Shown piece by piece: positions 1 through 64,000 of a stretch of 64,000 nucleotides of DNA (position 1 is its first letter; each line of letters begins with the position of its first letter). Where the stretch lies: NCBI RefSeq assembly GCF_001262015.1, contig NZ_CP012075.1:992001-1056000 (forward strand), written 5' to 3'. The DNA is from Prevotella fusca JCM 17724 (lineage in GTDB: Bacteria > Bacteroidota > Bacteroidia > Bacteroidales > Bacteroidaceae). Below the pieces are notes generated by a model. That model saw only the letters and a list, made by a program, of their open reading frames with translations, searched no databases and was not told where the DNA came from. The position numbers were made by a program, and so were the translations under genes.

Positions 1-105
1 TGTGCTTAATCCCTTTTTGTGAGACCGTCTGATTTTGGATAGTCATACCATACAGGTGTATAAGCCTTTTTTCCGTTTCCTATCTACGCATTTAACGGAA
101 GAACC
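1..105 (-). repeat. Left end of the ~595-bp repeat element (edge copy)
   Basis: Reverse-complemented, this stretch matches the first ~105 bases of the elements at 11239, 20213, 37998 and 51416. It ends in the terminal sequence GGTTCTTCCGTTAAATGCGT read on the minus strand. The rest of the copy would lie beyond the window edge. Confidence 0.75.
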
Positions 106-382
106 CATTTAATCCCTTGAAACACTATTAGCAAACAGCCTGGAAGACCCCATCAAGAACAATCCACAACTATTGGTTAACAGGCTGTCATTTTCCACTT
201 CATATAGTATTCATAACAAGCCGGACAGCTTCACGCCGCTTGTCAAGGACTTATCAGGACATAGACAGGATAAGATAAAGACATAATAACAGACAGACTG
301 GGTAAGGGAAAGACATAATAACAGAAGAACATGCCTTAGAAAATAACAGAGACACTCCAAAGAATCAAAATAATCAACAAAG

Positions 383-2998
383 CTATAAGCTAAAAATGAT
401 TTTAGCAAGGACTTCCTTAGGACGCAGCATCGTCTCGGTATAAGCAAATGATGTTGTCGTAATCATCCTCTGCCTGTATTCCCTCATACCAAACAGATTG
501 CTAAGCTGCAAAGAAAACTCATAGTTCTTCTTTTGATAAGATACAGAAATATTAGAGAAGTGCGTGAAAGATGATGCTATATCCTTATTATGATAGAACT
601 CGCCCATATAGCTGAACTGCCATTTGTCAAGGAAGAAGAACAACGACAAACTCTCCGTGAATAAGCGAATCGGTTTAGATGACAGCATGTTCCGTTCTCT
701 ACTTCTGAACTGACTTTCTAAAAGATTGCCGGATGCCTCAAGACTAAACCAGCGCAACGGTCGCATAGAAAGTCCCATATAAGTTGTATAGTTACGGGTA
801 ACAAACGGTTTAGGCGTGTTTCCAATCAACATCGAATAATAATTCCACACCTGTGAAAGTCTTAGCGTTAACATCAGTGAAGCCCAGTCAAATGATTTGG
901 TAACTTCCTCACTGGTTCTCAACAGGTGAGAATGAGTATATAGGTTAGTGAATGAAGAGTAATAAACACCGTCCAACAGTTTGCCTCTTAGCATCCGGCT
1001 ATCCAATACCGTCAGATAAGAAACAGATGCGTTGGCAAACCATCCCTTGACAATGTCTTTATACCTCAATGCCGAAAGGATGCTGTGATTCCGTGTAGCT
1101 TCCAATTCATTCTTCCCTTGGAAAAACGTTCTGTAACTGCTGAATACAGGTAGCATTGTAGATGAATTGAGCTGCACAGGTATCCAGTGATAGCCATAAC
1201 CAAGCGTCCACTCCGTTCTACCGTTAAGTTCCCAGCCAAAGTGCAGGTTGGGTTCTATGGTTACCTTGCTCTGATGTATTGCTGAATTAGATATGTAATA
1301 CTCATTAATCCTCAGACCAACATTGAGATTACAGTCCTTCGACTTGTAACTAAGCTGTGGGGAAAGAAAGAGATTATGACACCCATACCTATCTTCCCGA
1401 AGACTGTCAGCAGTCAGGTAGTTTGAGACAGAAAGATTCTGCAACAGAGCCTTGCCACCAACAAGGTACGAAAGGTAGATATGCCCCACCCTATGTCTGA
1501 AAGAGGCAGAGACCTCACCTTTCAGTTCCTTCTGATATATCTTCTCCGTTTTTCCGTTAACAAGCAGCAACTCTTCCGGCAGATAATTATAGGACAGGAA
1601 GCCGTTTAAGGTAATACTGTTCTTGTCTTTTATGTTAATTATAGCCTTGGTCCTATTGCTGACTGACATCTTCCGAGGCTGTACAAACTGCCGTATCTGG
1701 TGCCCATTGAACAAGGCATCCCCTACACCTGAATTGAAATCAAGAAATCCTTTCAATGTGTTTTCTACAAATGATTTGTCACGATTTATCTGATAACTCA
1801 TCTCTGCTGTGTACTCCCTCCGATAACTGCGCTGCCTCTGTTCCTCCACAACCATAGAGTCGCCCACTACATTATTATATATAGTCTGTGCATACTGCTG
1901 GTATCTGGAACGATTGAAAAGCGATGTAGCCTGAAGACGTAAATTATCCTTCTTCGGTGTCACGAAACACCAGTTGGTTGCAAAGAGATGTGTATCATTG
2001 AAAGTATAACGATTACGGTTTAACTTTGGGTTTTTAACTGACGATAGTGAGACTAAGCCGTCAACATCTCCCCTATCACCTGTTAGTTTTTCTATATCTG
2101 TGATCTCATGTTCTATATCATTTCCAGTATTAGTTGACTTATACATTGACACACTCTGCTTCTTCCGCGCAAAGAACATCCCCATCAGCTTCTCATCATA
2201 CAAGCCATGCCCGGGATGCTGCAACGATGCACCAGCCCCTATATGTGCAATCCCTTGCCACGTGTTCTTTACATCATCACGCAGAACTATATTCACAGCA
2301 GCCTGCTCACTGAACTTTATATCACGCAATGCCCTGACAGGCTGATGATTCTCCATCACCTGCACCTTTTTTACCTTCCTTGCATCCAGATTCTCACTCA
2401 GCATTGCATACTTGCCTCCACTGAGGTCAATCCCCTCAATATAGAACTTGTTAATCGGAGTACCGTTATAACTTATCTGTCCTGTAGGAGCAACTGTAAT
2501 ACCGGGCATCTTTGCGAGGACGTCCGCAATACTCCTGTCCTGTTTCTGCATGAACTGGCTGACGAGATAGTTAAGTGTATCACCCGTCTGCCTTATCTTC
2601 TGCGGTTTCACCTTTACTTCTTTCAGCTGATACGCCTTTCTACTGAGAATAATAGTCTGCCCATCCTTAAAACCGGATAGCGGACATATAAGTTTTTCAT
2701 AGCCCATCTGCGAAAAGCGTATAGAGTCAACCTCGGTATTATCATTCTTTGCTATGCGAAACAAACCACTTGCGTCCGTTTTCGTAAACACTACCGACTT
2801 TTTTCCATGCAGCAATATGACAGAGACTCCCGGCAAGGCTTTGCTTTCCTCACCAACTACCTTACCCGTATAGACCTGTGCAGATACTGCCTGTGAATGA
2901 AGCAAAAAGCACAGAGTCAGACTAAGAGCAAAGCAGAACCTTGCCCTCAACGAAAACACACGAAATATCCTATTCTTTCTTTTCAAGTAACGCTGCAT
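383..2998 (-). CDS. TonB-dependent receptor-like outer membrane protein
   Basis: Protein of 871 residues. A signal peptide (about 1-40, ending VSAQ) is followed by a carboxypeptidase-regulatory-like beta domain (about 42-120, starting YTGKVVGEE). A plug-like region follows (about 135-240, with ADVLAKMPGI and FYIEGIDLSGG), then a long beta-rich C-terminal part that should form the outer-membrane barrel. The last residue is Leu after IIFS, a typical barrel ending. No clear TonB box is seen, as is usual for this GLPGLI-linked subfamily. Its start overlaps the end of the upstream GLPGLI gene by 29 bases, so the two are co-transcribed and probably work together at the envelope. The transported substrate is unknown. 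Confidence 0.85.
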   Translation of the reverse strand: MQRYLKRKNRIFRVFSLRARFCFALSLTLCFLLHSQAVSAQVYTGKVVGEESKALPGVSVILLHGKKSVVFTKTDASGLFRIAKNDNTEVDSIRFSQMGYEKLICPLSGFKDGQTIILSRKAYQLKEVKVKPQKIRQTGDTLNYLVSQFMQKQDRSIADVLAKMPGITVAPTGQISYNGTPINKFYIEGIDLSGGKYAMLSENLDARKVKKVQVMENHQPVRALRDIKFSEQAAVNIVLRDDVKNTWQGIAHIGAGASLQHPGHGLYDEKLMGMFFARKKQSVSMYKSTNTGNDIEHEITDIEKLTGDRGDVDGLVSLSSVKNPKLNRNRYTFNDTHLFATNWCFVTPKKDNLRLQATSLFNRSRYQQYAQTIYNNVVGDSMVVEEQRQRSYRREYTAEMSYQINRDKSFVENTLKGFLDFNSGVGDALFNGHQIRQFVQPRKMSVSNRTKAIINIKDKNSITLNGFLSYNYLPEELLLVNGKTEKIYQKELKGEVSASFRHRVGHIYLSYLVGGKALLQNLSVSNYLTADSLREDRYGCHNLFLSPQLSYKSKDCNLNVGLRINEYYISNSAIHQSKVTIEPNLHFGWELNGRTEWTLGYGYHWIPVQLNSSTMLPVFSSYRTFFQGKNELEATRNHSILSALRYKDIVKGWFANASVSYLTVLDSRMLRGKLLDGVYYSSFTNLYTHSHLLRTSEEVTKSFDWASLMLTLRLSQVWNYYSMLIGNTPKPFVTRNYTTYMGLSMRPLRWFSLEASGNLLESQFRSRERNMLSSKPIRLFTESLSLFFFLDKWQFSYMGEFYHNKDIASSFTHFSNISVSYQKKNYEFSLQLSNLFGMREYRQRMITTTSFAYTETMLRPKEVLAKIIFSL

Positions 2999-3794
2999 GG
3001 TTCTTAGAACTATCTATCCGTCTGCCGTTCTTGTCGTACGCCACACACTGACATCCCAACATCTTTCCAGAGAAAGTTGCATCGTCTTCATACGACAGCT
3101 TCATCAAGGCATTAAGCTCTTTGGACGAACAATTTTCAAAAGACTTCTTCGGCAAGCTGACCGGTCCCGCCTTCCCCGGCTCTATACCGATACACTCGAA
3201 ACGGAAAATACCTTCCGACTCTTTTGCCAGCAATATCAAACCCGGCAGTCCGCCCAGCTTCCAGGGACCATTGTCAAGGGGAATATCCAAGGTGTACCAA
3301 GCCGTCCACTTACGTCCCTTGAAGGTTGTCTCCGCCTTCTGACATTCATAACCGGCTACGACCGTATCGCCTTCCAGCAACGTCCAGTTGATGACGGAAC
3401 TGAGCTCCTCTACCTTGAAGTTTTTTAATGTGTACCATGTCACCGTCTGCCTGCCTCGTTCGGGAAAGTTCTTCAAAACCTGCCAAGTCACGCTATTACC
3501 GTAAACACCTTGCTTTTTCTTCTCTGCGCTGTAGTCTTCATAATCCCTGAAGCCTAAGTCAGCCAGACTATCCGTGATTTGATTTTGTCGTCTGTTCTTG
3601 AGGCTGAAACAGACAGACTGGTCATCAAGAATATCCAAACTTAAACGATCCGTCAAGGTTGCCCTGCCATAGCACTGCTTATAAGCAAAATCGTATGTAA
3701 TACGAAGATTCAGACTGTGCCGGTTATCTGCATAACAAAGACAAGAGGACAATAGCATAAGAAACAGGACAAAGCAACTCTTAAAACTATTCAT
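2970..3794 (-). CDS. GLPGLI family protein
   Basis: Secreted protein of 274 residues with an N-terminal signal peptide (about 1-23, hydrophobic LFLMLLSSCLCYA; a lipobox-like LSSC is present). The family-naming motif GLPGLI is visible as KLGGLPGLILLAKE around residue 183. GLPGLI proteins are Bacteroidota envelope proteins of unknown function that are often encoded next to a TonB-receptor-like partner. That arrangement holds here: the downstream receptor gene overlaps this one by 29 bases. No enzymatic motif was recognised. Confidence 0.88.
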   Translation of the reverse strand: MNSFKSCFVLFLMLLSSCLCYADNRHSLNLRITYDFAYKQCYGRATLTDRLSLDILDDQSVCFSLKNRRQNQITDSLADLGFRDYEDYSAEKKKQGVYGNSVTWQVLKNFPERGRQTVTWYTLKNFKVEELSSVINWTLLEGDTVVAGYECQKAETTFKGRKWTAWYTLDIPLDNGPWKLGGLPGLILLAKESEGIFRFECIGIEPGKAGPVSLPKKSFENCSSKELNALMKLSYEDDATFSGKMLGCQCVAYDKNGRRIDSSKNHAALLEKKE

Positions 3795-4324
3795 AAAATC
3801 AGCATTAGTTTCACATCTTTACTTATTAAGATTTCTTTATTCTACAAATCTATATATTATAGATTAAAAAAACAAATCATCATAAACTTATCACTACGTT
3901 TTAACACTTTTTACACAGAACAACAAAGAATCTACTGAAATTCCTTCTTGACTACAGCATAACATCAGAGCGACGACTTCCTGTAAACACTTTTGACGTA
4001 ATTTAAAAAGAGATTCCGCATTGGAGAATGTGCTATTAAAGTCTTATCGGTCAGTAATAGCTGCCGTTGTTTTTCAGTTTAAGTCGCCTCTTACAGAACG
4101 AAAGTGAGCCTTCCTGATGAGCCGATGGGGAATAGAGAAGAGAAAAAAGAAACCCGCACGGAACTCGTACGGGTATTAAAGCATTCACAAGAATGTGTTG
4201 AAATAGTGCCCGGTGACAAAGCACAGGAGCGTACACGGCATGCGTCAGTGAACAAAGTCAGACAATGGACACACACGTCACGCAGCCCTGCTTTCACGCA
4301 GCCTCAAGGACAACTACCTACTTC
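3795..4324. other. Intergenic region without a gene
   Basis: AT-rich upstream region of the GLPGLI gene. The only structure I see is the minus-strand terminator at 4142-4174. Short open frames on both strands around 4051-4328 have atypical composition and overlap the terminator; I regard them as chance frames. Confidence 0.5.
4142..4174 (-). terminator. Intrinsic terminator downstream of the Lrp gene
   Basis: On the minus strand a 9-bp stem (ACCCGTACG pairing with CGTGCGGGT, one G-T pair, 5-base loop) is followed directly by a T-rich run. It lies about 150 bases after the stop of the Lrp-family gene. Confidence 0.75.
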
Positions 4325-4828
4325 CTAATCCTCGTCGTCGTCATCCAGCACCGTGTCAGCTACCTTCATGCCTTCAATCGGCAGGGCACGGTCGATGACA
4401 GCATTGTAAGAGATGGAGCTCTCGCTACGTGACAGACCGAGCGGCATCAACTTGTCATGGATGACAGACATCAGATGATGGTTGTTGTATGCGTACATCT
4501 TCAGGAAGAGGTCATATTCACCTGTGGTATAGTGACACTCTACAACCTCCGGGATTTGGCGCAAAGCCTCAACAACATCATCGAACTTCTCTGGATTCTT
4601 GAGGTTCAAGCCAATGAAAGCGCAAGTCTCGTAGCCGATGCGCTCAGGGTCAATAACAAACTGGGAACCTTTCAGGACTCCAAGATTGGTCAGCTTCTGG
4701 ATACGCTGATGGATAGCTGCGCCGCTGACATTGCATGCACGTGCAACCTCAAGGAATGGGATTCGTGCATCCTCGGAAATGAGCTGCAGAATCTTCTTGT
4801 CAAGACGATCTAAACTTCTATGTGCCAT
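4325..4828 (-). CDS. Lrp/AsnC family transcriptional regulator
   Basis: Protein of 167 residues. An N-terminal winged helix-turn-helix (about 5-65, with LDRLDKKILQLISEDAR and VARACNVSGAAIHQRI) is followed by an alpha-beta ligand-binding (RAM/ActD) domain (about 70-150, with VVECHYTTGEYDLFLKM). The length is near the family norm plus an acidic tail, VLDDDDED, which is unusual and may affect DNA affinity or multimer contacts. Lrp-type proteins form dimers and octamers that sense amino acids. The ligand and targets here cannot be deduced. It is a single-gene unit with a terminator downstream. Confidence 0.92.
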   Translation of the reverse strand: MAHRSLDRLDKKILQLISEDARIPFLEVARACNVSGAAIHQRIQKLTNLGVLKGSQFVIDPERIGYETCAFIGLNLKNPEKFDDVVEALRQIPEVVECHYTTGEYDLFLKMYAYNNHHLMSVIHDKLMPLGLSRSESSISYNAVIDRALPIEGMKVADTVLDDDDED

Positions 4829-4924
4829 TATTGAACTATTGTTATTTTGCTTACAAAGGTATTAAAAATCTTTTAATTAGCAAAAAGAGAAGTGGTTTTT
4901 TACAACAAATCCAAACATTCTTTC

Positions 4925-5401
4925 CTACTCCAGCTTGCTATCCTTACTCATTACAGCTGTAAAGTTGACATTCAACACATTAGCCTCTCTCAACGCCTGT
5001 TTGAGATCCATAATCGTACCCATATCCGCATGGCGGTCTGCCTTGATGCTTACGCTGAGCTGCCGCCGCTGTTCGGGAGGCAATGCTGCAGAGAGTTGTA
5101 TCAGATACTTCTTTATCTCGGGAATCGTGGTGAGGTTATCATTCAGCTGGACAACCATCTTCTCCCCCTTCACCTGTCCGAGGTTGTTGACAGGAAGACC
5201 GATATAGATATACTGCACGTTTGATTTGTTGTACAGGCGTGACAGCTCGGTTGCCATCGGCACCTGGCACTTCACGTGCACCGTTGTCTTCCGCATGTGG
5301 ACAACCAGCATGAAGAAGAAGAGGATGGAAAAGATAAGGTCGGGCAAGGAAGCTGTGTTCAATGCCGGTATGTCATGATTTCTGCCACGATAGAGTCTCA
5401 T
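4925..5401 (-). CDS. ExbD/TolR-type biopolymer transport protein (second copy)
   Basis: Protein of 158 residues: a short cytoplasmic N-terminus containing PALNTASLPDLIFSILFFFMLV (one membrane helix, with the proton-pathway Asp in SLPD) and a periplasmic domain of about 110 residues. ExbD proteins pair with ExbB to convert proton flow into force for TonB- or Tol-type envelope work. It overlaps the upstream exbD by 4 bases and is the last gene of the exbB-membrane protein-exbD-exbD operon. Two different ExbD subunits are common in Bacteroidota. Confidence 0.9.
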   Translation of the reverse strand: MRLYRGRNHDIPALNTASLPDLIFSILFFFMLVVHMRKTTVHVKCQVPMATELSRLYNKSNVQYIYIGLPVNNLGQVKGEKMVVQLNDNLTTIPEIKKYLIQLSAALPPEQRRQLSVSIKADRHADMGTIMDLKQALREANVLNVNFTAVMSKDSKLE

Positions 5402-5943
5402 TCCCTGCCCCCTTTCTCAGTACTGTCAACACTGGCAATTGTATATACTTCAGAAATGCGCATGGGCACTTCTTCAGCTATCCGCACCTGCTGTTCATGG
5501 CTGCACTGTTCAAAAGTCTTGCCGAAAAGGGCAAGTGAACGCTGGTTGCGCACGGTATTATAAGCTGCAACCAACTGGTTCTGCACATGGAGATAGGTGT
5601 CATAAGAAGCCTTACGGTCACTCTGCAACTGTATGATGTGCCCCTTCCCGTTGGTCTTTATGAACTGCGTTGCACGCTGTCGGACCTCCTTCAGTGTCAC
5701 AGCCTTGCCGTCAAGCATCACCTTATTTTCCGCATCAATGCCAAGACGCACCACCCTCTTGCTGTCAACGGCAGCAGGTGGTGTATTCTTCTTGTCGACA
5801 GGCGGAAGCTGCCTTGACAGTCCCTTGTCAAGGTCCATGGAAGAAGCCACAAGGAAGAGTATCAACAGCATGAACGAAATGTCAGCTGTTGACGTCGTGT
5901 TCAGTCCCGGGACTTTACGCCTGTCTCTTCTGCGAAACCTCAT
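5398..5943 (-). CDS. ExbD/TolR-type biopolymer transport protein (first copy)
   Basis: Protein of 181 residues with the ExbD pattern: a basic N-terminus (RFRRRDRRK), then PGLNTTSTADISFMLLILFLV, a single helix carrying the conserved Asp (TADI), then a periplasmic domain. It overlaps the neighbouring genes by 4 bases on each side, so translation is coupled. It should form the stator or plug with the ExbB-like protein at 6516-7343. The client may be TonB-dependent receptors such as those at both ends of this window, but that is inference. Confidence 0.92.
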   Translation of the reverse strand: MRFRRRDRRKVPGLNTTSTADISFMLLILFLVASSMDLDKGLSRQLPPVDKKNTPPAAVDSKRVVRLGIDAENKVMLDGKAVTLKEVRQRATQFIKTNGKGHIIQLQSDRKASYDTYLHVQNQLVAAYNTVRNQRSLALFGKTFEQCSHEQQVRIAEEVPMRISEVYTIASVDSTEKGGRE

Positions 5944-6455
5944 TTCCGATGCTCCTTTCTATAGTAACGTGTGGCACCGAAGATGACTACTCCTGCTGCA
6001 AGCACGAGAAGCAGCAGTGAACTGTTGACGAACATATCCGACATACGAAGCCAGAAGGTGTCAGCAAAGTTCTGTCCGTTGACCACCATCGCCTGCGTTG
6101 AGCCGAAAACAAAGGTCAGCAAGAGAATCAGTGCCGTTGCACCATAGGTGATATAGGTTATCTTCCGTGCAGGAATACCGTTTGTTACTCCCTCGTTCTG
6201 ATTTGCTCTCCGTACTCCACGGACCACGGCAACGACAGAGACAATGAGCGTAACAGCAAAGAGAAACCACATAAAACCCAGCAGAACATCGGTCAACAGG
6301 GGTGCATTGAAAGATGAATCGGCGGTGAAAGGTGCATCAAAACCGATGAGATAGAACGCCAGAAAGATTATAGCCGACAGGGCTACTATCACATAGAAGA
6401 CACGCTGTGATATGCGTTCCTCATCCATCTTTGCCAATCCCTTTATTTTCATCAT
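5940..6455 (-). CDS. Three-helix membrane protein of the exbBD operon
   Basis: Protein of 171 residues with three clear hydrophobic segments: YVIVALSAIIFLAFYLI (about 20-38), LLGFMWFLFAVTLIVSVVAVV (about 58-78), and paired helices ITYGATALILLLTFVFG and SSLLLLVLAAGVVIFGA in the C-terminal half. The C-terminus is basic (RYYRKEHRK). I do not recognise a named family. It sits between exbB and two exbD genes with a 4-base overlap, so it is probably an accessory subunit of that proton-channel complex. Confidence 0.8.
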   Translation of the reverse strand: MMKIKGLAKMDEERISQRVFYVIVALSAIIFLAFYLIGFDAPFTADSSFNAPLLTDVLLGFMWFLFAVTLIVSVVAVVRGVRRANQNEGVTNGIPARKITYITYGATALILLLTFVFGSTQAMVVNGQNFADTFWLRMSDMFVNSSLLLLVLAAGVVIFGATRYYRKEHRK

Positions 6456-6515
6456 CTTACCTGTTAAAATTCAAAGTCTGAAATCCTCAATCTGAAAGCG
6501 CCTTTGCCTCCCGGA

Positions 6516-7343
6516 CTATGCATCGCCTTTCAGCTTAAACTTCATTATCGCGTCCAGCAGCGAGATGGCTGACTCCTCCATCTGTGCCGTGATATGCTCA
6601 ATCTTTGAGAGGATATAGTTGTAGAACACCTGCAAAACAAGGGCTACGATGATACCGAAGATAGTCGTAATCAGTGCCACCTTCATTCCCGCAGCCACAA
6701 TCGTCGGACTGATGTCACCAGCCTCCTGAATCTGGTCGAATGCCATCACCATACCGATTACCGTTCCAAGGAAACCGAGCGACGGTGCCATGGCGATGAA
6801 GAGCGTAATCCACGAACAGCCCTTCTCAAGATTGGCACTCTGCACACTGCCGTAGGATGTAACGCTCCGCTCGATATTCTCAATAGAGTCATCTATACGC
6901 AGCAATCCCTGGTAACAGATGGATGCCACCGGTCCGCGTGTCTCACGGCTCAGCGACTTCGCCTGCTCAATTTCGCCTGCAGCAATCATATCCTCCAGCT
7001 TGCCCACGAAGCGTTTGGCGTCAATCTCCGACAGACTCAGATAGATGATGCGCTCAATGCAGAACGCCAGACCCAGCACCAATGCCAATGCCACAAGCGA
7101 CATGAATCCTGCATTACCCTCGATAAACTTACGCTTCAACGACTGATGAAAGCCCGTATCCTTTGCAGCAGGTGCTTTCGCAACAGCCGCATCGGCCACG
7201 CCCGTAGCATCCAATGCCTCATCCGACAGCGTATCGGCAGACGCAGCAACGCCAGAACCAGCAGGCGCCTGAGCTGAAACAGTTGTTAAGCAAGAGAAAG
7301 TGAGAGTTGTTATGATTGCAAACAAAGCAATTAATTTCCTCAT
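6516..7343 (-). CDS. ExbB/TolQ/MotA-family proton channel protein
   Basis: Protein of 275 residues. It begins with a signal-like hydrophobic stretch and a low-complexity Ala-rich linker (about 25-65). An ExbB core follows: a helix at about 80-100 (FMSLVALALVLGLAFCIERI), a cytoplasmic region, and the paired helices ITLFIAMAPSLGFLGTVIGM and ALITTIFGIIVALVLQVF with the conserved G-LGTV-G signature. ExbB pentamers form the proton channel with ExbD. It is the first gene of a four-gene operon (exbB, membrane protein, exbD, exbD). The extra N-terminal segment is common in Bacteroidota homologs. Confidence 0.92.
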   Translation of the reverse strand: MRKLIALFAIITTLTFSCLTTVSAQAPAGSGVAASADTLSDEALDATGVADAAVAKAPAAKDTGFHQSLKRKFIEGNAGFMSLVALALVLGLAFCIERIIYLSLSEIDAKRFVGKLEDMIAAGEIEQAKSLSRETRGPVASICYQGLLRIDDSIENIERSVTSYGSVQSANLEKGCSWITLFIAMAPSLGFLGTVIGMVMAFDQIQEAGDISPTIVAAGMKVALITTIFGIIVALVLQVFYNYILSKIEHITAQMEESAISLLDAIMKFKLKGDA

Positions 7344-7571
7344 AATTATAAAACCCGTAGTGGTCTCCTCATTTTATAAAGGCATTGCTGCCCTTGGTTA
7401 TGAAAGGCTGAATTACCTCTTTTATTATCTGCGCAAAGGTATATAAAAATGTAATAACAGCCAAATCTTTGTGCTTGAAAAGATTAAAGGCTGGTCCTAA
7501 TGACCGACCGCTTTGGATTAAATAAAGCCACCGTGCATCTTGTGTGAGAAACTATACAATTCAACTAAGAA

Positions 7572-8138
7572 TCATGGACATCCATGGCTAATCACCGGTT
7601 GGGGGTTAAAGATTTCCACCCACTCACGAAAACGGGCAAGCCCTTCCTCACCGAACTTTGCAAGACTTGCAACAGCCTGTTCCACCGTCTTTTCACGGTC
7701 AAGATGCGTCTTGGAGAAGAACTTGTCAGCGTAACAGATAACCTTCTCCTCCATCGTTTCAGGCAGGAAATCCTGCTCGGGAAGAGGAAGCCGCTGGGCT
7801 ATAATCTGACTGCGGGTGATGCCTGCACCGGTATGGCGCTCGCAGACACGGGCATGACGGGGGAAGCCCTCCGCACGCAGCATCTCGGCACCGATGCGCC
7901 CGTGACAGATGTAAGGTTCGCTGCCAAAGCATTCTATGCCGGGTGCATTGCAGCGGATGATACCGATGTCGTGCAGCATGGCTGCCTCCTCAATGAACTG
8001 ACGGTCAAGCGAAAGTTCGGGATGTCGGTCAGCAATAGCAAGGGCTTTGTCAGCCACGGAACGGCTGTGGACGAGGAGAATATGGCGCAGGGCATTGTCC
8101 TCGGGGTAAAACTTATTGATGATTGCCTGATAATTCAT
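7572..8138 (-). CDS. HD-domain (HDIG) phosphohydrolase
   Basis: Protein of 188 residues with an HD metal-binding pattern: an early His (LLVHSRSVADKALAIA), then the double HD motif AAMLHDIGI, a later His in ICHGRIGAEMLRAEG, and CERHTGAGI. This order is typical of the HDIG subgroup of metal-dependent phosphohydrolases. Small stand-alone members of this size are annotated in Bacteroidota, with substrates mostly unknown (nucleotide or phosphate esters are plausible). It is a single gene; the terminator at 8286-8345 separates it from the carboxyltransferase upstream. Confidence 0.82.
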   Translation of the reverse strand: MNYQAIINKFYPEDNALRHILLVHSRSVADKALAIADRHPELSLDRQFIEEAAMLHDIGIIRCNAPGIECFGSEPYICHGRIGAEMLRAEGFPRHARVCERHTGAGITRSQIIAQRLPLPEQDFLPETMEEKVICYADKFFSKTHLDREKTVEQAVASLAKFGEEGLARFREWVEIFNPQPVISHGCP

Positions 8139-8285
8139 TGTTCTTGGAGAAAGGTTTAGGGGAAAGTTTGGGCTGTAGAATGTCCAAGATTTCCAGGACG
8201 TATATAAAGCCTATCGCTTCAACATCTTCCAGATAATCTACAAATCATAGCGTTTCCCGTTTCGTATGGCTCTCAACAAACCCAC

Positions 8286-8345
8286 GAAAAAAGCCACGCC
8301 TCCTCTCCCAGCAGCTTACACTGCCATGAAAGAGGAACCGTGGCT
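8286..8345 (-). terminator. Intrinsic terminator of the carboxyltransferase gene
   Basis: On the minus strand AGCCACG and CGTGGCT form the base of a long stem that extends through CCTCTTTC/GGAGAGG-like pairs. It is followed by a run of six T. It lies 25 bases after the stop of the gene ending at 8370. Confidence 0.8.
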
Positions 8346-8369
8346 CATGGTCATTATGATAATCTTTCT

Positions 8370-10148
8370 TTATTCTTCGTGTGCTCTCTCGATGTAAGCG
8401 ATGACGTCACCCTTGTTCACCTTAGCACCCTGCTTGGCGTTGATTTCAACCAACTTGCCGCCGAGGGCAGCAGGAACTGTGACGATTTCACCCCAAGGAG
8501 CCTGAACGTAGCAGAACACGTCACCCTCCTTGTACTCCTTACCGATGAACGGCTCGATAGCAGGAGCTGCCTCACCGTCACCCTGGAACTCCCAGAAGAG
8601 CTGCCCCTTGACAGGTGACACGATGGCATCAGCCTTGGCATGCTTGAATGCCGCAGCCTCCTCCGGACTAACCTTTGCACCGAGCTTGGCATCTTTTGCA
8701 GCCTGAAGGTCAGCAAGGAAGTTCTTTTTAGCCTGTCCGCTCTTATAGTTGCGGTACTGCTCCGGGTGCATAGCCAGCTCGAAGAGTTCCTCATCATCCT
8801 GTCCGTAATCCCATCCGTTCTCATCCATTTCCTTGCGGAAGTCGTCGAGTGCGTTAGGCAGCAAGGTGTGAGGGTCAGCATCAGTGAACTCAAGCCCCTT
8901 CTGCTTGGCAAGGTCTTTCAGCTCCTGACAAATCTCACCCGGCACACGACCACTCTTTCCGAGAATCATACCCCACATAGAGTCGTCCATCATCACGAAG
9001 CGACCCTTACCCTGCTCAAGGGTGAGGAGGTTCATGAGGGCAATGTTCTTGGTGTACTGTGAGAACGGGGTTACCAATGGAGGATAGCCGACGCGTGGCC
9101 ATACGTATGCCACTTCATCGAACAATTTGATAAGCATATCGTCAACTGAAAGCTCTGCCTCTCCCTTCTTCTTGCGGAGGTTATTGATGGTTGCACGGAT
9201 ACCACCGAGGTCGGCCATCATTGAACCCATCATGCCACCTGGCAGACCGCAGCCTAAGAGCAGTGAGCTCATGTACTTGTTCTGCGGGTTAATGAAGTAA
9301 CCGAGCCACTCGTCAATGAATTCCTGGGTCATGGCACGTGCCTTCATGTAAGCATCCATGTTGATTTCCGGCACATCAAAGCCAGCGTTCTTCAGCATGC
9401 TCTGCACGGAGATAACGTCAGGATGGACCTTACCCCATGACAACGGCTCGATGGCAACATCAAGAATATCCATGCCGTTCTTGGCAACTTCGAGCATGGA
9501 AGCCATTGACAAGCCCGGACCAGAGTGACCATGATACTCCAGAATCACGTCCGGGTGCTTCTCCTTGATGCGACGGGTCAGCTCACCGAGGAATGCCGGC
9601 TGGCCGATACCAGCCATATCCTTCAGACAGAGTTCCTCTGCACCAGCAGCGATTTCCTCGTCAGCCAGCTTGCAGTAGTACTCGATGGTGTGTACAGGAG
9701 AGGTAGTGATACAGAGCGTACCCTGTGGAGTCATACCGGCTTCCTTCGCCCACTTCAATGCAGGAGCTATATTGCGGATGTCGTTCAGACCGTCGAAGAG
9801 ACGGGTAATATCCACACCCTGTGCGTGCTTCACACGATACATCAGTGCACGGACATCATCAGGAACAGGATACATACGCAGCGCGTTCAGACCACGGTCA
9901 AGCATGTGTGTCTTGATACCAGCCTCATGCAGAATCTTGGTGTAGGCACGTACTGACTCGTTAGGGTTCTCACCTGCCAGTAGATTTACCTGCTCAAAAG
10001 CACCACCGTTGGTCTCCACACGTGCGAAACAGCCCATCTCGATGAAGATAGGTGCGATGCGTACCAACTGATCCTTACGTGGCTGGAACTTACCAGAGCT
10101 CTGCCACATGTCTCGGTAAATGAGACTGAACTGAATTTTCTTTCCCAT
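8370..10148 (-). CDS. Oxaloacetate decarboxylase/pyruvate carboxylase-type carboxyltransferase subunit (OadA-like) lacking the biotin lysine
   Basis: Protein of 592 residues. The N-terminal TIM-barrel carboxyltransferase domain is visible by RDMWQSS, VDITRLFDGLND, ELCLKDMAG (the metal-site lysine) and LEYHGHSGPG (the metal-binding HxH). A conserved carboxylase domain follows (about 300-465). The C-terminal 70 residues fold as a biotinyl/lipoyl domain. Where members normally carry EAMKM, this protein reads FCYVQAPWGEIVTV, with no lysine to biotinylate. It may therefore use a separate biotin carrier, or catalyse a carboxyltransfer that does not need tethered biotin. No oadB or oadG partner is adjacent, and the gene is monocistronic with its own terminator. 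The carboxyltransferase family call is firm; the exact reaction is not. Confidence 0.85.
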   Translation of the reverse strand: MGKKIQFSLIYRDMWQSSGKFQPRKDQLVRIAPIFIEMGCFARVETNGGAFEQVNLLAGENPNESVRAYTKILHEAGIKTHMLDRGLNALRMYPVPDDVRALMYRVKHAQGVDITRLFDGLNDIRNIAPALKWAKEAGMTPQGTLCITTSPVHTIEYYCKLADEEIAAGAEELCLKDMAGIGQPAFLGELTRRIKEKHPDVILEYHGHSGPGLSMASMLEVAKNGMDILDVAIEPLSWGKVHPDVISVQSMLKNAGFDVPEINMDAYMKARAMTQEFIDEWLGYFINPQNKYMSSLLLGCGLPGGMMGSMMADLGGIRATINNLRKKKGEAELSVDDMLIKLFDEVAYVWPRVGYPPLVTPFSQYTKNIALMNLLTLEQGKGRFVMMDDSMWGMILGKSGRVPGEICQELKDLAKQKGLEFTDADPHTLLPNALDDFRKEMDENGWDYGQDDEELFELAMHPEQYRNYKSGQAKKNFLADLQAAKDAKLGAKVSPEEAAAFKHAKADAIVSPVKGQLFWEFQGDGEAAPAIEPFIGKEYKEGDVFCYVQAPWGEIVTVPAALGGKLVEINAKQGAKVNKGDVIAYIERAHEE

Positions 10149-10203
10149 ATTTATGTTTCTGTTATTATCTAAATGAAGGGGTTGTAACTTACAATCTAAC
10201 CTG

Positions 10204-10272
10204 CAAAATTAGATAAAAATTTCCAAAAAACGACTGGCAGCTGATATTTTTTGCAATAATTGACTATCTTTG
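10204..10272. promoter_or_regulatory. Divergent promoter region
   Basis: Two Bacteroidota -7 boxes (TAnnTTTG) face away from each other: TAATTTTG on the minus strand at 10204-10211 for the carboxyltransferase gene, and TATCTTTG on the plus strand at 10265-10272 for the lipoprotein gene. Clear -33 TTTG boxes at the right spacing are not seen. Confidence 0.5.
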
Positions 10273-10290
10273 CAGTCTAAAAGTAAATAC

Positions 10291-11106
10291 ATGAAGAAAT
10301 TGTTTTTTCCCCTTATAAGTCTCCTCCTGCTTCTGCTCACGGCATGTTACAATCAGGTAACGACAGGAGACCATGGGGCAATAGACGTGGAGACACAGCT
10401 GAAAGGTGACAGCACACGCTACGGACTGGCGTGTGACGGCTGCTCGGATTCGGTGATTATTCTCCTTCCCAACGAGGGTGGCGACCCGATAAAATTCGAC
10501 ATTGTAACGGCAAAACGCAACGGAATGGTCTACGGAAATCCGCAGATTGGTGACGAACTGGCGATTGTACCGAACCCCATCGACCCATACGAGGCTGAAA
10601 TGGTCATCGACCTTGAACAGATGAAGGGTACTTGGACGTTCCAAGTGGTGCCGAAGCTGAAACCGAACCCTACGAAAACGGAAGAGGAGATTCTGGCAGG
10701 AATGAGCGATTCGATGAAGAAAGCACTGTTTATACCACGTGAATACGGTTTCACACTGAAAAGTTATAACCAGGCTTCGCCAGTGGGTTACATCATGAAA
10801 TCGAACTCATTGGAGGACGAAAGCCCTGTTTTTTACCCGAAAGTGACGGTTTATACGAGCTGGCATATCTTCAATGGCAGGCTCTATATCTACAAAGATA
10901 CGATTGACGAGCAGGGGCACCGCATCCCGCAGGATTCCGTCGGCTTCGATTCCGGCTCCATGCGCCATCTCTCTGCTGACTCCATGGCTGCCCTCTTTGG
11001 CAAGAAAGTGATGCAATATCACCGAAAGAAGAATGCTCTGGAGGCAAACAAGGAAGCGCAGAAGGCTGAAGAGAAGAACGCTGCAACGGCTACTGTCAGG
11101 AAGTAA
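10291..11106 (+). CDS. Putative lipoprotein of unknown function
   Basis: I chose the ATG at 10291 (MKKLFFPLISLLLLLLTACY) because it gives a classic lipoprotein signal with Cys19 in the lipobox LTAC. An upstream TTG in frame would spoil it. The mature part of about 250 residues is soluble and beta-rich at first (SDSVIILLPNEGG, IGDELAIVPNP) and ends in a charged Ala/Lys/Glu helix (EANKEAQKAEEKNAATA). I recognise no family; related proteins appear to be Prevotella-specific lipoproteins. It is monocistronic, transcribed divergently from the carboxyltransferase gene. Confidence 0.75.
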   Translation: MKKLFFPLISLLLLLLTACYNQVTTGDHGAIDVETQLKGDSTRYGLACDGCSDSVIILLPNEGGDPIKFDIVTAKRNGMVYGNPQIGDELAIVPNPIDPYEAEMVIDLEQMKGTWTFQVVPKLKPNPTKTEEEILAGMSDSMKKALFIPREYGFTLKSYNQASPVGYIMKSNSLEDESPVFYPKVTVYTSWHIFNGRLYIYKDTIDEQGHRIPQDSVGFDSGSMRHLSADSMAALFGKKVMQYHRKKNALEANKEAQKAEEKNAATATVRK

Positions 11107-11148
11107 GTCCTGCTCCTTCCTTTTTGTTTATTTCCACATCCCGTCAGG

Positions 11149-11173
11149 CACACCCTCTTCCGTGGAGGGTGTG
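11149..11173 (+). terminator. Strong hairpin after the lipoprotein gene
   Basis: A perfect 9-bp stem (CACACCCTC and GAGGGTGTG, 7-base loop) starts 42 bases after the stop. No T-run follows, so termination function is uncertain; it may instead stabilise the mRNA 3' end. Confidence 0.45.
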
Positions 11174-11238
11174 AGGACTGATTATCCCATGAAAGGTGTT
11201 TTTCCCTTTCAGACAAAGGCTTATTATCCCTTTTATCT

Positions 11239-11835
11239 GGTTCTTCCGTTAAATGCGTAGATTGGAAACAGAACAAAGAATTATACGCTTGTATGGTATG
11301 ACTATCCAAGATTGGACGGTCTCACAAAAAGGGATAAAGCACAAAATAAAAATACAGAAAAGGCAAACAGATACCATTTCTTTCCGTCTTCTACAAACAA
11401 CTTATTACCATATCAACCAACGTTTGTAAACTATTTTCATACTACTCAAAACCAATACATGGTCTTTTGGCTTTGAAAAGACGCCCAATTGGCTTGCAAT
11501 AGATGCCCTTTTGAGGTCTAACTAACGCTCTTTTGAAGTCCAATTAAGCACCTTTTCTTGCACTACCTTATAACTGACTGATTTACTGTTGGTTGCAGAC
11601 TTGCTTTTTACACGTGTTTTTGCCTTTATCTGTAGGTATTTTACCCGAAATTATGTCATGATTTTTCAAAGTATTGTCTGCGATTTTCAAAGTATTGACA
11701 TGAAAAGGTTTTCTGTGTCGGAGGATGATAAATCAGGTAGCCAAGACCATCTTGGCTATGTTTATATTTAATAAATAACTTCGGCTCATCCGTTAAAGCC
11801 ATACGGAAAGTGTACACGCATTTAACGGATGAGCC
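11239..11835 (+). mobile_element. Full copy of the ~595-bp non-coding repeat element (copy 1)
   Basis: The copy runs from GGTTCTTCCGTTAAATGCGT to ACGCATTTAACGGATGAGCC, which are inverted repeats of each other at 18 of 20 positions. Inside are a 22-bp-period array (about 11478-11562), conserved blocks around CACGTGTTTTTGCC, and a palindrome TAGCCAAGAC/CTTGGCTA. The right end is itself a hairpin with a 15-bp perfect stem (GGCTCATCCGTTAAA). No conserved open frame fills it. Its size, inverted ends and dispersed copies resemble a MITE, but no transposase or clear target duplication was found. Confidence 0.75.
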
Positions 11836-11872
11836 TTTTATTTTCTTATCTTTTTATCTTAGAAAAGACTTT

Positions 11873-13495
11873 TTACTCCTTAATATTCGGCTCTTCCAAA
11901 CCGAGGTGACGTTTCTTGTCAACCACCTTCAAAGCAAGACCAATAATAAGGGCTATCACACCCAAACCAGCAAGCATAACCAGCGGAGCTGTATAGTTGA
12001 GCTGTGTCGGGTCGGTAACACCAACGTTTGTCTTGTCGAGCACCTTTCCTATGAGCAACGGGAACAACCACAGACCGATGTTCTGAATCCAGAAGATAAG
12101 TGCGTAAGCAGAACCGATGATCTTTGCATCCACGAGTTTTGGAACACTTGGCCACAATGATGCTGGCACAAGTGAGAAGGAAGCACCGAGAACAAGGATG
12201 GTTACATAAGCCACGACAACACCACCTACCTGACTTGACTTGAACTGTGGAAGTACAAAGGCAAAGGTGAGGTGACAGAGAATCAGAAGCAATGAACCCA
12301 ACACGAGCATAGAGGCTGCCTTACCCTTATGGTCAACATAGCTGCCGAGGATAGGAGTGATGCCTACTGCGAGCAATGGGAATACAGCAAAGATGGACTC
12401 TGCTGACTGACGCATATAACCCATGTAGCAGTAAACAACAAGGCTCACAACAGACAACAGCAGCATTGAGTTTTTCAAGCTCTTCTTTTTCATGAAGTTG
12501 AACATGAAGGCTGTTGCAGCTACAACGAGCATGATAACGTACTGAACGATTGTCACACTTGATGATGCCCAGAATGAATCTGCAGGAAGTTCGTGGAACG
12601 TAAGGTTACACTGGAGCATATTTACAGCATACTTCTGGAATGGGAAGATAGCAGAGTAATAAAGTACACAGAGCAACGCAACGAGCCAGAAACCCATACT
12701 TGAGAGAATCTTACCGAGGTCACTGATCTTAAACGGATCGTCTTTCTCCTCTGCCTCACCTGTCTGTGAGTCGAGCTTCTTATCCATGAAGAAGTAAACA
12801 ATGAACATCATCAATGCAATACAGATAAGTACTACACCAAAGGCTACAGAACGAGAAACATTAATATCACCACCGAGCTTAGCAAAGAATGGTGAGAAAA
12901 TCATACAAGTAGCAACGCCAAGACGAGCCAAAGCCATCTCTGAACCCATTGCCAATGCCATCTCACGACCCTTGAACCACTTTACGATACCACGGGAAAC
13001 GGTGATACCAGCCATCTCAACGCCACAACCGAAGATCATGAAACCGCAGGCTGCTACCTTTGCAGATGCCGGCATACCCTCATAGAAAGGAGATACGCCC
13101 AACTGCTCGAAGACTGGAATGTGGTTGAGGTTATTAGTGAACCATACGTCAAGTGCACTACCAGCAAAGCCGTCGCTGACAGCATAGTACTTGATTAAAG
13201 CACCAGCTAACATCACTGCACCAGACAAGATAGCAGTGAAACGGACGCCCATCTTGTCAAGAATAATACCTGCAAAGATGAGAAAGAACACAAAGACATT
13301 CAGGAATGTCTCTGAACCCTGCATGGTTCCGAATGCTGTTGAGTCCCATCCTCTCTGCTCCTGCATCAACTCCTTGATTGGAGAAAGGATGTCAACAAAG
13401 ATGTAGGCACAGAACATTGCCAGGGACAAAAGGAGGAGAGCCGTCCAGCGCATTGCAGCTGAATCTCTCAATGATGTTTGAATTTTATCAGTCAT
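11873..13495 (-). CDS. Major facilitator superfamily transporter
   Basis: Protein of 540 residues with 12 or more hydrophobic helices: an N-terminal half with the motif-A-like loop GIILDKMGVR, a central cytoplasmic loop (DKKLDSQTGEAEEKDD, about 245-260), then a second half with VGITPILGSYVDHKGKAA, the second motif-A-like loop. This subgroup of Bacteroidota MFS proteins has no assigned substrate that I can support. The C-terminus is cytoplasmic and charged (VVDKKRHLGLEEPNIKE). The gene stands just downstream of repeat copy 1 and is separated from the peptidase gene by a repeat-rich spacer. Confidence 0.87.
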   Translation of the reverse strand: MTDKIQTSLRDSAAMRWTALLLLSLAMFCAYIFVDILSPIKELMQEQRGWDSTAFGTMQGSETFLNVFVFFLIFAGIILDKMGVRFTAILSGAVMLAGALIKYYAVSDGFAGSALDVWFTNNLNHIPVFEQLGVSPFYEGMPASAKVAACGFMIFGCGVEMAGITVSRGIVKWFKGREMALAMGSEMALARLGVATCMIFSPFFAKLGGDINVSRSVAFGVVLICIALMMFIVYFFMDKKLDSQTGEAEEKDDPFKISDLGKILSSMGFWLVALLCVLYYSAIFPFQKYAVNMLQCNLTFHELPADSFWASSSVTIVQYVIMLVVAATAFMFNFMKKKSLKNSMLLLSVVSLVVYCYMGYMRQSAESIFAVFPLLAVGITPILGSYVDHKGKAASMLVLGSLLLILCHLTFAFVLPQFKSSQVGGVVVAYVTILVLGASFSLVPASLWPSVPKLVDAKIIGSAYALIFWIQNIGLWLFPLLIGKVLDKTNVGVTDPTQLNYTAPLVMLAGLGVIALIIGLALKVVDKKRHLGLEEPNIKE

Positions 13496-13508
13496 GATGA
13501 TTTTTTAG

Positions 13509-13695
13509 TTAACGAGTTTACGAGAGGACAAGTTGACAAGTTAGACAAGTTGACAAGTAAACAAGTTGTTTGTAAGATTATAAGTTAAAAATGAACGGGC
13601 TTATGAGTTGACAAGTGAACATGTTGACGAGTGAACGAGTTAATACTATCAAGCACCTTGTTTACTTGTAAACTCGTTCACTCGTCAACTTGCCA
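13509..13695. repeat. Degenerate GTTNACNAGT repeat with a long inverted repeat
   Basis: The spacer consists of many copies of a decamer-like word (GTTGACAAGT, GTTAACGAGT, GTGAACGAGT) on both strands. Its right part is a perfect 19-bp inverted repeat: GTTGACGAGTGAACGAGTT at 13623-13641 pairs with 13671-13689. The same words recur at about 25380-25440 and 57765-57800. The hairpin lies 8 bases after the stop of the S9 peptidase gene and may stabilise or terminate that mRNA. Confidence 0.65.
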
Positions 13696-13696
13696 A

Positions 13697-15856
13697 CTAC
13701 TTCTTCAGCCAGCGGTCGAGCCAGTTGAAGAATGTACGCTGCCAAAGAATACCGTTCTGTGGCTTCAATACCCAGTGATTCTCATCGGGATAGAGAAGCA
13801 GCTCGGCAGGAATACCGCGCAGACGGGCTGCATTGAAAGCACCCATTCCCTGGTTGGCATTGATGCGATAGTCCTTCTCACCGTGGATACAAAGGATTGG
13901 CGTATCCCACTTGTCAACATTCAGATGAGGACTGTTAGCGTATGTGCGCTTGGCTGCCTCAGTCTTGTCCTTGTTCCAGTAAGCATCATCATACTCCCAG
14001 TTGCTGAACCAAGCCTCCTCTGTATCGGTATACATACTCTCAAGGTTGAAAGCACCGTCGTGTGAGATGAAGCACTTGAAACGCTTGTTATGAATACCTG
14101 CAAGATAATAGACAGAGAAGCCGCCGAAGGATGCACCGACTGCACCGAGACGGTTCTTGTCAACGAAAGGCAGGTTGTTCGCTGCATCGTCAATGGCTGA
14201 AAGATAGTCGTTCATGCACTGACCAGTCCAGTCGGTACTGATCTGTTCGTTCCATGCACTGCCATAACCTGGCAGACCGCGGCGGTTAGGTGCGATGATG
14301 ACATATCCATGAGCCGCCATTATCTGGAAATTCCAACGATAGCTCCAGAACTGAGAGACAGGACTCTGTGGTCCACCCTCGCAGAAGAGCAGCGTAGGAT
14401 ACTTCTTGTTCGGGTCGAAGTGTGGAGGAGTTATCACCCACTCCTGCAGTTCCTTGCCATCGGTTGTCTTCACCCAACGGTCGTGTACTTCGCCCAAAGC
14501 AAGCTGGTCATAGATGTGCTTGTTCTCAAAGCTGAGCTGCGTCTGCAGGCTTGCCTTCTCTTTCTTTGCTGGAGTGACTGCGAAGATTTCGTTAGCTTGA
14601 GAAATACTCTGGCGGATAGCAAGCAGCTTCTTGTCACCCAGAAGAGCAATGCTCACATAGTTGTGGTCGCCCTCGGTGAGCTGTTTCACCTCACCCTTGA
14701 GGTTGGTCTGATAGATATTCTCCGTAGCATGCCATACGCCGATGAAGTAGAGTTCCTTTGAATTAAGACTCCATGTGTAATCATCTACATTCGAATCGAA
14801 GCTCTCCGTGACGTATGTCTTCTTGCCTGTCGCCAGGTCGTAGACGCAGAGACGGTTGCGGTCACTCTCATAACCGTTGTTCTTCATGCTCTGCCAAGCA
14901 ATGTACTTGCCGTCAGGAGAGAACTTCGGATTTACATCATAACCCACGTTCATATCGCCTGCCTGATGGTTGACAGCCTGATTGCGCATGCTCTTCGTTG
15001 CATCAATCTTCGGCTCGACATAGTCTGCTGGTTTGCAGAGATTCTTCGTCTGGCGGGTTTCCACATTATATATATATATGTCGGCATCGGTAGAGATGGC
15101 GTATTGTGTGCCCTCCTTCTTGCGGCAGGTGTAGGCAATAAACTTGGAATCCTTGCTCCAGTCAATCTGCTCAATACCACCGAAAGGAGCCAGCGGACTC
15201 TCATAAGGCTCGCCTTCGAGCACGTCAATGCCTGCACCAACTCCCTCAGCAGTAACGTCAGCCACGAATGGATGAGCATTCGTTGTCACATAATGGTCCC
15301 AGTGACGATAGTTCATATCAGTGATGACCATACCCGTTGCCTTCGGCAGATCGCTCGGATTCTGCTTGATAGTACCGTAGTAAGGGATGCTCTTGATGAG
15401 CACAACACGCTTACGGTCGGGTGAGAAGCGGAAGCCTTCGATGTCGATGTCCGACTGTGTGAGCTGCTTACGGTTCGTTCCGTCAGCATTCATTGTCCAC
15501 AACTGACCGTCAGTGAGGAAAGCCAGAGTGTTGTTGTCGAGCCATGCTGCATCACTCTCACTCTTTGCAGAGACCGTGAGCAGACGGTCGTTCTTGCCAT
15601 CGGCATCCATCACACGAAGGACCTGATGCCCCTTGTTTTCCTTGACACTGTAGTAACCCACCTGATAGACAATCTTCTTGCCGTCAGGTGAAGCCTGTGC
15701 AGCACCGATACGCCCCATGGCCCAGAGAGCCTCGGGAGTCATGAGGTCGCTCTTCAGCGTGATGTTGTTGCGTCCGATGTTCACATCCTGTGCCTGTGCA
15801 ACGCTGCCACTCATCATCAAGGCGGCAGTCATTGCGATGGTTAAGTTTTTGTTCAT
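13697..15856 (-). CDS. S9-family serine peptidase (prolyl oligopeptidase/DPP5-like)
   Basis: Exported protein of 719 residues: signal peptide (about 1-22, ending VAQA), a WD/TolB-like beta-propeller (about 40-430, with repeats such as DAAWLDNNTLAFL and PKFSPDGKYIAW), and a C-terminal alpha/beta-hydrolase domain. The catalytic triad is visible: Ser576 in GASFGGF, Asp662 in GEKDYR and His694 in DENHWV. Periplasmic S9 dipeptidyl- or acyl-peptidases of this layout feed peptide catabolism in asaccharolytic and oral Bacteroidota. A DPP5-type specificity is plausible but not proven. It begins 3 bases after yidC, so it is the third gene of the pyrG-yidC operon. Confidence 0.9.
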   Translation of the reverse strand: MNKNLTIAMTAALMMSGSVAQAQDVNIGRNNITLKSDLMTPEALWAMGRIGAAQASPDGKKIVYQVGYYSVKENKGHQVLRVMDADGKNDRLLTVSAKSESDAAWLDNNTLAFLTDGQLWTMNADGTNRKQLTQSDIDIEGFRFSPDRKRVVLIKSIPYYGTIKQNPSDLPKATGMVITDMNYRHWDHYVTTNAHPFVADVTAEGVGAGIDVLEGEPYESPLAPFGGIEQIDWSKDSKFIAYTCRKKEGTQYAISTDADIYIYNVETRQTKNLCKPADYVEPKIDATKSMRNQAVNHQAGDMNVGYDVNPKFSPDGKYIAWQSMKNNGYESDRNRLCVYDLATGKKTYVTESFDSNVDDYTWSLNSKELYFIGVWHATENIYQTNLKGEVKQLTEGDHNYVSIALLGDKKLLAIRQSISQANEIFAVTPAKKEKASLQTQLSFENKHIYDQLALGEVHDRWVKTTDGKELQEWVITPPHFDPNKKYPTLLFCEGGPQSPVSQFWSYRWNFQIMAAHGYVIIAPNRRGLPGYGSAWNEQISTDWTGQCMNDYLSAIDDAANNLPFVDKNRLGAVGASFGGFSVYYLAGIHNKRFKCFISHDGAFNLESMYTDTEEAWFSNWEYDDAYWNKDKTEAAKRTYANSPHLNVDKWDTPILCIHGEKDYRINANQGMGAFNAARLRGIPAELLLYPDENHWVLKPQNGILWQRTFFNWLDRWLKK

Positions 15857-15859
15857 AGC

Positions 15860-17788
15860 TTATAGACCTTTCTTTTTGTTATTGAGTTCTTCCTGTCTAC
15901 GACGGAGTTCTTCCTGCTGTTTCTGCTGCATCTCCTGCAAAGCCTGCATGCGGGCAAAGAGACCGCCGCCCTTGTTGGACGGGTTGTTCTTCTTCTCGGT
16001 GCGGCGTGCCTCAAGAATCTCGAGGAGTTTCTCCTCATTGGTTGTCTTACGCAGTGTCCACATGATGGCTGCTGAGAAGAAGAGGGAGATGAAGTAGTAG
16101 AAGTTCAGACCCGATGAGTAATCATTGAACATGAAGAAGAAGAACAGCGGCATTGCAAACATCATCCACTGCATCATCTTCATCTGGTCAGCCTGCTGTC
16201 CTACCATCTGGTCCTTCTGCTGCTGCATGGTGAACCATGTGTAGAGCAGGTTGGCACCACAGAAGAGGATACAGGTCAGTGAGATATGGTCACCGATGAG
16301 CCAGAGATTCTGGTTCCATGAAATAATAGGGTCGAAAGTACTGAGGTCATCCATCCACAGGAAGCTCTGGCCACGAAGCTGAATGGCATTCGGTACGAAG
16401 TTGAACATCGCAATCCAGATAGGCATCTGTATCAGCATCGGCAGACAGCCTGACAACGGGCTGACACCATACTCTGAATACTTCTGCATCATCGCCTGCT
16501 GCTTCTGCATCTGGTCTTCAGGTTTGTTGAACTGCTTGGTAGCCTCATCCAGTTTCGGCTTCAGCACACGCATCTTAGCTGAACTCATATAACTCTTCTT
16601 CACCATCGGGAAGGTGATGAGCTTCAACAGTAAGGTAATGAGAATCAGCACTACTCCCATTGGGAACACCTTGCTCAACCAGTCGAATACATAGAGCGTG
16701 AACCAGCGGTTGATGATGCGGAACAAAGGCCAGCCGAGATATACAAGGCGTTCCATGTCGAGCTCTTTACCGAACCTGCTTTCCTTCTCTACAGACTGGA
16801 GCAGGCGGAAATCATTAGGACCAAAATAGAACTCGAACTCTGACGGACGCTTGCCAGTAGGGTCAAAGCCCGCCTTCATATTCGCCTCATACTGCTTGAG
16901 GTAGTGTGTTCCCTTCTCAAGTGGTGTGCTCTTGAGCTTTGCACCCTGCGCAAAGTTATCCTTTGAAATCATCACAGCAGAGAAAAACTGGTTCTTGAAA
17001 GCCACCCAGTCCATATCCTTCTCGGTTGTTTCTTCTTTCTCAGACGTTTCACTAAGATAGTCAGTACCACTGTCATGCTTCTTATAGGTAAGAGTAGCAT
17101 AACGGTTCTCAAACGTGAAACCACGCTCCTGCTGACGGCAACGCTCCTGCCAGTTGATGTCCATCTGGTTGTAATTCGGTGCAAACATCCCGTTCATACC
17201 CTCTGCCTGCAATGACATACGGAGGAGATAACCATCGCCAAGACTATAGTTCAAGGTGAGGGTCTTGCCCTTTCCTGCAACGGCAGTAAACGTAACTGTG
17301 GAATCAGTCACGTTTGACGGTGTGAAGACAAGGTCTTTCGTCTCGATGTTGCTGTTCTTTGCAGCCAGCATAAAGTTCAGACTCTGGTCGTTACCACTGA
17401 ACAAGGTAACGTTCTTCTGGTCCTTTGAACCGTCCTTGACAGCGATGTCATGACCGATGTAATTCTTGATGACAGCCTTCTTTACGACACCGCCCTTGGT
17501 GTTCAAGGTCAGTTCCACCTTACTGTTCTTCAGCGTGATGTCCTGTGCCTTTCCGTTCAATGCCGAATAGAACAGGGCTGTTGTGTCAGCCGCCACGGCA
17601 GCTTTCTGCTGTGCCTGCTTCTCAGCAGCGAGTTTTGCATCCTGTGCTTTCTTGGCTGCAGCAATAGAATCCTTTACAAATTCAGCTCTCTGCTGTGCCA
17701 GTTGCTCGGCTGATGGCTGCTGCCACCAGGCGAAACCAAAGAGAATCAGGGCTATGAGTACAAACCCTGTGATCGTTCTTTTATCCAT
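15860..17788 (-). CDS. yidC: Membrane protein insertase YidC
   Basis: Protein of 642 residues: an N-terminal membrane anchor (MDKRTITGFVLIALILFGFAW), a coiled Ala/Gln-rich linker (about 25-70), a large periplasmic beta-supersandwich domain (about 75-360), then the conserved five-helix insertase core (about 370-580, with WLSKVFPMGVVLILITLLLKLITFP and SPLSGCLPMLIQMPIWIAMF). The tail is basic and Gln/Glu-rich (EEMQQKQQEELRRRQEEL), typical of long Bacteroidota YidC. It inserts membrane proteins alone or with SecYEG. It lies 3 bases after pyrG and 3 bases before the peptidase gene. Confidence 0.97.
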   Translation of the reverse strand: MDKRTITGFVLIALILFGFAWWQQPSAEQLAQQRAEFVKDSIAAAKKAQDAKLAAEKQAQQKAAVAADTTALFYSALNGKAQDITLKNSKVELTLNTKGGVVKKAVIKNYIGHDIAVKDGSKDQKNVTLFSGNDQSLNFMLAAKNSNIETKDLVFTPSNVTDSTVTFTAVAGKGKTLTLNYSLGDGYLLRMSLQAEGMNGMFAPNYNQMDINWQERCRQQERGFTFENRYATLTYKKHDSGTDYLSETSEKEETTEKDMDWVAFKNQFFSAVMISKDNFAQGAKLKSTPLEKGTHYLKQYEANMKAGFDPTGKRPSEFEFYFGPNDFRLLQSVEKESRFGKELDMERLVYLGWPLFRIINRWFTLYVFDWLSKVFPMGVVLILITLLLKLITFPMVKKSYMSSAKMRVLKPKLDEATKQFNKPEDQMQKQQAMMQKYSEYGVSPLSGCLPMLIQMPIWIAMFNFVPNAIQLRGQSFLWMDDLSTFDPIISWNQNLWLIGDHISLTCILFCGANLLYTWFTMQQQKDQMVGQQADQMKMMQWMMFAMPLFFFFMFNDYSSGLNFYYFISLFFSAAIMWTLRKTTNEEKLLEILEARRTEKKNNPSNKGGGLFARMQALQEMQQKQQEELRRRQEELNNKKKGL

Positions 17789-17791
17789 TTA

Positions 17792-19399
17792 TTATTTTTT
17801 CTGATTTTCTATTGAAGTCTTTATGAAATCGAGGAAGAGTGGGTGCGGCTGGAGTACGGTTGACTGATACTCCGGGTGGAACTGTGTTCCGATGTACCAC
17901 TTCAAGCCCGGAATCTCAACAATCTCAACCAAGTCGCTCTCCGGATTACGGCCGACACACATCATGCCGTTCTTCTCAAACTCTTTCTCGTAGTCGTTAT
18001 TAAACTCGTAACGGTGGCGGTGACGCTCCTGTATATGCTCCTGCTTGTAGATATTGAAGGTGCGTGAGCCCTGACGCAGCACGCACTCAAAGGCACCGAG
18101 ACGCATCGTACCACCCATGTTGGTGATGTTCTTCTGCTCTTCCATGATATCAATGACGTTATGCATCGTCTTCTCATCAATCTCACGTGAGTTGGCATCC
18201 TTGTAGCCAAGGACATTACGGGCGAACTCTATCACCATCATCTGCATACCGAGACAGATTCCGAAGGTCGGGATATTGTGGGTGCGGGTGTAGTGGGCAG
18301 CAACAATCTTACCCTCGATACCACGCTGACCGAAGCCAGGACAAACCACGATACCGTCCTGTCCCTTGAGCTTCTCGCCGATATTCTCCTCCGTCAGCTC
18401 CTCAGAATTGATGAAGGTAATGACGGTCTTGCGGTCGTTATAGGTTCCTGCCTGCAGCAGTCCCTCACGGATACTCTTGTAAGCATCCTGCAGGTCGTAC
18501 TTACCCACAAGTCCGATGTGCACCTCCTCTGTAGCCTTACGCTGACGGTCGAGAAACTCCTTCCACGGACCGAGTGCCGGCTTAGGCCCGACTTCCTCGC
18601 CGCACTTGCGCAGTATGGCAGCATCCAATCCCTGCTCCAGCATATTCACAGGTACGTCATAGATGCTTGGAAGGTCCTCACTCTGCACGACGCAGTCGAA
18701 GTCTACATTACAGAACGCAGCCACCTTCTTACGGATGTCATCCTCGAGATGCTTCTCCGTGCGCAGCACGAGAACATCCGGCTGGATACCCACACTCTGC
18801 AGTTCCTTCACACTGTGCTGCGTAGGCTTTGTCTTCAGCTCACCCGCAGCCTTAAGATAAGGAACGTATGTCAGGTGAAGATTGATGGCACGCTTGCCCA
18901 GTTCCCACTTCAACTGGCGGATAGCCTCAAGGAACGGTGCCGACTCGATGTCGCCGATGGTTCCACCAATCTCGGTTATCACGAAGTCATAGTGATACTT
19001 CTGTCCCAACTGCTTGATGTTGCGTTTGATTTCGTCCGTGATGTGCGGTACAACCTGGATAGTCTTGCCCAGATAGTCGCCGCGACGCTCCTTGTCAATG
19101 ACGCTCTTGTAGATACGTCCCGTAGTCATGGAGTTGGCTTTCGTGGTCTTGATACCCGTGAAGCGTTCGTAGTGACCGAGGTCGAGGTCGGTCTCCATAC
19201 CGTCCACCGTCACGTAGCACTCGCCGTGCTCGTATGGGTTCAGCGTACCCGGGTCGATGTTGATGTACGGATCAAATTTCTGAATGGTAATATTGTAGCC
19301 TCTTGCTTGAAGAAGCTTACCGATTGACGACGAAATAATTCCTTTACCAAGTGAAGAAACCACGCCGCCCGTAACGAAGATATACTTTGTTTCAGCCAC
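17792..19399 (-). CDS. pyrG: CTP synthase
   Basis: Protein of 535 residues, the family's normal length. An N-terminal amidoligase domain (ATP/UTP binding, with KYIFVTGGVVSSLGKGI at the start) is followed by a class I glutamine amidotransferase domain. That domain carries the nucleophile Cys382 in GICLGMQ and the His508/Glu510 dyad in FHPEYQS. The enzyme makes CTP from UTP, ATP and glutamine. It is the first gene of pyrG-yidC-S9 peptidase and is transcribed from the promoter at 19458-19487. Confidence 0.98.
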   Translation of the reverse strand: MAETKYIFVTGGVVSSLGKGIISSSIGKLLQARGYNITIQKFDPYINIDPGTLNPYEHGECYVTVDGMETDLDLGHYERFTGIKTTKANSMTTGRIYKSVIDKERRGDYLGKTIQVVPHITDEIKRNIKQLGQKYHYDFVITEIGGTIGDIESAPFLEAIRQLKWELGKRAINLHLTYVPYLKAAGELKTKPTQHSVKELQSVGIQPDVLVLRTEKHLEDDIRKKVAAFCNVDFDCVVQSEDLPSIYDVPVNMLEQGLDAAILRKCGEEVGPKPALGPWKEFLDRQRKATEEVHIGLVGKYDLQDAYKSIREGLLQAGTYNDRKTVITFINSEELTEENIGEKLKGQDGIVVCPGFGQRGIEGKIVAAHYTRTHNIPTFGICLGMQMMVIEFARNVLGYKDANSREIDEKTMHNVIDIMEEQKNITNMGGTMRLGAFECVLRQGSRTFNIYKQEHIQERHRHRYEFNNDYEKEFEKNGMMCVGRNPESDLVEIVEIPGLKWYIGTQFHPEYQSTVLQPHPLFLDFIKTSIENQKK

Positions 19400-19457
19400 G
19401 ATGTATGTATGTTTAATTATTGTCTTTGAAAACGAATATCGTTGGTTCCAAACTAAA

Positions 19458-19487
19458 ATGCAAAGATACTAATTTTCCGTGAATTAG
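19458..19487 (-). promoter_or_regulatory. pyrG promoter, copy of a 30-bp duplicated sequence
   Basis: On the minus strand this contains the -7 box TATCTTTG, 58 bases before the pyrG start. The same 30 bases, with a single mismatch (C/A within the -7 box spacer), recur at 23508-23537 in front of the DNA methyltransferase gene. No good -33 TTTG is seen. Confidence 0.6.
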
Positions 19488-19499
19488 GCTGATTATAAG

Positions 19500-20212
19500 G
19501 AATAAATTTAGCATGTATTTCATTCTGTGCCTAAAGCGTGACGGTCCGCCCCCGTCAACAAAACCAAATCAGGCGACAGGACAGCCTGCTTTCATTTTGT
19601 CGTTTTACTTGCTGCATACCTGTATTATAACCGGCAAAAACATCCTGTTTCAGACCATAACAGATGTTTCTTATAACATTCTGTCTTTCCTGATCTCTGA
19701 TGAACTGGGACGTATCTTCTTCTCTGTCTGCCAGTTCCTTGAAACTCTGTCCCACCCCTTTCATAATCCCATCTTCCTTGAAAACAGTCTGAGTATTTGC
19801 AGAAAAGGACGAGTAAGGATTCTGCAACTTTACTTACCTTTCTTCAGAAAATGGTTTATCAATGAAGGCGGACCGTCTTCTCCGTTTCTCAGTTTTTAAT
19901 CTAAAGGAGAGCAAATTTCCCTTATCTCCTCCTTATTGCACCTGTTCCCCAACAAGGCTGAACGAAACGCTCTATCGTCACACCAAGTTCGGAGGTCACA
20001 CGGTCCATAATTCGGCGAAGCGTGTCCTCCTGATGGAATTTCACATTGGCGTTTCCGTCACGGTTCTCACCTCCGACTATGATGCCCCCCGATGGAAGCC
20101 CAGCCCGGAAAACAGCCATGGTCCTGCTTGTAGGAATACTTTGCATCGAACTTGCGGGCAGGAACAAACTGGTGGTCAAAGTCCAGGTCAACATGGCTGC
20201 CCGCCTTTATAA
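19500..20212. other. Gene-poor region with unrecognised coding remnants
   Basis: Minus-strand frames at 19555-19827 and 19922-20194 have protein-like stretches (KGVGQSFKELADREEDTS and DTLRRIMDRVTSELGV) but lack signals or intact length. I cannot match them to a family. They look like decayed pieces of an accessory gene between pyrG and repeat copy 2. Confidence 0.35.
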
Positions 20213-20812
20213 GGTTCTCCCGTTAAATGCGTAGATTGGAAACAGAACAAAGGCTTATACACCTGTATGGAATGACTGTCCAAGATCGGACGGTCTCACA
20301 AAAAGCGATAATGCACAAAATAAAAAAGCAGAAAAGGCAAACAGATACCATGTCTTTCCGTCTTCTACAAACAACTTATTACCATATCAACCAATGTTTG
20401 TAAACTATTTTCATGCTAGATCAAAGCTAATACATGGTCTCTTGGCTTTGAAAAGACGCTCAATTGACTTGCAATAGATGCCCTTTTGAGACCTTACTGA
20501 CGCCCTTTTGAAGTCCAATTAAGCACCTTTTCTTGCACTGCGTTATAACCGGTTGATTTACTGTCGGTTGCAAACTTGCTTTTTACACGTGTTTTTGCCT
20601 TTATCTGTAGGTGTTTTACCTGAAATTATGTCATGATTTTTCAATCCGTTGTCTGCGATTTCAAAGTATTAAAATGAAAGGGTTTTCTGCGTCGGAGGAT
20701 GATAATAAAAAAGATAGCCAAGACAGTCTTGGCTATCTTTTTGTTTAACGCACAACTTCGGTTCTTCCGCTAAAGCTATACGAAAAGCATCCACGCATTT
20801 AACGGATGAACC
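20213..20812 (+). mobile_element. Full copy of the ~595-bp non-coding repeat element (copy 2)
   Basis: This copy has the same ends and internal order as the copy at 11239 (GGTTCTCCCGTTAAATGCGT on the left, ACGCATTTAACGGATGAACC on the right). The 22-bp-period block is at about 20452-20540. It borders the restriction-modification segment. Its central palindrome is flanked by A- and T-runs (20706-20742). Confidence 0.75.
20706..20742. terminator. Bidirectional terminator-like palindrome inside repeat copy 2
   Basis: AAAAAAGATAGCCAAGAC and its near-perfect complement GTCTTGGCTATCTTTTT form a 12-bp or longer stem, preceded by an A-run and followed by a T-run. It could therefore stop transcription on both strands. 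Degenerate versions occur at the same place in the other element copies. Confidence 0.65.
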
Positions 20813-21059
20813 CACTAATTGACCTTCAACTAAGACTTAATTGGAATGCTATCAGACACCAACAACCTTACGACTTCGGGATTTATTCTTACAAAACATC
20901 TCCAAGTTCTTGAAAACTGACGCTGTAAAACAAAACTGTTCATCAGAATATCATCTTTCACTTTGCCGGAAATTTCATGGTATGAAATCATAAATCAGCC
21001 TGCAACCTTCATCATTTAGATTGCAGACCAAGGAAACAATATGGTCACTATTACGAATC

Positions 21060-22142
21060 CTATTTGAACCGTACCTGTAGATTCAACTTAAAATACAGTT
21101 GCCCATCTTCTCCGCGATACAATTTCGCATATTCATACCTGCCTGTTGATGCAGTCTCCAACTTCGTATTGCAATATAGATAATCCTCAAAGAGATTACG
21201 ATCATAAAAGTGATAACAGAGCACGTCACCATCATCTTTTACAACAAGATACCCTCCATTCGCCTGATACTCACCATTCCATGGAGTATGGGGCACCATA
21301 CCAAGGGCTGACGCAACGAGGAAATTCTTAACCTTGTGTTCATAGAACTTCTGGTTGTATGTTGTGTCATAACCTAAAGGATTACGTACGGAAATCGCAT
21401 CCGTCACTTCCTTTAAACTTCTGATTTCTCTCAGATTGCTTTCCAATATAACTTCAGCCATGATACGTGGTAGGCAACTTTCTATCAAGATAAAATTGTT
21501 ACGGCAGACAGGATCATCCATAACCTTGAATTTAAATGTCCCGCCCAGTCGTTTTATCTCCGCAACACGATCTCGCACTTTCGTTTGTGTGCCGATAGAA
21601 TTAATTGCATCTATCTCTAAATCGGTGAAATCATGTCCAGCAACTAAATAGGTGAAGTTCGTTGTTTTGCCAGCATTGAAGAGGGTTGAAGTACTCCCCA
21701 ACTGTGATTTAATACTGAATCCAAGTAGAGGAGTCATTCCTGTTCTAAGATCATGTATAACAATAGTTATATCTTTCTTTTTTCGGGGACTTGCTTTTAT
21801 CTTATGACAATGTATTTCAGACATAAACTGCTCTATCAATGGAGCGGTAAAAGCCCCCTTTGACGTTCGTATAACGTCAAGCAGAATATTTGCATAATTA
21901 AGAAAGTCTGCAACATTCTTACGTAACAGCTCTGCACCATTTTCTGATACAATAACAACATCATCTTCCAATGCGTATTCATAGCAAGTTTTTTCTTCGT
22001 CACGCAGAATCTTCAAGATAGGATAGAACAAGTTTTCTATCTTGTTCAACTCACCATCACCAGCAAATACTTTCTTTTCTCCCAGTAATTTTAGAAAGGC
22101 ATAGATTTCACTCCATTCTCCTTTATTTGCAGTTTTAGCCAT
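21060..22142 (-). CDS. HpaII-family type II restriction endonuclease
   Basis: Protein of 360 residues, close to HpaII itself. The start GEWSEIYAFLKLLGEKKVFAGD and the central HDLRTGMTPLLGFSIKSQLG segment (an acidic/Lys catalytic-core pattern, D...G-S-I-K) fit the HpaII endonuclease family. Those enzymes cut at CCGG. It lies 10 bases downstream of the cognate-type cytosine methyltransferase and is presumably co-transcribed with it, methylase first. Specificity is inferred from family and context only. Confidence 0.82.
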   Translation of the reverse strand: MAKTANKGEWSEIYAFLKLLGEKKVFAGDGELNKIENLFYPILKILRDEEKTCYEYALEDDVVIVSENGAELLRKNVADFLNYANILLDVIRTSKGAFTAPLIEQFMSEIHCHKIKASPRKKKDITIVIHDLRTGMTPLLGFSIKSQLGSTSTLFNAGKTTNFTYLVAGHDFTDLEIDAINSIGTQTKVRDRVAEIKRLGGTFKFKVMDDPVCRNNFILIESCLPRIMAEVILESNLREIRSLKEVTDAISVRNPLGYDTTYNQKFYEHKVKNFLVASALGMVPHTPWNGEYQANGGYLVVKDDGDVLCYHFYDRNLFEDYLYCNTKLETASTGRYEYAKLYRGEDGQLYFKLNLQVRFK

Positions 22143-22152
22143 ATATTTGATT

Positions 22153-23487
22153 TTAGATTATTCCTAACATTTCAAGTTCTTTCTTTGCAGTAGCCTGAAT
22201 AGCAGGCACAGCCACAGAATTACCAAACTGCTTATAGGCAGATGCGTCTGCAACAACTATCTTAAAACTGTCTGGGAATCCCTGTAACCTTGCCCATTCT
22301 CTCGGTGTCATTCGACGAATTCCTTCTCGATTAACTTCACCTTTTATATGCGTAACTGGCGTAAAGTCTTTTAAACGTTTATCAACTATCAAATTACGTT
22401 CCCTACCCATTCCACCGACAACTATAGCATTTGCAACACCATTTGTGTCAATGATTTCATAACCAAAACCATTTCCAGCTGCTTCATGCCGAGCCCTATG
22501 TCGCTTTAAAGTTTCTATATAAACAGTTGAAAGGTAGTATTTAACCGAGGGAACTTCTTTCTCCATAACATCAAGGAACTTTGGACGATTGTCCCCAACC
22601 GTTTGCGGCTCTGGATATTGAAACCGAGCAATATCAACATGAAGATCCTTGCGGAAACCTATAATATAGATCCGTTCACGATGCTGCGGAACACCATAGT
22701 CCATTGCGTTTAATACTTGTGGTGGAACCACATCATAGCCAGCATTATCCAGATGAGTGAGTATTGTTTTCAGAGTACGACCTTTATCATGGATAGCCAA
22801 CCCCTTTACATTCTCCAAAAAGAATGCTTTTGGCTGATGTTTTCTAAGGATTGCCTCTATTTCAAAGAAAAGCGTTCCACGAGTTTCATCCTTAAAGCCC
22901 AACCTCCGACCAGCTAAAGAGAAAGCCTGACAAGGAAAACCTCCACAAAGTATATCAAAGTTTTGAGGTATATAACTTTTAGTCGACTCTTTAGTTATAT
23001 CCCCAAACGGCATTTCTCCATAATTAGCAAGATATGTTTCCTGTGCCTTGGCATCAAACTCTGAGGAATATATACACTTTCCTCCTAAATTCTGAAAAGC
23101 TATTCGGAATCCACCAATTCCTGCAAATAAATCTATAAAAGTGAATTTAGGATGATCTGGGGCTGGAAATGGAACATTAAAGAAATCATGAAAAAGATTA
23201 TATTGCGCAGGAGCTTCTGCAACTTCCCACAATTCATCGTCTGACAAAGAGTTTTCATCAGCACCTTTCATACGTGTTCCCTTGCGTGAGAGAAAATTAC
23301 GGATAGCTAATATGATTTCTTCTTTTCTATCCCTACTTTCATCATTTCCCATATTATGCAAATAATGACTAAGGACAGCCATCTGATTCTCATACGAAGT
23401 TTCACCATAAATCTTTAGACCATCCTCCGTAATTTCCTCAGGAAAATCTTTCAATGTAAAATCTCTATCTAATTTCTTTACCACCAT
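22153..23487 (-). CDS. DNA (cytosine-5-)-methyltransferase (HpaII-type modification enzyme)
   Basis: Protein of 444 residues. An N-terminal extension of about 110 residues is followed by the C5-methylase motifs: I (FIDLFAGIGGF, about 117-127), IV with catalytic Cys186 (GGFPCQAFS), VI (ENVKG, about 225), VIII (QHRERIYIIGF, about 268-278) and X (QFGNSVAVPAI, about 420-430). The region between VIII and X is the target-recognition domain. It protects host DNA from the endonuclease encoded next to it. The extension contains a helical DESRDRKEEIILAIRNFL segment; control-type N-terminal regions can repress transcription, but no clear HTH is seen here. Confidence 0.95.
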   Translation of the reverse strand: MVVKKLDRDFTLKDFPEEITEDGLKIYGETSYENQMAVLSHYLHNMGNDESRDRKEEIILAIRNFLSRKGTRMKGADENSLSDDELWEVAEAPAQYNLFHDFFNVPFPAPDHPKFTFIDLFAGIGGFRIAFQNLGGKCIYSSEFDAKAQETYLANYGEMPFGDITKESTKSYIPQNFDILCGGFPCQAFSLAGRRLGFKDETRGTLFFEIEAILRKHQPKAFFLENVKGLAIHDKGRTLKTILTHLDNAGYDVVPPQVLNAMDYGVPQHRERIYIIGFRKDLHVDIARFQYPEPQTVGDNRPKFLDVMEKEVPSVKYYLSTVYIETLKRHRARHEAAGNGFGYEIIDTNGVANAIVVGGMGRERNLIVDKRLKDFTPVTHIKGEVNREGIRRMTPREWARLQGFPDSFKIVVADASAYKQFGNSVAVPAIQATAKKELEMLGII

Positions 23488-23507
23488 TCTGTAATCTCAC
23501 TAATTCC

Positions 23508-23537
23508 ATGCAAATATACTAATTTTCCGTGAATTAG
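23508..23537 (-). promoter_or_regulatory. Methyltransferase promoter, second copy of the 30-bp sequence
   Basis: It matches 19458-19487 at 29 of 30 positions in the same orientation. It supplies the -7 box TATATTTG 21 bases upstream of the methyltransferase start, so transcripts would have a very short leader. Confidence 0.6.
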
Positions 23538-23550
23538 ACGGAGCATTAAG

Positions 23551-24051
23551 TAACTAAAGTTTCCCACTTGTATAAAACCTTATAGTAAGTCCTTGAAATA
23601 GAGGCATAAAAAAGAAGAAATGTCGATTGTCATTTGTATGTTTGTATTACTGAACATCCGATATACAAGATAATAACATTTCTTCTATGAATGCAAACAT
23701 ACAATAGATTTCGGAATTAGAGAAGATTCTGAGTGTTAAAAATGTAACAAACAGGTCGATTCTCTTACTCTTCGGCAAGTTTAATCTTGGCAGATTCCTG
23801 CCCAGACCGTCCTTGGACAAGAAGCGTGGTGAAATGAACTGGTGTGTCGTCCTGCTAAATATGGTCTGCCACTTTTTACACGATAGTCCGCAAGTATAAT
23901 GCAGAGAAACTGTCAGACACCCAATGCCACATCGTTGACGACACCATGGACGGATTCTTTGACCCCATATTAAACCAACGATTTCAGCCCATATATGTTT
24001 AGTATAATATGCCCGGGATGACATAATACCATATGTGGGAAACTTTAGTTA
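23551..24051 (+). mobile_element. Decayed insertion sequence with intact terminal inverted repeats
   Basis: TAACTAAAGTTTCCCAC at 23551-23567 is perfectly repeated in inverted orientation at 24035-24051. Between them lies a broken, internally deleted transposase-like frame. The element abuts the stop codon of the HI0933-type gene at 24052. Confidence 0.65.
23687..24024 (+). pseudogene. Transposase remnant
   Basis: From the ATG at 23687 the frame reads MNANIQ, then a TAG stop, then ISELEKILSVKNVTNRSI and LLLFGKFNLGRFL before further breaks. A second frame contains CHIVDDTMDGFF, resembling the DDT motif region of IS4-like transposases. Only about a quarter of a normal transposase is left, so it cannot be active. 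The family assignment is tentative. Confidence 0.5.
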
Positions 24052-25272
24052 TCAGCAATCTGCCGCACACAGTCCTGCCACGACACCAGTCGTCCATGCT
24101 GCCTGCAGATTGAAACCACCTGTTATGGCATCGATATCCAAAACCTCGCCCGCAAAGAAAAGACCGGGACAGACTTTACTCTCAAGGGTCTTGGCATTGA
24201 CAGACTGCAGGCTGACACCACCACAAGTCACAAATTCCTCACGGAAAACACCCTTACCGGCAATGGTGTACTGGTCATTGACCAAGGTCTCTGTCAGGCG
24301 GTTCAAAGTCTTGCGCCCTATCTCACCCCACGGTTTCACTGCGTCTAAGCCAAGTTTGTTCAAGATATAGAGCCATAGACGACTTGGAAGGCCGAAAGGA
24401 TGCAGCGTACCGAGCTGCTTTCGTGGATTCGCAGCCTGCAACTGCAAGAGCGTCTCCTCCACTTCTTGTCGCGTCCGCTCACCTGTCCAGCTGACAGCAA
24501 ACGGAGCTTTATATTCATGTTCCGCAAGCCAACGCGCAGCGTATGAAGACAATTTCAGGACAGCCGGTCCACTCACGCCCCAATGTGTCACAAGCAATGC
24601 CCCCTGAGCACGCATCTTCGTTCCAGGAACAGCCGTCACGACGGAATCGACAACCGTTCCCATGAGATTGCAGAAAGCACGGTCCCTTATATTAAAGGTG
24701 AAGAGCGAAGGCACAGGTGCTTCAATCTCATGTCCAAGGCGTGTAAGGTACTCCAAACCACGAGCGTGGGGCGACCCACCCGTTGTTACTATGGCACGAT
24801 GGAACAGGCGATGTGAACCATTCTCAAACATAAGCTCCAACCTCCCATCCTCCACACGTCGGAAGTCTGTCAGCCGATGCCGGCAACACACCGTCACCTC
24901 CAACTCACGAGCCTGCCGCACCAGACAGTCGATAATGACATGCGAATCCTGTGCTTTCGGGAAGACACATTCATCTTCCTGTGTCACCAACGGTACACCA
25001 TACCGTTCAAACCACCGATAGGTATCTTCATGACTAAACGCTTTCATCAGCCGCTTCATCAGCTTATGTCCACGAGGATAAGCCTGCTTCATGTCCGTTA
25101 TAGCAGCAAAGCTGTTCGTCACATTGCAGCGTCCGCCACCCGTAATCTCCACCTTTGCCAGCACCTTCTGTGCCCTTTCAAAGATTGTCACCCTACTTGC
25201 AGGATTTGCTCTACGAGCTGTAATGGCAGCCATGAACCCCGCTGCTCCACCGCCAATGATTGCTATATCCAT
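24052..25272 (-). CDS. HI0933-family NAD(P)/FAD-dependent oxidoreductase
   Basis: Protein of 406 residues. The N-terminal FAD-binding Rossmann motif DIAIIGGGAAGFMAA is at 2-16, with the family segment EITGGGRCNVTNS at about 42-54. The C-terminal motif GLFFAGEVLDIDAITGGFNLQAAWTTG is at about 370-396. This BaiN/YhiN-like family is widespread, with weakly defined physiology; one member reduces bile-acid intermediates. No partner gene is next to it. The IS remnant abuts its 3' end. Confidence 0.92.
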   Translation of the reverse strand: MDIAIIGGGAAGFMAAITARRANPASRVTIFERAQKVLAKVEITGGGRCNVTNSFAAITDMKQAYPRGHKLMKRLMKAFSHEDTYRWFERYGVPLVTQEDECVFPKAQDSHVIIDCLVRQARELEVTVCCRHRLTDFRRVEDGRLELMFENGSHRLFHRAIVTTGGSPHARGLEYLTRLGHEIEAPVPSLFTFNIRDRAFCNLMGTVVDSVVTAVPGTKMRAQGALLVTHWGVSGPAVLKLSSYAARWLAEHEYKAPFAVSWTGERTRQEVEETLLQLQAANPRKQLGTLHPFGLPSRLWLYILNKLGLDAVKPWGEIGRKTLNRLTETLVNDQYTIAGKGVFREEFVTCGGVSLQSVNAKTLESKVCPGLFFAGEVLDIDAITGGFNLQAAWTTGVVAGLCAADC

Positions 25273-25443
25273 TCGTTAAAAATCAAGATTCATAATTATG
25301 ATAACTACCGCCTGTAAAGTTCATTGCTGTAAATAACCTATAAATTAACAAACAGAACAAACAACATGTTTGCATGTCAACAAAATACGTGTTCACTCAT
25401 TACCATGTACTTTACACAAACAACCTGTTCACTTGTCAACTCA

Positions 25444-25938
25444 CTACGGAATCACTTTCTTACGTTTTCCACTGAACTCGGTAAAGTCAACACGAATAAT
25501 CTCAACTCGGTGGAAACTCTTATGAGCATACTTGTCACCAATATCCTTGAAATCGGATGACAGCTTGTCAATCAGCAGATGCAGGGCGTGCATCTTCTCT
25601 TCTTCAGAGAGATGGACATGTGCCTCACCAAAGAAGATGGCACTTTCATACTCAGTGGTGAAGTTACGTGGCAGCAGATGAACATTACCGATAATGCAAA
25701 GCGACACCTTCGGATTCTGTCCGATGGCTTCCAGCTTACGTCCCTCAGGAGCACAATGAATATAAACACTGTGGTCACCGTCCCAAACAAAGTTTACAGG
25801 GACTCCATAGCCTGCACCTTCCGAAACCATACTCAAGACACCATACTCACCATCACGCAACAGTTCCATAGCACGGTCCTCATCCATCAGACGGTCCTGC
25901 CTGCGAACACGGTCATTAACATATTTCATGCCGTTCAT
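25444..25938 (-). CDS. Pyridoxamine 5'-phosphate oxidase-family flavin protein (NimA-like)
   Basis: Protein of 164 residues with the split-barrel flavin-binding fold. Visible segments are LRDGEYGVLSMVSEGAGYGVPVNFV (about 28-52), HSVYIHCAPEGRKLEAI and PKVSLCIIGNVHLLPRNF (about 75-95). The size and arrangement match the 5-nitroimidazole-reductase/NimA-like group, which binds FMN. Most chromosomal members have unknown substrates, and drug resistance should not be assumed. A possible leader or small RNA with its own terminator lies upstream at 26047-26132. Confidence 0.88.
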   Translation of the reverse strand: MNGMKYVNDRVRRQDRLMDEDRAMELLRDGEYGVLSMVSEGAGYGVPVNFVWDGDHSVYIHCAPEGRKLEAIGQNPKVSLCIIGNVHLLPRNFTTEYESAIFFGEAHVHLSEEEKMHALHLLIDKLSSDFKDIGDKYAHKSFHRVEIIRVDFTEFSGKRKKVIP

Positions 25939-26640
25939 ATTTTATACAATGAATATATTTATGAAGAAAAACACACTGGTTACCTGTCATGGATAAAAAC
26001 CCATAGAAACAAGCTCGTACTACTCCACCTTTTTCCTACCTTGTTATAAAAAAAGACCTTGGCTGATTCACATCACCCAAGGTTTAAATACTAAAACTAA
26101 ATTAACCACTAAAAAAACTTAGCACAAAGTTACACGTTTTTCCCCAAAACTCCAAGAAACGGATGAACTTTTCATTATCAAATACCCTATATTTAACCTT
26201 TATTAACGAAAATATCCCTCAAATGTCATCCTGCACCTTTATTTGAAGAAACGAAAAAAATCCTTATCATCATTATTTGATAAAAGTTGGATGCAATGTT
26301 AAATTCTGAAACCAACTTTTCTCTTAACCTATTTAATAATAGGGCATATCCCTGCAAGAGCATACCCTCCGCACATTCACATTGACACTCAAACATCTCT
26401 TCCGTTTCATCCTATCTTACTCATTTTCAACCATCATTACTACTAATCAGATGCGATATAAAAAACTTTAAGAAACGCAAATAAACAGTTATCCGACTTT
26501 TCAGATAATATCCATGAAAAACAAGCTCCGCATCAAGTTCCACACCACATAATTCATTCCGAAAACTTGCAGCTTTGCAATTTTCTTGCTATCTTCGCAG
26601 ACAGGAAAGCCACACATGGCTACAGAACAAGAAACAGATC
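25939..26640. other. AT-rich intergenic region between divergent genes
   Basis: It contains the candidate small transcript and terminator at 26047-26132 and, at its right end, the upstream region of the gene at 26641 with a -7-like TATCTTCG at 26590. Otherwise I see no coding or structured feature. Confidence 0.5.
26047..26132 (-). ncRNA. Candidate small RNA or attenuator leader
   Basis: On the minus strand a -7 box TAACTTTG (26125-26132) is followed about 40 bases later by a stem ACCTTGG/CCAAGGT with a 14-base loop and a T7 run (26047-26083). A transcript starting here would be about 70 nt long and end before the NimA-like gene at 25938. It is either an independent small RNA or a leader that attenuates that gene. 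Confidence 0.45.
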
Positions 26641-27015
26641 ATGGGAAGAAATAAGTTTGCACAAGACGAGATAAAAGAGATAGCAAAGTTACTCCGACTG
26701 AAGAATGCCGGTACCCGGGCGAAGCAGAAGCTGGTACGTCACGACCTCCGCACAATCTACGAGTTTAACATCTCCGACTTCAACAAGCCGGGCAAGGCTT
26801 TCGGCGAAGCTGACCTGCAGGATGCTATCGACCGTGGTGCCATCCAGATTCTCGACGACGCAACCATTGCTGACATGAAGGCAAAACGTGCCCGTGACAA
26901 AGCCCGTGACGAGGCTGAACGTGAACGAAAGGCAATAGAATCAGGCGAGATGACCGATTGGAAAGCCAGTGCCAAAGAATGGGAGGAATGGGAAAAGTCA
27001 CAGGGCAGCAAATAG
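26641..27015 (+). CDS. Conserved hypothetical basic helical protein
   Basis: I take the ATG at 26641 (MGRNKFAQDEIKEIAKLL), because the longer upstream frame has no protein-like composition and the -7-like box TATCTTCG lies at 26590. The protein has 124 residues and is very rich in Lys/Arg/Glu. It has a middle ISDFNKPGKAFGEADLQDAIDRGAI segment (beta-helix) and a long charged helix with Ala/Arg/Asp repeats in the last 50 residues. I do not recognise a named family. It lies 122 bases upstream of the Mrp gene and may share its transcript. Confidence 0.7.
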   Translation: MGRNKFAQDEIKEIAKLLRLKNAGTRAKQKLVRHDLRTIYEFNISDFNKPGKAFGEADLQDAIDRGAIQILDDATIADMKAKRARDKARDEAERERKAIESGEMTDWKASAKEWEEWEKSQGSK

Positions 27016-27074
27016 AGTAGCCATGAACAACATGACTGCCTGCGGATAAGACCACAAAGCCGTTATCACCCCAA

Positions 27075-27119
27075 CACCCATCACCCAATCACCCATCACC
27101 CAATCACCCATCACCCAAT
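27075..27119 (+). repeat. Three tandem copies of a 15-bp unit
   Basis: CACCCATCACCCAAT is repeated exactly three times (27075, 27090, 27105), just upstream of the Mrp start codon at 27138. A change in copy number would alter the 5' leader length. Confidence 0.9.
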
Positions 27120-27137
27120 GAACATAAAAAAAGAAAA

Positions 27138-28238
27138 ATGACACTATATCCAAAACTTATCACAGACGCACTGGAAAAGGTTATCTATCCAGGCACGAAG
27201 AAGAACATTATCGAAAGTGAGATGCTGGCAGACACACCCAGCATCAACGGCAACAAGGTGAGCATCATACTCATCTTCCCACGTGAGACCGACCCATTCC
27301 TCAAATCAACCCTCAAGGCTGTCGAGGCACAGATTCACTACTCCGTGGGCAAGGAAGTGGAAGTTACCATTACCACTGAGTTCAAGAACGCACCTCGCCC
27401 GGAGGTAGGCAAGCTCCTGCCCGAGGTAAAGAACATCATCGCCGTCAGCTCCGGCAAGGGAGGAGTGGGAAAGAGCACCGTCTCCGCCAACCTCGCCATC
27501 GCACTGGCACGCCTCGGCTACAAGGTAGGACTGCTCGACACTGACATCTTCGGTCCGAGCATGCCAAAGATGTTCGGCGTAGAAGACGAACGCCCATACG
27601 GTGTCCAGAAGGACGGTCGCCAGCTCATCGAACCTGTTGAGAAATACGGCGTAAAACTGCTCTCCATCGGCTTCTTCGTCAATCCCGACACTGCAACTCT
27701 CTGGCGTGGCGGCATGGCGACCTCAGCACTGAAGCAGCTCATCGCTGATGCCGACTGGGGCGACCTCGATTATTTCATCCTTGACACACCACCGGGAACC
27801 AGCGACATCCACCTCACCCTCATGCAGACACTTGCCATCACAGGTGCCATCATCGTCTCCACACCACAGAACGTAGCCTTGGCTGATGCACGCAAGGGTA
27901 TCGACATGTACCGCAACGACAAGGTGAACATCCCTATCCTCGGACTGGTTGAGAACATGGCATGGTTCACACCTGCCGAACTCCCTGAAAACAAATACTA
28001 CATCTTCGGCAAGGACGGCTGTAAGAGCCTCGCCAAGGAACTTGACTGTCCGCTCCTCGCCCAGATTCCGATTGTACAAAGCATCTGCGAGAATGGCGAC
28101 AAGGGCACACCGGCAGCCACACAGATTGAAACCATCACCGGACAGTCTTTCCTCAGTCTTGCACAGGCTGTTGTCACCGTGGTGAACCGCCGCAACAAGG
28201 AGCAGGCTCCGACGAAAATCGTCGATGTGAAGAACTGA
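27138..28238 (+). CDS. Mrp/NBP35-family iron-sulfur carrier ATPase (ApbC-like)
   Basis: Protein of 366 residues: an N-terminal MIP18/DUF59-type domain (about 1-90, with LITDALEKVIYPGT), then a deviant Walker P-loop SGKGGVGKS (106-113), GLLDTDIFGPSMP, and the DTPPGTSD motif. Mrp proteins bind and transfer Fe-S clusters to target apoproteins. The CxxC pair that usually follows ENM is absent: the sequence reads ENMAWFTPAELPENKYYIFG. That is a point against classical cluster bridging, or indicates a lineage variant. A terminator follows at 28310-28345. Confidence 0.93.
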   Translation: MTLYPKLITDALEKVIYPGTKKNIIESEMLADTPSINGNKVSIILIFPRETDPFLKSTLKAVEAQIHYSVGKEVEVTITTEFKNAPRPEVGKLLPEVKNIIAVSSGKGGVGKSTVSANLAIALARLGYKVGLLDTDIFGPSMPKMFGVEDERPYGVQKDGRQLIEPVEKYGVKLLSIGFFVNPDTATLWRGGMATSALKQLIADADWGDLDYFILDTPPGTSDIHLTLMQTLAITGAIIVSTPQNVALADARKGIDMYRNDKVNIPILGLVENMAWFTPAELPENKYYIFGKDGCKSLAKELDCPLLAQIPIVQSICENGDKGTPAATQIETITGQSFLSLAQAVVTVVNRRNKEQAPTKIVDVKN

Positions 28239-28309
28239 TAACGATGGCACTGCCCCTTGCAGAATGCTTTTCCGCACACTTCACAGAGATTGTGTCAAAA
28301 CAAATCATA

Positions 28310-28345
28310 GGGATGCACAGACCGTGCATCCCTGTTTTCTTTATC
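28310..28345 (+). terminator. Intrinsic terminator of the Mrp gene
   Basis: GGGATGCAC and GTGCATCCC form a perfect 9-bp stem with a 5-base loop, followed by TGTTTTCTTT. It overlaps the stop codon of the opposite-strand short frame at 28341. Confidence 0.8.
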
Positions 28346-28505
28346 CTTTTTGAGGACTTTGTTTCTCAGGCACTTGGATTTCTCGCAAGAAATTGTGCTG
28401 CGGAATTAAGGAATTGATAAGAAAACACAGCAAAGGGAAAGCGACAACGATACCTAAGATTTGACCTAAGGTGACCATTGGAATATACTTGAAGATATTT
28501 TTCAT
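28341..28505 (-). CDS. Truncated small partner protein (sixth paralog, 54 residues)
   Basis: The first ~31 residues (MKNIFKYIPMVTLGQILG onward) are nearly identical to those of the partner at 28574-29188, including the membrane helix. The frame then departs into an unrelated 23-residue tail (ending EKQSPQKG). It is probably a fragment left by recombination at the distal end of the array. It could still make a short membrane peptide. Confidence 0.55.
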   Translation of the reverse strand: MKNIFKYIPMVTLGQILGIVVAFPLLCFLINSLIPQHNFLREIQVPEKQSPQKG

Positions 28506-28573
28506 AACTGATGTGCTTGAACTATCACTCTTCCCTACTTACTGACACGATCCTTACTCATTGCCGTGCAAAC

Positions 28574-29188
28574 TTACTCTTTATTCTTAAATCGTCTTTT
28601 AAACTCGCTTTTTGGCATCTTATATTTCAAATACCGTATGACGTTTTCACGATAGAAGCTGTCCATATACGCCTTATCATAGTCCTTATCATAATCTCGG
28701 ATAGACTCATCTACGCCAACATCCTTCAACACTGGAATGGGATTCTCCTTTGTTCCATACTCCGGATTGTTCATGTCATCCTTATTTACTGTTAATATAA
28801 CCTTCCGTCCATAAGGCCAATACATCTGACTTATATCAACAAAGTACATTATACTAAGATACTTCTTATATTCTACAGAATAAAAGGGATTATACCATCC
28901 TTCTGGATTCGCAAAATAATTACCATCCATTTTTGTTATAAAGGTTTCCACTGTCTTGACATCTTCGTCTTGATTCTCCAAATAATATTTAGATTTATCT
29001 TCTGGCATAGTAACCTCTATATCATAAGAATTATTCATAAACTCTTTGTAATACTGTTCTGCATCATCGTTATACTTATTTGAATAATAAAATATATTGA
29101 TAAGGAAACACAGCAAAGGGAAACCAACTGCTGTACCTAAAATCTGCCCTAAGGTGACCATTGGTATATACTTGAAGATATTTTTCAT
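28574..29188 (-). CDS. Small membrane-anchored partner protein, type A (copy 1)
   Basis: Protein of 204 residues. One N-terminal hydrophobic helix (about 8-34, TLGQILGTAVGFPLLCFLINIFYY) is followed by a hydrophilic domain, so it is probably membrane-anchored facing the periplasm. Conserved with its paralogs are TVNKDDMNNPEYGTKENPIPVLK (about 130-152) and the tail ENVIRYLKYKMPKSEFKRRF. It overlaps the upstream DUF4280-protein gene by 4 bases. By position and co-variation I infer an immunity or accessory partner. No known domain was recognised. Confidence 0.75.
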   Translation of the reverse strand: MKNIFKYIPMVTLGQILGTAVGFPLLCFLINIFYYSNKYNDDAEQYYKEFMNNSYDIEVTMPEDKSKYYLENQDEDVKTVETFITKMDGNYFANPEGWYNPFYSVEYKKYLSIMYFVDISQMYWPYGRKVILTVNKDDMNNPEYGTKENPIPVLKDVGVDESIRDYDKDYDKAYMDSFYRENVIRYLKYKMPKSEFKRRFKNKE

Positions 29189-30330
29189 AATTGATCAGCT
29201 TGTATATCTATTCCATGTCCACTTTGCTTTCTACTCTGCTTAATAATTTGTAGCATTTCTTTATACAAGTTGTTTTCCTTTTTATTCATACCCCATTCTA
29301 TACCATTACTTATCAAAGACGCAGCAACACCCACTCCAAATTTCTGTGCATTCAACTTGGTAAACAAATTCCTACTTATTTCTTTTCCCATATTCTTTGC
29401 AGTATTTCTTGTAAAACAACTCCAAATGCCACGAGTCATTACATTGCCACTCACCACTTCTTCTAAGCCCCAACGACTAAGCGTACCAAGAGTTTGACGA
29501 TTACTGCCTATTACAGGGATTGCTGCTTCGCCAGCAGTTAATCCCCCTCCGACGGCCATGTCTCGCCAAGTTTCTCTCGTCACTATGCCTCCGTCAGCTT
29601 CCAATTCTGCCTTCTCTCCTTTTAAGATTTTGCGAGCATACTCATGCTGATTCTGCATATTCTGATTACGGTAGTTATCATCGGCTCCCGAAACATAATC
29701 ATACACTGCCAGTCCCGAGCCGATGATGAGACCTACTACATCCCCAGCACCTGATGCCTTGAAGGCATTAGCAGCTGCTCCAATAAAACCTTGTGAAAGA
29801 TTGGAATAGTAATTCAACTCTAATATCTTCTTATTACTATCGCTGATCTTCTTTGAAAGTTCAAGAGCTTTCTCATGACTCATCACCAATGAGACAATCC
29901 CTCCTTTCTGACAGGTAAGGAAAGAACGTTCCAAAACCGCATTCGCTCCTTCTATATAAGCCTTGCGATGAAACAGCTCCCATATCCCTCCCGTAGTACT
30001 GTCACACTCATGCTTTGCAAGTCTGCATTCCGTTGTCTTATCAGCATAATACACTGCAGCTCCGCCTAAAGCACCTGTGGTAATGACCGCTGCCGCAACG
30101 ACTGCCGTGCCAGCTCCACATGTCAGGACCGTCAGAGCCACAACGGCTGCGCCCAATGTCAGACCAAGAAGCAAGCCGCTAAGCCCATCATAATACGAAA
30201 CTTTGATGCGACACTGCAACTGACAGGTTAATTTCTTGTCGCAGGTGTTGAGTAACGCTTTCTTTTCCTTGCCATACAAAACCTTGGCTTTTCTTTCCGT
30301 CACGATTTGGCTGGGTAATGTAGACATCAT
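29185..30330 (-). CDS. DUF4280 (PAAR-like) membrane protein, type A (copy 1)
   Basis: 381 residues from the internal ATG at 30330. Compared with copy 4, the true N-terminus (MIQSYIPAG, from 30379) is in another frame because of one extra G in a GGGG run near 30351. The protein has a Cys-rich start (LLNTCDKKLTCQLQCRIK), two Ala/Gly-rich membrane segments (about 48-92), and the DUF4280-like HRKAYIEGANAVLERSFLTCQKGGIV. A type A C-terminal half follows (about 190-381, with NIRETWRD-like and LISNGIEWGMNKKEN). DUF4280 proteins resemble the PAAR spike-tip fold of secretion effectors. The C-terminal half may be the active part; its activity is unknown. Confidence 0.75.
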   Translation of the reverse strand: MMSTLPSQIVTERKAKVLYGKEKKALLNTCDKKLTCQLQCRIKVSYYDGLSGLLLGLTLGAAVVALTVLTCGAGTAVVAAAVITTGALGGAAVYYADKTTECRLAKHECDSTTGGIWELFHRKAYIEGANAVLERSFLTCQKGGIVSLVMSHEKALELSKKISDSNKKILELNYYSNLSQGFIGAAANAFKASGAGDVVGLIIGSGLAVYDYVSGADDNYRNQNMQNQHEYARKILKGEKAELEADGGIVTRETWRDMAVGGGLTAGEAAIPVIGSNRQTLGTLSRWGLEEVVSGNVMTRGIWSCFTRNTAKNMGKEISRNLFTKLNAQKFGVGVAASLISNGIEWGMNKKENNLYKEMLQIIKQSRKQSGHGIDIQADQL

Positions 30331-30379
30331 CTCCGTAAAAATAGCATTCAGACCCCGCAGGTATATATGATTGTATCAT

Positions 30380-30436
30380 AACTTTTGTTTATGGAAAGAC
30401 TGGATATATTTATCAGAAGAACAGGATTGGTAATAA
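30380..30436 (-). repeat. 57-bp conserved spacer before DUF4280 copies 1-3
   Basis: The 57 bases between the partner gene and the next DUF4280 start (here 30380-30436) are almost identical at 33002-33058 and 34864-34920. The spacer is therefore duplicated with the cassette. It may carry the ribosome-binding region. Confidence 0.75.
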
Positions 30437-31060
30437 TTACTTTTTACTCCTAAACCTCCTTTCAAATTCCTCCTTCGGCATCTTATACTTTAAGTAGTTG
30501 ATGACATTGTTCCGATAAAACTCTTCTATAAAGACAGAATCGCTATCTTTACCACTAAACCATATTGGTTCACTCACACCGACTGCTTTCAGTACTGGTA
30601 CAGGATTGTCTTTAGTTCCATACTCGGGGTTATTCATATCGTCACGGTTGACTGTAAGATAAAGCTCTTTGTTTCCATAATTTCCATTGACATCTTTAAA
30701 CGTAATGATATTCATATACTTTTTGTATTCCCGACAATAGAAAAAGGTATATTCTGCACAAGGATTATTGAAATAATTTTGTGAATTATAAGTAGTATCA
30801 AACCTTTCAAAAAGAGGATACCTCTCTTCATCTACATTATATAAAAAATACTTAGAGTTACCAGAAGGCATTGCTACCTTGATAGTATAACTTGAGTCTA
30901 TATACTGTTCAAAACAATAAATAGCATCATTATTATACTTGTCCTTATAATATAATGCATCAACTATCTTAGGCATCAAAGGAACTATAAAAAAAGAGCC
31001 TATAACACTTCCAATCGCTACCCAAGGAATAAAACTTATAAATTTCATTTTAGACATCAC
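30437..31060 (-). CDS. Small membrane-anchored partner protein, type B (copy 2)
   Basis: Protein of 207 residues with an N-terminal helix (FIPWVAIGSVIGSFFIVPLMPKI, about 10-32) and the shared TVNRDDMNNPEYGTKDNPVPVLK and ENVI-type tail, here NNVINYLKYKMPKEEFERRF. It is closest to copies 3 and 5 (type B). It is the second of two consecutive type B partners after DUF4280 copy 2, only 3 bases from copy 3. An extra partner without its own large gene resembles the orphan immunity genes of polymorphic toxin loci. Confidence 0.75.
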   Translation of the reverse strand: MMSKMKFISFIPWVAIGSVIGSFFIVPLMPKIVDALYYKDKYNNDAIYCFEQYIDSSYTIKVAMPSGNSKYFLYNVDEERYPLFERFDTTYNSQNYFNNPCAEYTFFYCREYKKYMNIITFKDVNGNYGNKELYLTVNRDDMNNPEYGTKDNPVPVLKAVGVSEPIWFSGKDSDSVFIEEFYRNNVINYLKYKMPKEEFERRFRSKK

Positions 31061-31063
31061 TAT

Positions 31064-31684
31064 CTACTTTTTAGTCTTAAACCTCCTTTCAAACTCTTCC
31101 TTCGGCATCTTATACTTCAAATAGTTGATGACATTGTTCCGATAAAACTCTTCTATAAAGACAGAATCGCTATCTTTACCACTAAACCATATCGGTTCAC
31201 TTACACCGACTGCTTTCAGTACGGGTACAGGATTCTCCTTTGTGCCATACTCGGGATTATTCATATCGTCACGGTTGACTGTCAAATAAAGAGTTTTCTC
31301 TCCATAACTTCCATTAACATCCACGAATGCGATAATATTCATATACTTTTTATACTCCTTACAATAGAACGAAGTGTAATCCGCACTTGGGTTATTAAAA
31401 AAATTACGAGAATCATAAGTTGTATCAAAATTTTCATAGAGAGGGTATTTCTTTCTATCTACATTATGTAAATATAGTTTAGAATCAGCGTTAGGCATGG
31501 ACACTTTTACAATATAACTATTATTTCTATATTGATCATAGAACATAGCTGCATCATTATTATATTTCTCTTTATAATAAAATTTATCTATAAGATTTGA
31601 CACCGCCGGTACTACAAAAGCAGAACCTATAAGACTTCCTATCAGCACCCAAGGGAAAAAACCTGCATATTTTAATAATTTCAT
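31064..31684 (-). CDS. Small membrane-anchored partner protein, type B (copy 3)
   Basis: Protein of 206 residues: a helix at about 10-32 (FFPWVLIGSLIGSAFVVPAVSNLI), an extracytoplasmic domain with FYCKEYKKYMNIIAFVDVNGSYG, the shared NRDDMNNPEYGTKENPVPVLK and GVSEPIWFSGKDSDSVFIEEF. The N-terminal ~120 residues differ from copy 2 while the last ~80 are identical, so variation is concentrated in the front half. It follows DUF4280 copy 2 by 2 bases. Confidence 0.75.
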   Translation of the reverse strand: MKLLKYAGFFPWVLIGSLIGSAFVVPAVSNLIDKFYYKEKYNNDAAMFYDQYRNNSYIVKVSMPNADSKLYLHNVDRKKYPLYENFDTTYDSRNFFNNPSADYTSFYCKEYKKYMNIIAFVDVNGSYGEKTLYLTVNRDDMNNPEYGTKENPVPVLKAVGVSEPIWFSGKDSDSVFIEEFYRNNVINYLKYKMPKEEFERRFKTKK

Positions 31685-31686
31685 TA

Positions 31687-32952
31687 TTATAATGTATTTG
31701 CTACAATTGTAATCTTTTTCTTATTTTCTTTACGACTCTTTATAATTTCTTTTACCATATCCTTATATAATATATTTTCATCTTCATTATCATTCCCCTC
31801 TATATGATTATTCCACATAGCACCTAAAACGCCTATAGCCAGACCTGCACCAATGAAAACCCCATTGGGAACTTTAAATTTCAAAACAGAAGTCTTGCCC
31901 GTGAATATTTCCTTAAAAGAATTAGCAGTGACACCCTGCTGCTTCCCCATCAATTCACCAGCCTTTCTGTAAGCTCCTTCTGCTGCCTCCTCGTTACCTG
32001 CTAAGATATATTTCAAAGCATTCTCATTTTGTTTCATGGATTCTTTTGCCAACTCATCGTTGCGTATTGTTACTGTTGCCACAACCTCAGTGCCAGCTCC
32101 AACAAGCCCTCCCCCTGACACAGAACCTACCGTTATTCCGTCTGAGCTCGTCAGAACACTATGGTCTGTTTTCATTGACGTCTGGTCATCATCTTTTTCA
32201 AGTGCTGATTTCGCATACGAATTTTGTTTCCGGACATTACTATCACGAAAGTTCTCAACATCACTGGTACAATAGAAGTAAACCGACAGCCCGGAACCTA
32301 TTATCACTGCTATCGCAGACCCTGCAGCCTGTCCCTGGAAACCTGCAAGCAACGCATTAGAGACATTGCCTATGAATCCCTGCTTGATCTTTGACCACGC
32401 ATTTACATTACTAATCTCATTGTTAGTCTTGCTTATCATTTGCGCTAACTCTAAAGCCTTGGCATGGTCCATAACCAATGTCACGACACCGCCTTTACTG
32501 CAAGTAAGCATTGAACGCTCCAAAAGGGCATTATGCCCCTCGATCTTAGCCTTTCCATGGAACATCCCCCACTCTCCAGTAAGCGAATCATCACATTCGT
32601 TGGCTAAGTATTTGTAAGTTGCAGCCGCACCATAGGATGCCGCTCCTCCCACAAACAAAGCCATTGAGGCTGCAAAAGCAACATTTGTAGCCGTTGTTGC
32701 AATAGCCACTGCTGCACCAACCACTGCTGCACCAGCTCCACATGTCAGGACCGTCAGAGCTACAACGGCTGCACCCAGTGTCAGACCAAGAAGCAAGCCG
32801 CTAAGCCCATCATAATACGAAACTTTGATGCGACACTGCAACTGACAGGTTAATTTCTTGTCGCAGGTGTTGAGTAACGCTTTCTTTTCCTTGCCATACA
32901 AGACCTTGGCTTTTCTTTCCGTCACGATTTGGCTGGGTAATGTAGACATCAT
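31687..32952 (-). CDS. DUF4280 (PAAR-like) membrane protein, mosaic A/B (copy 2)
   Basis: 421 residues from the ATG at 32952; the likely original start is at 33001, separated by the same +1 frameshift as in copy 1. The first ~75 residues are identical to copies 1 and 3. From GAAVVGAAVAIATTATNVAF onward it is nearly identical to copy 4. It carries the DUF4280-like HGKAKIEGHNALLERSMLTCSKGGVV, hydrophobic segments, and the type B C-terminal half (FKEIFTGKTS, IGVLGAMWNNHIEG). The switch point lies inside the membrane-helix region, so this gene is a recombinant. Confidence 0.75.
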   Translation of the reverse strand: MMSTLPSQIVTERKAKVLYGKEKKALLNTCDKKLTCQLQCRIKVSYYDGLSGLLLGLTLGAAVVALTVLTCGAGAAVVGAAVAIATTATNVAFAASMALFVGGAASYGAAATYKYLANECDDSLTGEWGMFHGKAKIEGHNALLERSMLTCSKGGVVTLVMDHAKALELAQMISKTNNEISNVNAWSKIKQGFIGNVSNALLAGFQGQAAGSAIAVIIGSGLSVYFYCTSDVENFRDSNVRKQNSYAKSALEKDDDQTSMKTDHSVLTSSDGITVGSVSGGGLVGAGTEVVATVTIRNDELAKESMKQNENALKYILAGNEEAAEGAYRKAGELMGKQQGVTANSFKEIFTGKTSVLKFKVPNGVFIGAGLAIGVLGAMWNNHIEGNDNEDENILYKDMVKEIIKSRKENKKKITIVANTL

Positions 32953-33058
32953 TTCCGTACAAATAGCATTCAGACCCCGCAGGTATATATGATTGTATCA
33001 TAACTTTTGTTTATGGAAAGACTGGATATATTTATCAGATGAACAGACTTGTCAGGAA

Positions 33059-33670
33059 TTACTTATTGTTCTTAAATCGTCTTTTAAACTCACTTTTTGG
33101 CATCTTATATTTCAAATACCGTATGACGTTTTCACGATAGAAGCTGTCCATATATTCCTTATCGTAATCCTTGTTATCTTCTCTGATAGATTCATTTACT
33201 CCTACCATTTTTAAAACAGGAATAGGATTATCCTTAGTTCCATATTCAGGGTTGCTCATATCATCCTCGTTTACTGTCAAATACACTTCTTTATTGTCAT
33301 AACCATAAACCTTAGGAAAATCAAAATACATTATGCTGAAATATTTCTTATACTCTGGGCTATAGAAAGGGATGTAACGTGCCTCAGGATTAGCAAAATA
33401 ATTACCATCCATCTTCACCATAAAGGTCTCTAATGTTTTAGTTTCTGGCTCAAGATTAGATAAATACATTTTAGAGTCATAATCATACATATAAACTTTG
33501 ATATGCTTTGATTTTTTAATATAGTTCTCAGCATAAACCTCAACATTATCATTATATTTATATGGGAAATACAATTTGTTAATAAGAAAATATATCAAAG
33601 GGACAACCAACACACCTCCTATAATCTGCCCAGCCAATACCATTGGAATATGTTTAAAGATTCTTTTCAT
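33059..33670 (-). CDS. Small membrane-anchored partner protein, type A (copy 4)
   Basis: Protein of 203 residues with an N-terminal helix (MVLAGQIIGGVLVVPLIYFLINKLYF, about 10-35) and type A features: FMVKMDGNYFANPEARY and the tail ENVIRYLKYKMPKSEFKRRFKNNK, nearly identical to copy 1. It overlaps the type A DUF4280 pseudogene (copy 3) by 4 bases, the same arrangement as copy 1. It is intact although its large partner is broken. Confidence 0.75.
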   Translation of the reverse strand: MKRIFKHIPMVLAGQIIGGVLVVPLIYFLINKLYFPYKYNDNVEVYAENYIKKSKHIKVYMYDYDSKMYLSNLEPETKTLETFMVKMDGNYFANPEARYIPFYSPEYKKYFSIMYFDFPKVYGYDNKEVYLTVNEDDMSNPEYGTKDNPIPVLKMVGVNESIREDNKDYDKEYMDSFYRENVIRYLKYKMPKSEFKRRFKNNK

Positions 33671-34863
33671 TGACCTGTTGCTTTTATATTAATTCCTCCT
33701 TTACTTTCTCCTCGAGCATCATTTATCTTCTCAATAATCTCCTTATATAAGTCATTCTCCTTTTTATTCATACCCCATTCTATACCATTACTTATCAAAG
33801 ACGCAGCAATACCCACTCCAAATTTCTGTGCATTCAACTTGGTAAACAAATTCCTACTTATTTCTTTCCCCATATTCTTTGCAGTATTTCTTGTAAAACA
33901 ACTCCAAATGCCACGAGTCATTACATTACCACTCACCACTTCTTCTAAGCCCCAACGACTAAGCGTACCAAGAGTTTGACGATTACTGCCTATTACAGGG
34001 ATTGCTGCTTCGCCAGCAGTTAATCCCCCTCCGATGGCCATGTCTCGCCAAGTTTCTCTCGTCACTATGCCTCCGTCAGCTTCCAACTCAGCATCTTCCC
34101 CCCTTAAATATTTGCGAGCATACTCATGCTGATTCTGCATATTCTGATTACGGTAGTTATCATCGGCTCCCGAAACATAATCATACACTGCCAGCCCCGA
34201 GCCGATGATGAGACCTACTACATCCCCCAGCACCTGATGCCTTGAAGGCATTAGCAGCTGCTCCAACAAAACCTTGTGAAAGATTGGAATAGTAATTCAA
34301 CTCTAATATCTTCTTATTACTATCGCTGATCTTCTTTGACAGTTCAAGAGCTTTTTCATGACTCATCACCAGAGAGACAATCCCTCCTTTCTGACAGGTA
34401 AGGAAAGAACGTTCCAAAACCGCATTCGCTCCTTCTATATAAGCCTTGCGATGAAACAGCTCCCATGTCCCTCCCGTAGTACTGTCACACTCATGCTTTG
34501 CAAGTCTGCTTTCCGTTGTCTTATCAGCATAATACACTGCAGCTCCACCTAAAGCACCTGTGGCAATGACCGCTGCCGCAACGACTGCCGTGCCAGCTCC
34601 ACATGTCAGGACCGTCAGAGCCACAACGGCTGCGCCCAATGTCAGACCAAGAAGCAAGCCGCTAAGCCCATCATAATACGAAACTTTGATGCGACACTGC
34701 AACTGACAGGTTAATTTCTTGTCGCAGGTGTTGAGTAACGCTTTCTTTTCCTTGCCATACAAGGACCTTGGCTTTTCTTTCCGTCACGATTTGGCTGGGT
34801 AATGTAGACATCATTTCCGTACAAATAGCATTCAGACCCCGCAGGTATATATGATTGTATCAT
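33667..34863 (-). pseudogene. DUF4280 (PAAR-like) membrane protein, type A, frameshifted (copy 3)
   Basis: Almost the same as copy 1, but with three one-base insertions. One is the GGGG tract near the start (shared by copies 1-3), one is an extra G in AAGGACC near 34763, and one is a C5 instead of C4 near 34230. The last splits the protein between the helix region and the C-terminal half. The two halves are readable at 34181-34762 and 33667-34269. Either it is a true pseudogene or the homopolymer differences are sequencing errors; re-sequencing would settle it. Confidence 0.7.
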
Positions 34864-34920
34864 AACTTTTGTTTATGGAAAGACTGGATATATTTATCAG
34901 AAGAACAGGATTGGTAATAA

Positions 34921-35541
34921 TTACTTTTTACTCATGAACCTCCTTTCAAATTCCTCCTTCGGCATCTTATACTTTAAGTAGTTGATGACATTGTTCCGAT
35001 AAAACTTTTCTATAAAGACAGAATCGCTATCCTTGCCACTAAACCATATCGGTTCACTCACACCAACTGCTTTCAGTACGGGTACAGGATTGTCTTTTGT
35101 TCCATACACAGGATTATTCATATCGTCACGGTTGACTGTAAGATAAAGCTCTTTCTCTACATAACTCCCATTAACATCCTTAAATGCAATGATATTCATA
35201 AACTTCTTATACTCCTTACAATAGAAAGAAGTGTAATCAGCACTTGGGTTATTAAAAAAATCACGAGAGTCATAAGTTGTATCAAAAACTTCACTTAAAG
35301 GATACTTTTCATCATCAATGTTATTTAGATATAACTGTGACTCTTCTGGTGGCATTATTACCTTTATTGTATAACATTTATCCATATACTGTTTATAAAA
35401 TATTACTGCTTCGTTGTTATATTTATTCTTATAATATAATACATCAACAATCTTAGGCATCATCGGTACTATAAAACATGAACCTATCAGACTCCCGATA
35501 AGCACCCATGGAATAAAATGCGTATATTCTGTTATTTTCAT
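34921..35541 (-). CDS. Small membrane-anchored partner protein, type B (copy 5)
   Basis: Protein of 206 residues with an N-terminal helix (FIPWVLIGSLIGSCFIVPMMPKI), a middle domain sharing NPSADYTSFYCKEYKK with copy 3, and the type B tail (NNVINYLKYKMPKEEFERRFMSKK). It lies 2 bases after DUF4280 copy 4, matching that gene's type B C-terminal half. It is probably translated together with copy 4. Confidence 0.75.
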   Translation of the reverse strand: MKITEYTHFIPWVLIGSLIGSCFIVPMMPKIVDVLYYKNKYNNEAVIFYKQYMDKCYTIKVIMPPEESQLYLNNIDDEKYPLSEVFDTTYDSRDFFNNPSADYTSFYCKEYKKFMNIIAFKDVNGSYVEKELYLTVNRDDMNNPVYGTKDNPVPVLKAVGVSEPIWFSGKDSDSVFIEKFYRNNVINYLKYKMPKEEFERRFMSKK

Positions 35542-35543
35542 AT

Positions 35544-36857
35544 TTATAAGCTATTTGCTAAGATTGAGGTTTTAGTTTTATTATTTTTCCTTGCTTTCTT
35601 TATTTTATCAATCATACTTTTATATAACAGATTTTCTTCCTTATTATCTCCCCATTCTATATGATTATTCCACATAGCACCTAAAACGCCTATAGCCAGA
35701 CCTGCACCAATAAAAGCCCCATTATGGACATTATACTTAAACACACGAGTCCTACCAGTGAAAATCTCTTTAAAGGAATTAAGATTTACTCCCTGCTGCT
35801 TCCCCATCAATTCACCTGCCTTCCTGTAAGCTCCTTCTGCTGCCTCCTCGTTACCTGCTAAGATATATTTCAAAGCATTCTCATTTTGTTTCATGGATTC
35901 TTTTGCCAACTCATCGTTGCGTATTGTTACTGTTGCCACAACCTCAGTGCCAGCTCCAACAAGTCCTCCCCCTGACACAGAACCTACCGTTATTCCGTCT
36001 GAGCTCGTCAGAACACTATGGTCTGTTTTCATTGACGTCTGGTCATCGTCTTTTTCAAGTGCTGATTTCGCATACGAATTTTGTTTCCGGACATTACTAT
36101 CACGAAAGTTCTCAACATCACTGGTACAATAGAAGTAAACTGACAGCCCGGAACCTATTATCACTGCTATCGCAGACCCGGCAGCCTGTCCCTGGAAACC
36201 TGCAAGCAACGCATTAGAGACATTGCCTATGAATCCCTGCTTGATCTTTGACCACGCATTTACATTACTAATCTCATTGTTTGTCTTGCTTATCATTTGC
36301 GCTAACTCTAAAGCCTTGGCATGGTCCATAACCAATGTCACGACACCGCCTTTACTGCAAGTAAGCATTGAAGGCTCCAAAAGGGCATTATGCCCCTCGA
36401 TCTTAGCCTTTCCATGGAACATCCCCCACTCTCCAGTAAGCGAATCATCACATTCGTTGGCTAAGTATTTGTAAGTTGCAGCCGCACCATAGGATGCCGC
36501 TCCTCCCACAAACAAAGCCATTGAGGCTGCAAAAGCTACATTTGTAGCCGTTGTTGCAATAGCCGCTGCTGCACCAACCACTGCTGCACCAGCTCCCGCT
36601 GTAGCTATTACAAATGCAACAACCAAAGCTCCAGCAGCAAGACCAATGAGCAAGCCACCAAGTCCAGAAAAGAATGTCTGTTTGATACGACATTGTAACG
36701 AGCAACTCAACTTCTTGTCACAAGTATTCAGCAAAGGCTTTTTCTCTTTGCCATACAAGACCTTAGCTTCACGTGTGAGTCCTAATTGTGCCGGAACTCC
36801 TCCTGTCATCTCCGTGCAGATAACATCTGTTCCGGCAGGTATATATGATTGTGCCAT
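35544..36857 (-). CDS. DUF4280 (PAAR-like) membrane protein, type B (copy 4, intact)
   Basis: Protein of 437 residues and the only copy whose start is in frame. MAQSYIPAGTDVICTEMTGG and VLYGKEKKPLLNTCDKK form the first part of a DUF4280/PAAR-like domain with several Cys. Then come two hydrophobic Ala/Gly-rich blocks (about 66-125), the second DUF4280 part (HGKAKIEGHNALLEPSMLTCSKGGVV, about 150-175), another helix (about 205-235) and the type B C-terminal half. The layout, with membrane segments inserted in a PAAR-like domain, suggests a delivered membrane-active effector. No catalytic motif was recognised. It is 2 bases from the gene upstream. Confidence 0.78.
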   Translation of the reverse strand: MAQSYIPAGTDVICTEMTGGVPAQLGLTREAKVLYGKEKKPLLNTCDKKLSCSLQCRIKQTFFSGLGGLLIGLAAGALVVAFVIATAGAGAAVVGAAAAIATTATNVAFAASMALFVGGAASYGAAATYKYLANECDDSLTGEWGMFHGKAKIEGHNALLEPSMLTCSKGGVVTLVMDHAKALELAQMISKTNNEISNVNAWSKIKQGFIGNVSNALLAGFQGQAAGSAIAVIIGSGLSVYFYCTSDVENFRDSNVRKQNSYAKSALEKDDDQTSMKTDHSVLTSSDGITVGSVSGGGLVGAGTEVVATVTIRNDELAKESMKQNENALKYILAGNEEAAEGAYRKAGELMGKQQGVNLNSFKEIFTGRTRVFKYNVHNGAFIGAGLAIGVLGAMWNNHIEWGDNKEENLLYKSMIDKIKKARKNNKTKTSILANSL

Positions 36858-36859
36858 AG

Positions 36860-37810
36860 TTATTTCAATCTGTGAATACGATAAATTACCAGTATCTCAA
36901 TATTATTCTTCACCTCCTCGATGATATTCACCTTGATTTCCTGAGGAAGTCCGTCGTCAGCAAGGAGAATGTCATGATAGAGCTCATAGTTATATTGCGT
37001 AAAGCCATACTTGACAATCGGCTGGTAGCGTTCCTTATAGGTCCTCATGATGCCAAACTCATTGACCACCTTTGTACGCTGGTCGTCAGCAGAGATATAG
37101 CGTGAAATCTTCTTCAGTCCCGTCTCCTCATCCGTAGTAACCTCCTGGGTAAGAGAAGTCTTGATCGGTGTCTGGTCAAAAAGGAAAGAATAGAAGTTCT
37201 GGTCGAACTTATCATCTTCCAACTTCTTTCCTATAAGATACTTATCAAAGAAAACATCATAGAACAGCTTACCCGACAATTCTGTTCTGAAAGTCGGTTC
37301 ATAAGTGAACTGCCTGTCGATAAGGTCAGTAAACTTCTCCACCTGCTTGCCTTCGTCAGACCCCTTTCCCATTGTAGAATTGATGGTATAGAACATCTCC
37401 GCACGGTATTCCTCCCATCGTTTCTTGATCTCCTCAAAGTTCACCACTTTGTTGATCTTGCCAGTCTGTGAGTCAACAGTAACCTCTGCACGGCACTTGA
37501 TACCGTCAATCTTATCCAGCAACTCCAGTGCAGCCATCATGTTCTCCGGTCTTATCTTGACAAAGCTCTCTGTCACTTCACCTTTGAACCTGTTGCTTTC
37601 CAGCGTTGAATCATACTGCAAAGAAAGTTCACGCCGTGTGTCAGAATGGCTTGTCACCATCCCGTCTATACGGTTCAACACCTTCTGTTCGCATCTGTAC
37701 TTGACTGTCTTGTCAAACAAGTCAGCTTTCTCGTAAAAATTCCGCCATGGGCTTCCTTCTTCTCCCCAATCTATCATACCGGTTTTTATAGAATTGGTAA
37801 ATACTGCCAT
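36860..37810 (-). CDS. Hypothetical protein heading the DUF4280 array
   Basis: I choose the ATG at 37810 (MAVFTNSIKTGMIDWGEEGSPWRNFYEK), because the frame upstream runs through repeat sequence. The protein has 316 residues, is soluble, and has no signal peptide. It has mixed alpha/beta composition with a long central polar region (CRAEVTVDSQTGKINKVVNF) and an amphipathic end. No family was recognised. It ends 2 bases before DUF4280 copy 4, so it is the first gene of the array. By position it could be a chaperone or adaptor that loads the PAAR-like proteins. Composition is like its neighbours. Confidence 0.7.
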   Translation of the reverse strand: MAVFTNSIKTGMIDWGEEGSPWRNFYEKADLFDKTVKYRCEQKVLNRIDGMVTSHSDTRRELSLQYDSTLESNRFKGEVTESFVKIRPENMMAALELLDKIDGIKCRAEVTVDSQTGKINKVVNFEEIKKRWEEYRAEMFYTINSTMGKGSDEGKQVEKFTDLIDRQFTYEPTFRTELSGKLFYDVFFDKYLIGKKLEDDKFDQNFYSFLFDQTPIKTSLTQEVTTDEETGLKKISRYISADDQRTKVVNEFGIMRTYKERYQPIVKYGFTQYNYELYHDILLADDGLPQEIKVNIIEEVKNNIEILVIYRIHRLK

Positions 37811-37925
37811 AGGATTTGCATGGAAAGAGGAAGAAGAACTACAAACCCTGCTTGTCAAGTGCAAATATAAACAAAAAGCATTAGAACAACAAATAAACTT
37901 ACCGGACAACACTAAAAGAAATATT

Positions 37926-37961
37926 CTTTTTGTAGAAAACAAGCTGCACTCAGCAAATTGG
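37926..37961 (-). repeat. Copy of a ~37-bp intergenic repeat (see 55740-55842)
   Basis: On the minus strand this contains AATTTGCTGAGTGCAGCTTG and TTTTCTACAAAAA, closely matching two units upstream of proS. It lies between the array's first gene and repeat copy 3. Confidence 0.55.
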
Positions 37962-37997
37962 GAACAAGTTTCCTGTGCGTTCTTTTGCATTATTCTG

Positions 37998-38593
37998 GGT
38001 TCTTCCGTTAAATTCATAGATTGGAAACAGAATAAAGGCTTATACGCTTGTATGGTATGGCTATCCAAAAATAGACGGTCTCACAAAGGAGGATAAAGCA
38101 CAAGATAAAAATGCAGAAAAGGCAAACAGATACCATGTCGTTCCGTCTTCTACAAACAACTTATCCCATTCCAACCAACGTTTGTAAACTATTTTCATGC
38201 AGTTCAAAGCTAACACATAGTCATTTGGCTTTGAAAAGACGCCCAATTGACTTGCAATAGACGCCCTTTTGAGGTCTAACTGACGCCCTTTTGAAGTCCA
38301 ATTAAGCACCTTTTCTTGCACTGCGTTATAACCGGTTGATTTACTGTCGGTTGCAAACTTGCTTTTTACACGTGTTTTTGCCTTTATCTGTAGGTGTTTT
38401 ACCTGAAATTATGTCATGATTTTTCAAACCATTGTCCGCATTTTCAAAGTATTGACATGAAAAGGTTTTCTGCATCGGAGGATGATAACAAGGTAGGTAA
38501 CCAAGACCGTCTTGGCTATTTTTTATTTAATAAACAGCTCCGATTCTTGCGTTAAAGCTATACGAAAAACATCCATGCATTTAACGGAAGAAC
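37998..38593 (+). mobile_element. Full copy of the ~595-bp non-coding repeat element (copy 3)
   Basis: Same order of parts as copies 1 and 2, with a left end GGTTCTTCCGTTAAATTCAT and a right end ATGCATTTAACGGAAGAAC. It contains the 22-bp-period block at about 38240-38325. It separates the DUF4280 array from the TerB-like gene and the cytoskeletal cluster. Confidence 0.75.
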
Positions 38594-38867
38594 AAAAATA
38601 ATTGCGTAAAACAGAGAAGAAAGGAAGAAGGGGATGTGCGGAAAACACGCAGTGGGAGGATGAGCCTGCCCCCACAGGTTCATCAGCCCCCAATGTGGAC
38701 TGTTTTTAGTTTGACAGTATTGTTTCCTAACATCTTTTATTTTCTCGTCAGCATCTCATCCGTCTTTATAACTTGACGTAGCCTGTTATGCTTTCATTAC
38801 AAAGATGAACAAGCTGCTCGGTGATAAAACAAATCTGTTTCAGGTCCTGATGACCGGTTTGAAGTAA

Positions 38868-38910
38868 AAGAAAAACAGGAGACAAACACCCGTGAAGGAT
38901 GCCTGTCTCC
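38868..38910 (-). terminator. Intrinsic terminator of the TerB-like gene
   Basis: On the minus strand GGAGACA and TGTCTCC (extended by GGCA/TGTT-type pairs) form a stem followed by TGTTTTTCTTTT. It lies 45 bases after the stop at 38955. The rest of 38594-38867 shows nothing. Confidence 0.75.
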
Positions 38911-38954
38911 TATCCGCTGATAAGTCAGTAAAATGCTTACTGCTTACAATATGC

Positions 38955-39323
38955 TTATTTCAAAAGTGCTTCGAGGGCAGCAGGGAAGTTCTTAGCTTTT
39001 GCCTTCAAGTTCAGAAGCAGTGCTTTCTCTGTTTCGTCTACCTGACCATCACCGCTGATCTTCTCAGACAGCATCTTGACTTCTTCCTCGTCAATCTCAC
39101 CGTCTGCGAGAATGTTATCAGAAACAGCCTCAACGAAGAACTCCTGCCACTCAGGAGCATTGTCCTTACCGGAAACAGCATCGTTGAGCTCAAATAGGAA
39201 TTCAACTTCTTCTGCATCGATTACGCCGTCAGCATAGAGTACTTCACGGAGCTGTGCTACCTCTTCCTTGTCGATTACACCGTCAGCGAGAAGGTTTTTC
39301 TTCAATTCTTCTAATTTTCCCAT
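38955..39323 (-). CDS. TerB-like acidic protein
   Basis: Protein of 122 residues, strongly acidic, all helical. Four copies of a D-G-x-[IV]-D-x-x-E motif are visible: ADGVIDKEEV (about 14), ADGVIDAEEV (about 31), ADGEIDEEEV (about 73) and GDGQVDETEK (about 90). They are arranged as two TerB-type repeat pairs with EF-hand-like metal-binding potential. TerB domains belong to tellurium-resistance-type stress modules and bind metal ions. It has its own terminator but faces the same way as the TerD-like and tubulin/actin genes 0.5-11 kb upstream, so I include it in that cluster. Confidence 0.75.
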   Translation of the reverse strand: MGKLEELKKNLLADGVIDKEEVAQLREVLYADGVIDAEEVEFLFELNDAVSGKDNAPEWQEFFVEAVSDNILADGEIDEEEVKMLSEKISGDGQVDETEKALLLNLKAKAKNFPAALEALLK

Positions 39324-39850
39324 AATTTTAAAGTATTATATTAACTTGATTCTGCAACACTATAGATTGTTTGTTTTGTTACATTCTGAGTAACTGAAAG
39401 TTTCTCGGTCTGTGTCATGTCAGAAGAATTCACTAAACTCAGTGTCGCAAAACAATTTAACAAATCCTTGACTGACGTGGCAAAAATACAAATAAAATCT
39501 GAGAAACCTGTTGATTCTGCAGGTATATTTTCATTTGCAGATTAATCTGTGTGTATCATCTGTCCTGTGACAGCAGAAAGTCCGGGGACTATGTGCCTCT
39601 GTATGAGAACACTTTAACCCGAACCGTTCATCAGAGGCTGAACAGGTTTTGTTTTTATTGTCGGGCGGATTGTTTGTCTTTGCAACAAGGCGTAGCGAGC
39701 TATGTCAAGTTATAGCGGCAGAGAAGATAGCGACAAGAGGATAAAAGATGCCAGGAAACAATATGAAAGATAAGGATAATGAGCCCTTTGCGGGCTCAAT
39801 GAGATTTGGGCTCAAGGAGAAAGGTTACGGCTGGCAGGGTGTAGTCAGCC
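39324..39850. other. Intergenic region between the TerB-like gene and the cytoskeletal operon
   Basis: It includes a hairpin GAGCCC/GGGCTC at 39781-39797, 54 bases past the last operon gene, which may help terminate the operon, though its T-run is weak. The remainder presumably carries the TerB-like gene's promoter; I cannot place it with confidence. No coding signal is seen. Confidence 0.45.
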
Positions 39851-40015
39851 TCAAATAAATAATTCTCTATAAATGGCGAGACCGATAAAAACGCCAGCCA
39901 AGATGCGGCATAACATAATCAATGCCTTGCGGTCAGATTTCTTTTTGATACGTCCATTGATGACGATGGGTGCAACAATCCACAGGACTAAAGCGAGAAT
40001 TATATATATCAACAT
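39851..40015 (-). CDS. Small membrane protein (54 residues)
   Basis: Starts MLIYIILALVLWIVAPIVI, one membrane helix, then a basic loop NGRIKKKSDRK and a second helix (IMLCRILAGVFIGLAIY). It has clean codon structure and a proper stop, and sits 77 bases after the wall-binding protein gene in the same direction. It is probably the last gene of the operon and a minor membrane subunit. No homolog family was recognised. Confidence 0.65.
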   Translation of the reverse strand: MLIYIILALVLWIVAPIVINGRIKKKSDRKALIMLCRILAGVFIGLAIYRELFI

Positions 40016-40092
40016 GATAGTCTTTTTTTATTTGAGGGTGTACCCATTGATGACAATTACGGTACACCCTCATGAATAACATTGTAATGGTA

Positions 40093-40779
40093 TTAATGAA
40101 CCTCACCTTTCCGGTACATCTCGTTAACGCGTTTCTGAACTTCCGCATAGCGAGAGCCGAGTTTGTGCTTGCGTGTCACACCATTACCATAAGTCCCTTT
40201 GATGACGTCATTAGCCGTCTCCTGAACTGAACCGGCAGGCTCTGTCATTGTAGGCTCTGTCGTGGCTGATGTGCCGTGATTACCAGCAGAAGCAACCTGC
40301 TTGTCCGTTGCAGCATTGGCAGCGGTGTTTACGTCCGGGGCGTTGTCTGAAGAAACAGGAACTTCGCCGTCTGAATTGTTTTCAGAAGCATTCTTGCTGC
40401 TTGCCTTTCCAGTTACATTCAGCCCGTTGGTATCAGTTTCCGCCTTAGTTGCAGAGTCAGCCTGTGCTGTCTGTGTAGTATCTTTCCGTACACCAGTACT
40501 GTCGGTAGCGACTGCAACAGCAGTATTCCCGGATTCATTTCCCTGACTGCTGTATAGGTAATAGCCACCACCAAGAAGAGCTACAAGGACAGCTGCCACC
40601 AGCCACTTCTTTCCGTTTCCGCCTCCCTTGCTGCCAACGGTCTCGTCTGATGGCGTAGACGGTGGCGGTACTGGAGTAGGTTCCGGCTGCTTCACCTTTG
40701 GAGTAATCCCATCTTCGGGTTTCTCTTCCGGTTGAGGAGTCTTTGTCCTCAGTGTAACTTTTCTTTTAATTTCAACCAT
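40093..40779 (-). CDS. Bitopic membrane protein with C-terminal Cpl-7-type wall-binding motif
   Basis: Protein of 228 residues. The N-terminus MVEIKRKVTLRTK shares a KRK[VI]TLRxK motif with the TerD-like protein encoded upstream. A Pro-rich cytoplasmic segment (about 15-50) is followed by one membrane helix (WLVAAVLVALLGGGYYLY, about 58-75) and a Ser/Thr/Asn-rich periplasmic linker. The final 36 residues (VIKGTYGNGVTRKHKLG, then YAEVQKRVNEMY) match the Cpl-7/CW_7 pattern YGNG-R-LG-Y-VQ-VN found in peptidoglycan-binding lysin domains. It should link a cytoplasmic TerD-type assembly to the cell wall. Confidence 0.75.
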   Translation of the reverse strand: MVEIKRKVTLRTKTPQPEEKPEDGITPKVKQPEPTPVPPPSTPSDETVGSKGGGNGKKWLVAAVLVALLGGGYYLYSSQGNESGNTAVAVATDSTGVRKDTTQTAQADSATKAETDTNGLNVTGKASSKNASENNSDGEVPVSSDNAPDVNTAANAATDKQVASAGNHGTSATTEPTMTEPAGSVQETANDVIKGTYGNGVTRKHKLGSRYAEVQKRVNEMYRKGEVH

Positions 40780-40785
40780 AATATA

Positions 40786-41364
40786 TTAGTTGCAGATGAT
40801 TGAGAAACCAGGAATCTCGTCGAAGGCAGTGCCAAGATCCATTACACGGCTCTCGTTCTTGAGGGCATATTCACCTTCGTTGTTCTTGATAGAACATACA
40901 CAGTAAACATGACCTTCGTCAGTAGAGTCAGCCAGTACCTCAAGGTAATCGCCAGAGTCGCTCTGAAGTTCAACACGACCACCCTCTTCAGCGTAAGTTA
41001 CATCAAGCTGGTCAATGGCAGCCTTATAGTTAACGATGCAGACGAAAGCCTGCTCAATCTCGTCAAGACTGGCAATGTTAATCTGTTCAGTCTCCTCATT
41101 GCCCTCGGCAGGTTCCTTGTTGTCGCCTAAGTGAAGCATGAACGGGAACTTATCCAGTGCACCGAGGTCACTCCTCTTGCCACGATATTCGTTAGAGAAG
41201 ACGCCACCGACTTCGCCATTCTTCTTCTTGAAAAACAGGCAAAGGTCCAGGTCAGTATCTGATGTCCAGAACAGCTTTACTTTCAGCTTGCCTGAGAATG
41301 TGAATGCGCACTCCTCCTGCTTTCTGCGAAGAGTGATCTTTCTCTTTAATGTTACTTCTGCCAT
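40786..41364 (-). CDS. TerD-like protein
   Basis: Protein of 192 residues with an N-terminal KRKITLRRK motif, then a beta-sandwich resembling TerD. LKVKLFWTSDTDLDLCLFFKKK (about 28-49), LHLGDNKEPAEGNEETEQINI (about 80-100) and AFVCIVNYKAA correspond to TerD's DLD, GDN and DD/E-rich Ca-binding elements. TerD-family proteins bind calcium and act in tellurium and phage/colicin stress systems, often membrane-associated. Length and order fit. Genes 6 bases downstream and 36 bases upstream belong to the same operon. Confidence 0.75.
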   Translation of the reverse strand: MAEVTLKRKITLRRKQEECAFTFSGKLKVKLFWTSDTDLDLCLFFKKKNGEVGGVFSNEYRGKRSDLGALDKFPFMLHLGDNKEPAEGNEETEQINIASLDEIEQAFVCIVNYKAAIDQLDVTYAEEGGRVELQSDSGDYLEVLADSTDEGHVYCVCSIKNNEGEYALKNESRVMDLGTAFDEIPGFSIICN

Positions 41365-41400
41365 AACTACTAATTCTTTAAATGTTATTGTATATGAATA

Positions 41401-43905
41401 TTAAAAATTAAAATCGTCACTGGTACTCCTTACCACCCTGCTTGTTTCTGTCTTGTGCCTGGAAGGAGATACGTCCATGTCGAAGAAGTCATCCTCGCTG
41501 TTTGGTGTAGCAGGTGATGCCATCTGAGGTTTTGATTTGGGAGCAGGCGATATGTTTTTTTCATTGCCAAAGAAATCATCTTCCGACTGTCTTGTCTGTG
41601 AATCGAAGTCGTTGTCCTCATCAGGTTCATTGCCCTGAAACAACGAATCTTTCTTTGCATACTGCTTGTCAAATGCTGTTTCAGCATCGAATATCTGTTT
41701 GAACAACAGTTTCATCTCACCCTTATGGTCAGGGTATCTCGCCTGTAAGTCGGATAAGAGTTCTCTTGCTTCATCCCACTTTTTATCTACTATGAAGTCT
41801 TTTACCTCATAGATGCCTTGCTTATAGTTCTCTTCAGCCTGTAGGACAGCAAGTTTTTCCTCGGCACGACGGATGTTCAAACGGAGGTTTTCATCTTCCC
41901 GTATTCTTAGTGCTTCCTTGCCAAGCGACACAACTTCTGCCCAGTTCTCCATGAATAAGGCTGAATCAATCTTGCGTTTTATCGTCTGCCACTTCTCTTC
42001 TTCTTTGGCAAACTCCACCTTAGCAGTCTTCAGTCTTTCAACCTTTTCCGTCCATTTTCGTTGGTTGGGAGTGTCGGTGTCTATGAGTTCGTTGCATGTC
42101 GCAATAGCAGCATCGAAGTCTTTTGAATCTTCAGCCTCTTGGTATTGCCGTATGAGTTCAGCAATCTGCTGGTCATGTACCTCTTGTATCTGTTCAATCT
42201 GCAGGATTCTTTCCTGTGCATCTTTGTTCTCACTGTCAAAGGATTGCACCTTCTTCAGTTCCTCAAGTGCCTCCTTGTATGATTTCTGTGCAAGGAACAT
42301 GTCAGCACGGGTCAGATACTTCTCTATCTGTGCCTGTGAGTCAATCTGTTTTCTTGCAATCTGATGGATTCTGTCAGCCTCTTTGGAATTAGGCATCAGG
42401 TTCAGGGCTGCATCACTTTGCGACAGCGCATCCTGCCATTGCTTTTCTTCAAGACTCTTCTGTGCCCTTTGAATGATACTCTTGTATTGCTCTTCCTTCA
42501 CCTTCTTCTCGGAGAGGAGACGGGTTGCTTCAGCCTTCTTCTGACGGGCTTCCTGGTCGTCAGGATTGTGCTGAAGGGCGATGTCAGCCCAGTCAGACAT
42601 CTGTGCATAGTCCTGCTTCTTCTCATAGTCATAAATATTAGCCAACGCTTCTTTGTATTTATTTTCTGATTCGTGAGCAGCTTTGTCCTTTGCTTCCTGC
42701 TCAGCCCTTTTCCGTTCAGCTTCCAGTCGTCTTGCTTCCTCTTCCTGTGCAAGTTTCAGCCTCTCTAACTCTGTTGCGCCATTGGCGATAGCCATCTGTG
42801 TTGCCTCGGAGAACTGGCTGCAGTCCATGATGGAATAGACTGCAACGATATGGGGGAGGTCAGAATCCTTATAGAAGATATACTTGTCCTCTGACAATAA
42901 ATACCGTTCCTTGATGGCTCTGATGAACTGTTCGTTTGTAAATGTGTTTCCCAAGAACATGACACCCTTGACCTTGTCGTTAGGGATGTTCAGGTTCTTG
43001 ACGAATGTTGTTATTTCCCTGACAATGTCATCCACGATGACATGTGTGCGTGTGTCGATCTCCTTCTTCAGAACAGTAGTGTCATAGATGTTAGGAAGTT
43101 GGGAGAATCTGACATTCGTGATGGTAATCGGACGTCCTGGTATAGCATCTTCCAGCTTCTCTATCCACTGGTCAGCGAACTGTCCAAGACGGAGATATTC
43201 CCTTTCGTAATCCTGTTCTGAATCAAGAAAAAGCTCTCTCTGATTGATACTCTTGACCACCTTCTCAAGTAAAGCCCTGCTTCTGAGGTCAGTACCCATG
43301 CCTTTCAAGGCATCTTCTGCTTTTCTTAACAGGATGTTATCTGTATGTTCATATACAGAATAACTCAGGTTTTCGTTGCAGGCATTGAGTAGCAGATAGA
43401 ATCCGTCTTCCTCATACTGCCCCCTTCTGAAGGCATGTTCCAGTGCAAGCTGTCCGATACGGGCAACCGATTCTTTTACTACGAAATTGTTTTCTTCCAA
43501 TACCGACTGCAGGAAGACAAGGCGGGCTGCATCTGAAATGTCCTTCGAGAAAGAGATGTATGTATCAATCTCTCCGGGCTTTTCATCAACCGCAGATCTT
43601 AACTCATCCAGGATGCCGGATGTGTAGAATATCTTGTACATTTCCTGTTTTCTTCCATATCTCATGAAAGAAGCAGTGGAATCTGGAATCAGATCAAAGA
43701 CATTACCATAATAGTGATTGTCATTGTTGTGGTAATGTTGTTTGTTATCTTTACCATAGACAATGGTATCATTAGCTACATCTTCATAGAAGTATAACCA
43801 GAAACGATTTTCTCCATTGGAAGGAGTAATGAGATGTGGTACACCATCGACGCAGACTGCGCCGATGATATACCATTTATCTATGTATAAAGTAAGAACC
43901 TTCAT
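41401..43905 (-). CDS. Degenerate actin-like/TPR scaffold protein
   Basis: Protein of 834 residues. The N-terminal ~370 residues look like a divergent actin/Hsp70 fold: KVLTLYIDKWYIIGAVCVDG at the start, and VKGVMFLGNTFTNEQFIRAIKERY at about 310 where the adenosine motif is expected. Phosphate-binding loops are degenerate. A charged coiled coil (about 385-420) and TPR-like helical repeats (about 420-740) follow. An acidic tail repeats the short motifs SEDDFFGNE, SEDDFFDMD and SDDFNF. It probably acts as a scaffold that docks partners through the DDF-type tail motifs. Its stop lies 36 bases before the TerD-like gene. Confidence 0.6.
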   Translation of the reverse strand: MKVLTLYIDKWYIIGAVCVDGVPHLITPSNGENRFWLYFYEDVANDTIVYGKDNKQHYHNNDNHYYGNVFDLIPDSTASFMRYGRKQEMYKIFYTSGILDELRSAVDEKPGEIDTYISFSKDISDAARLVFLQSVLEENNFVVKESVARIGQLALEHAFRRGQYEEDGFYLLLNACNENLSYSVYEHTDNILLRKAEDALKGMGTDLRSRALLEKVVKSINQRELFLDSEQDYEREYLRLGQFADQWIEKLEDAIPGRPITITNVRFSQLPNIYDTTVLKKEIDTRTHVIVDDIVREITTFVKNLNIPNDKVKGVMFLGNTFTNEQFIRAIKERYLLSEDKYIFYKDSDLPHIVAVYSIMDCSQFSEATQMAIANGATELERLKLAQEEEARRLEAERKRAEQEAKDKAAHESENKYKEALANIYDYEKKQDYAQMSDWADIALQHNPDDQEARQKKAEATRLLSEKKVKEEQYKSIIQRAQKSLEEKQWQDALSQSDAALNLMPNSKEADRIHQIARKQIDSQAQIEKYLTRADMFLAQKSYKEALEELKKVQSFDSENKDAQERILQIEQIQEVHDQQIAELIRQYQEAEDSKDFDAAIATCNELIDTDTPNQRKWTEKVERLKTAKVEFAKEEEKWQTIKRKIDSALFMENWAEVVSLGKEALRIREDENLRLNIRRAEEKLAVLQAEENYKQGIYEVKDFIVDKKWDEARELLSDLQARYPDHKGEMKLLFKQIFDAETAFDKQYAKKDSLFQGNEPDEDNDFDSQTRQSEDDFFGNEKNISPAPKSKPQMASPATPNSEDDFFDMDVSPSRHKTETSRVVRSTSDDFNF

Positions 43906-43912
43906 TTAATGA

Positions 43913-46900
43913 TTACTGATTAAACGCTTTCTTTATTAATGTTTCCAAGAAGCAAGCGCCTTCTGCAATGATGATTGGCTGATGGTAAGTGAACACATCG
44001 CCCTGAATCTTCCGGGCTTTGCGATACTCATCATCATTGTTGCAGATGTAGCTTGTGATTCTGTTCGGGAGGTCTGCAAGGTCCTCTCGCAAATTGTCTG
44101 CCTGTGGGTAGAGACGGGTCTTCTGACTGACGAAATCAATGAATATCTCCATGAATTTCTCAAAGTTGGCAATGCCTGAGAAATCAAATTTATTCATCTC
44201 ATTTGCAAAATACTCGCCAGTAAGCTCATCTTCTGTATGAAGTTCCTTGGGAGTACCATCACTCATAATATACTTGACGCCCGTTTCGCCACAGATGTCT
44301 GCATCTGCTTCCTGTTGTTTCCTTATGTGCTCCTTGGGGTCGACAAGTCCCTTGGCAACCTCAGCCTTGTTGTCAATTTCAATCTCATCACGGTATCTGA
44401 CTTCCAGTGTCTTTTCGGTAACTAAGTTTACACCGGCATTAAGACAGTTCTCGTAGTACTCATTTGTCAACCTTCGGGTTGCTGAACTTCTGAGCCAATG
44501 GAACAGCCTACCGCCCTTACCGAATGAAAGCACATCAATTCTGTTGATATGATTCATGTGTTCGGTCTTTATTGCCTTACCGATCAGCATACCTGAATAG
44601 AAGAGCAGGAGACCTGTCACATAGGCAGGGATGGTAAAGACGAACTTTGCATTGTTATTGATTGAAGAATAGAATTCCTCATAATCATTCTCTGACCTTA
44701 ACTGGTCAAAGATGCTGTTCAGATAGTAAGGAGCCTTTGACGGCTGGGTCAATACTTCCTTGATATTGGCAACAAAGACATTGGTCTTCTTGCCTTCATG
44801 GAAGTTGACCAAAGCCTGGCGGAAAGACTCGGACTTGATAACAGCATTGAAGAATACGCCGGCAGCTATGCGGACAGAACTCTCCCGATAGAGGGAAGAC
44901 TTGTTGCCGTTGTCAGGGTCCTTTGCAAGGAGCAGGATGTCACTGGTACTGCCGCCGACATCAATTCCCAGGAACATATTGTCTTTGTTCAAGCCAAAGT
45001 CCCGTGAGAGTGCAAAGCTGCAGACAGCTTCAGCCTCGGTGGTGAGTTTCTCACTTGGTTCCGGGCGGCGTCCAACTGTAATAGGCGTCATCTTGCAGAG
45101 CTCCTCAAAAATCTTCTCAAGTTCAGCACGGTCAGCCTCCATCATAGAACCGGGATAACTCCATTTAAGTTCTTCCGGTCGTATTCTCTCCTCCTTGTAC
45201 AGGTATGCACAGGTCTGTAGCCAGATGGATTTCAAGAAAGCACGCTTCTTCTGCAGCCCCTTCTCATTATCCAGCCACTTCATGTTATAGTGCAGTGTGC
45301 CAGCCTGGGTCTTGATCTCATACTGGTCCATCTCCTTCACAAAGACGTTAGGTCTGTTTACAGGAACACCACCGGCTATTTCCTCTGATTCATTGTAGCA
45401 GTTGTATCTTGAATCATGTTCATGAAGCCACGACTTGACCTGTCCGTTGTCGGATGTGTAATTCGCAAAGAACAGGAGTTCATTGTTCTCAGCAATAGAA
45501 CGAACATCATTGTTCTCCTTGCCGACAAGCACCGTTCTGTAGTTTCTGAACTCAACAGGGTTCGCACCTCTGTCGTCCGGGTTGTAATAAACGCAAGTGT
45601 TGTTGCTGCCGAAGTCCACGCCAACAATGGCTGACCCCTTGAGGTCAATAGTGGTTTTATCACCAATTACCTCCTGTCGGAAGATCAGATAGCCGGCATG
45701 AACATCTTTGCCTGTGTCTTTTACAAAGGCTGAAAGTCCTGCCAAAGGCTTGTCCGCACTGATGATGTTGTACTTAGGCAGGTCTTCACCTTGCCCAGCC
45801 GGATAGGTGATGAGCTTCTTGATGTCAATCAGCTTGTCTTCATCAGCAGAAGGCTGATAGTCGCCTGTCCAAAAGTTGTTATCTATCGTCCTTACAAATT
45901 CACCTTGCCACTTGAAGACAGGTTGGAATTGTTCCTGCGCATCTGCGGTAAACTCTGAATAAAGATAATATTTGTTCCATTTCTCTGAGACGAAGTCCGG
46001 CCACATGATCACCTTACCCTGGTCAGTCATCCAGTCAATTTCGTACTCACGGGTGTTCAGTGTAACCTTCTGTCCGTCAATCTCGACAATCAAAGTGACA
46101 GCCAACTGACCAGCATCAGTAATGACACCGGTAAGTGAGGTGTTCCCACCATCAGAATAACCCAGCAAGCCACGCAGGTTATTCTTGAAGATATCTATAC
46201 CTCTTTCTGATAATGGAAGTGTGAAGTAGCTCATGCTTCCATCCCTCAATTCCTTGACCCGCAGATAGAATACTGGTCCGTCAGAAAGTTTCGGACGTGC
46301 GTTGGCATCCTCAGCCCATCCTATGACAAACTTATCCTCGCTGAGCAGGTTCTGAATATCTCCGATGAGCTTATAGTCTCCGTCATTTGTATAAGTGAAG
46401 GTGTAATCCGGCTTCAGATACACAGGCACATCGCTCATGAAAAGGAGAGAGAACGGACACTCCAGGTTGCCATACTTGGCAATCGGTCCCTTGTCGCGAA
46501 GATTTCCGCCTCCACGGTACAGCAGTTCCTGTTCCCACTTGCGGCTCATCTGCTTGAACCCACCGATATTCATCAACTGCTTGTCGCCTCTTTGGGAATT
46601 GATTTTCTTCTCAAAGGCTTCAAGGTTACCATTCATATTCTTCATGAACAGGTAAACTTTCTGCAACTGGTCAGGTGAAAGGAAGGCGGTAGGGTCCTCA
46701 AACTTACCATCACGATACCAGTTGATGTCACTGGCATCATCACCGAGGCTGGCATAGCTGACACCCGTGAATACTCCCGTCATTGGCGAAGTACCGCCGA
46801 CCAGATGGTCACGATAGTAGATGAGGTGAATATAGGGCTGTACGTCCGGACTTTTAGCAAGCACATCCTGATTACTCCAGACATCCTTGTCCTCGAAAAG

Positions 46901-47299
46901 CATCCGGCCGAATGCTGCTGCAATATCGTATCCATTGCCCCTTACGTTCATCTCTACAGGGTTTGAGAAACGAATACGGTCCGGGAACAGTGCGATGACT
47001 GCCAACAATCCTCTCCACTCACCGTGAAGCATATCGTAGAACTGCTGCAAGCCTGAAATGTTGATGTTCGGGTCTGGGTTCGCCAGCGTCTGCAAGGCAA
47101 ACTTGAAGAGCTTTGCCCGTGCCCACGGTGTAGGAACACCCGAAATGAGTGCGCCGAGCTTCTCGGCAGTCAAACCCTCCAGAATCTTTCCTGTTTCAAT
47201 ACCTTGTATGTAGGACGATGCCATGTTAAGCTCGTTCCACTGACCTTGAGTTCCTGTTGTCAGGTTGGTATAACTCTTTATCAATAATGCTTTTGACAT
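43913..47299 (-). CDS. Large actin/Hsp70-like ATPase (SrfB-like)
   Basis: Protein of 1128 residues, much longer than Hsp70. About 555 N-terminal residues form an unknown, probably beta-rich region. Then comes an actin-type ATPase domain: phosphate-1 loop VGVDFGSNNTC (560-569), phosphate-2 loop LGIDVGGSTSD (777-787) and an adenosine-like SFGKGGRLFHWL near residue 935. The layout resembles the SrfB virulence-factor family; I give this only as a likeness. It lies 7 bases from the scaffold gene and 10 from the tubulin-like gene, so a joint complex is likely. It could polymerise or act as a switch. Confidence 0.72.
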   Translation of the reverse strand: MSKALLIKSYTNLTTGTQGQWNELNMASSYIQGIETGKILEGLTAEKLGALISGVPTPWARAKLFKFALQTLANPDPNINISGLQQFYDMLHGEWRGLLAVIALFPDRIRFSNPVEMNVRGNGYDIAAAFGRMLFEDKDVWSNQDVLAKSPDVQPYIHLIYYRDHLVGGTSPMTGVFTGVSYASLGDDASDINWYRDGKFEDPTAFLSPDQLQKVYLFMKNMNGNLEAFEKKINSQRGDKQLMNIGGFKQMSRKWEQELLYRGGGNLRDKGPIAKYGNLECPFSLLFMSDVPVYLKPDYTFTYTNDGDYKLIGDIQNLLSEDKFVIGWAEDANARPKLSDGPVFYLRVKELRDGSMSYFTLPLSERGIDIFKNNLRGLLGYSDGGNTSLTGVITDAGQLAVTLIVEIDGQKVTLNTREYEIDWMTDQGKVIMWPDFVSEKWNKYYLYSEFTADAQEQFQPVFKWQGEFVRTIDNNFWTGDYQPSADEDKLIDIKKLITYPAGQGEDLPKYNIISADKPLAGLSAFVKDTGKDVHAGYLIFRQEVIGDKTTIDLKGSAIVGVDFGSNNTCVYYNPDDRGANPVEFRNYRTVLVGKENNDVRSIAENNELLFFANYTSDNGQVKSWLHEHDSRYNCYNESEEIAGGVPVNRPNVFVKEMDQYEIKTQAGTLHYNMKWLDNEKGLQKKRAFLKSIWLQTCAYLYKEERIRPEELKWSYPGSMMEADRAELEKIFEELCKMTPITVGRRPEPSEKLTTEAEAVCSFALSRDFGLNKDNMFLGIDVGGSTSDILLLAKDPDNGNKSSLYRESSVRIAAGVFFNAVIKSESFRQALVNFHEGKKTNVFVANIKEVLTQPSKAPYYLNSIFDQLRSENDYEEFYSSINNNAKFVFTIPAYVTGLLLFYSGMLIGKAIKTEHMNHINRIDVLSFGKGGRLFHWLRSSATRRLTNEYYENCLNAGVNLVTEKTLEVRYRDEIEIDNKAEVAKGLVDPKEHIRKQQEADADICGETGVKYIMSDGTPKELHTEDELTGEYFANEMNKFDFSGIANFEKFMEIFIDFVSQKTRLYPQADNLREDLADLPNRITSYICNNDDEYRKARKIQGDVFTYHQPIIIAEGACFLETLIKKAFNQ

Positions 47300-47309
47300 A
47301 GCTTCCCGA

Positions 47310-48926
47310 TTAATTAAACTTATACAACTTTGCTAATGTGTCGAAAATCAACTTGTACAACTGCTCACCCTTGTTCGTGAGGTTCTGCCAGTCCTTTGAA
47401 CTGTCACGTTCCTGTATAAACTGTTTCTTGAACGGGTCGAACTTTGAACGGAATCCGATAATACCGCTCTTGCTGTATTTGTTGTCCTTGCCGATACCTT
47501 CGTTTCTGTAGATACACTCATTCCAGTCCATGTTCATCAGCTCCTTGAAGGTCATGGGTGAGAACAGGTTGGCATTAAAGAGGAAGCTGTCCTGACCGCC
47601 TGCCGAACGGTGAATCTGCCGGAGCCAGCCTTCCTGCAGCTTGTCGGCAACCCGTTTCACGAAGAACAGACGAAAATAGTTCTTCAGACTTGTAGCCTGG
47701 GTAATGTCCATCTCTATAAACTCCTGGATTTCCTTCTGTCCGCCAGCTCTTGTGCTTTCCACGAAGTCATCCTCTCCATTGCAGAAGAGGGAGAAGGCTA
47801 TCAGCATACCGAACTTACGGGCAAACTCCTTGGCTCTCTCTTTGCCGACGAAGTCTTCAAAGTCAAGTTTGCCACTTTCATTGACTGCACGGTACTGATA
47901 ATCGGTCTTGTGCAGGTTCTTGTTCTGCTGTAGCTCGTTCTCATCAGAATTGTAGAAGTCGAGCGCAGCACATGCCGCAAGCAGTTCTATGTAGTGGGAA
48001 TCATTCTTCTGCTGCTCGCCACCAGTAATGGTTTCAGATATCGTGTCAGCCTTTCTCTGCATCGGGTCCCAGTTGAGGCTGCTGGTACCCATCATATAGA
48101 ACTTCTGATAGGTACTCTTTACCGTAGCATCATCATCGTAGAACATCATCGCAACCTGTGAGTTAAGCGCAAACTTGTCACTCGTTGCGATAATCTTCTG
48201 ATTGTCCAGCTCACCGCCACTTGGGGCCCTGAAGCTGAAGTAGGCTGTAAGCAGGGTAGAACCGAAGTACGCACTCTTGAGAACATTGGCTGCACCGTTG
48301 CTCATTATCTCTGCAGCCTTTGAGATTGCCTGCGGGATGATAGGAATGGATGAAGCCCCCGTTCCTCCGAACACCGAGCCGAGGATGAACACTCTCGGCT
48401 GACCATTCTGTGAAGCCTTGATGAGCTCGCTGAGAAACAGCTTCAATTCACTGCTTGCCTGCGACTCTGCTGCTTCAAGGATTGAATGGTACATCATCAT
48501 CGAGCCCAGATGGGTCTGTGCACGGTAGCCATGACGCAGATTGAAGTCTTCGACATTGTCAGACAGCACGAGGTCTGCCAGATCGGTCTCTTCTCTATGG
48601 TTATATTGCGTATCACCATAGTTGAACACCGCCTTGAAGGTACTCTTCTGCTCGTAGTTCGGGCTGAACTCGTAATATTTTATGTTGGCTGAGAAGAAGG
48701 AGTTGTTCAGTGACACTCTGCTTGCCTTGTCCTGTCCTTTTGCATTGCAGTAGGCATCCTTTACTTCCTTCAGCCGTGAGAAGTTACCGTTGTTTTTGTC
48801 AGTATCAAGTGCCAGCAGATGGATGTCTGTGTCATCAAACATACCCATGGCACACAGGTGGATAAGCGACTCTATGCATCGCATTCCGGTTCCACCAATA
48901 CCGAGTACGAAAAATTGTCTTGCCAT
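47310..48926 (-). CDS. Tubulin-like GTPase (Tubulin_2-type)
   Basis: Protein of 538 residues. The N-terminal nucleotide-fold start MARQFFVLGIGGTGMRCIES has the Gly-rich loop (9-17). The tubulin signature GSVFGGTGASSIPI (183-196) corresponds to the GGGTGS/T loop of tubulin/FtsZ. A C-terminal half without the FtsZ tail follows. Such proteins occur outside cell division in conflict and envelope loci. The distance between the loops (about 175 residues) is longer than in FtsZ, typical of the Tubulin_2 group. Next to an actin-like ATPase gene, this is a rare pairing of both cytoskeletal folds in one operon. Confidence 0.75.
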   Translation of the reverse strand: MARQFFVLGIGGTGMRCIESLIHLCAMGMFDDTDIHLLALDTDKNNGNFSRLKEVKDAYCNAKGQDKASRVSLNNSFFSANIKYYEFSPNYEQKSTFKAVFNYGDTQYNHREETDLADLVLSDNVEDFNLRHGYRAQTHLGSMMMYHSILEAAESQASSELKLFLSELIKASQNGQPRVFILGSVFGGTGASSIPIIPQAISKAAEIMSNGAANVLKSAYFGSTLLTAYFSFRAPSGGELDNQKIIATSDKFALNSQVAMMFYDDDATVKSTYQKFYMMGTSSLNWDPMQRKADTISETITGGEQQKNDSHYIELLAACAALDFYNSDENELQQNKNLHKTDYQYRAVNESGKLDFEDFVGKERAKEFARKFGMLIAFSLFCNGEDDFVESTRAGGQKEIQEFIEMDITQATSLKNYFRLFFVKRVADKLQEGWLRQIHRSAGGQDSFLFNANLFSPMTFKELMNMDWNECIYRNEGIGKDNKYSKSGIIGFRSKFDPFKKQFIQERDSSKDWQNLTNKGEQLYKLIFDTLAKLYKFN

Positions 48927-48932
48927 GATGAA

Positions 48933-49319
48933 TTACTTTTTTTCTTTACCAAGAATTGAACCAAACTTTGAGTGACGGAATACAAACATCAGCGCAATAC
49001 TTGTAACGAGATACACGCCGAGGTTGATACCGATACATTTGAGGTTGCACGTCCTGAGCATATTCTGGAAGCCGATGTTACGGATATGTGACATAACAAC
49101 CAAATCATTGTACAGCCAGAAGCCCAGTACGGCAATGATGGCTATCACGACGAAGGCGATGCGTCGCTTGATGTAGGAACGGTCATTGCCACCCTCCCAC
49201 GGGAACATGTTTGACAGAAGTAAGGCTACGAGAACTGCTACGAGGCCTACAATAACAGCATAGATCATTGTGCTGTTCATCAGCTGGTTAAGCTGGGAGA
49301 TGTTAGTTACAGGAGTCAT
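48933..49319 (-). CDS. Three-helix membrane protein of the cytoskeletal operon
   Basis: Protein of 128 residues with helices at about 17-37 (MIYAVIVGLVAVLVALLLSNM), about 52-72 (IAFVVIAIIAVLGFWLYNDL) and about 97-115 (GVYLVTSIALMFVFRH). The C-terminus is basic (ILGKEKK). I recognise no family. It is wedged between the lipoprotein and tubulin-like genes (18 and 6 bases), so it may anchor the GTPase to the inner membrane. Confidence 0.75.
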   Translation of the reverse strand: MTPVTNISQLNQLMNSTMIYAVIVGLVAVLVALLLSNMFPWEGGNDRSYIKRRIAFVVIAIIAVLGFWLYNDLVVMSHIRNIGFQNMLRTCNLKCIGINLGVYLVTSIALMFVFRHSKFGSILGKEKK

Positions 49320-49337
49320 ATCTTGATAGTTTTTAGT

Positions 49338-50753
49338 TTATCGTTCGTTGGATTTCACGTAAATCGTATAGACAGGGCAGGTGCTGATCATCGCCTTGAT
49401 GTCAGGGTCAGTCAGGCACTGTTCCACGCTTGCTGCCACCGATACATTCTGGTTGCCCGGCATGTCAATGCTGTCAAAGGTGAACATAGGCTTATGTTGT
49501 GCGAACATAGGTTCTACCTGGGACACACAGATGTCAATCTTGAAATAGTTGTATGGGGAACCGTTCAGCACCGGGTCAGGATAGTAGTTCTGCGTGTCAA
49601 AGTGCAGGTTTATCTTGCCGTGGTCGCTGAATTCCTTTGGGTCAATCTTTACGAAGTTCTCACACTCAGCAGGCTGAATCTTCGGTGTGGGCTTCTGCTT
49701 CCCATCCTTGGCGCAATAGAAGTCAAAGTATTCCTGGTTGATATTGTACACCTTGGCTGATACGTCAGTTATACGATAGCCGCCGAAGCTGTTTCTGTCT
49801 ATTCTCCAGCCCGAGATGAAGGGTTCTCCGTCAGGGAGCGGCTCACCCGTGTTGGGGTTTACGGCATTGACAATCAGCGGCTCTATTCCGTCTTTCCAGT
49901 CAATTTCCCAGTCCTGTACTTCGTAGTCGCCGATGCCGGGAGAAACCTTTGCATTAAGGTGCTGGTTGGGCTCCGTTGTCTGTGCATTCTTTGACATCAG
50001 CTGCGGATGGTCAGCAGACAGATGGAAAACTTCAACCTGTGGGAACTGGTCAAGGTTGACTGTCTGCATGATGCGTTCATAGATGTTTCCCTTCAGCCTC
50101 CAGTCTGTGAACAGGATGTAGAAGCGTTTTTTATTGAAATTCTGCCCCTTATAGGGTTCTACGTAAGGTTCTGACAGTATATAGACGTCATGTCCTTTCT
50201 TCAGCCACGTCTTCAGGGCATTTGCCATGTAAGGGTTGTTGATGTTTCCTTTGGCGATTGACGGCTGGAAATATTCACCGTCAGTAAGGAGTACCGACTC
50301 ATTGTTTTCATTCGCCATGCGTTCTGCTGCCGTCTTCAGGTCAGCATAGTCGGTCTCGTTGATATTGCGAAGGAGCAGGAAGGTGGAATCCGGCCGATGC
50401 TGCCGGATCTTGTTGCCCTCAATGGAATAATACTTCCGGGTAGCGTCAGTCCACGATGGAACCAATGCCTGGAAGAAGGGAGAATTCTGACCTAACGAAA
50501 TACATTTTGAACAGTCAACGTACAGGGACAGCTGGTCGCGGGAGATCTCATCGATTCCTTTGTTGAAATATTTTTGATGAAATTCCGGAATGTACTTCGT
50601 GTCTGAAGCAGTAGGTATGCTGGAGCTGCATGAGTTCAAACTGATAATGCCAAAGAAGCCTGCAGCCATCCAGGCAAGTGTTTGTGTCGTTGTTCGTAGT
50701 TTACGTTTGAGCTGATCGCCATGGACCAATTGATTCTTCCAATCGTTAATCAT
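49338..50753 (-). CDS. Lipoprotein with vWA-like domain
   Basis: I take ATG 50753 (MINDWKNQLVHGDQLKRKLR) over the in-frame ATG at 50777. The protein has 471 residues and a long N-region before a signal helix with lipobox SLNSC (Cys42). The mature part starts with an Ala/Ser linker; then LYVDCSKCISLG and LLTDGEYF resemble the D-x-S-x-S and T-D-G metal sites of a von Willebrand A domain (about 90-240). A beta-rich second half with Cys follows. It is the first gene of the cluster and probably its outer-membrane or periplasmic face. The vWA call is moderate. Confidence 0.6.
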   Translation of the reverse strand: MINDWKNQLVHGDQLKRKLRTTTQTLAWMAAGFFGIISLNSCSSSIPTASDTKYIPEFHQKYFNKGIDEISRDQLSLYVDCSKCISLGQNSPFFQALVPSWTDATRKYYSIEGNKIRQHRPDSTFLLLRNINETDYADLKTAAERMANENNESVLLTDGEYFQPSIAKGNINNPYMANALKTWLKKGHDVYILSEPYVEPYKGQNFNKKRFYILFTDWRLKGNIYERIMQTVNLDQFPQVEVFHLSADHPQLMSKNAQTTEPNQHLNAKVSPGIGDYEVQDWEIDWKDGIEPLIVNAVNPNTGEPLPDGEPFISGWRIDRNSFGGYRITDVSAKVYNINQEYFDFYCAKDGKQKPTPKIQPAECENFVKIDPKEFSDHGKINLHFDTQNYYPDPVLNGSPYNYFKIDICVSQVEPMFAQHKPMFTFDSIDMPGNQNVSVAASVEQCLTDPDIKAMISTCPVYTIYVKSNER

Positions 50754-51415
50754 CGCTTTATGCAATATTAAACACATTGTTCCCGGGTTGTGATTTAATT
50801 ATATTATTCATTCAACACAACTTGACAAAGGTGGGAACCTGCATTGTAATGTCTTGCATGGCAGCTGCTCTGACAAAACGAATGCAACGATTGTTTAAAG
50901 TTGCGCTCCTTTTTTCCCTAATGTGCTATAATGTTAAGACTATTCATCTTTCGCAGGTTAGAGTTTAAGACTGTGCTTTTTATGGTGGGGCTGGGGCGTT
51001 GTTCGCAAAGATTGTTGTTTGCACCACATGCACATGGCAAAGGTAAAAAAAATCTTTCATAATCACGACTAACAACTCTGGAAAAATAATCCTGCTGTGT
51101 TTTTCTCCTTTGATGCGGATGAGGATGTGGGTTGTCTGATTTCCAGTTTGGGCTGATTCTGAAAGTTTCCTTTGTAGGATTCCTGCCTTTTATTCCCGGT
51201 CATATCCTGTCTTTCTCTAAAGAAGTTGAAATGCACAAAGACCTGAAGGTCGGGGATGGCACAGAAGGCTAACACCGTAGAAAACTGAAACGTCAAAGTT
51301 TAGCACACGAAGAAATGGAGTGAACGGAGGTTTTTAAATGGCAATTTCTCTGTGTGCCTTATTATGTAGCAGGTTTACTTTATCACTCCATATTTCAGAA
51401 GATTCGGAACAAAAG
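50754..51415. other. Upstream region of the cytoskeletal operon
   Basis: 660 bases without a gene. A minus-strand -7 box TACCTTTG at 51038-51045 could be the operon's promoter, giving a long leader of about 280 bases. A clear -33 box is not seen. No repeat or RNA motif was recognised apart from that. Confidence 0.45.
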
Positions 51416-52006
51416 GGTCTTCGGTTAAATGTGTGGATTGGAAACAAGATAAAGGCTTACACACCTGTATGGTATGACTATTCAAAATCAGATGGTCTTA
51501 CAAGGGAGGGATAGACTACAAGATAAAAATACAGAATAGGCAGACAGATACCGTGTCTTCCCGTCTTCTACAAACAGCTTATTCCCATATCAACCAACGT
51601 TTGTAAACTATTTTCATACAGTTCAAAACCAATACATGGTCTTTTGGCTTCCAAAAGACGCCCAATTGGCTTGCAATAGACGCCCTTTTGAAGCCTTACT
51701 GACGCCCTTTTGAAGTCCAATTAAGCACCTTTTCTTGCACTACCTTATAACTAACTGATTTACTGCCAGTCGCAAACTTGCTTTTTACACGTGTTTTTGC
51801 CTTTGTCTGTAGGTATTTTACCCGAAATTATGTCATGATTTTTCAAACCATTGTCCGCATTTTCAAAGTATTAAAACGAAAGGGTTTTCTGTGGGGGAGG
51901 ATGATAATAAAACAGGTAGCCAAGACCGTCTTGGCTATGCTTTTATTTAACTTCGGTTCTTCTGCTAAAGCTGTACGAAAAGTGTCCACACATTTAACGG
52001 ATGAAC
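51416..52006 (+). mobile_element. Full copy of the ~595-bp non-coding repeat element (copy 4)
   Basis: Left end GGTCTTCGGTTAAATGTGTG and right end CACATTTAACGGATGAAC, with the 22-bp-period block at about 51653-51735. It has the same internal order as the other copies but is the most diverged. Its right end directly abuts the T-run (A-run on +) of the following terminator. Confidence 0.72.
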
Positions 52007-52038
52007 AAAAAAAGGTGGTGAGGAATGCCTGCACCACC
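52006..52038 (-). terminator. Intrinsic terminator of the DUF6263 genes
   Basis: Minus-strand stem GGTGGTG/CACCACC with an 11-base loop followed by seven T. It begins 27 bases after the stop of the gene at 52065. Confidence 0.8.
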
Positions 52039-52064
52039 TAAATATATAGAATGTTTCCAATGGA

Positions 52065-53006
52065 TTATTTCCAGCTCTTCTCTATTAATTTAGTAACGGA
52101 GCTGTTGGTCATATGCACTCCCATCCTGTTTGTATTTACATCCGAGCTGTATTCGGTAGGCCAACCAGTGTTGAGGAGTTGGATGTTAGTAGTTCCGTTG
52201 ACATCCATTGTTGCCATACCAATTTCCTTCATCCTGTCCCAGTGTGTCTCCACCTGTGCTATCATCAGTTCAAGGTTTTCTTCTGCACCGACTTCCTTCA
52301 TCTTGTCAATGATAAGAGCTTTTACGTCGTCTTCTGTCATATTGCTGCTAATCTTCCCAACGATGTTGAGTGCGTTAGCCTTCTTGGTAAGTTCGTAGGT
52401 AACAGTAGCTTTTATATCCTGTATATCCTTGTTCTCTTTGTAACCATTCTTGAGGGTCTTACCAAAAAGATAGAAGAAAGTGCTGTTCTCGACCGACTCA
52501 ATAAAAGATTCTTTTGTAAGTTTGTTTTTCAGGGTCGTAATAGCCTTGATCTTCGGCATTGCCTTCTCAATTTTAGGATTGGCATTGTAGACGGAGTCAA
52601 GAAGAGCTATCTCAAACCTGCTTATCTTTGACAGTACCTCGTCATAATTCAAGAGGTCATTTATCTTTCCGTTTGCATCCGTCTTTACAATCATCGGGAC
52701 ATTGTCAAGGTATTGGCTCACCATGTTTCCTGTCTGCCGTGCAATCGCCTGACTGCCTTCTATCTTAATACTGTTTGTCAGTATCTCAACAACATAACCA
52801 TCAGCCGTAGCCTCTTGTACAGTTATCTTTGTTTTGCTGGTTGTCTTTACGCTTTCAGTACCTTTCGCAGAAGACTTGGTTTTAACATCAGCCACGGTTT
52901 CATAGACGGCTTTATCGCCTTTATGGAACTTAGCTTTGATTAAAGTCTGGGCGTTCAAGGCTGTTACAGCGAGAAGTAAGGCAAAAGTAATGAGTGATTT
53001 TCTCAT
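52065..53006 (-). CDS. DUF6263-family secreted protein (copy 2)
   Basis: Protein of 313 residues with a signal peptide (MRKSLITFALLLAVTALNAQ). The mature protein is a beta-rich single domain starting LIKAKFHKGDKAVYETVADVK and ending VTKLIEKSWK. Such proteins are secreted or periplasmic in Bacteroidota, function unknown. It is a tandem duplicate of the gene upstream (41-base gap), with near-identical signal peptides and moderately diverged middles. The terminator follows it. Confidence 0.8.
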   Translation of the reverse strand: MRKSLITFALLLAVTALNAQTLIKAKFHKGDKAVYETVADVKTKSSAKGTESVKTTSKTKITVQEATADGYVVEILTNSIKIEGSQAIARQTGNMVSQYLDNVPMIVKTDANGKINDLLNYDEVLSKISRFEIALLDSVYNANPKIEKAMPKIKAITTLKNKLTKESFIESVENSTFFYLFGKTLKNGYKENKDIQDIKATVTYELTKKANALNIVGKISSNMTEDDVKALIIDKMKEVGAEENLELMIAQVETHWDRMKEIGMATMDVNGTTNIQLLNTGWPTEYSSDVNTNRMGVHMTNSSVTKLIEKSWK

Positions 53007-53047
53007 AATAGCATTATTGTTTGATTCGTAAATTCATGCATAACGGA

Positions 53048-53983
53048 TTATTTCCAGCTCTTCTCCAGCAATTTAGTAACCGAGGTGATGGTCATATCCA
53101 TTCCCATCATCTTTGTTTTCACGTCCGTGCTGTATTCTGTTGCCCAGCCAGTGTCAAGGAGTTTAGTGGCAGAGGTGCCGTTGACATCCATCTTTGTCAT
53201 ACCCATCTGCTTCATTCTTCCCCAGTTGGCTTCCAGCTGTGAGGTCATGGATTCGTCAGCACCCATTTGTTTCATCTTGTCAATAACGAAGGCTTTTACA
53301 TCGTCTTCAGTCATGTTGCTCTTGATCTGTCCTGCAATGTTGAGTGCATTTGGCTCCTTGGTAAGCTCGTAGGTAACGGTAGTCTTTATGCCCTGCATAT
53401 CCTTGTTTTCTTTGTCACCGCTCTTGATAGTCTTGCCGAATAAGTGAAAGAAAGTGCTGTTCTCGACAGACTCAATAAACGCTTCTTTGCTGAGCTGGTT
53501 GCTGATGCCCATAGCCATCTTGTACTTTGGCATTGCTTTCTCCATTTCCGGATTGGCGTTATAGAGTGAGTCGATAAATGCCATTGCGAACTTGCTTGCC
53601 TTCGTTTGGACTTCAGTATAATTCAAAAGGTCCTTTACTTTTCCGTTTGCATCCGTCTTTATAAGCATTGGGACATTGTTAAGGTATTGGTTCAGCATGT
53701 TTCCTGTCTGCTGTGCAATCGCCTGACTACCTTCTATCTTAATACCGTTAGTCAGTATCTCGACAACATAACCATCAGCCGTAGCCTCTTGTACGGCAAT
53801 GTTTGTTCTGCTGGTTGTCTTTACGCTTTCTGAGCCACCACCCATAGGAGTGTTTATTTTAACGTCAGCCACGGTTTCATAGACCGCTTTATCGCCTTTC
53901 TGGAACTTAGCTTTGATTAAAGTCTGGGCGTTCAATGCTGTTACAGCGAGGAGTAACGCAAAAGTGATAAGTGTTTTTTTCAT
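53048..53983 (-). CDS. DUF6263-family secreted protein (copy 1)
   Basis: Protein of 311 residues: a signal peptide nearly identical to the downstream copy, and a beta-rich domain with YETVADVKINTPMGGGSE and GYVVEILTNGIKIEGSQAI. A Met-rich final third (KMMGMDMTITSVTKLLEKSWK) distinguishes it. It presumably arose by tandem duplication and shares a transcript with copy 2. Confidence 0.8.
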   Translation of the reverse strand: MKKTLITFALLLAVTALNAQTLIKAKFQKGDKAVYETVADVKINTPMGGGSESVKTTSRTNIAVQEATADGYVVEILTNGIKIEGSQAIAQQTGNMLNQYLNNVPMLIKTDANGKVKDLLNYTEVQTKASKFAMAFIDSLYNANPEMEKAMPKYKMAMGISNQLSKEAFIESVENSTFFHLFGKTIKSGDKENKDMQGIKTTVTYELTKEPNALNIAGQIKSNMTEDDVKAFVIDKMKQMGADESMTSQLEANWGRMKQMGMTKMDVNGTSATKLLDTGWATEYSTDVKTKMMGMDMTITSVTKLLEKSWK

Positions 53984-54119
53984 AAGTGAATTATTGTTTG
54001 TTTAGGATTTATAATTTAGGATTGAAAGCATTAACGGCTTCAGAAATCATAAGCATTCGTTGTAAGTCCTGCATTAATTAATATCCTGAAGCCGTTAAAT
54101 ATTTAGTTTTGTGAATAAT

Positions 54120-55601
54120 TTAGTATGACCTTGCGATGATGACACGATACTTGGCTGGCTTGCCGCTGACCATGTCAATGCCCGGTGTCTGCTCGAACAT
54201 ATAAGGAACGCAGCGGATAGTTGCCTGCGTGTCTTCCTTGATCTTCGCCTCAGTCTCCTCTGTTCCATCCCAGTGGCAGAGGAAGAAACCACCGTCCTTC
54301 ACCTTTTCCTTGAACTCCTCATAGTCCTCGCACTCGTAGATGTGAGCGTCACGGAAGTCCTTGGCTTTCTTGAAGATGTTGTCCTGAATATCGTCGAGGA
54401 GGTTCTTGATACGCTCTACGATACCGTCAAAGCTGACGCTCTCCTTCTCCAAAGTGTCACGGCGCATCACCTCAATAGTGTTATTCTCCAAGTCACGACC
54501 ACCCATTGCGAGGCGTACCGGCACACCCTTCAGCTCGTAGTCAGCGAACTTGAAGCCCGGACGCTTGTTGTCAGCATCGTCGAACTTGACGGTGATTCCC
54601 AGCGCACGCAGCTCGTCAATAACTGGCTGCAACTTCTCTGTGAGCTCCTTCAACTGCTCTTCGCCCTTGAAGATTGGTACGATAACCACCTGAATAGGTG
54701 CAATCTTCGGAGGAAGAACAAGACCGTTATCGTCAGAATGGGTCATGATGAGCGCACCGATCAGACGGGTACTGACACCCCAAGAGGTAGCCCATACGTA
54801 CTCCGGCTTGTTCTCCTTATTAAGGAAGGTAACATCGAACGACTTTGCAAAGTTCTGACCCAGGAAGTGGGAAGTACCGCTCTGGAGAGCCTTGCCGTCC
54901 TGCATCATTGCCTCAATGGTATAGGTATCTAAGGCACCAGCGAAACGTTCAGTCTCACTCTTCACGCCCTGTACGACAGGAACAGCAAGCCACTTCTCGG
55001 CGAAGTCAGCATAGACACGCAACATGGTCTGTGCCTCCTTCTCAGCCTCCTCACGTGTAGCGTGAGCGGTGTGACCCTCCTGCCAGAGGAACTCAGATGT
55101 GCGGAGGAAAGGACGCGTACGCATCTCCCAACGCATAACATTACACCACTGGTTGCACATCAATGGCAGATCGCGCCAAGAGTGAATCCAGTTTTTATAG
55201 GTATTCCAGATGATTGTCTCACTGGTAGGACGGATAATGAGTTCCTCCTCCAGCTTTGCGTTCGGGTCAACCTCGACGGCATTGCCTTCCTCTGTAGCCT
55301 TCAGTCGATAGTGAGTAACCACGGCACACTCCTTGGCGAATCCCTTTACGTGCTCAGCCTCACGAGAGAGGAAGCTCTTAGGAATCAGCATTGGGAAGTA
55401 AGCATTCTGCACACCAGTCTCCTTGAACATCTTGTCAAGCTGTGCCTGAATCTTCTCCCAGATAGCATAGCCGTAAGGTTTGATGACCATACAGCCACGT
55501 ACGGCAGACTGTTCAATCAGGTCTGCCTTTATTACCAAGTCATTGTACCATTGAGAGTAGTTCTCTGCTCTCTTGGTCATTTCTTTTAGTTCTTTTGCCA
55601 T
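54120..55601 (-). CDS. proS: Prolyl-tRNA synthetase (short, archaeal/eukaryal type)
   Basis: Protein of 493 residues, a class II aminoacyl-tRNA synthetase. The catalytic core has motif 2 [18 protein letters not shown] (about 155-172) and a motif 3-like [21 protein letters not shown] (about 282-302). A C-terminal anticodon-binding domain and a zinc-site-like extension ending in ARSY complete it. The length and the C-terminal Tyr fit the ProS type 3 group, which lacks the inserted editing domain. It charges tRNA-Pro. It is monocistronic, with the DUF6263 pair downstream after 136 bases. Confidence 0.97.
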
Positions 55602-55739
55602 AAATATATTATTCTGTTCTTTTATTTTGCATCTTTAGGGGATTTCCATGTGCTTATAGGAAAATCCCTTTTGTCACTACAGTCAGAAATGCTAATTTTG
55701 CACACAGATACAGCTGACGAACGCAAATGAAGTTTGGTT

Positions 55740-55842
55740 CTATTCTGCTGAAAGCAGCTTGTCTTCTGCAAAAATAATGCAAACGAAAGCAAAGGGAACT
55801 TGTTTCTGATTTGCTGATTGCAGTTTATTTTCTGCAAAAATA
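55740..55842. repeat. Two copies of a ~37-bp intergenic repeat
   Basis: Units at 55740-55776 and 55806-55842 share the pattern TTTGCTGA-TGCAG-TT-T-TTCTGCAAAAATA with few differences. A third copy lies at 37926-37961 in opposite orientation. The shared 3' part CTGCAAAAATA contains, on the minus strand, a -7 box TATTTTTG, so the units may be mobile promoters. They lie upstream of proS. Confidence 0.6.
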
Positions 55843-55978
55843 CAAAAAAATGTTGGCAATGGATGCTCTATGGCATATATTTGTTTAACTTTGCATGAAT
55901 AAATCGAATTAAGGTACGGCAGCAATGCCAAGCCTTGAGGGTAAAAAGATAATTATTAATCAATAAACAGTTTTGGTT

Positions 55979-56656
55979 ATGAAGAATATGAAGTTGATGG
56001 CAGTTGGAATGTGTTTCCTTTCTATCGTAAGTTGCCAGACAAAGCAGGGAACAGGAACATTAATCGGTGGCGGTGCTGGTGCAGCATTAGGCGGTATCGT
56101 TGGTCAGATTATAGGTCATAATGGCAGAAGCACGGCAATCGGTGCAGCAATCGGCGGAGCCGTTGGTGCTGGTGCTGGTGCGCTCATCGGCCGTCACATG
56201 GACAAGGTGGCACGCGAGGCTGCACAGCAGTTGCCTAATGCACGTGTCGACAAGGTGACGGATGCAAACGGACTGGAGAGTGTGAAGGTGACCTTCGACT
56301 CCGGTATCCTCTTCCCACTGAACGGCTCAAACCTCAGTGCTGCAGCAAAGAACGACCTCACGAAGTTCGCTGCACTGATGAAGCGTAACTCTACCTGCGA
56401 TGTTGCTATCCAGGGTTACACTGATGCTTCAGGTAATGACAATATCAACCTCCCGTTGTCACAGCGTCGTGCAGAGGCTGTATCATCTTACTTGAAGGGT
56501 AAGGGCGTCAGCCACAGCCAGATTCGTTCGGTACAGGGCTTCGGTAGTGCCAACCCGATCGAGAACAAGACAGTAAGTCAGGCTAACCGCCGTGTAGAGG
56601 TTTACCTCTATGCTTCGTCAGAGATGGTCCGCCAGGCAAACAACGGTTCATTGTAA
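55979..56656 (+). CDS. OmpA-family lipoprotein with glycine zipper
   Basis: ATG 55979 gives MKNMKLMAVGMCFLSIVSC, a lipoprotein signal with Cys19; an upstream TTG start is less likely. The protein has 225 residues: a Gly-zipper region (GGGAGAALGGIVGQIIG and AAIGGAVGAGAGALIG, about 28-70), then an OmpA domain (about 95-210) with VTFDSGILFPLNGSNL, the peptidoglycan-binding IQGYTDASGND, and LSQRRAEAVSSYL. YiaD-like proteins of this kind tie the outer membrane to the wall. A promoter box TAACTTTG lies at 55886-55893. Confidence 0.93.
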   Translation: MKNMKLMAVGMCFLSIVSCQTKQGTGTLIGGGAGAALGGIVGQIIGHNGRSTAIGAAIGGAVGAGAGALIGRHMDKVAREAAQQLPNARVDKVTDANGLESVKVTFDSGILFPLNGSNLSAAAKNDLTKFAALMKRNSTCDVAIQGYTDASGNDNINLPLSQRRAEAVSSYLKGKGVSHSQIRSVQGFGSANPIENKTVSQANRRVEVYLYASSEMVRQANNGSL

Positions 56657-56720
56657 TCATTTGAAACCTTGGGGCATACGCCTCGTATGTCCCAACAAAC
56701 TTTGCTAAATAAATTCTCAA

Positions 56721-56750
56721 AAGGATATTGCTTCGGCAGTATCCTTTTTT
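56721..56750 (+). terminator. Intrinsic terminator of the OmpA lipoprotein gene
   Basis: GGATATTGC and GCAGTATCC form a 9-bp stem (one G-T pair) closed by a TTCG tetraloop and followed by six T. It lies 67 bases after the stop codon. Confidence 0.88.
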
Positions 56751-57338
56751 GTTTGGACTGTTGGCAGGGTAGTGTAGGACACGGTAACAGAAGAACAATA
56801 AGGAGAGACGGAATGTCATAAAAACAATGAATGACGGATTGTGCAGGTGATTAGTGGAAAAGACAAAGAAACATGGGCATAGAATGAGAGAGTAACAGAT
56901 TTCCTTTTCCTTTATTACCCTTTTCCTTTTCTATGCATAAAAGACACATGGAGAAATGGAATGAGCGGAGGTAATATGTAATGATGTAGAGGTGTCGTCA
57001 GTGCAAAGAGAAAAGGAGTCATTCCATACATGGTGCTGATATGTTCGCTGCAGAAATCTATCAATAATCCTTGCGGATATGCTCCTTTGCTCCATGTAGC
57101 GATGGTGTTGACGTGGTCAATGAACTGTAATATTCAATAAATATCAGCTTTCCGCTTCTTTCGTGTAAGACTTGTATAATTCATGAATTTGATTACCGAC
57201 AAGTCTGAAACATCGGTTCACGGGATTTGAATTATCCTTACAAAATATTTGGCTGAAATGCTCGGGAACTTCAAAAAACAAGCGTTTTCAATCCTTTCGT
57301 AAGTGACTTGTTATCAGACCATTGCGGACTCACGCAAG

Positions 57339-57447
57339 AAAAGGTGCTTAATTAGACTTCAAAAGGGCGTTAGTAACAGTCCAAAAGGGCATCTTTTGCA
57401 AGCCAATTGGGCGTTAATTGACTTGCAATTAACGCCCAATTGATTTG
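57339..57447 (-). repeat. Stand-alone array of the 22-bp unit (five units)
   Basis: Read on the minus strand, units such as AATTAACGCCCAATTGGCTT and ACTAACGCCCTTTTGAAGTC repeat with a 21-22-bp period. The same array occurs inside the ~595-bp elements and at 62170-62266. Confidence 0.7.
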
Positions 57448-57546
57448 CAGTCTTTGAATTTTATTTACAATATGGGATGGAAAGGGGTAGTAGACAAGTG
57501 AACAGGTTGCCTGTGACGGATAGACAGAATGACCCTAAGATATAAA

Positions 57547-57700
57547 AGAGGCAGAATGACATAAAGGCATAGAAAAGACATGGTAACAGAAGAACAAAAG
57601 AGGCAGAATGACATAAAGACATAAAAAGACATGGTTAACAGAAGAACAAAAGAGGCAGATAACAAGAAGATATAAAAAAGACAGAGCAACAGGTTAACCT
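57547..57700. repeat. 52-bp tandem repeat
   Basis: Units starting AGAGGCAGAATGACATAAAG lie at 57547, 57599 and (partly) 57651, spaced exactly 52 bases apart. Similar words (GACATAATAACAGAAGAAC) occur near 270-330. Confidence 0.75.
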
Positions 57701-57810
57701 GTTACTCTGTCCTCATTGTCCTTATGTTACTTTGTCTTTATATCATCCTGTCTTTGCAAGCAACTCGTTAACTCGTCAACTTGTCAACTCGTTAACTTGT
57801 TATCTTGCCA

Positions 57811-60126
57811 TCACTTCACAAGTATTTTCTTACCGTTGCGGATGACAATTCCCTTATGGTCTTTGCTGACAGCTCTGCCCATGAGGTCGTAGGTGGTGTC
57901 GGATTTGCGTTGCAGCGGGAAGCTGGCGATACCTGTCGAGGTCTCTTTTACCTTTGTCGGGATGAAGGTTGAACCGCCATCCTTGCCGCCGGTCCAGTAA
58001 GCCCAGTTGTTGTCAGCACGGTAATTCAAGCCGAAACCCTCCGGATTACAGATGTAGAAACCGTTTTCAGCATACTGGCTTATATTCAATGTCCAGTTGC
58101 TGGTATAGCCTGCAGGCAGATTGTCAGCCGCCTGAAGGGTAGCATAAGTGTTGCCGCCACCGTTGGCAGTGCCTTTCGGAGATGGCGATGCCAGCACCTG
58201 GCCAGCACCTGTTGCCTTGTTGATGAGCAGGAAACCTGTGTAGGGATTACCTGCCAATGCCCATAGCATGGCATCATCACTCTCGTCAAATGTGCTTGCG
58301 AAGTAAACGTTAGGAGTATAGGTCCTTGAAGAAACCCATCTCTCCTGACTGCTCACCTTCATGCTGTACCAGGCAGTGTCAGCAGGAGTTGCCACCTTCA
58401 TCGGACCGTTCCATACAGCATTGATGCGTACGGTAGCAGGGAGTTCAGTGATGGTCTCCTGGTCAGCCGTCAGTTCGACGAAGTCTCTGCCCAGCTCTTC
58501 AGGGATGACCACAGCACCTGTCTTCGCACCGTGGACAACCTTTGAGCATACAAACTCGTTGTTGAAGTAAACATTATAGACCACGGAAGTCTTTGCATCA
58601 ATGAAGATACCCTCAAGTGATACGTCGCCGTCAATCATCTCTGCCGGCAGAGTGAAGGTGCCGTCAGCATTGAACTTCTCACGTGGGATCAGCAAGTCAA
58701 CATACTGACAGGTGCCGTGGCTGAGGCTGTCGCCTGTGAGGTTATAGCCGTGGCGCACCTTCAGACCATTGAAATCAAAACCGTGTTCAGGCTTCATCTT
58801 TATCTTATAGGGCTGACCGAATGGGATAGAGATGTCGTTCAGTTCAGTTCCGTCAGCTGCTACCACCTTGCCATTGAGCGCACTTTGGCTGATTTTCACT
58901 GTCTCGCCGTGCACGTTGAGGCGGATGTCAATGGCTCCACCACCATTATTGATGATGTGGTTGTCGGATACTATGCTGCCTCCTGCATCCGCACAGTCCC
59001 AGTCCACCTTGTAACGCATGCGGTAGAACCCGTGCTTGAGGGTGTCGGGCAGAACGAACTCAGGCATGACGAGCGTGTTGCGTGCTCCACCTGTAATCTC
59101 CTCGCCGTTGCTGTTGTAGCCTGTTTCCCCGCTCTTGGTGAGGAAGGAATAAGCCAGCAGCTCGTTGCCCGAATCAGGTATGATCATGCCGTCCTTCACG
59201 TTGTGCTCAAAGCGGCCGTTGTTGTTCAAGTCAAGATAAACATAGCTGTGCATCCATATTCCCTTATACTGAACAGCCGGACTGAGAGCCTCGCCCGGCT
59301 TAGCCAGGAATGCCTGCTTGCTGAGATAGGTGTAGGCAGGGGTCGACTTTGTTATATCATCATAGACGCTGATACTCTGGTCTCCAAGGCTGATACCCTT
59401 GAGTCCGCGGTCAGTACGTGTGCAGGTCTGGTCCTTGCTATAGTTCATCGGATAGTCTTCACGGTTGGTAGCGGTGAAGGCTTCATTGTTTACTTCGATG
59501 TTGTCAATATAGGCAATGAAGTCTTCCTTCATGCCGTTAGGGTCTTCGCAATCGACAACAACGACGAGACTATGGATGTCAATGCCACCCGCTCCCTTGA
59601 CCGGGAAGACCGCATCAACCCACTTGTTCGGTTCAATCTCTCGTGTTGAAAGCTCCCAGAACTGCTCGGTCTCTGCGCTCTGACCCGCACGCTCCTTGCG
59701 TTTGCCAAGTCCGATAAGCATCGTACGGCCAGCCTTTGGCTTGTGAATCATCACGTGCACGTACTTTGTCTCCGGTGTCAGCGTGAACGGCTGCTGGAGG
59801 TCTATGCGTGCACCGAAGGTGTTTGAGCCGAAGCGTGAACGCTGGAAGCCCAGCACTTTGTCGGATGTGTTAGGTGCAGCCTTCAGTATCTCGTCATAGT
59901 TCTTGTCGATATTACTCACCACTTGCACGTTTCCGTCCAGTACGGCAGCTTGTCCGTTCTGTCTGCGGAAAGGCGACTTCTGCCAGCTGTCATAGACACC
60001 TGTTGCTTTATAGTTCTGATTCTCAAAATCTATTTTAACCTGTTCTGTGGTCTGTGCATGGAGCAAAGTGGTGCAGAATAACAAACCACAGGTAGCCAAT
60101 ATATTCTTTTTCATGTTGTTTCTCAA
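57811..60126 (-). CDS. Secreted protein with type IX-like C-terminal sorting tail
   Basis: Protein of 771 residues (MRNNMKKN; the second Met at 60114 may be the true start), with a signal peptide ending LLHAQ. The N-terminal ~220 residues look like a beta-sandwich or carbohydrate-binding module (VKIDFENQNYKATGVYDSW). The middle includes VYLDLNNNGRFEHNV, a GEVED-like pattern, and the C-terminus YDLMGRAVSKDHKGI then GKKILVK fits the por/T9SS type A sorting pattern. The catalytic role is unknown. It lies 9 bases after the fucosidase gene, suggesting joint use of fucosylated glycans. Confidence 0.72.
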   Translation of the reverse strand: MRNNMKKNILATCGLLFCTTLLHAQTTEQVKIDFENQNYKATGVYDSWQKSPFRRQNGQAAVLDGNVQVVSNIDKNYDEILKAAPNTSDKVLGFQRSRFGSNTFGARIDLQQPFTLTPETKYVHVMIHKPKAGRTMLIGLGKRKERAGQSAETEQFWELSTREIEPNKWVDAVFPVKGAGGIDIHSLVVVVDCEDPNGMKEDFIAYIDNIEVNNEAFTATNREDYPMNYSKDQTCTRTDRGLKGISLGDQSISVYDDITKSTPAYTYLSKQAFLAKPGEALSPAVQYKGIWMHSYVYLDLNNNGRFEHNVKDGMIIPDSGNELLAYSFLTKSGETGYNSNGEEITGGARNTLVMPEFVLPDTLKHGFYRMRYKVDWDCADAGGSIVSDNHIINNGGGAIDIRLNVHGETVKISQSALNGKVVAADGTELNDISIPFGQPYKIKMKPEHGFDFNGLKVRHGYNLTGDSLSHGTCQYVDLLIPREKFNADGTFTLPAEMIDGDVSLEGIFIDAKTSVVYNVYFNNEFVCSKVVHGAKTGAVVIPEELGRDFVELTADQETITELPATVRINAVWNGPMKVATPADTAWYSMKVSSQERWVSSRTYTPNVYFASTFDESDDAMLWALAGNPYTGFLLINKATGAGQVLASPSPKGTANGGGNTYATLQAADNLPAGYTSNWTLNISQYAENGFYICNPEGFGLNYRADNNWAYWTGGKDGGSTFIPTKVKETSTGIASFPLQRKSDTTYDLMGRAVSKDHKGIVIRNGKKILVK

Positions 60127-60135
60127 GTCAAACGA

Positions 60136-61665
60136 TTAGTAAATAGCAATCTCACTCAATACAGGGCACGCCTTGGCATCCTTGATATGTATGCGTATTC
60201 CCTTGGCATCAAAGCCATCACCATAGCTGTTTGAGGTGCTTCCGTTGAGCGGAATGATACGCTTGTAGCCGATGGTGGTCAGCTTCACCTTGCTGGCAAG
60301 TGGCTTCCATGTGCTGCCGTCGGTGGTATATTCGATCGAGAAACTCTTTACACGCTGCCCGAGTCTTACATACTCCTGCAGAGTTACATAGCGGACCGTT
60401 TGGCTGTTGTTCCATTTGAAAGTGAGGGTAACATCCTTCACCTCGTCCTCTGCAGCCCAGTAGGTGTCAGCATTCTCATCAATGAGATTGCCCGCAGCGT
60501 AGGTGCGTGTCTGTCCGTTAGCACGTGTACTTGTTGCTTCAACAGCAGCAGTCTTGGCAAGATTGTTGCTGAGTCGGTTCTTCAACATTGTTCCGAACTC
60601 CTTCAGACGCCTCGCCTGATTCTGTGGAATCTTACCGCTTCTGTCAGGAGGGCAGTTCAGGATGAGGGTAGCATTGCGACCTACAGTCTCCAAGTACATC
60701 TGGAAGGTGCGCTCGGCCGTCATCGGTTCACAGCCTGGATGCCAGAACCAGCCCTGGTCAGTGAACTTGGCATCGCTCTCGCCGGGGAGCCAGAACCAGC
60801 CGTTTTCCGTACCATACATGCCATTACGCTCAGGAGCAGTACCACGGTTTTCGTTACACCAGTTGGTTTCGCCTGCCCATCCGTCTTCGTTACCGATCCA
60901 ACGTGCCTCGCCACCGACACCCCACAGGATGATATTCGGGCTGAGCTTGTGGATGGAATCACGCAGGTTAGGCACGTCATAGTAGGTAGCACGGTCAATA
61001 TTGATTACCTTGTTCTTACCGCCATAGTAGCCATCGCCGCCATTGGCACCGTCGAACCACATTTCAAACTGGTCTGAACCGTATTGTGCAAGTTCAGCAC
61101 ATTGCTTCAGGAACACGTCCTTCACGTATTTGTCCGTCCCATAGAGACCGCTGTTCCTGTCCCAAGGTGACACGTAGAAGCCATACTTCATCTTCAGTTC
61201 CTGTGCTGCTTTGGCAAAGAGGTCGGCAATGTTCACGCCCTGTGCGTTAGGACTTGACGAACGTGAGATGTTGTGGTCGGTTGTCGTAGTTGGCCACAGG
61301 CAGAAACCGTCGTGATGCTTCACGACAGCGATACCACCCTTCATTCCCGCCTCTTTCACTACTTCCAACCACTGCTTGGGGTCGGGTTTCTCAGTCGGAT
61401 TAAAGATGTTCACGTTTTCATCTCCTTTACCCCATTCCTTGTTGGTATAGGTATTCATACCATAATGGAAGAAGGCATAGAACTCCGTCTGCTGCCATTT
61501 CCACTGACGGTCAGTGGGTACAGGGAACACAGGACGAGGTTCGTTCTCCGTGTTGGGAACGTTTTGCGTCTGAAGGGTCATAACGGTATTGGTCTGGGCA
61601 AAGCCCGTTGCCGATGCCGTCAGGGCAAGTGCAGTAAGCACACCGTGTAAAAATCGGTTGTTCAT
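60136..61665 (-). CDS. Alpha-L-fucosidase (GH29) with discoidin-like domain
   Basis: Exported protein of 509 residues: signal peptide (about 1-23, ATGFAQ), then a GH29 TIM barrel (about 45-350) with FYAFFHYGMNTYTNKEWGKG, VVKHHDGFCLW (117-124) and the nucleophile Asp205 in FEMWFDGANGG. A C-terminal F5/8-type (CBM32-like) domain (about 370-509) starts after NLAKTAAVEATSTRANG. It removes terminal fucose from host or diet glycans. The downstream gene encodes a secreted protein of unknown role; the SusC gene 1.1 kb away points the other way. Confidence 0.9.
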   Translation of the reverse strand: MNNRFLHGVLTALALTASATGFAQTNTVMTLQTQNVPNTENEPRPVFPVPTDRQWKWQQTEFYAFFHYGMNTYTNKEWGKGDENVNIFNPTEKPDPKQWLEVVKEAGMKGGIAVVKHHDGFCLWPTTTTDHNISRSSSPNAQGVNIADLFAKAAQELKMKYGFYVSPWDRNSGLYGTDKYVKDVFLKQCAELAQYGSDQFEMWFDGANGGDGYYGGKNKVINIDRATYYDVPNLRDSIHKLSPNIILWGVGGEARWIGNEDGWAGETNWCNENRGTAPERNGMYGTENGWFWLPGESDAKFTDQGWFWHPGCEPMTAERTFQMYLETVGRNATLILNCPPDRSGKIPQNQARRLKEFGTMLKNRLSNNLAKTAAVEATSTRANGQTRTYAAGNLIDENADTYWAAEDEVKDVTLTFKWNNSQTVRYVTLQEYVRLGQRVKSFSIEYTTDGSTWKPLASKVKLTTIGYKRIIPLNGSTSNSYGDGFDAKGIRIHIKDAKACPVLSEIAIY

Positions 61666-62169
61666 ATTAGGTTTTTAGTTTTGCAGCACTTGGGTTCTAA
61701 CTCGTTTTGTAAGTGTCTGACTGGACGATGTACAGTTTAGGTTTTTGTCATCATGAGGGTCCTGTATGCCTTTGTGCTGCAATTTCAAGGCATCAGACCA
61801 CTCAAAAGATGGTCGCAAATATACGAATAAATTTGGATATACGTGTATTATATACCACAATTTATGATTATTGTATAAAAAACCGTCATTCCATGTATTA
61901 TTCTGCAGAAAGTTCTGCTTTGCAGTTTCACTTCTCATCATTCATCACCTCCTGTCTCTCCTCTCTTCTGTGTAAGCCCTGTTTCTTCAGGAATGTAAAG
62001 TAATTTCCTTGACAGGAAGATGCTTTTTCTCCGGCAAATTTCAGAAGTATAATCCGTGCATGATGTGGATGCTTTCCGCTTTGTCCTGTGCGACTGTAAA
62101 GTGTTGATAATTAGTTATATGTAAGGATAACACGTGAGCTTGTTTCGTGTTTTGAGATTTTATGTTTTT

Positions 62170-62266
62170 CAATTGACGCCCTTTTGCATTGCAACTAAGG
62201 CTTACTTGCGCTTCAATTGACGCCCTTTTGCATTGCAATTAACGCCCTATTGGAACGCAATCAAGC
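62170..62266 (+). repeat. Stand-alone array of the 22-bp unit (four units)
   Basis: Four consecutive 22-bp units: CAATTGACGCCCTTTTGCAT plus TG; a diverged unit starting CAACTAAGG; a repeat of the first; and CAATTAACGCCCTATTGGAA plus CG. A partial CAATCAAGC follows. This is the most regular example of the unit and shows the exact 22-bp period. Confidence 0.8.
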
Positions 62267-62711
62267 AGATGTTGTTTTCACACGGTAAGTTTAGTAAAGT
62301 TTTTTCGCAACCCTGTGGACTGCTTGTAGGTTGTGTTTATGGGGCATTGCAGGGCTACGGGTATGGGCTGTGAGAGAATTGTTGTCGGTCAGAAACTGGC
62401 AGGCAGCTGTATGGATGGTGCCTGTCAACCGTGAAACAGGGATGCAGACAGCGTGCATTCCTGTATGGTTGCCGATAGTATTTTTTGCACCTCTTTACTA
62501 TATAAATAGGTGTATATTATATAAGGTGGAAATAGCCGGCTGCTGTTGCGATAGCTTTCAGCACCCCTTTTCCATGCTTGCGAAGCTGAATTCATGGTAT
62601 ATTATCAGCCGGTTATTCACGATGCAGAAGCGGACAGGAACAAGTGTCGTAACTGTCTGATTATCTTGTGTGCGAGAACAGGACGATATGCTTAAAAAAA
62701 AGACTTATTCT

Positions 62712-62743
62712 TTTGGTTTATATTGTATAAACTACTATATTTG
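62712..62743 (+). promoter_or_regulatory. Bacteroidota-type promoter of the SusC gene
   Basis: TTTG (62712-62715) and TATATTTG (62736-62743) are separated by 20 bases, the consensus TTTG-N19-21-TAnnTTTG of the primary sigma factor of this phylum. The start codon is at 62771. Confidence 0.8.
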
Positions 62744-62770
62744 TGGCAGAAAACCTAAATCAGTAAATAT

Positions 62771-64000
62771 ATGTCTAATTTTATGAAAGTGGATCAGAAC
62801 CGCAGAAAGCATCCGCCGTTTGTAACAGGCAGTCTGGCTTTCTCTTTAGTTGTCGGCTTGATGGCTTTTTCACCGTCATCGGCTTTGGCAAATGTGGACG
62901 TGAATGCGATTACAAGTATTCAGCAGCAAAAACAGAGTATCAACGGTGTGGTAAAGGATGCTAATGGCGACCCTGTCATTGGTGCCTCCGTACTGGCTAA
63001 TGGTACTCCTGTGGCAGTGACCGACGTGGACGGTCGCTTCTCTGTTTCAGTCGCTCCGGGTACGGAGTTGAAAATCAGTTATGTTGGTTTTGCCACGCAG
63101 ACCGTCATGGTGCGAAGTGGTGTAAGCAACTACAATGTGACATTGAAAGATGACGATCGTGCTCTCAGTGAGGTCGTCGTTGTCGGTTATGGTACCCAGA
63201 AGAAGGCGAACCTCTCAGGTTCTGTTGCCCAGCTTGATGGAAAGACGCTTGAAAACCGTCCTATATCGAACGTTTCTTCGGGCTTGCAGGGTCTGTTGCC
63301 GGGTATTACGGTGACAGGAGCTGACGGTGCGCCGGGTCTTGATAACGGTACGATTCTTGTGCGTGGTGTGGGAACTTTGAACTCCGCTTCGCCTTATATC
63401 CTTATTGATGGTGTTGAGGCAGGAACGCTGAACTCGCTTGACCCGGAGGATATTGCGAGCATCTCCGTCCTGAAGGATGCTTCCTCGGCAGCCATCTATG
63501 GTTCAAAAGCATCCAACGGTGTGATTCTGGTAACTACAAAACGAGGGCAGAACGGTGCGCCGAAGGTTAGTTATTCAGGTTATTTCGGTATTCAGAATGC
63601 AACAGCCTTGATGGAAAGGATGAATTCAGCCGATGCTGCCTACTATTACAACAAGGCATTGGAACGTAGCGGTAAGGCACCCCGCTTCTCTGACGAGGCT
63701 ATTCAGAAGTTCCGTGACGGCTCTGACCCTTACAACTATCCTAATACCGACTGGTACGACCTTGCATTCAAGACAGCCTGGCAGAACCGCCATAACGTGA
63801 ATGTCACAGGTGGTAACGAGTATGTGAAATACCTTGCTTCTGCCGGCTATCTCAAGCAGAGCAGTATCCTGCCGAATGCCGGTCGTGAGCAGTTCAATGG
63901 TCGTGCAAACCTCGACATGGTGCTGTCAAAGCGCATCACTGCCCATCTTAACCTTTCTTATATCCAGAACAACTACCGTGATGCGAGCAGTGCATACGCC
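62771..64000 (+). CDS. SusC/RagA-type TonB-linked outer membrane receptor (5' part)
   Basis: The first 410 codons are inside the window; the gene continues beyond it. A signal peptide (about 10-42, ending SSALA) is followed by a carboxypeptidase-regulatory-like domain (about 58-130, INGVVKDANGDPVIGAS). Next come the TonB-linked signature SEVVVVGYGTQKKANLSGSV (about 136-155) and a plug domain (LKDASSAAIYGSKASNGVILVTT, about 235-257). SusC proteins import glycans or peptides with a SusD lipoprotein, expected downstream. A good promoter lies at 62712. Confidence 0.95.
   Translation, partial: MSNFMKVDQNRRKHPPFVTGSLAFSLVVGLMAFSPSSALANVDVNAITSIQQQKQSINGVVKDANGDPVIGASVLANGTPVAVTDVDGRFSVSVAPGTELKISYVGFATQTVMVRSGVSNYNVTLKDDDRALSEVVVVGYGTQKKANLSGSVAQLDGKTLENRPISNVSSGLQGLLPGITVTGADGAPGLDNGTILVRGVGTLNSASPYILIDGVEAGTLNSLDPEDIASISVLKDASSAAIYGSKASNGVILVTTKRGQNGAPKVSYSGYFGIQNATALMERMNSADAAYYYNKALERSGKAPRFSDEAIQKFRDGSDPYNYPNTDWYDLAFKTAWQNRHNVNVTGGNEYVKYLASAGYLKQSSILPNAGREQFNGRANLDMVLSKRITAHLNLSYIQNNYRDASSAYA

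Follow-up and report, generated by a model that had tools for sequence, protein, structure and literature searches.

A tubulin-like protein and an actin/Hsp70-type protein encoded together in Prevotella fusca: apparently an undescribed form of a little-known envelope-spanning machine

The locus

The window is the whole stretch of 64,000 nucleotides that was analysed from Prevotella fusca JCM 17724 (contig NZ_CP012075.1, positions 992,001 to 1,056,000). An initial annotation had reported eight minus-strand genes between positions 39851 and 50753 of the window, mostly separated by 6-36 bases. All eight open reading frames (ORFs) are found there, and their coordinates bear out the spacing; the gaps are 18 bases (A-B), 6 (B-C), 10 (C-D), 7 (D-E), 36 (E-F) and 6 (F-G), with only G-H larger, at 77. 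A ninth gene, I, absent from that annotation, lies 527 bases past H. The genes are as follows.

A, 49338..50753, minus strand: vWA-like lipoprotein (alternative ORF start at 50777)
B, 48933..49319, minus strand: small membrane protein, from a family of 65 members
C, 47310..48926, minus strand: FtsZl1/Tubulin_2-family tubulin-like protein (PF13809 in homologues; T1 and T4 loops)
D, 43913..47299, minus strand: ASKHA (actin/Hsp70-type) protein, from predicted structure and motifs, with an N-terminal extension of ~550 residues
E, 41401..43905, minus strand: degenerate Hsp70-like N-terminal part, TPR repeats and an acidic DDFF-rich tail, from profiles
F, 40786..41364, minus strand: diverged TerD-related protein, from profile-profile comparison via its family
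G, 40093..40779, minus strand: bitopic protein with a TerD-start motif in its cytoplasmic tail, one hydrophobic helix and a CW_7 repeat (PF08230)
H, 39851..40015, minus strand: hydrophobic protein of 54 residues, from a family of 14 members
I, 38955..39323, minus strand: TerB-like protein with EF-hand-like DGxID repeats, from sub-threshold Pfam matches

A to H, together with I, are maintained genes whose order is conserved across Bacteroidota. Ratios of dN/dS against Prevotella jejuni are 0.02-0.15 across A-I, and are rough because dS (0.9-3.2) is saturated for most genes. No start upstream of A stood out in promoter scans. As a matter of composition, the set is what had been described: a lipoprotein, membrane proteins, a bitopic wall-binding protein and cytoplasmic proteins predicted to bind nucleotides.

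The tubulin-like protein and its actin/Hsp70-type neighbour

C (538 residues) is, as judged from its sequence, a protein of the FtsZl1/Tubulin_2 family. The tubulin loops previously reported, GIGGTGMRC and GSVFGGTGAS, are indeed located in C, and 18 of the 19 residues in them do not vary among 17 aligned sequences, the window's included. The family domain, PF13809, scores 21.6 bits in the window's own C, under the cut-off of 27 bits; PF13809.13 is present in the precomputed record of a 100%-identical protein (P0001) and in many C homologues. With this domain and these loops, C has the features of an FtsZ-like N-terminal GTPase domain carrying a GGTG loop. Family membership and loops agree in placing C in the tubulin superfamily, at least at the level of sequence. 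In most members of the family, the GTPase domain is followed by a long coiled coil and then a helical C-terminal domain. Nothing in the PDB matches C, either by single sequence or by profile.

D (1128 residues) likewise carries the two actin loops that had been reported, VDFGSNN and IDVGGSTSD. At the core of both loops, the residues vary little or not at all among 38 aligned D sequences, the window's included. A search of the PDB with the single sequence returns nothing. The predicted structure places an ASKHA fold in the C-terminal half, where residues 554-1001 match the bacterial actin/Hsp70 fold and its nucleotide motifs, which we take to be the phosphate-1, phosphate-2 and adenosine motifs; the ~550-residue N-terminal extension falls outside the matched range. 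The modelling thus supports the view that D is an ASKHA-fold protein, predicted to bind nucleotide, and the absence of such a fold, which would have spoken against the ATPase proposed earlier, is not seen.

The envelope and Ter-related proteins

For A, sequence comparison finds no relative in the PDB, and Pfam gives one weak stray match among 25 family members. Foldseek finds nothing at E <= 0.001. A second look, by structure comparison, does support a vWA fold, with middling scores. The complete metal-binding motif of such folds (MIDAS, DxSxS...T...D) is not found in A; D88 and D166 are invariant and S90 is nearly so, while the second serine is a cysteine here and variable in the family. The assignment of A as a vWA lipoprotein, made initially, is therefore supported by modelled structure, with a MIDAS that is partly degenerate. 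In the relatives of B, a crude scan of hydropathy picks out 2-4 hydrophobic segments, and B matches the small membrane protein encoded upstream in the sister clade (A2, below; hhalign, E 2.8e-6).

The TerD-like sandwich attributed to F holds at the level of the family and does not hold for the window's F by itself. The window's F finds no family when searched directly for PF02342, and an alignment of window-type F proteins finds no TerD in the PDB. PF02342 is present elsewhere in the family (5 of 21 aligned members, best E 8.6e-63), and a mixed F-family profile matches the TerD structures 2kxt and 3ibz. When F is compared with TerD-type members by hhalign, the match has an E of 2.2e-7 (93.5%); among 11 control pairs, ten gave E values of 0.07-0.82 and one (G against the small membrane protein) gave 0.001. 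Homology to TerD is thus reached through intermediate family members. F is called TerD-related here, rather than a Pfam TerD member, because it has no direct PF02342 match.

G contains the Cpl-7-type motif that had been noticed, with CW_7 (PF08230) at 47.9 bits over a cut-off of 25 (E 1.1e-12); its hydrophobic helix was found by eye. The cytoplasmic tail of G repeats the motif with which its TerD-type partner, F, starts. The tail motifs of F and G are concordant in 33 of 36 loci, with zero mismatches, in a set of related loci and with patterns that were written post hoc from the sequences, the K pattern being loosened once. As background, the first 80 residues of other proteins contain the N type in 26 of 1559 cases and the K type in none.

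The domain make-up of E was also missing from the initial annotation. Its degenerate Hsp70-like N-terminal part is followed by TPRs. In Pfam, the E family gives TPR and weak HSP70 matches (HSP70 in 2 of 29 members, best E 0.0011); in the PDB, its profile finds TPR proteins together with mortalin/DnaK (best Hsp70 E 0.0059). The acidic DDFF-rich tail was judged by eye. Close kinship between E and D is not claimed, since hhalign gave no signal between them (E 0.24).

H has a dN/dS of 0.08. Of the 13 members of its family outside the window, 11 lie downstream of G or I, and two upstream of A. I has Pfam matches to TerB, DUF533 and EF-hand, all sub-threshold. Homologues of I occur in the same cluster in seven other loci; one (in L083) is fused to a UPF0114 membrane domain, and another (in L077) is as long as the window's I.

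Conservation of the core

The gene-neighbourhood comparison recommended in the initial annotation shows that the genes co-occur and that their order is kept in many genera; a failure to co-occur is not seen. In 98 of 104 loci, the gene that immediately follows C is D. B immediately precedes C in 90 of 103, and A is found no more than 2.5 kb upstream of C in 88 of 98. All three are in place in 78 of 93 loci. The conserved core is thus A, B, C and D. These counts use six-frame stop-to-stop ORFs with antisense artefacts removed. Nine stretches (L021, L039-L041, L045-L049) were left out as duplicates of named contigs of equal length, and some near-identical loci are still among those counted. The tree carries labels from earlier ORF calls, in which long antisense ORFs masked real genes.

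The same pairing appears genome by genome. Among 393 Bacteroidales genomes, 22 have both C and D, one has C only, one has D only, and 369 have neither (Fisher, 9e-34). Here, 32 genomes matched D at E <= 0.001, of which nine (best E 5e-5 to 8e-4) were dropped as short stretches of proteins of other sizes, by a cut of 1e-10 set after the gap was visible. C and D co-occur even in draft genomes that carry them on different contigs (G185, G186, G473).

A relative of C of any kind is found in 19 of 151 genomes of the family and 30 of 120 of the genus, the close type in only four of those 120. On two cyanobacterial plasmids that were examined, most of the core is present again. Single-sequence tblastn finds C on five cyanobacterial plasmids and D on none; profiles place D beside C on both plasmids examined. 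One locus (L139) is on a contig from a viral collection.

Exchangeable downstream modules

What follows the core is exchangeable. In the window's clade, it is E, a diverged TerD and the bitopic CW_7 protein; in other clades, it is double-GTPases, kinases or a ZorAB/MotAB-like stator. Where E and TerD occur together (37 loci), G is present in 35 and a P-type cation ATPase in 19. TerC-family genes lie near A or G in four loci. The sister clade (A2, 24 loci) has a MotA-like gene in 13 loci and a MotB-like gene in 11, and has the A-B-C-D core without TerD in all 24. No MotA/MotB-like gene is found in the window's cluster or in the 53 loci with E.

In the PDB, the MotB-like profile finds a MotB-related protein (1.8e-11) and one chain of a ZorAB entry (2.1e-6). 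The MotA-like profile matches ZorA, but matches unrelated coiled coils more strongly, so that the case for a stator depends chiefly on MotB, together with a sub-threshold MotA_ExbB match.

Relation to described systems

Makarova and Koonin (2010; PMC2875224) described FtsZl1 proteins as tubulin relatives whose function was then unknown, included a Bacteroides caccae sequence in their alignment, and predicted operons that also encode vWA, OmpA, GTPase and kinase proteins, the last three being frequent without being obligatory. The window's locus resembles these operons in its tubulin-like family and in the neighbouring vWA-like protein, A; its relatives have genes for GTPases, kinases and OmpA-like proteins, and none of OmpA, kinase or P-loop GTPase is found among A-G and I. 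It differs in that the neighbour kept most constantly is an ASKHA protein, to which the window's clade adds a Ter/wall module; the consulted parts of PMC2875224 name no actin/Hsp70-like, TerD, TerB or CW_7 partner. The earlier statement that no described system has this exact set thus needs qualification: operons of this general kind were predicted in 2010, while the full set appears in no paper among the matches listed in the literature searches. Nor do the matches listed contain the ASKHA partner, TerD/wall module or stator variant of FtsZl1 systems, or a later functional study of FtsZl1 proteins. One article (PMC7824862) covers TerD and FtsZ-like proteins, in the parts consulted as separate topics.

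Ter systems (terZABCDEF, TerY-P) share with the locus a TerD relative and a TerB-like protein, with TerC in relatives, and both typically include a vWA protein (TerY in Ter systems; PMC11090510, in the part consulted). In the window, however, F is diverged, and A-G and I include no TerC, TerY-type vWA, phosphatase (PP2C) or kinase; tubulin-like and ASKHA proteins stand instead. Zorya also sets a wall-anchored membrane component beside cytoplasmic parts, and ZorAB/MotAB-like genes occur in the sister clade; A-G and I give no MotA/MotB Pfam match, no PADLOC match to Zorya and no other recognised Zorya part. Bacterial actins and Hsp70 proteins (MreB, MamK, FtsA, DnaK) resemble D at 554-1001 in fold and nucleotide motifs, but D has its long N-terminal extension and a near-strict pairing with a tubulin-like gene.

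What the locus might do

The reading preferred here, with a chance somewhat short of even, is that these genes specify a stress sensor-actuator, anchored to the wall and spanning the envelope, which would be a Bacteroidota form of FtsZl1 systems. Here, G would anchor the complex to peptidoglycan, while B and H would hold it in the inner membrane. A would read the periplasm, perhaps via a divalent metal. The TerD- and TerB-related proteins would be Ca2+-responsive scaffolds, docked on G via the common tail motif. At the cytoplasmic face, C and D would form a nucleotide-switched polymer or clamp. Envelope damage might then trigger C/D action, for example bracing, sealing or remodelling of the inner membrane. 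That the wall-anchored part is apparently a ZorAB/MotAB-like ion-driven stator in sister clades suggests that the system takes as its input the state of wall and membrane, whether mechanical or proton-motive.

Those same stators, adjoining the same core, are also what one would cite for a Zorya-like system of anti-phage or contact conflict, in which the wall-anchored module senses phage perturbation and the tubulin/ASKHA pair is the effector. The patchy distribution of C relatives fits this, as do an integrase beside A in five loci, the few relaxase or conjugation genes nearby, and published ties of Ter modules to defence (PMC11090510, PMC7824862, in the parts consulted). The flanks include some defence-family proteins (pAgo and AbiL, for example), from a scan that had no control set, so that enrichment cannot be claimed. 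The reading is nevertheless on balance unlikely. The operon has no recognised nuclease or toxin effector, C has no match in 50,697 phage records, and PADLOC, run on A-G and I, yields just two matches, both weak: G matches PD-T4-6 (E 1.4e-4, in part through a stretch of low complexity), and I matches PDC-S48 (E 0.008). A machine that remodels membranes or forms vesicles, the role that Makarova and Koonin proposed for FtsZl1, draws on the family of C and on operon types (vWA-like, GTPase, kinase, OmpA-like) that agree with theirs as given in the consulted text. We consider it improbable. A reviewer in PMC2875224 pointed out, in the part consulted, that direct contact with periplasmic partners is impossible for an FtsZ-like protein in the cytoplasm, and the TerD, CW_7 and stator links suit, in our judgement, sensing more than constriction.

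Little probability attaches to an operon for Ca2+/metal homeostasis or tellurite-type resistance, where C, D and E would be chaperone-like helpers of membrane transporters. Neighbouring genes for TerD, TerB-like and TerC proteins and for P-type cation ATPases, with the Hsp70-like features of D and E, would suit it; but the window's own cluster has no recognised transporter, the A2 core does without TerD, and the same genome has a separate locus with three TerD genes and TerY-like, phosphatase- and kinase-like genes (as read from translations). That the genes are chance neighbours or decaying, with no joint function, is hardly credible. Their distribution is sporadic, to be sure, but genome-level co-occurrence, purifying selection and a core order conserved well above chance in distant genomes all stand against it.

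The sensor-actuator reading can be extended, more doubtfully, to a widespread class of envelope machine. Here, tubulin-family and actin/Hsp70-family switches would be a near-obligate pair served by interchangeable sensing modules, a Ca2+-responsive module of TerD and wall-binding protein in this clade and, in others, double-GTPases, kinases or ion-driven stators of the ZorAB type. The wall-binding protein would recruit its cognate TerD by a copy of the latter's N-terminal strand motif, and the whole would probably serve as an alarm for envelope damage or phage.

In Bacteroidota, and on two cyanobacterial plasmids, the near-constant partner of FtsZl1 is an actin/Hsp70-type protein, which gives a concrete pair of two proteins to work on, and the system's input is indicated by its interchangeable wall-linked modules. 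If the wider reading, of a widespread class of envelope machine, is true, this would be, to our knowledge, a new kind of system, in which a tubulin-like and an actin-like protein are coupled across the cell envelope. If the pair cooperates, gut and oral bacteria would have a rare joint device built from a tubulin-like and an actin-like protein.

Gene cluster in the window

The genome carrying the window comprises 3.26 Mb in two contigs. The eight minus-strand genes with short gaps described in the initial annotation are indeed present:

50753 to 39851, minus strand: eight-gene cluster A-H, with gaps of 18, 6, 10, 7, 36, 6 and 77 bases

Here, A is a vWA-like lipoprotein, B a small membrane protein, C a tubulin-like protein of the FtsZl1/Tubulin_2 family, D an ASKHA (actin/Hsp70-type) protein, E a degenerate Hsp70-like/TPR protein, F a diverged TerD-related protein, G a bitopic protein with a CW_7 wall-binding repeat, and H a 54-residue hydrophobic protein. 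A ninth gene, I, encoding a TerB-like protein, lies 527 bases past H. The closest named relative of C is from Prevotella jejuni (90%, among the best 80 of 147 in a genome-collection scan). Against that species, all nine genes give dN/dS ratios of 0.02-0.15, which are rough because dS is saturated for most of them.

The C-terminal tail of E (41401-41700) carries repeated acidic DDFF-type motifs, also found in close relatives; these are possible docking peptides. Upstream of A (52065-53983) lie two tandem paralogous proteins of ~312 residues with signal-like N-termini; Pfam gave no family for the single member scanned, and homologues of the pair were not found in related loci. Downstream of the cluster (29185-36857), three DUF4280-like genes, one above and two slightly below the Pfam cut-off, are interleaved with several ~200-residue genes, an alternation that we take to be perhaps a type VI-related effector cassette array. 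A TerD locus distinct from the A-I cluster lies ~70-80 kb beyond the window's end (L145, G000:C2:1122001-1142000); its positions 3523-13547 hold three TerD genes (PF02342) and, judged from translations, TerY-like vWA, phosphatase-like and kinase-like genes.

A conserved four-gene core

Homologous loci were drawn from the genome-collection scan (best 80 of 147), a viral collection (one) and further genome stretches; after removal of nine duplicate stretches, 110 loci were analysed in six frames. In 98 of 104 loci with enough sequence, D is the gene immediately 3' of C and shares its strand; B is immediately 5' of C in 90 of 103, and in 88 of 98 A lies upstream at a distance of no more than 2.5 kb. 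The neighbourhood comparison across Bacteroidota bears out the initial view of these genes as a set: A, B and D are all in place in 78 of 93 loci. Counterparts of A, B, C and D also match between the two big clades (hhalign E 3.6e-6, 2.8e-6, 6e-45 and 1e-29), where ten of 11 control pairs gave E 0.07-0.82 and one, G versus the small membrane protein, 0.001.

Co-occurrence was tested in 393 Bacteroidales genomes in a way independent of finding C first (D cut-off E <= 1e-10). C was found in 23, D in 23 and both in 22 (Fisher p 9e-34, with genomes related to each other); the one genome with C only is 70% complete, and the one with D only 83%. Because C and D sit on separate contigs in three of the draft genomes, their link goes beyond physical proximity. 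Of the 393 genomes, 11 have a window-type A, and ten of these are among the 12 genomes with close-type C.

The distribution of any C relative is patchy: 30/120 genus, 19/151 family, 23/393 order and 13/395 phylum genomes, with only four close-type matches among the genus genomes. Five cyanobacterial plasmids match C. The two examined encode an A-like gene (69 and 23 profile bits; divergent on one plasmid), a small protein that does not match the B profile, C (207 and 189) and D (157 and 164). A Saccharibacteria-labelled MAG has a C identical to a Bacteroidales C (L125 and L128), and close relatives occur in two MAGs labelled Eubacteriales/Clostridia (L062, L071); all are probably mis-binned contigs. 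A tyrosine-integrase-family gene lies upstream of A in L069, L070, L073, L087 and L139 (Pfam tested in L069 only), the last from a viral-contig collection.

Exchangeable modules beside the core

Among 53 loci with E, 37 carry TerD-family genes, nine a zinc-ribbon double-GTPase, three a kinase and four none of these; TerD and the double-GTPase never share a locus. The 37 TerD loci include at least two TerD copies in 23, G in 35 and a P-type cation ATPase in 19, and TerC-family genes lie near the core in four loci. For double-GTPase, kinase, TerC and P-type ATPase, the Pfam calls come from between one and three members per family. When 106 C proteins were placed on a quick tree, module labels, as first assigned, changed 34 times, versus 58.8 in shuffles. 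They are clustered yet have changed many times, and therefore modules have probably been exchanged. In L083 (19832-20740) the TerB-like protein is joined to a UPF0114 membrane domain according to Pfam, and the same fusion apparently occurs in L077 (12651-13559), from equal length and similar sequence.

The motif that opens TerD proteins of these loci recurs in the cytoplasmic tail of G, where it is present one to three times. With patterns defined after inspecting the data, 36 loci with F and G, the window included, give 18 in which both are K type (LKKKVTLRxK), 15 in which both are N type (FNLSK), three in which F, G or both fit neither type, and no mismatches. In loci placed as close sisters on the C tree, the two genes switch type jointly (L079 K/K versus L082 N/N; L077, L083 and L110 K/K versus L081 and L087 N/N). 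Either the G tail docks at TerD's docking place, or F and G travel as a single cassette.

A sister FtsZl1 clade in Bacteroidota, represented by 24 loci, has no TerD by either of two profiles. It has a MotA-like gene in 13 loci, a MotB-like gene in 11 and a G-like match in one. The MotB-like profile matches a MotB-related protein (E 1.8e-11) and MotB (3.6e-4) in the PDB, and also a chain of PDB entries that include ZorA (2.1e-6); the Asp of the DLMT plug is kept in 9 of 11 MotB-like proteins. ZorAB/MotAB-like stator genes adjoin the tubulin-like/ASKHA core in L023, L027, L028, L031, L035, L036, L038, L052-L054, L056 and L057, the last with only a MotA-like gene labelled.

Possible function and novelty

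With its parts, their folds or families, their co-conservation and the exchange of modules observed, the locus is tentatively read, at a little under an even chance, as a wall-anchored envelope-stress sensor-actuator. Its parts would be arranged across the cell envelope and on its cytoplasmic face, Ca2+ would be the input, TerD would dock on G, C and D would work as a single nucleotide switch, and the output would be a response to envelope stress.

The strongest rival, which we consider rather unlikely, is a Zorya-like phage or conflict defence. The stator variant of the sister clade and the patchy distribution favour it, as do some mobile and defence genes in the flanks, found among the first 25 families of each listing in a scan without control of 143 of 144 unlabelled flank proteins (150-1300 residues) from the 37 TerD loci. 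Passages of PMC11090510 hypothesise that TerY-P modules sense metal and describe related modules that defend against phage. Part of PMC7824862 portrays Ter systems as signal sensors that build structures beneath the membrane and so exclude phage or xenobiotics, which fits both the stress and the defence readings.

The initial claim that no described system is known to have this exact set is partly wrong. The text covered of Makarova and Koonin 2010 (PMC2875224) already describes the tubulin-like family of C and operons in which it is accompanied by vWA, OmpA, GTPase and kinase genes; it proposes membrane remodelling as the function of FtsZl1-type operons. A 2023 study of FtsZ/tubulin origins, in the portion covered (PMC9871819), puts this family to one side, treating it as both divergent and sparse. 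Among the papers listed by literature searches, none was seen to mention the ASKHA partner, the TerD/CW_7 module, the stator variant or the tail motif, although the supplementary tables of 2010 may include certain of these families without names. The cluster is best read as a Bacteroidota variant of the FtsZl1 systems.
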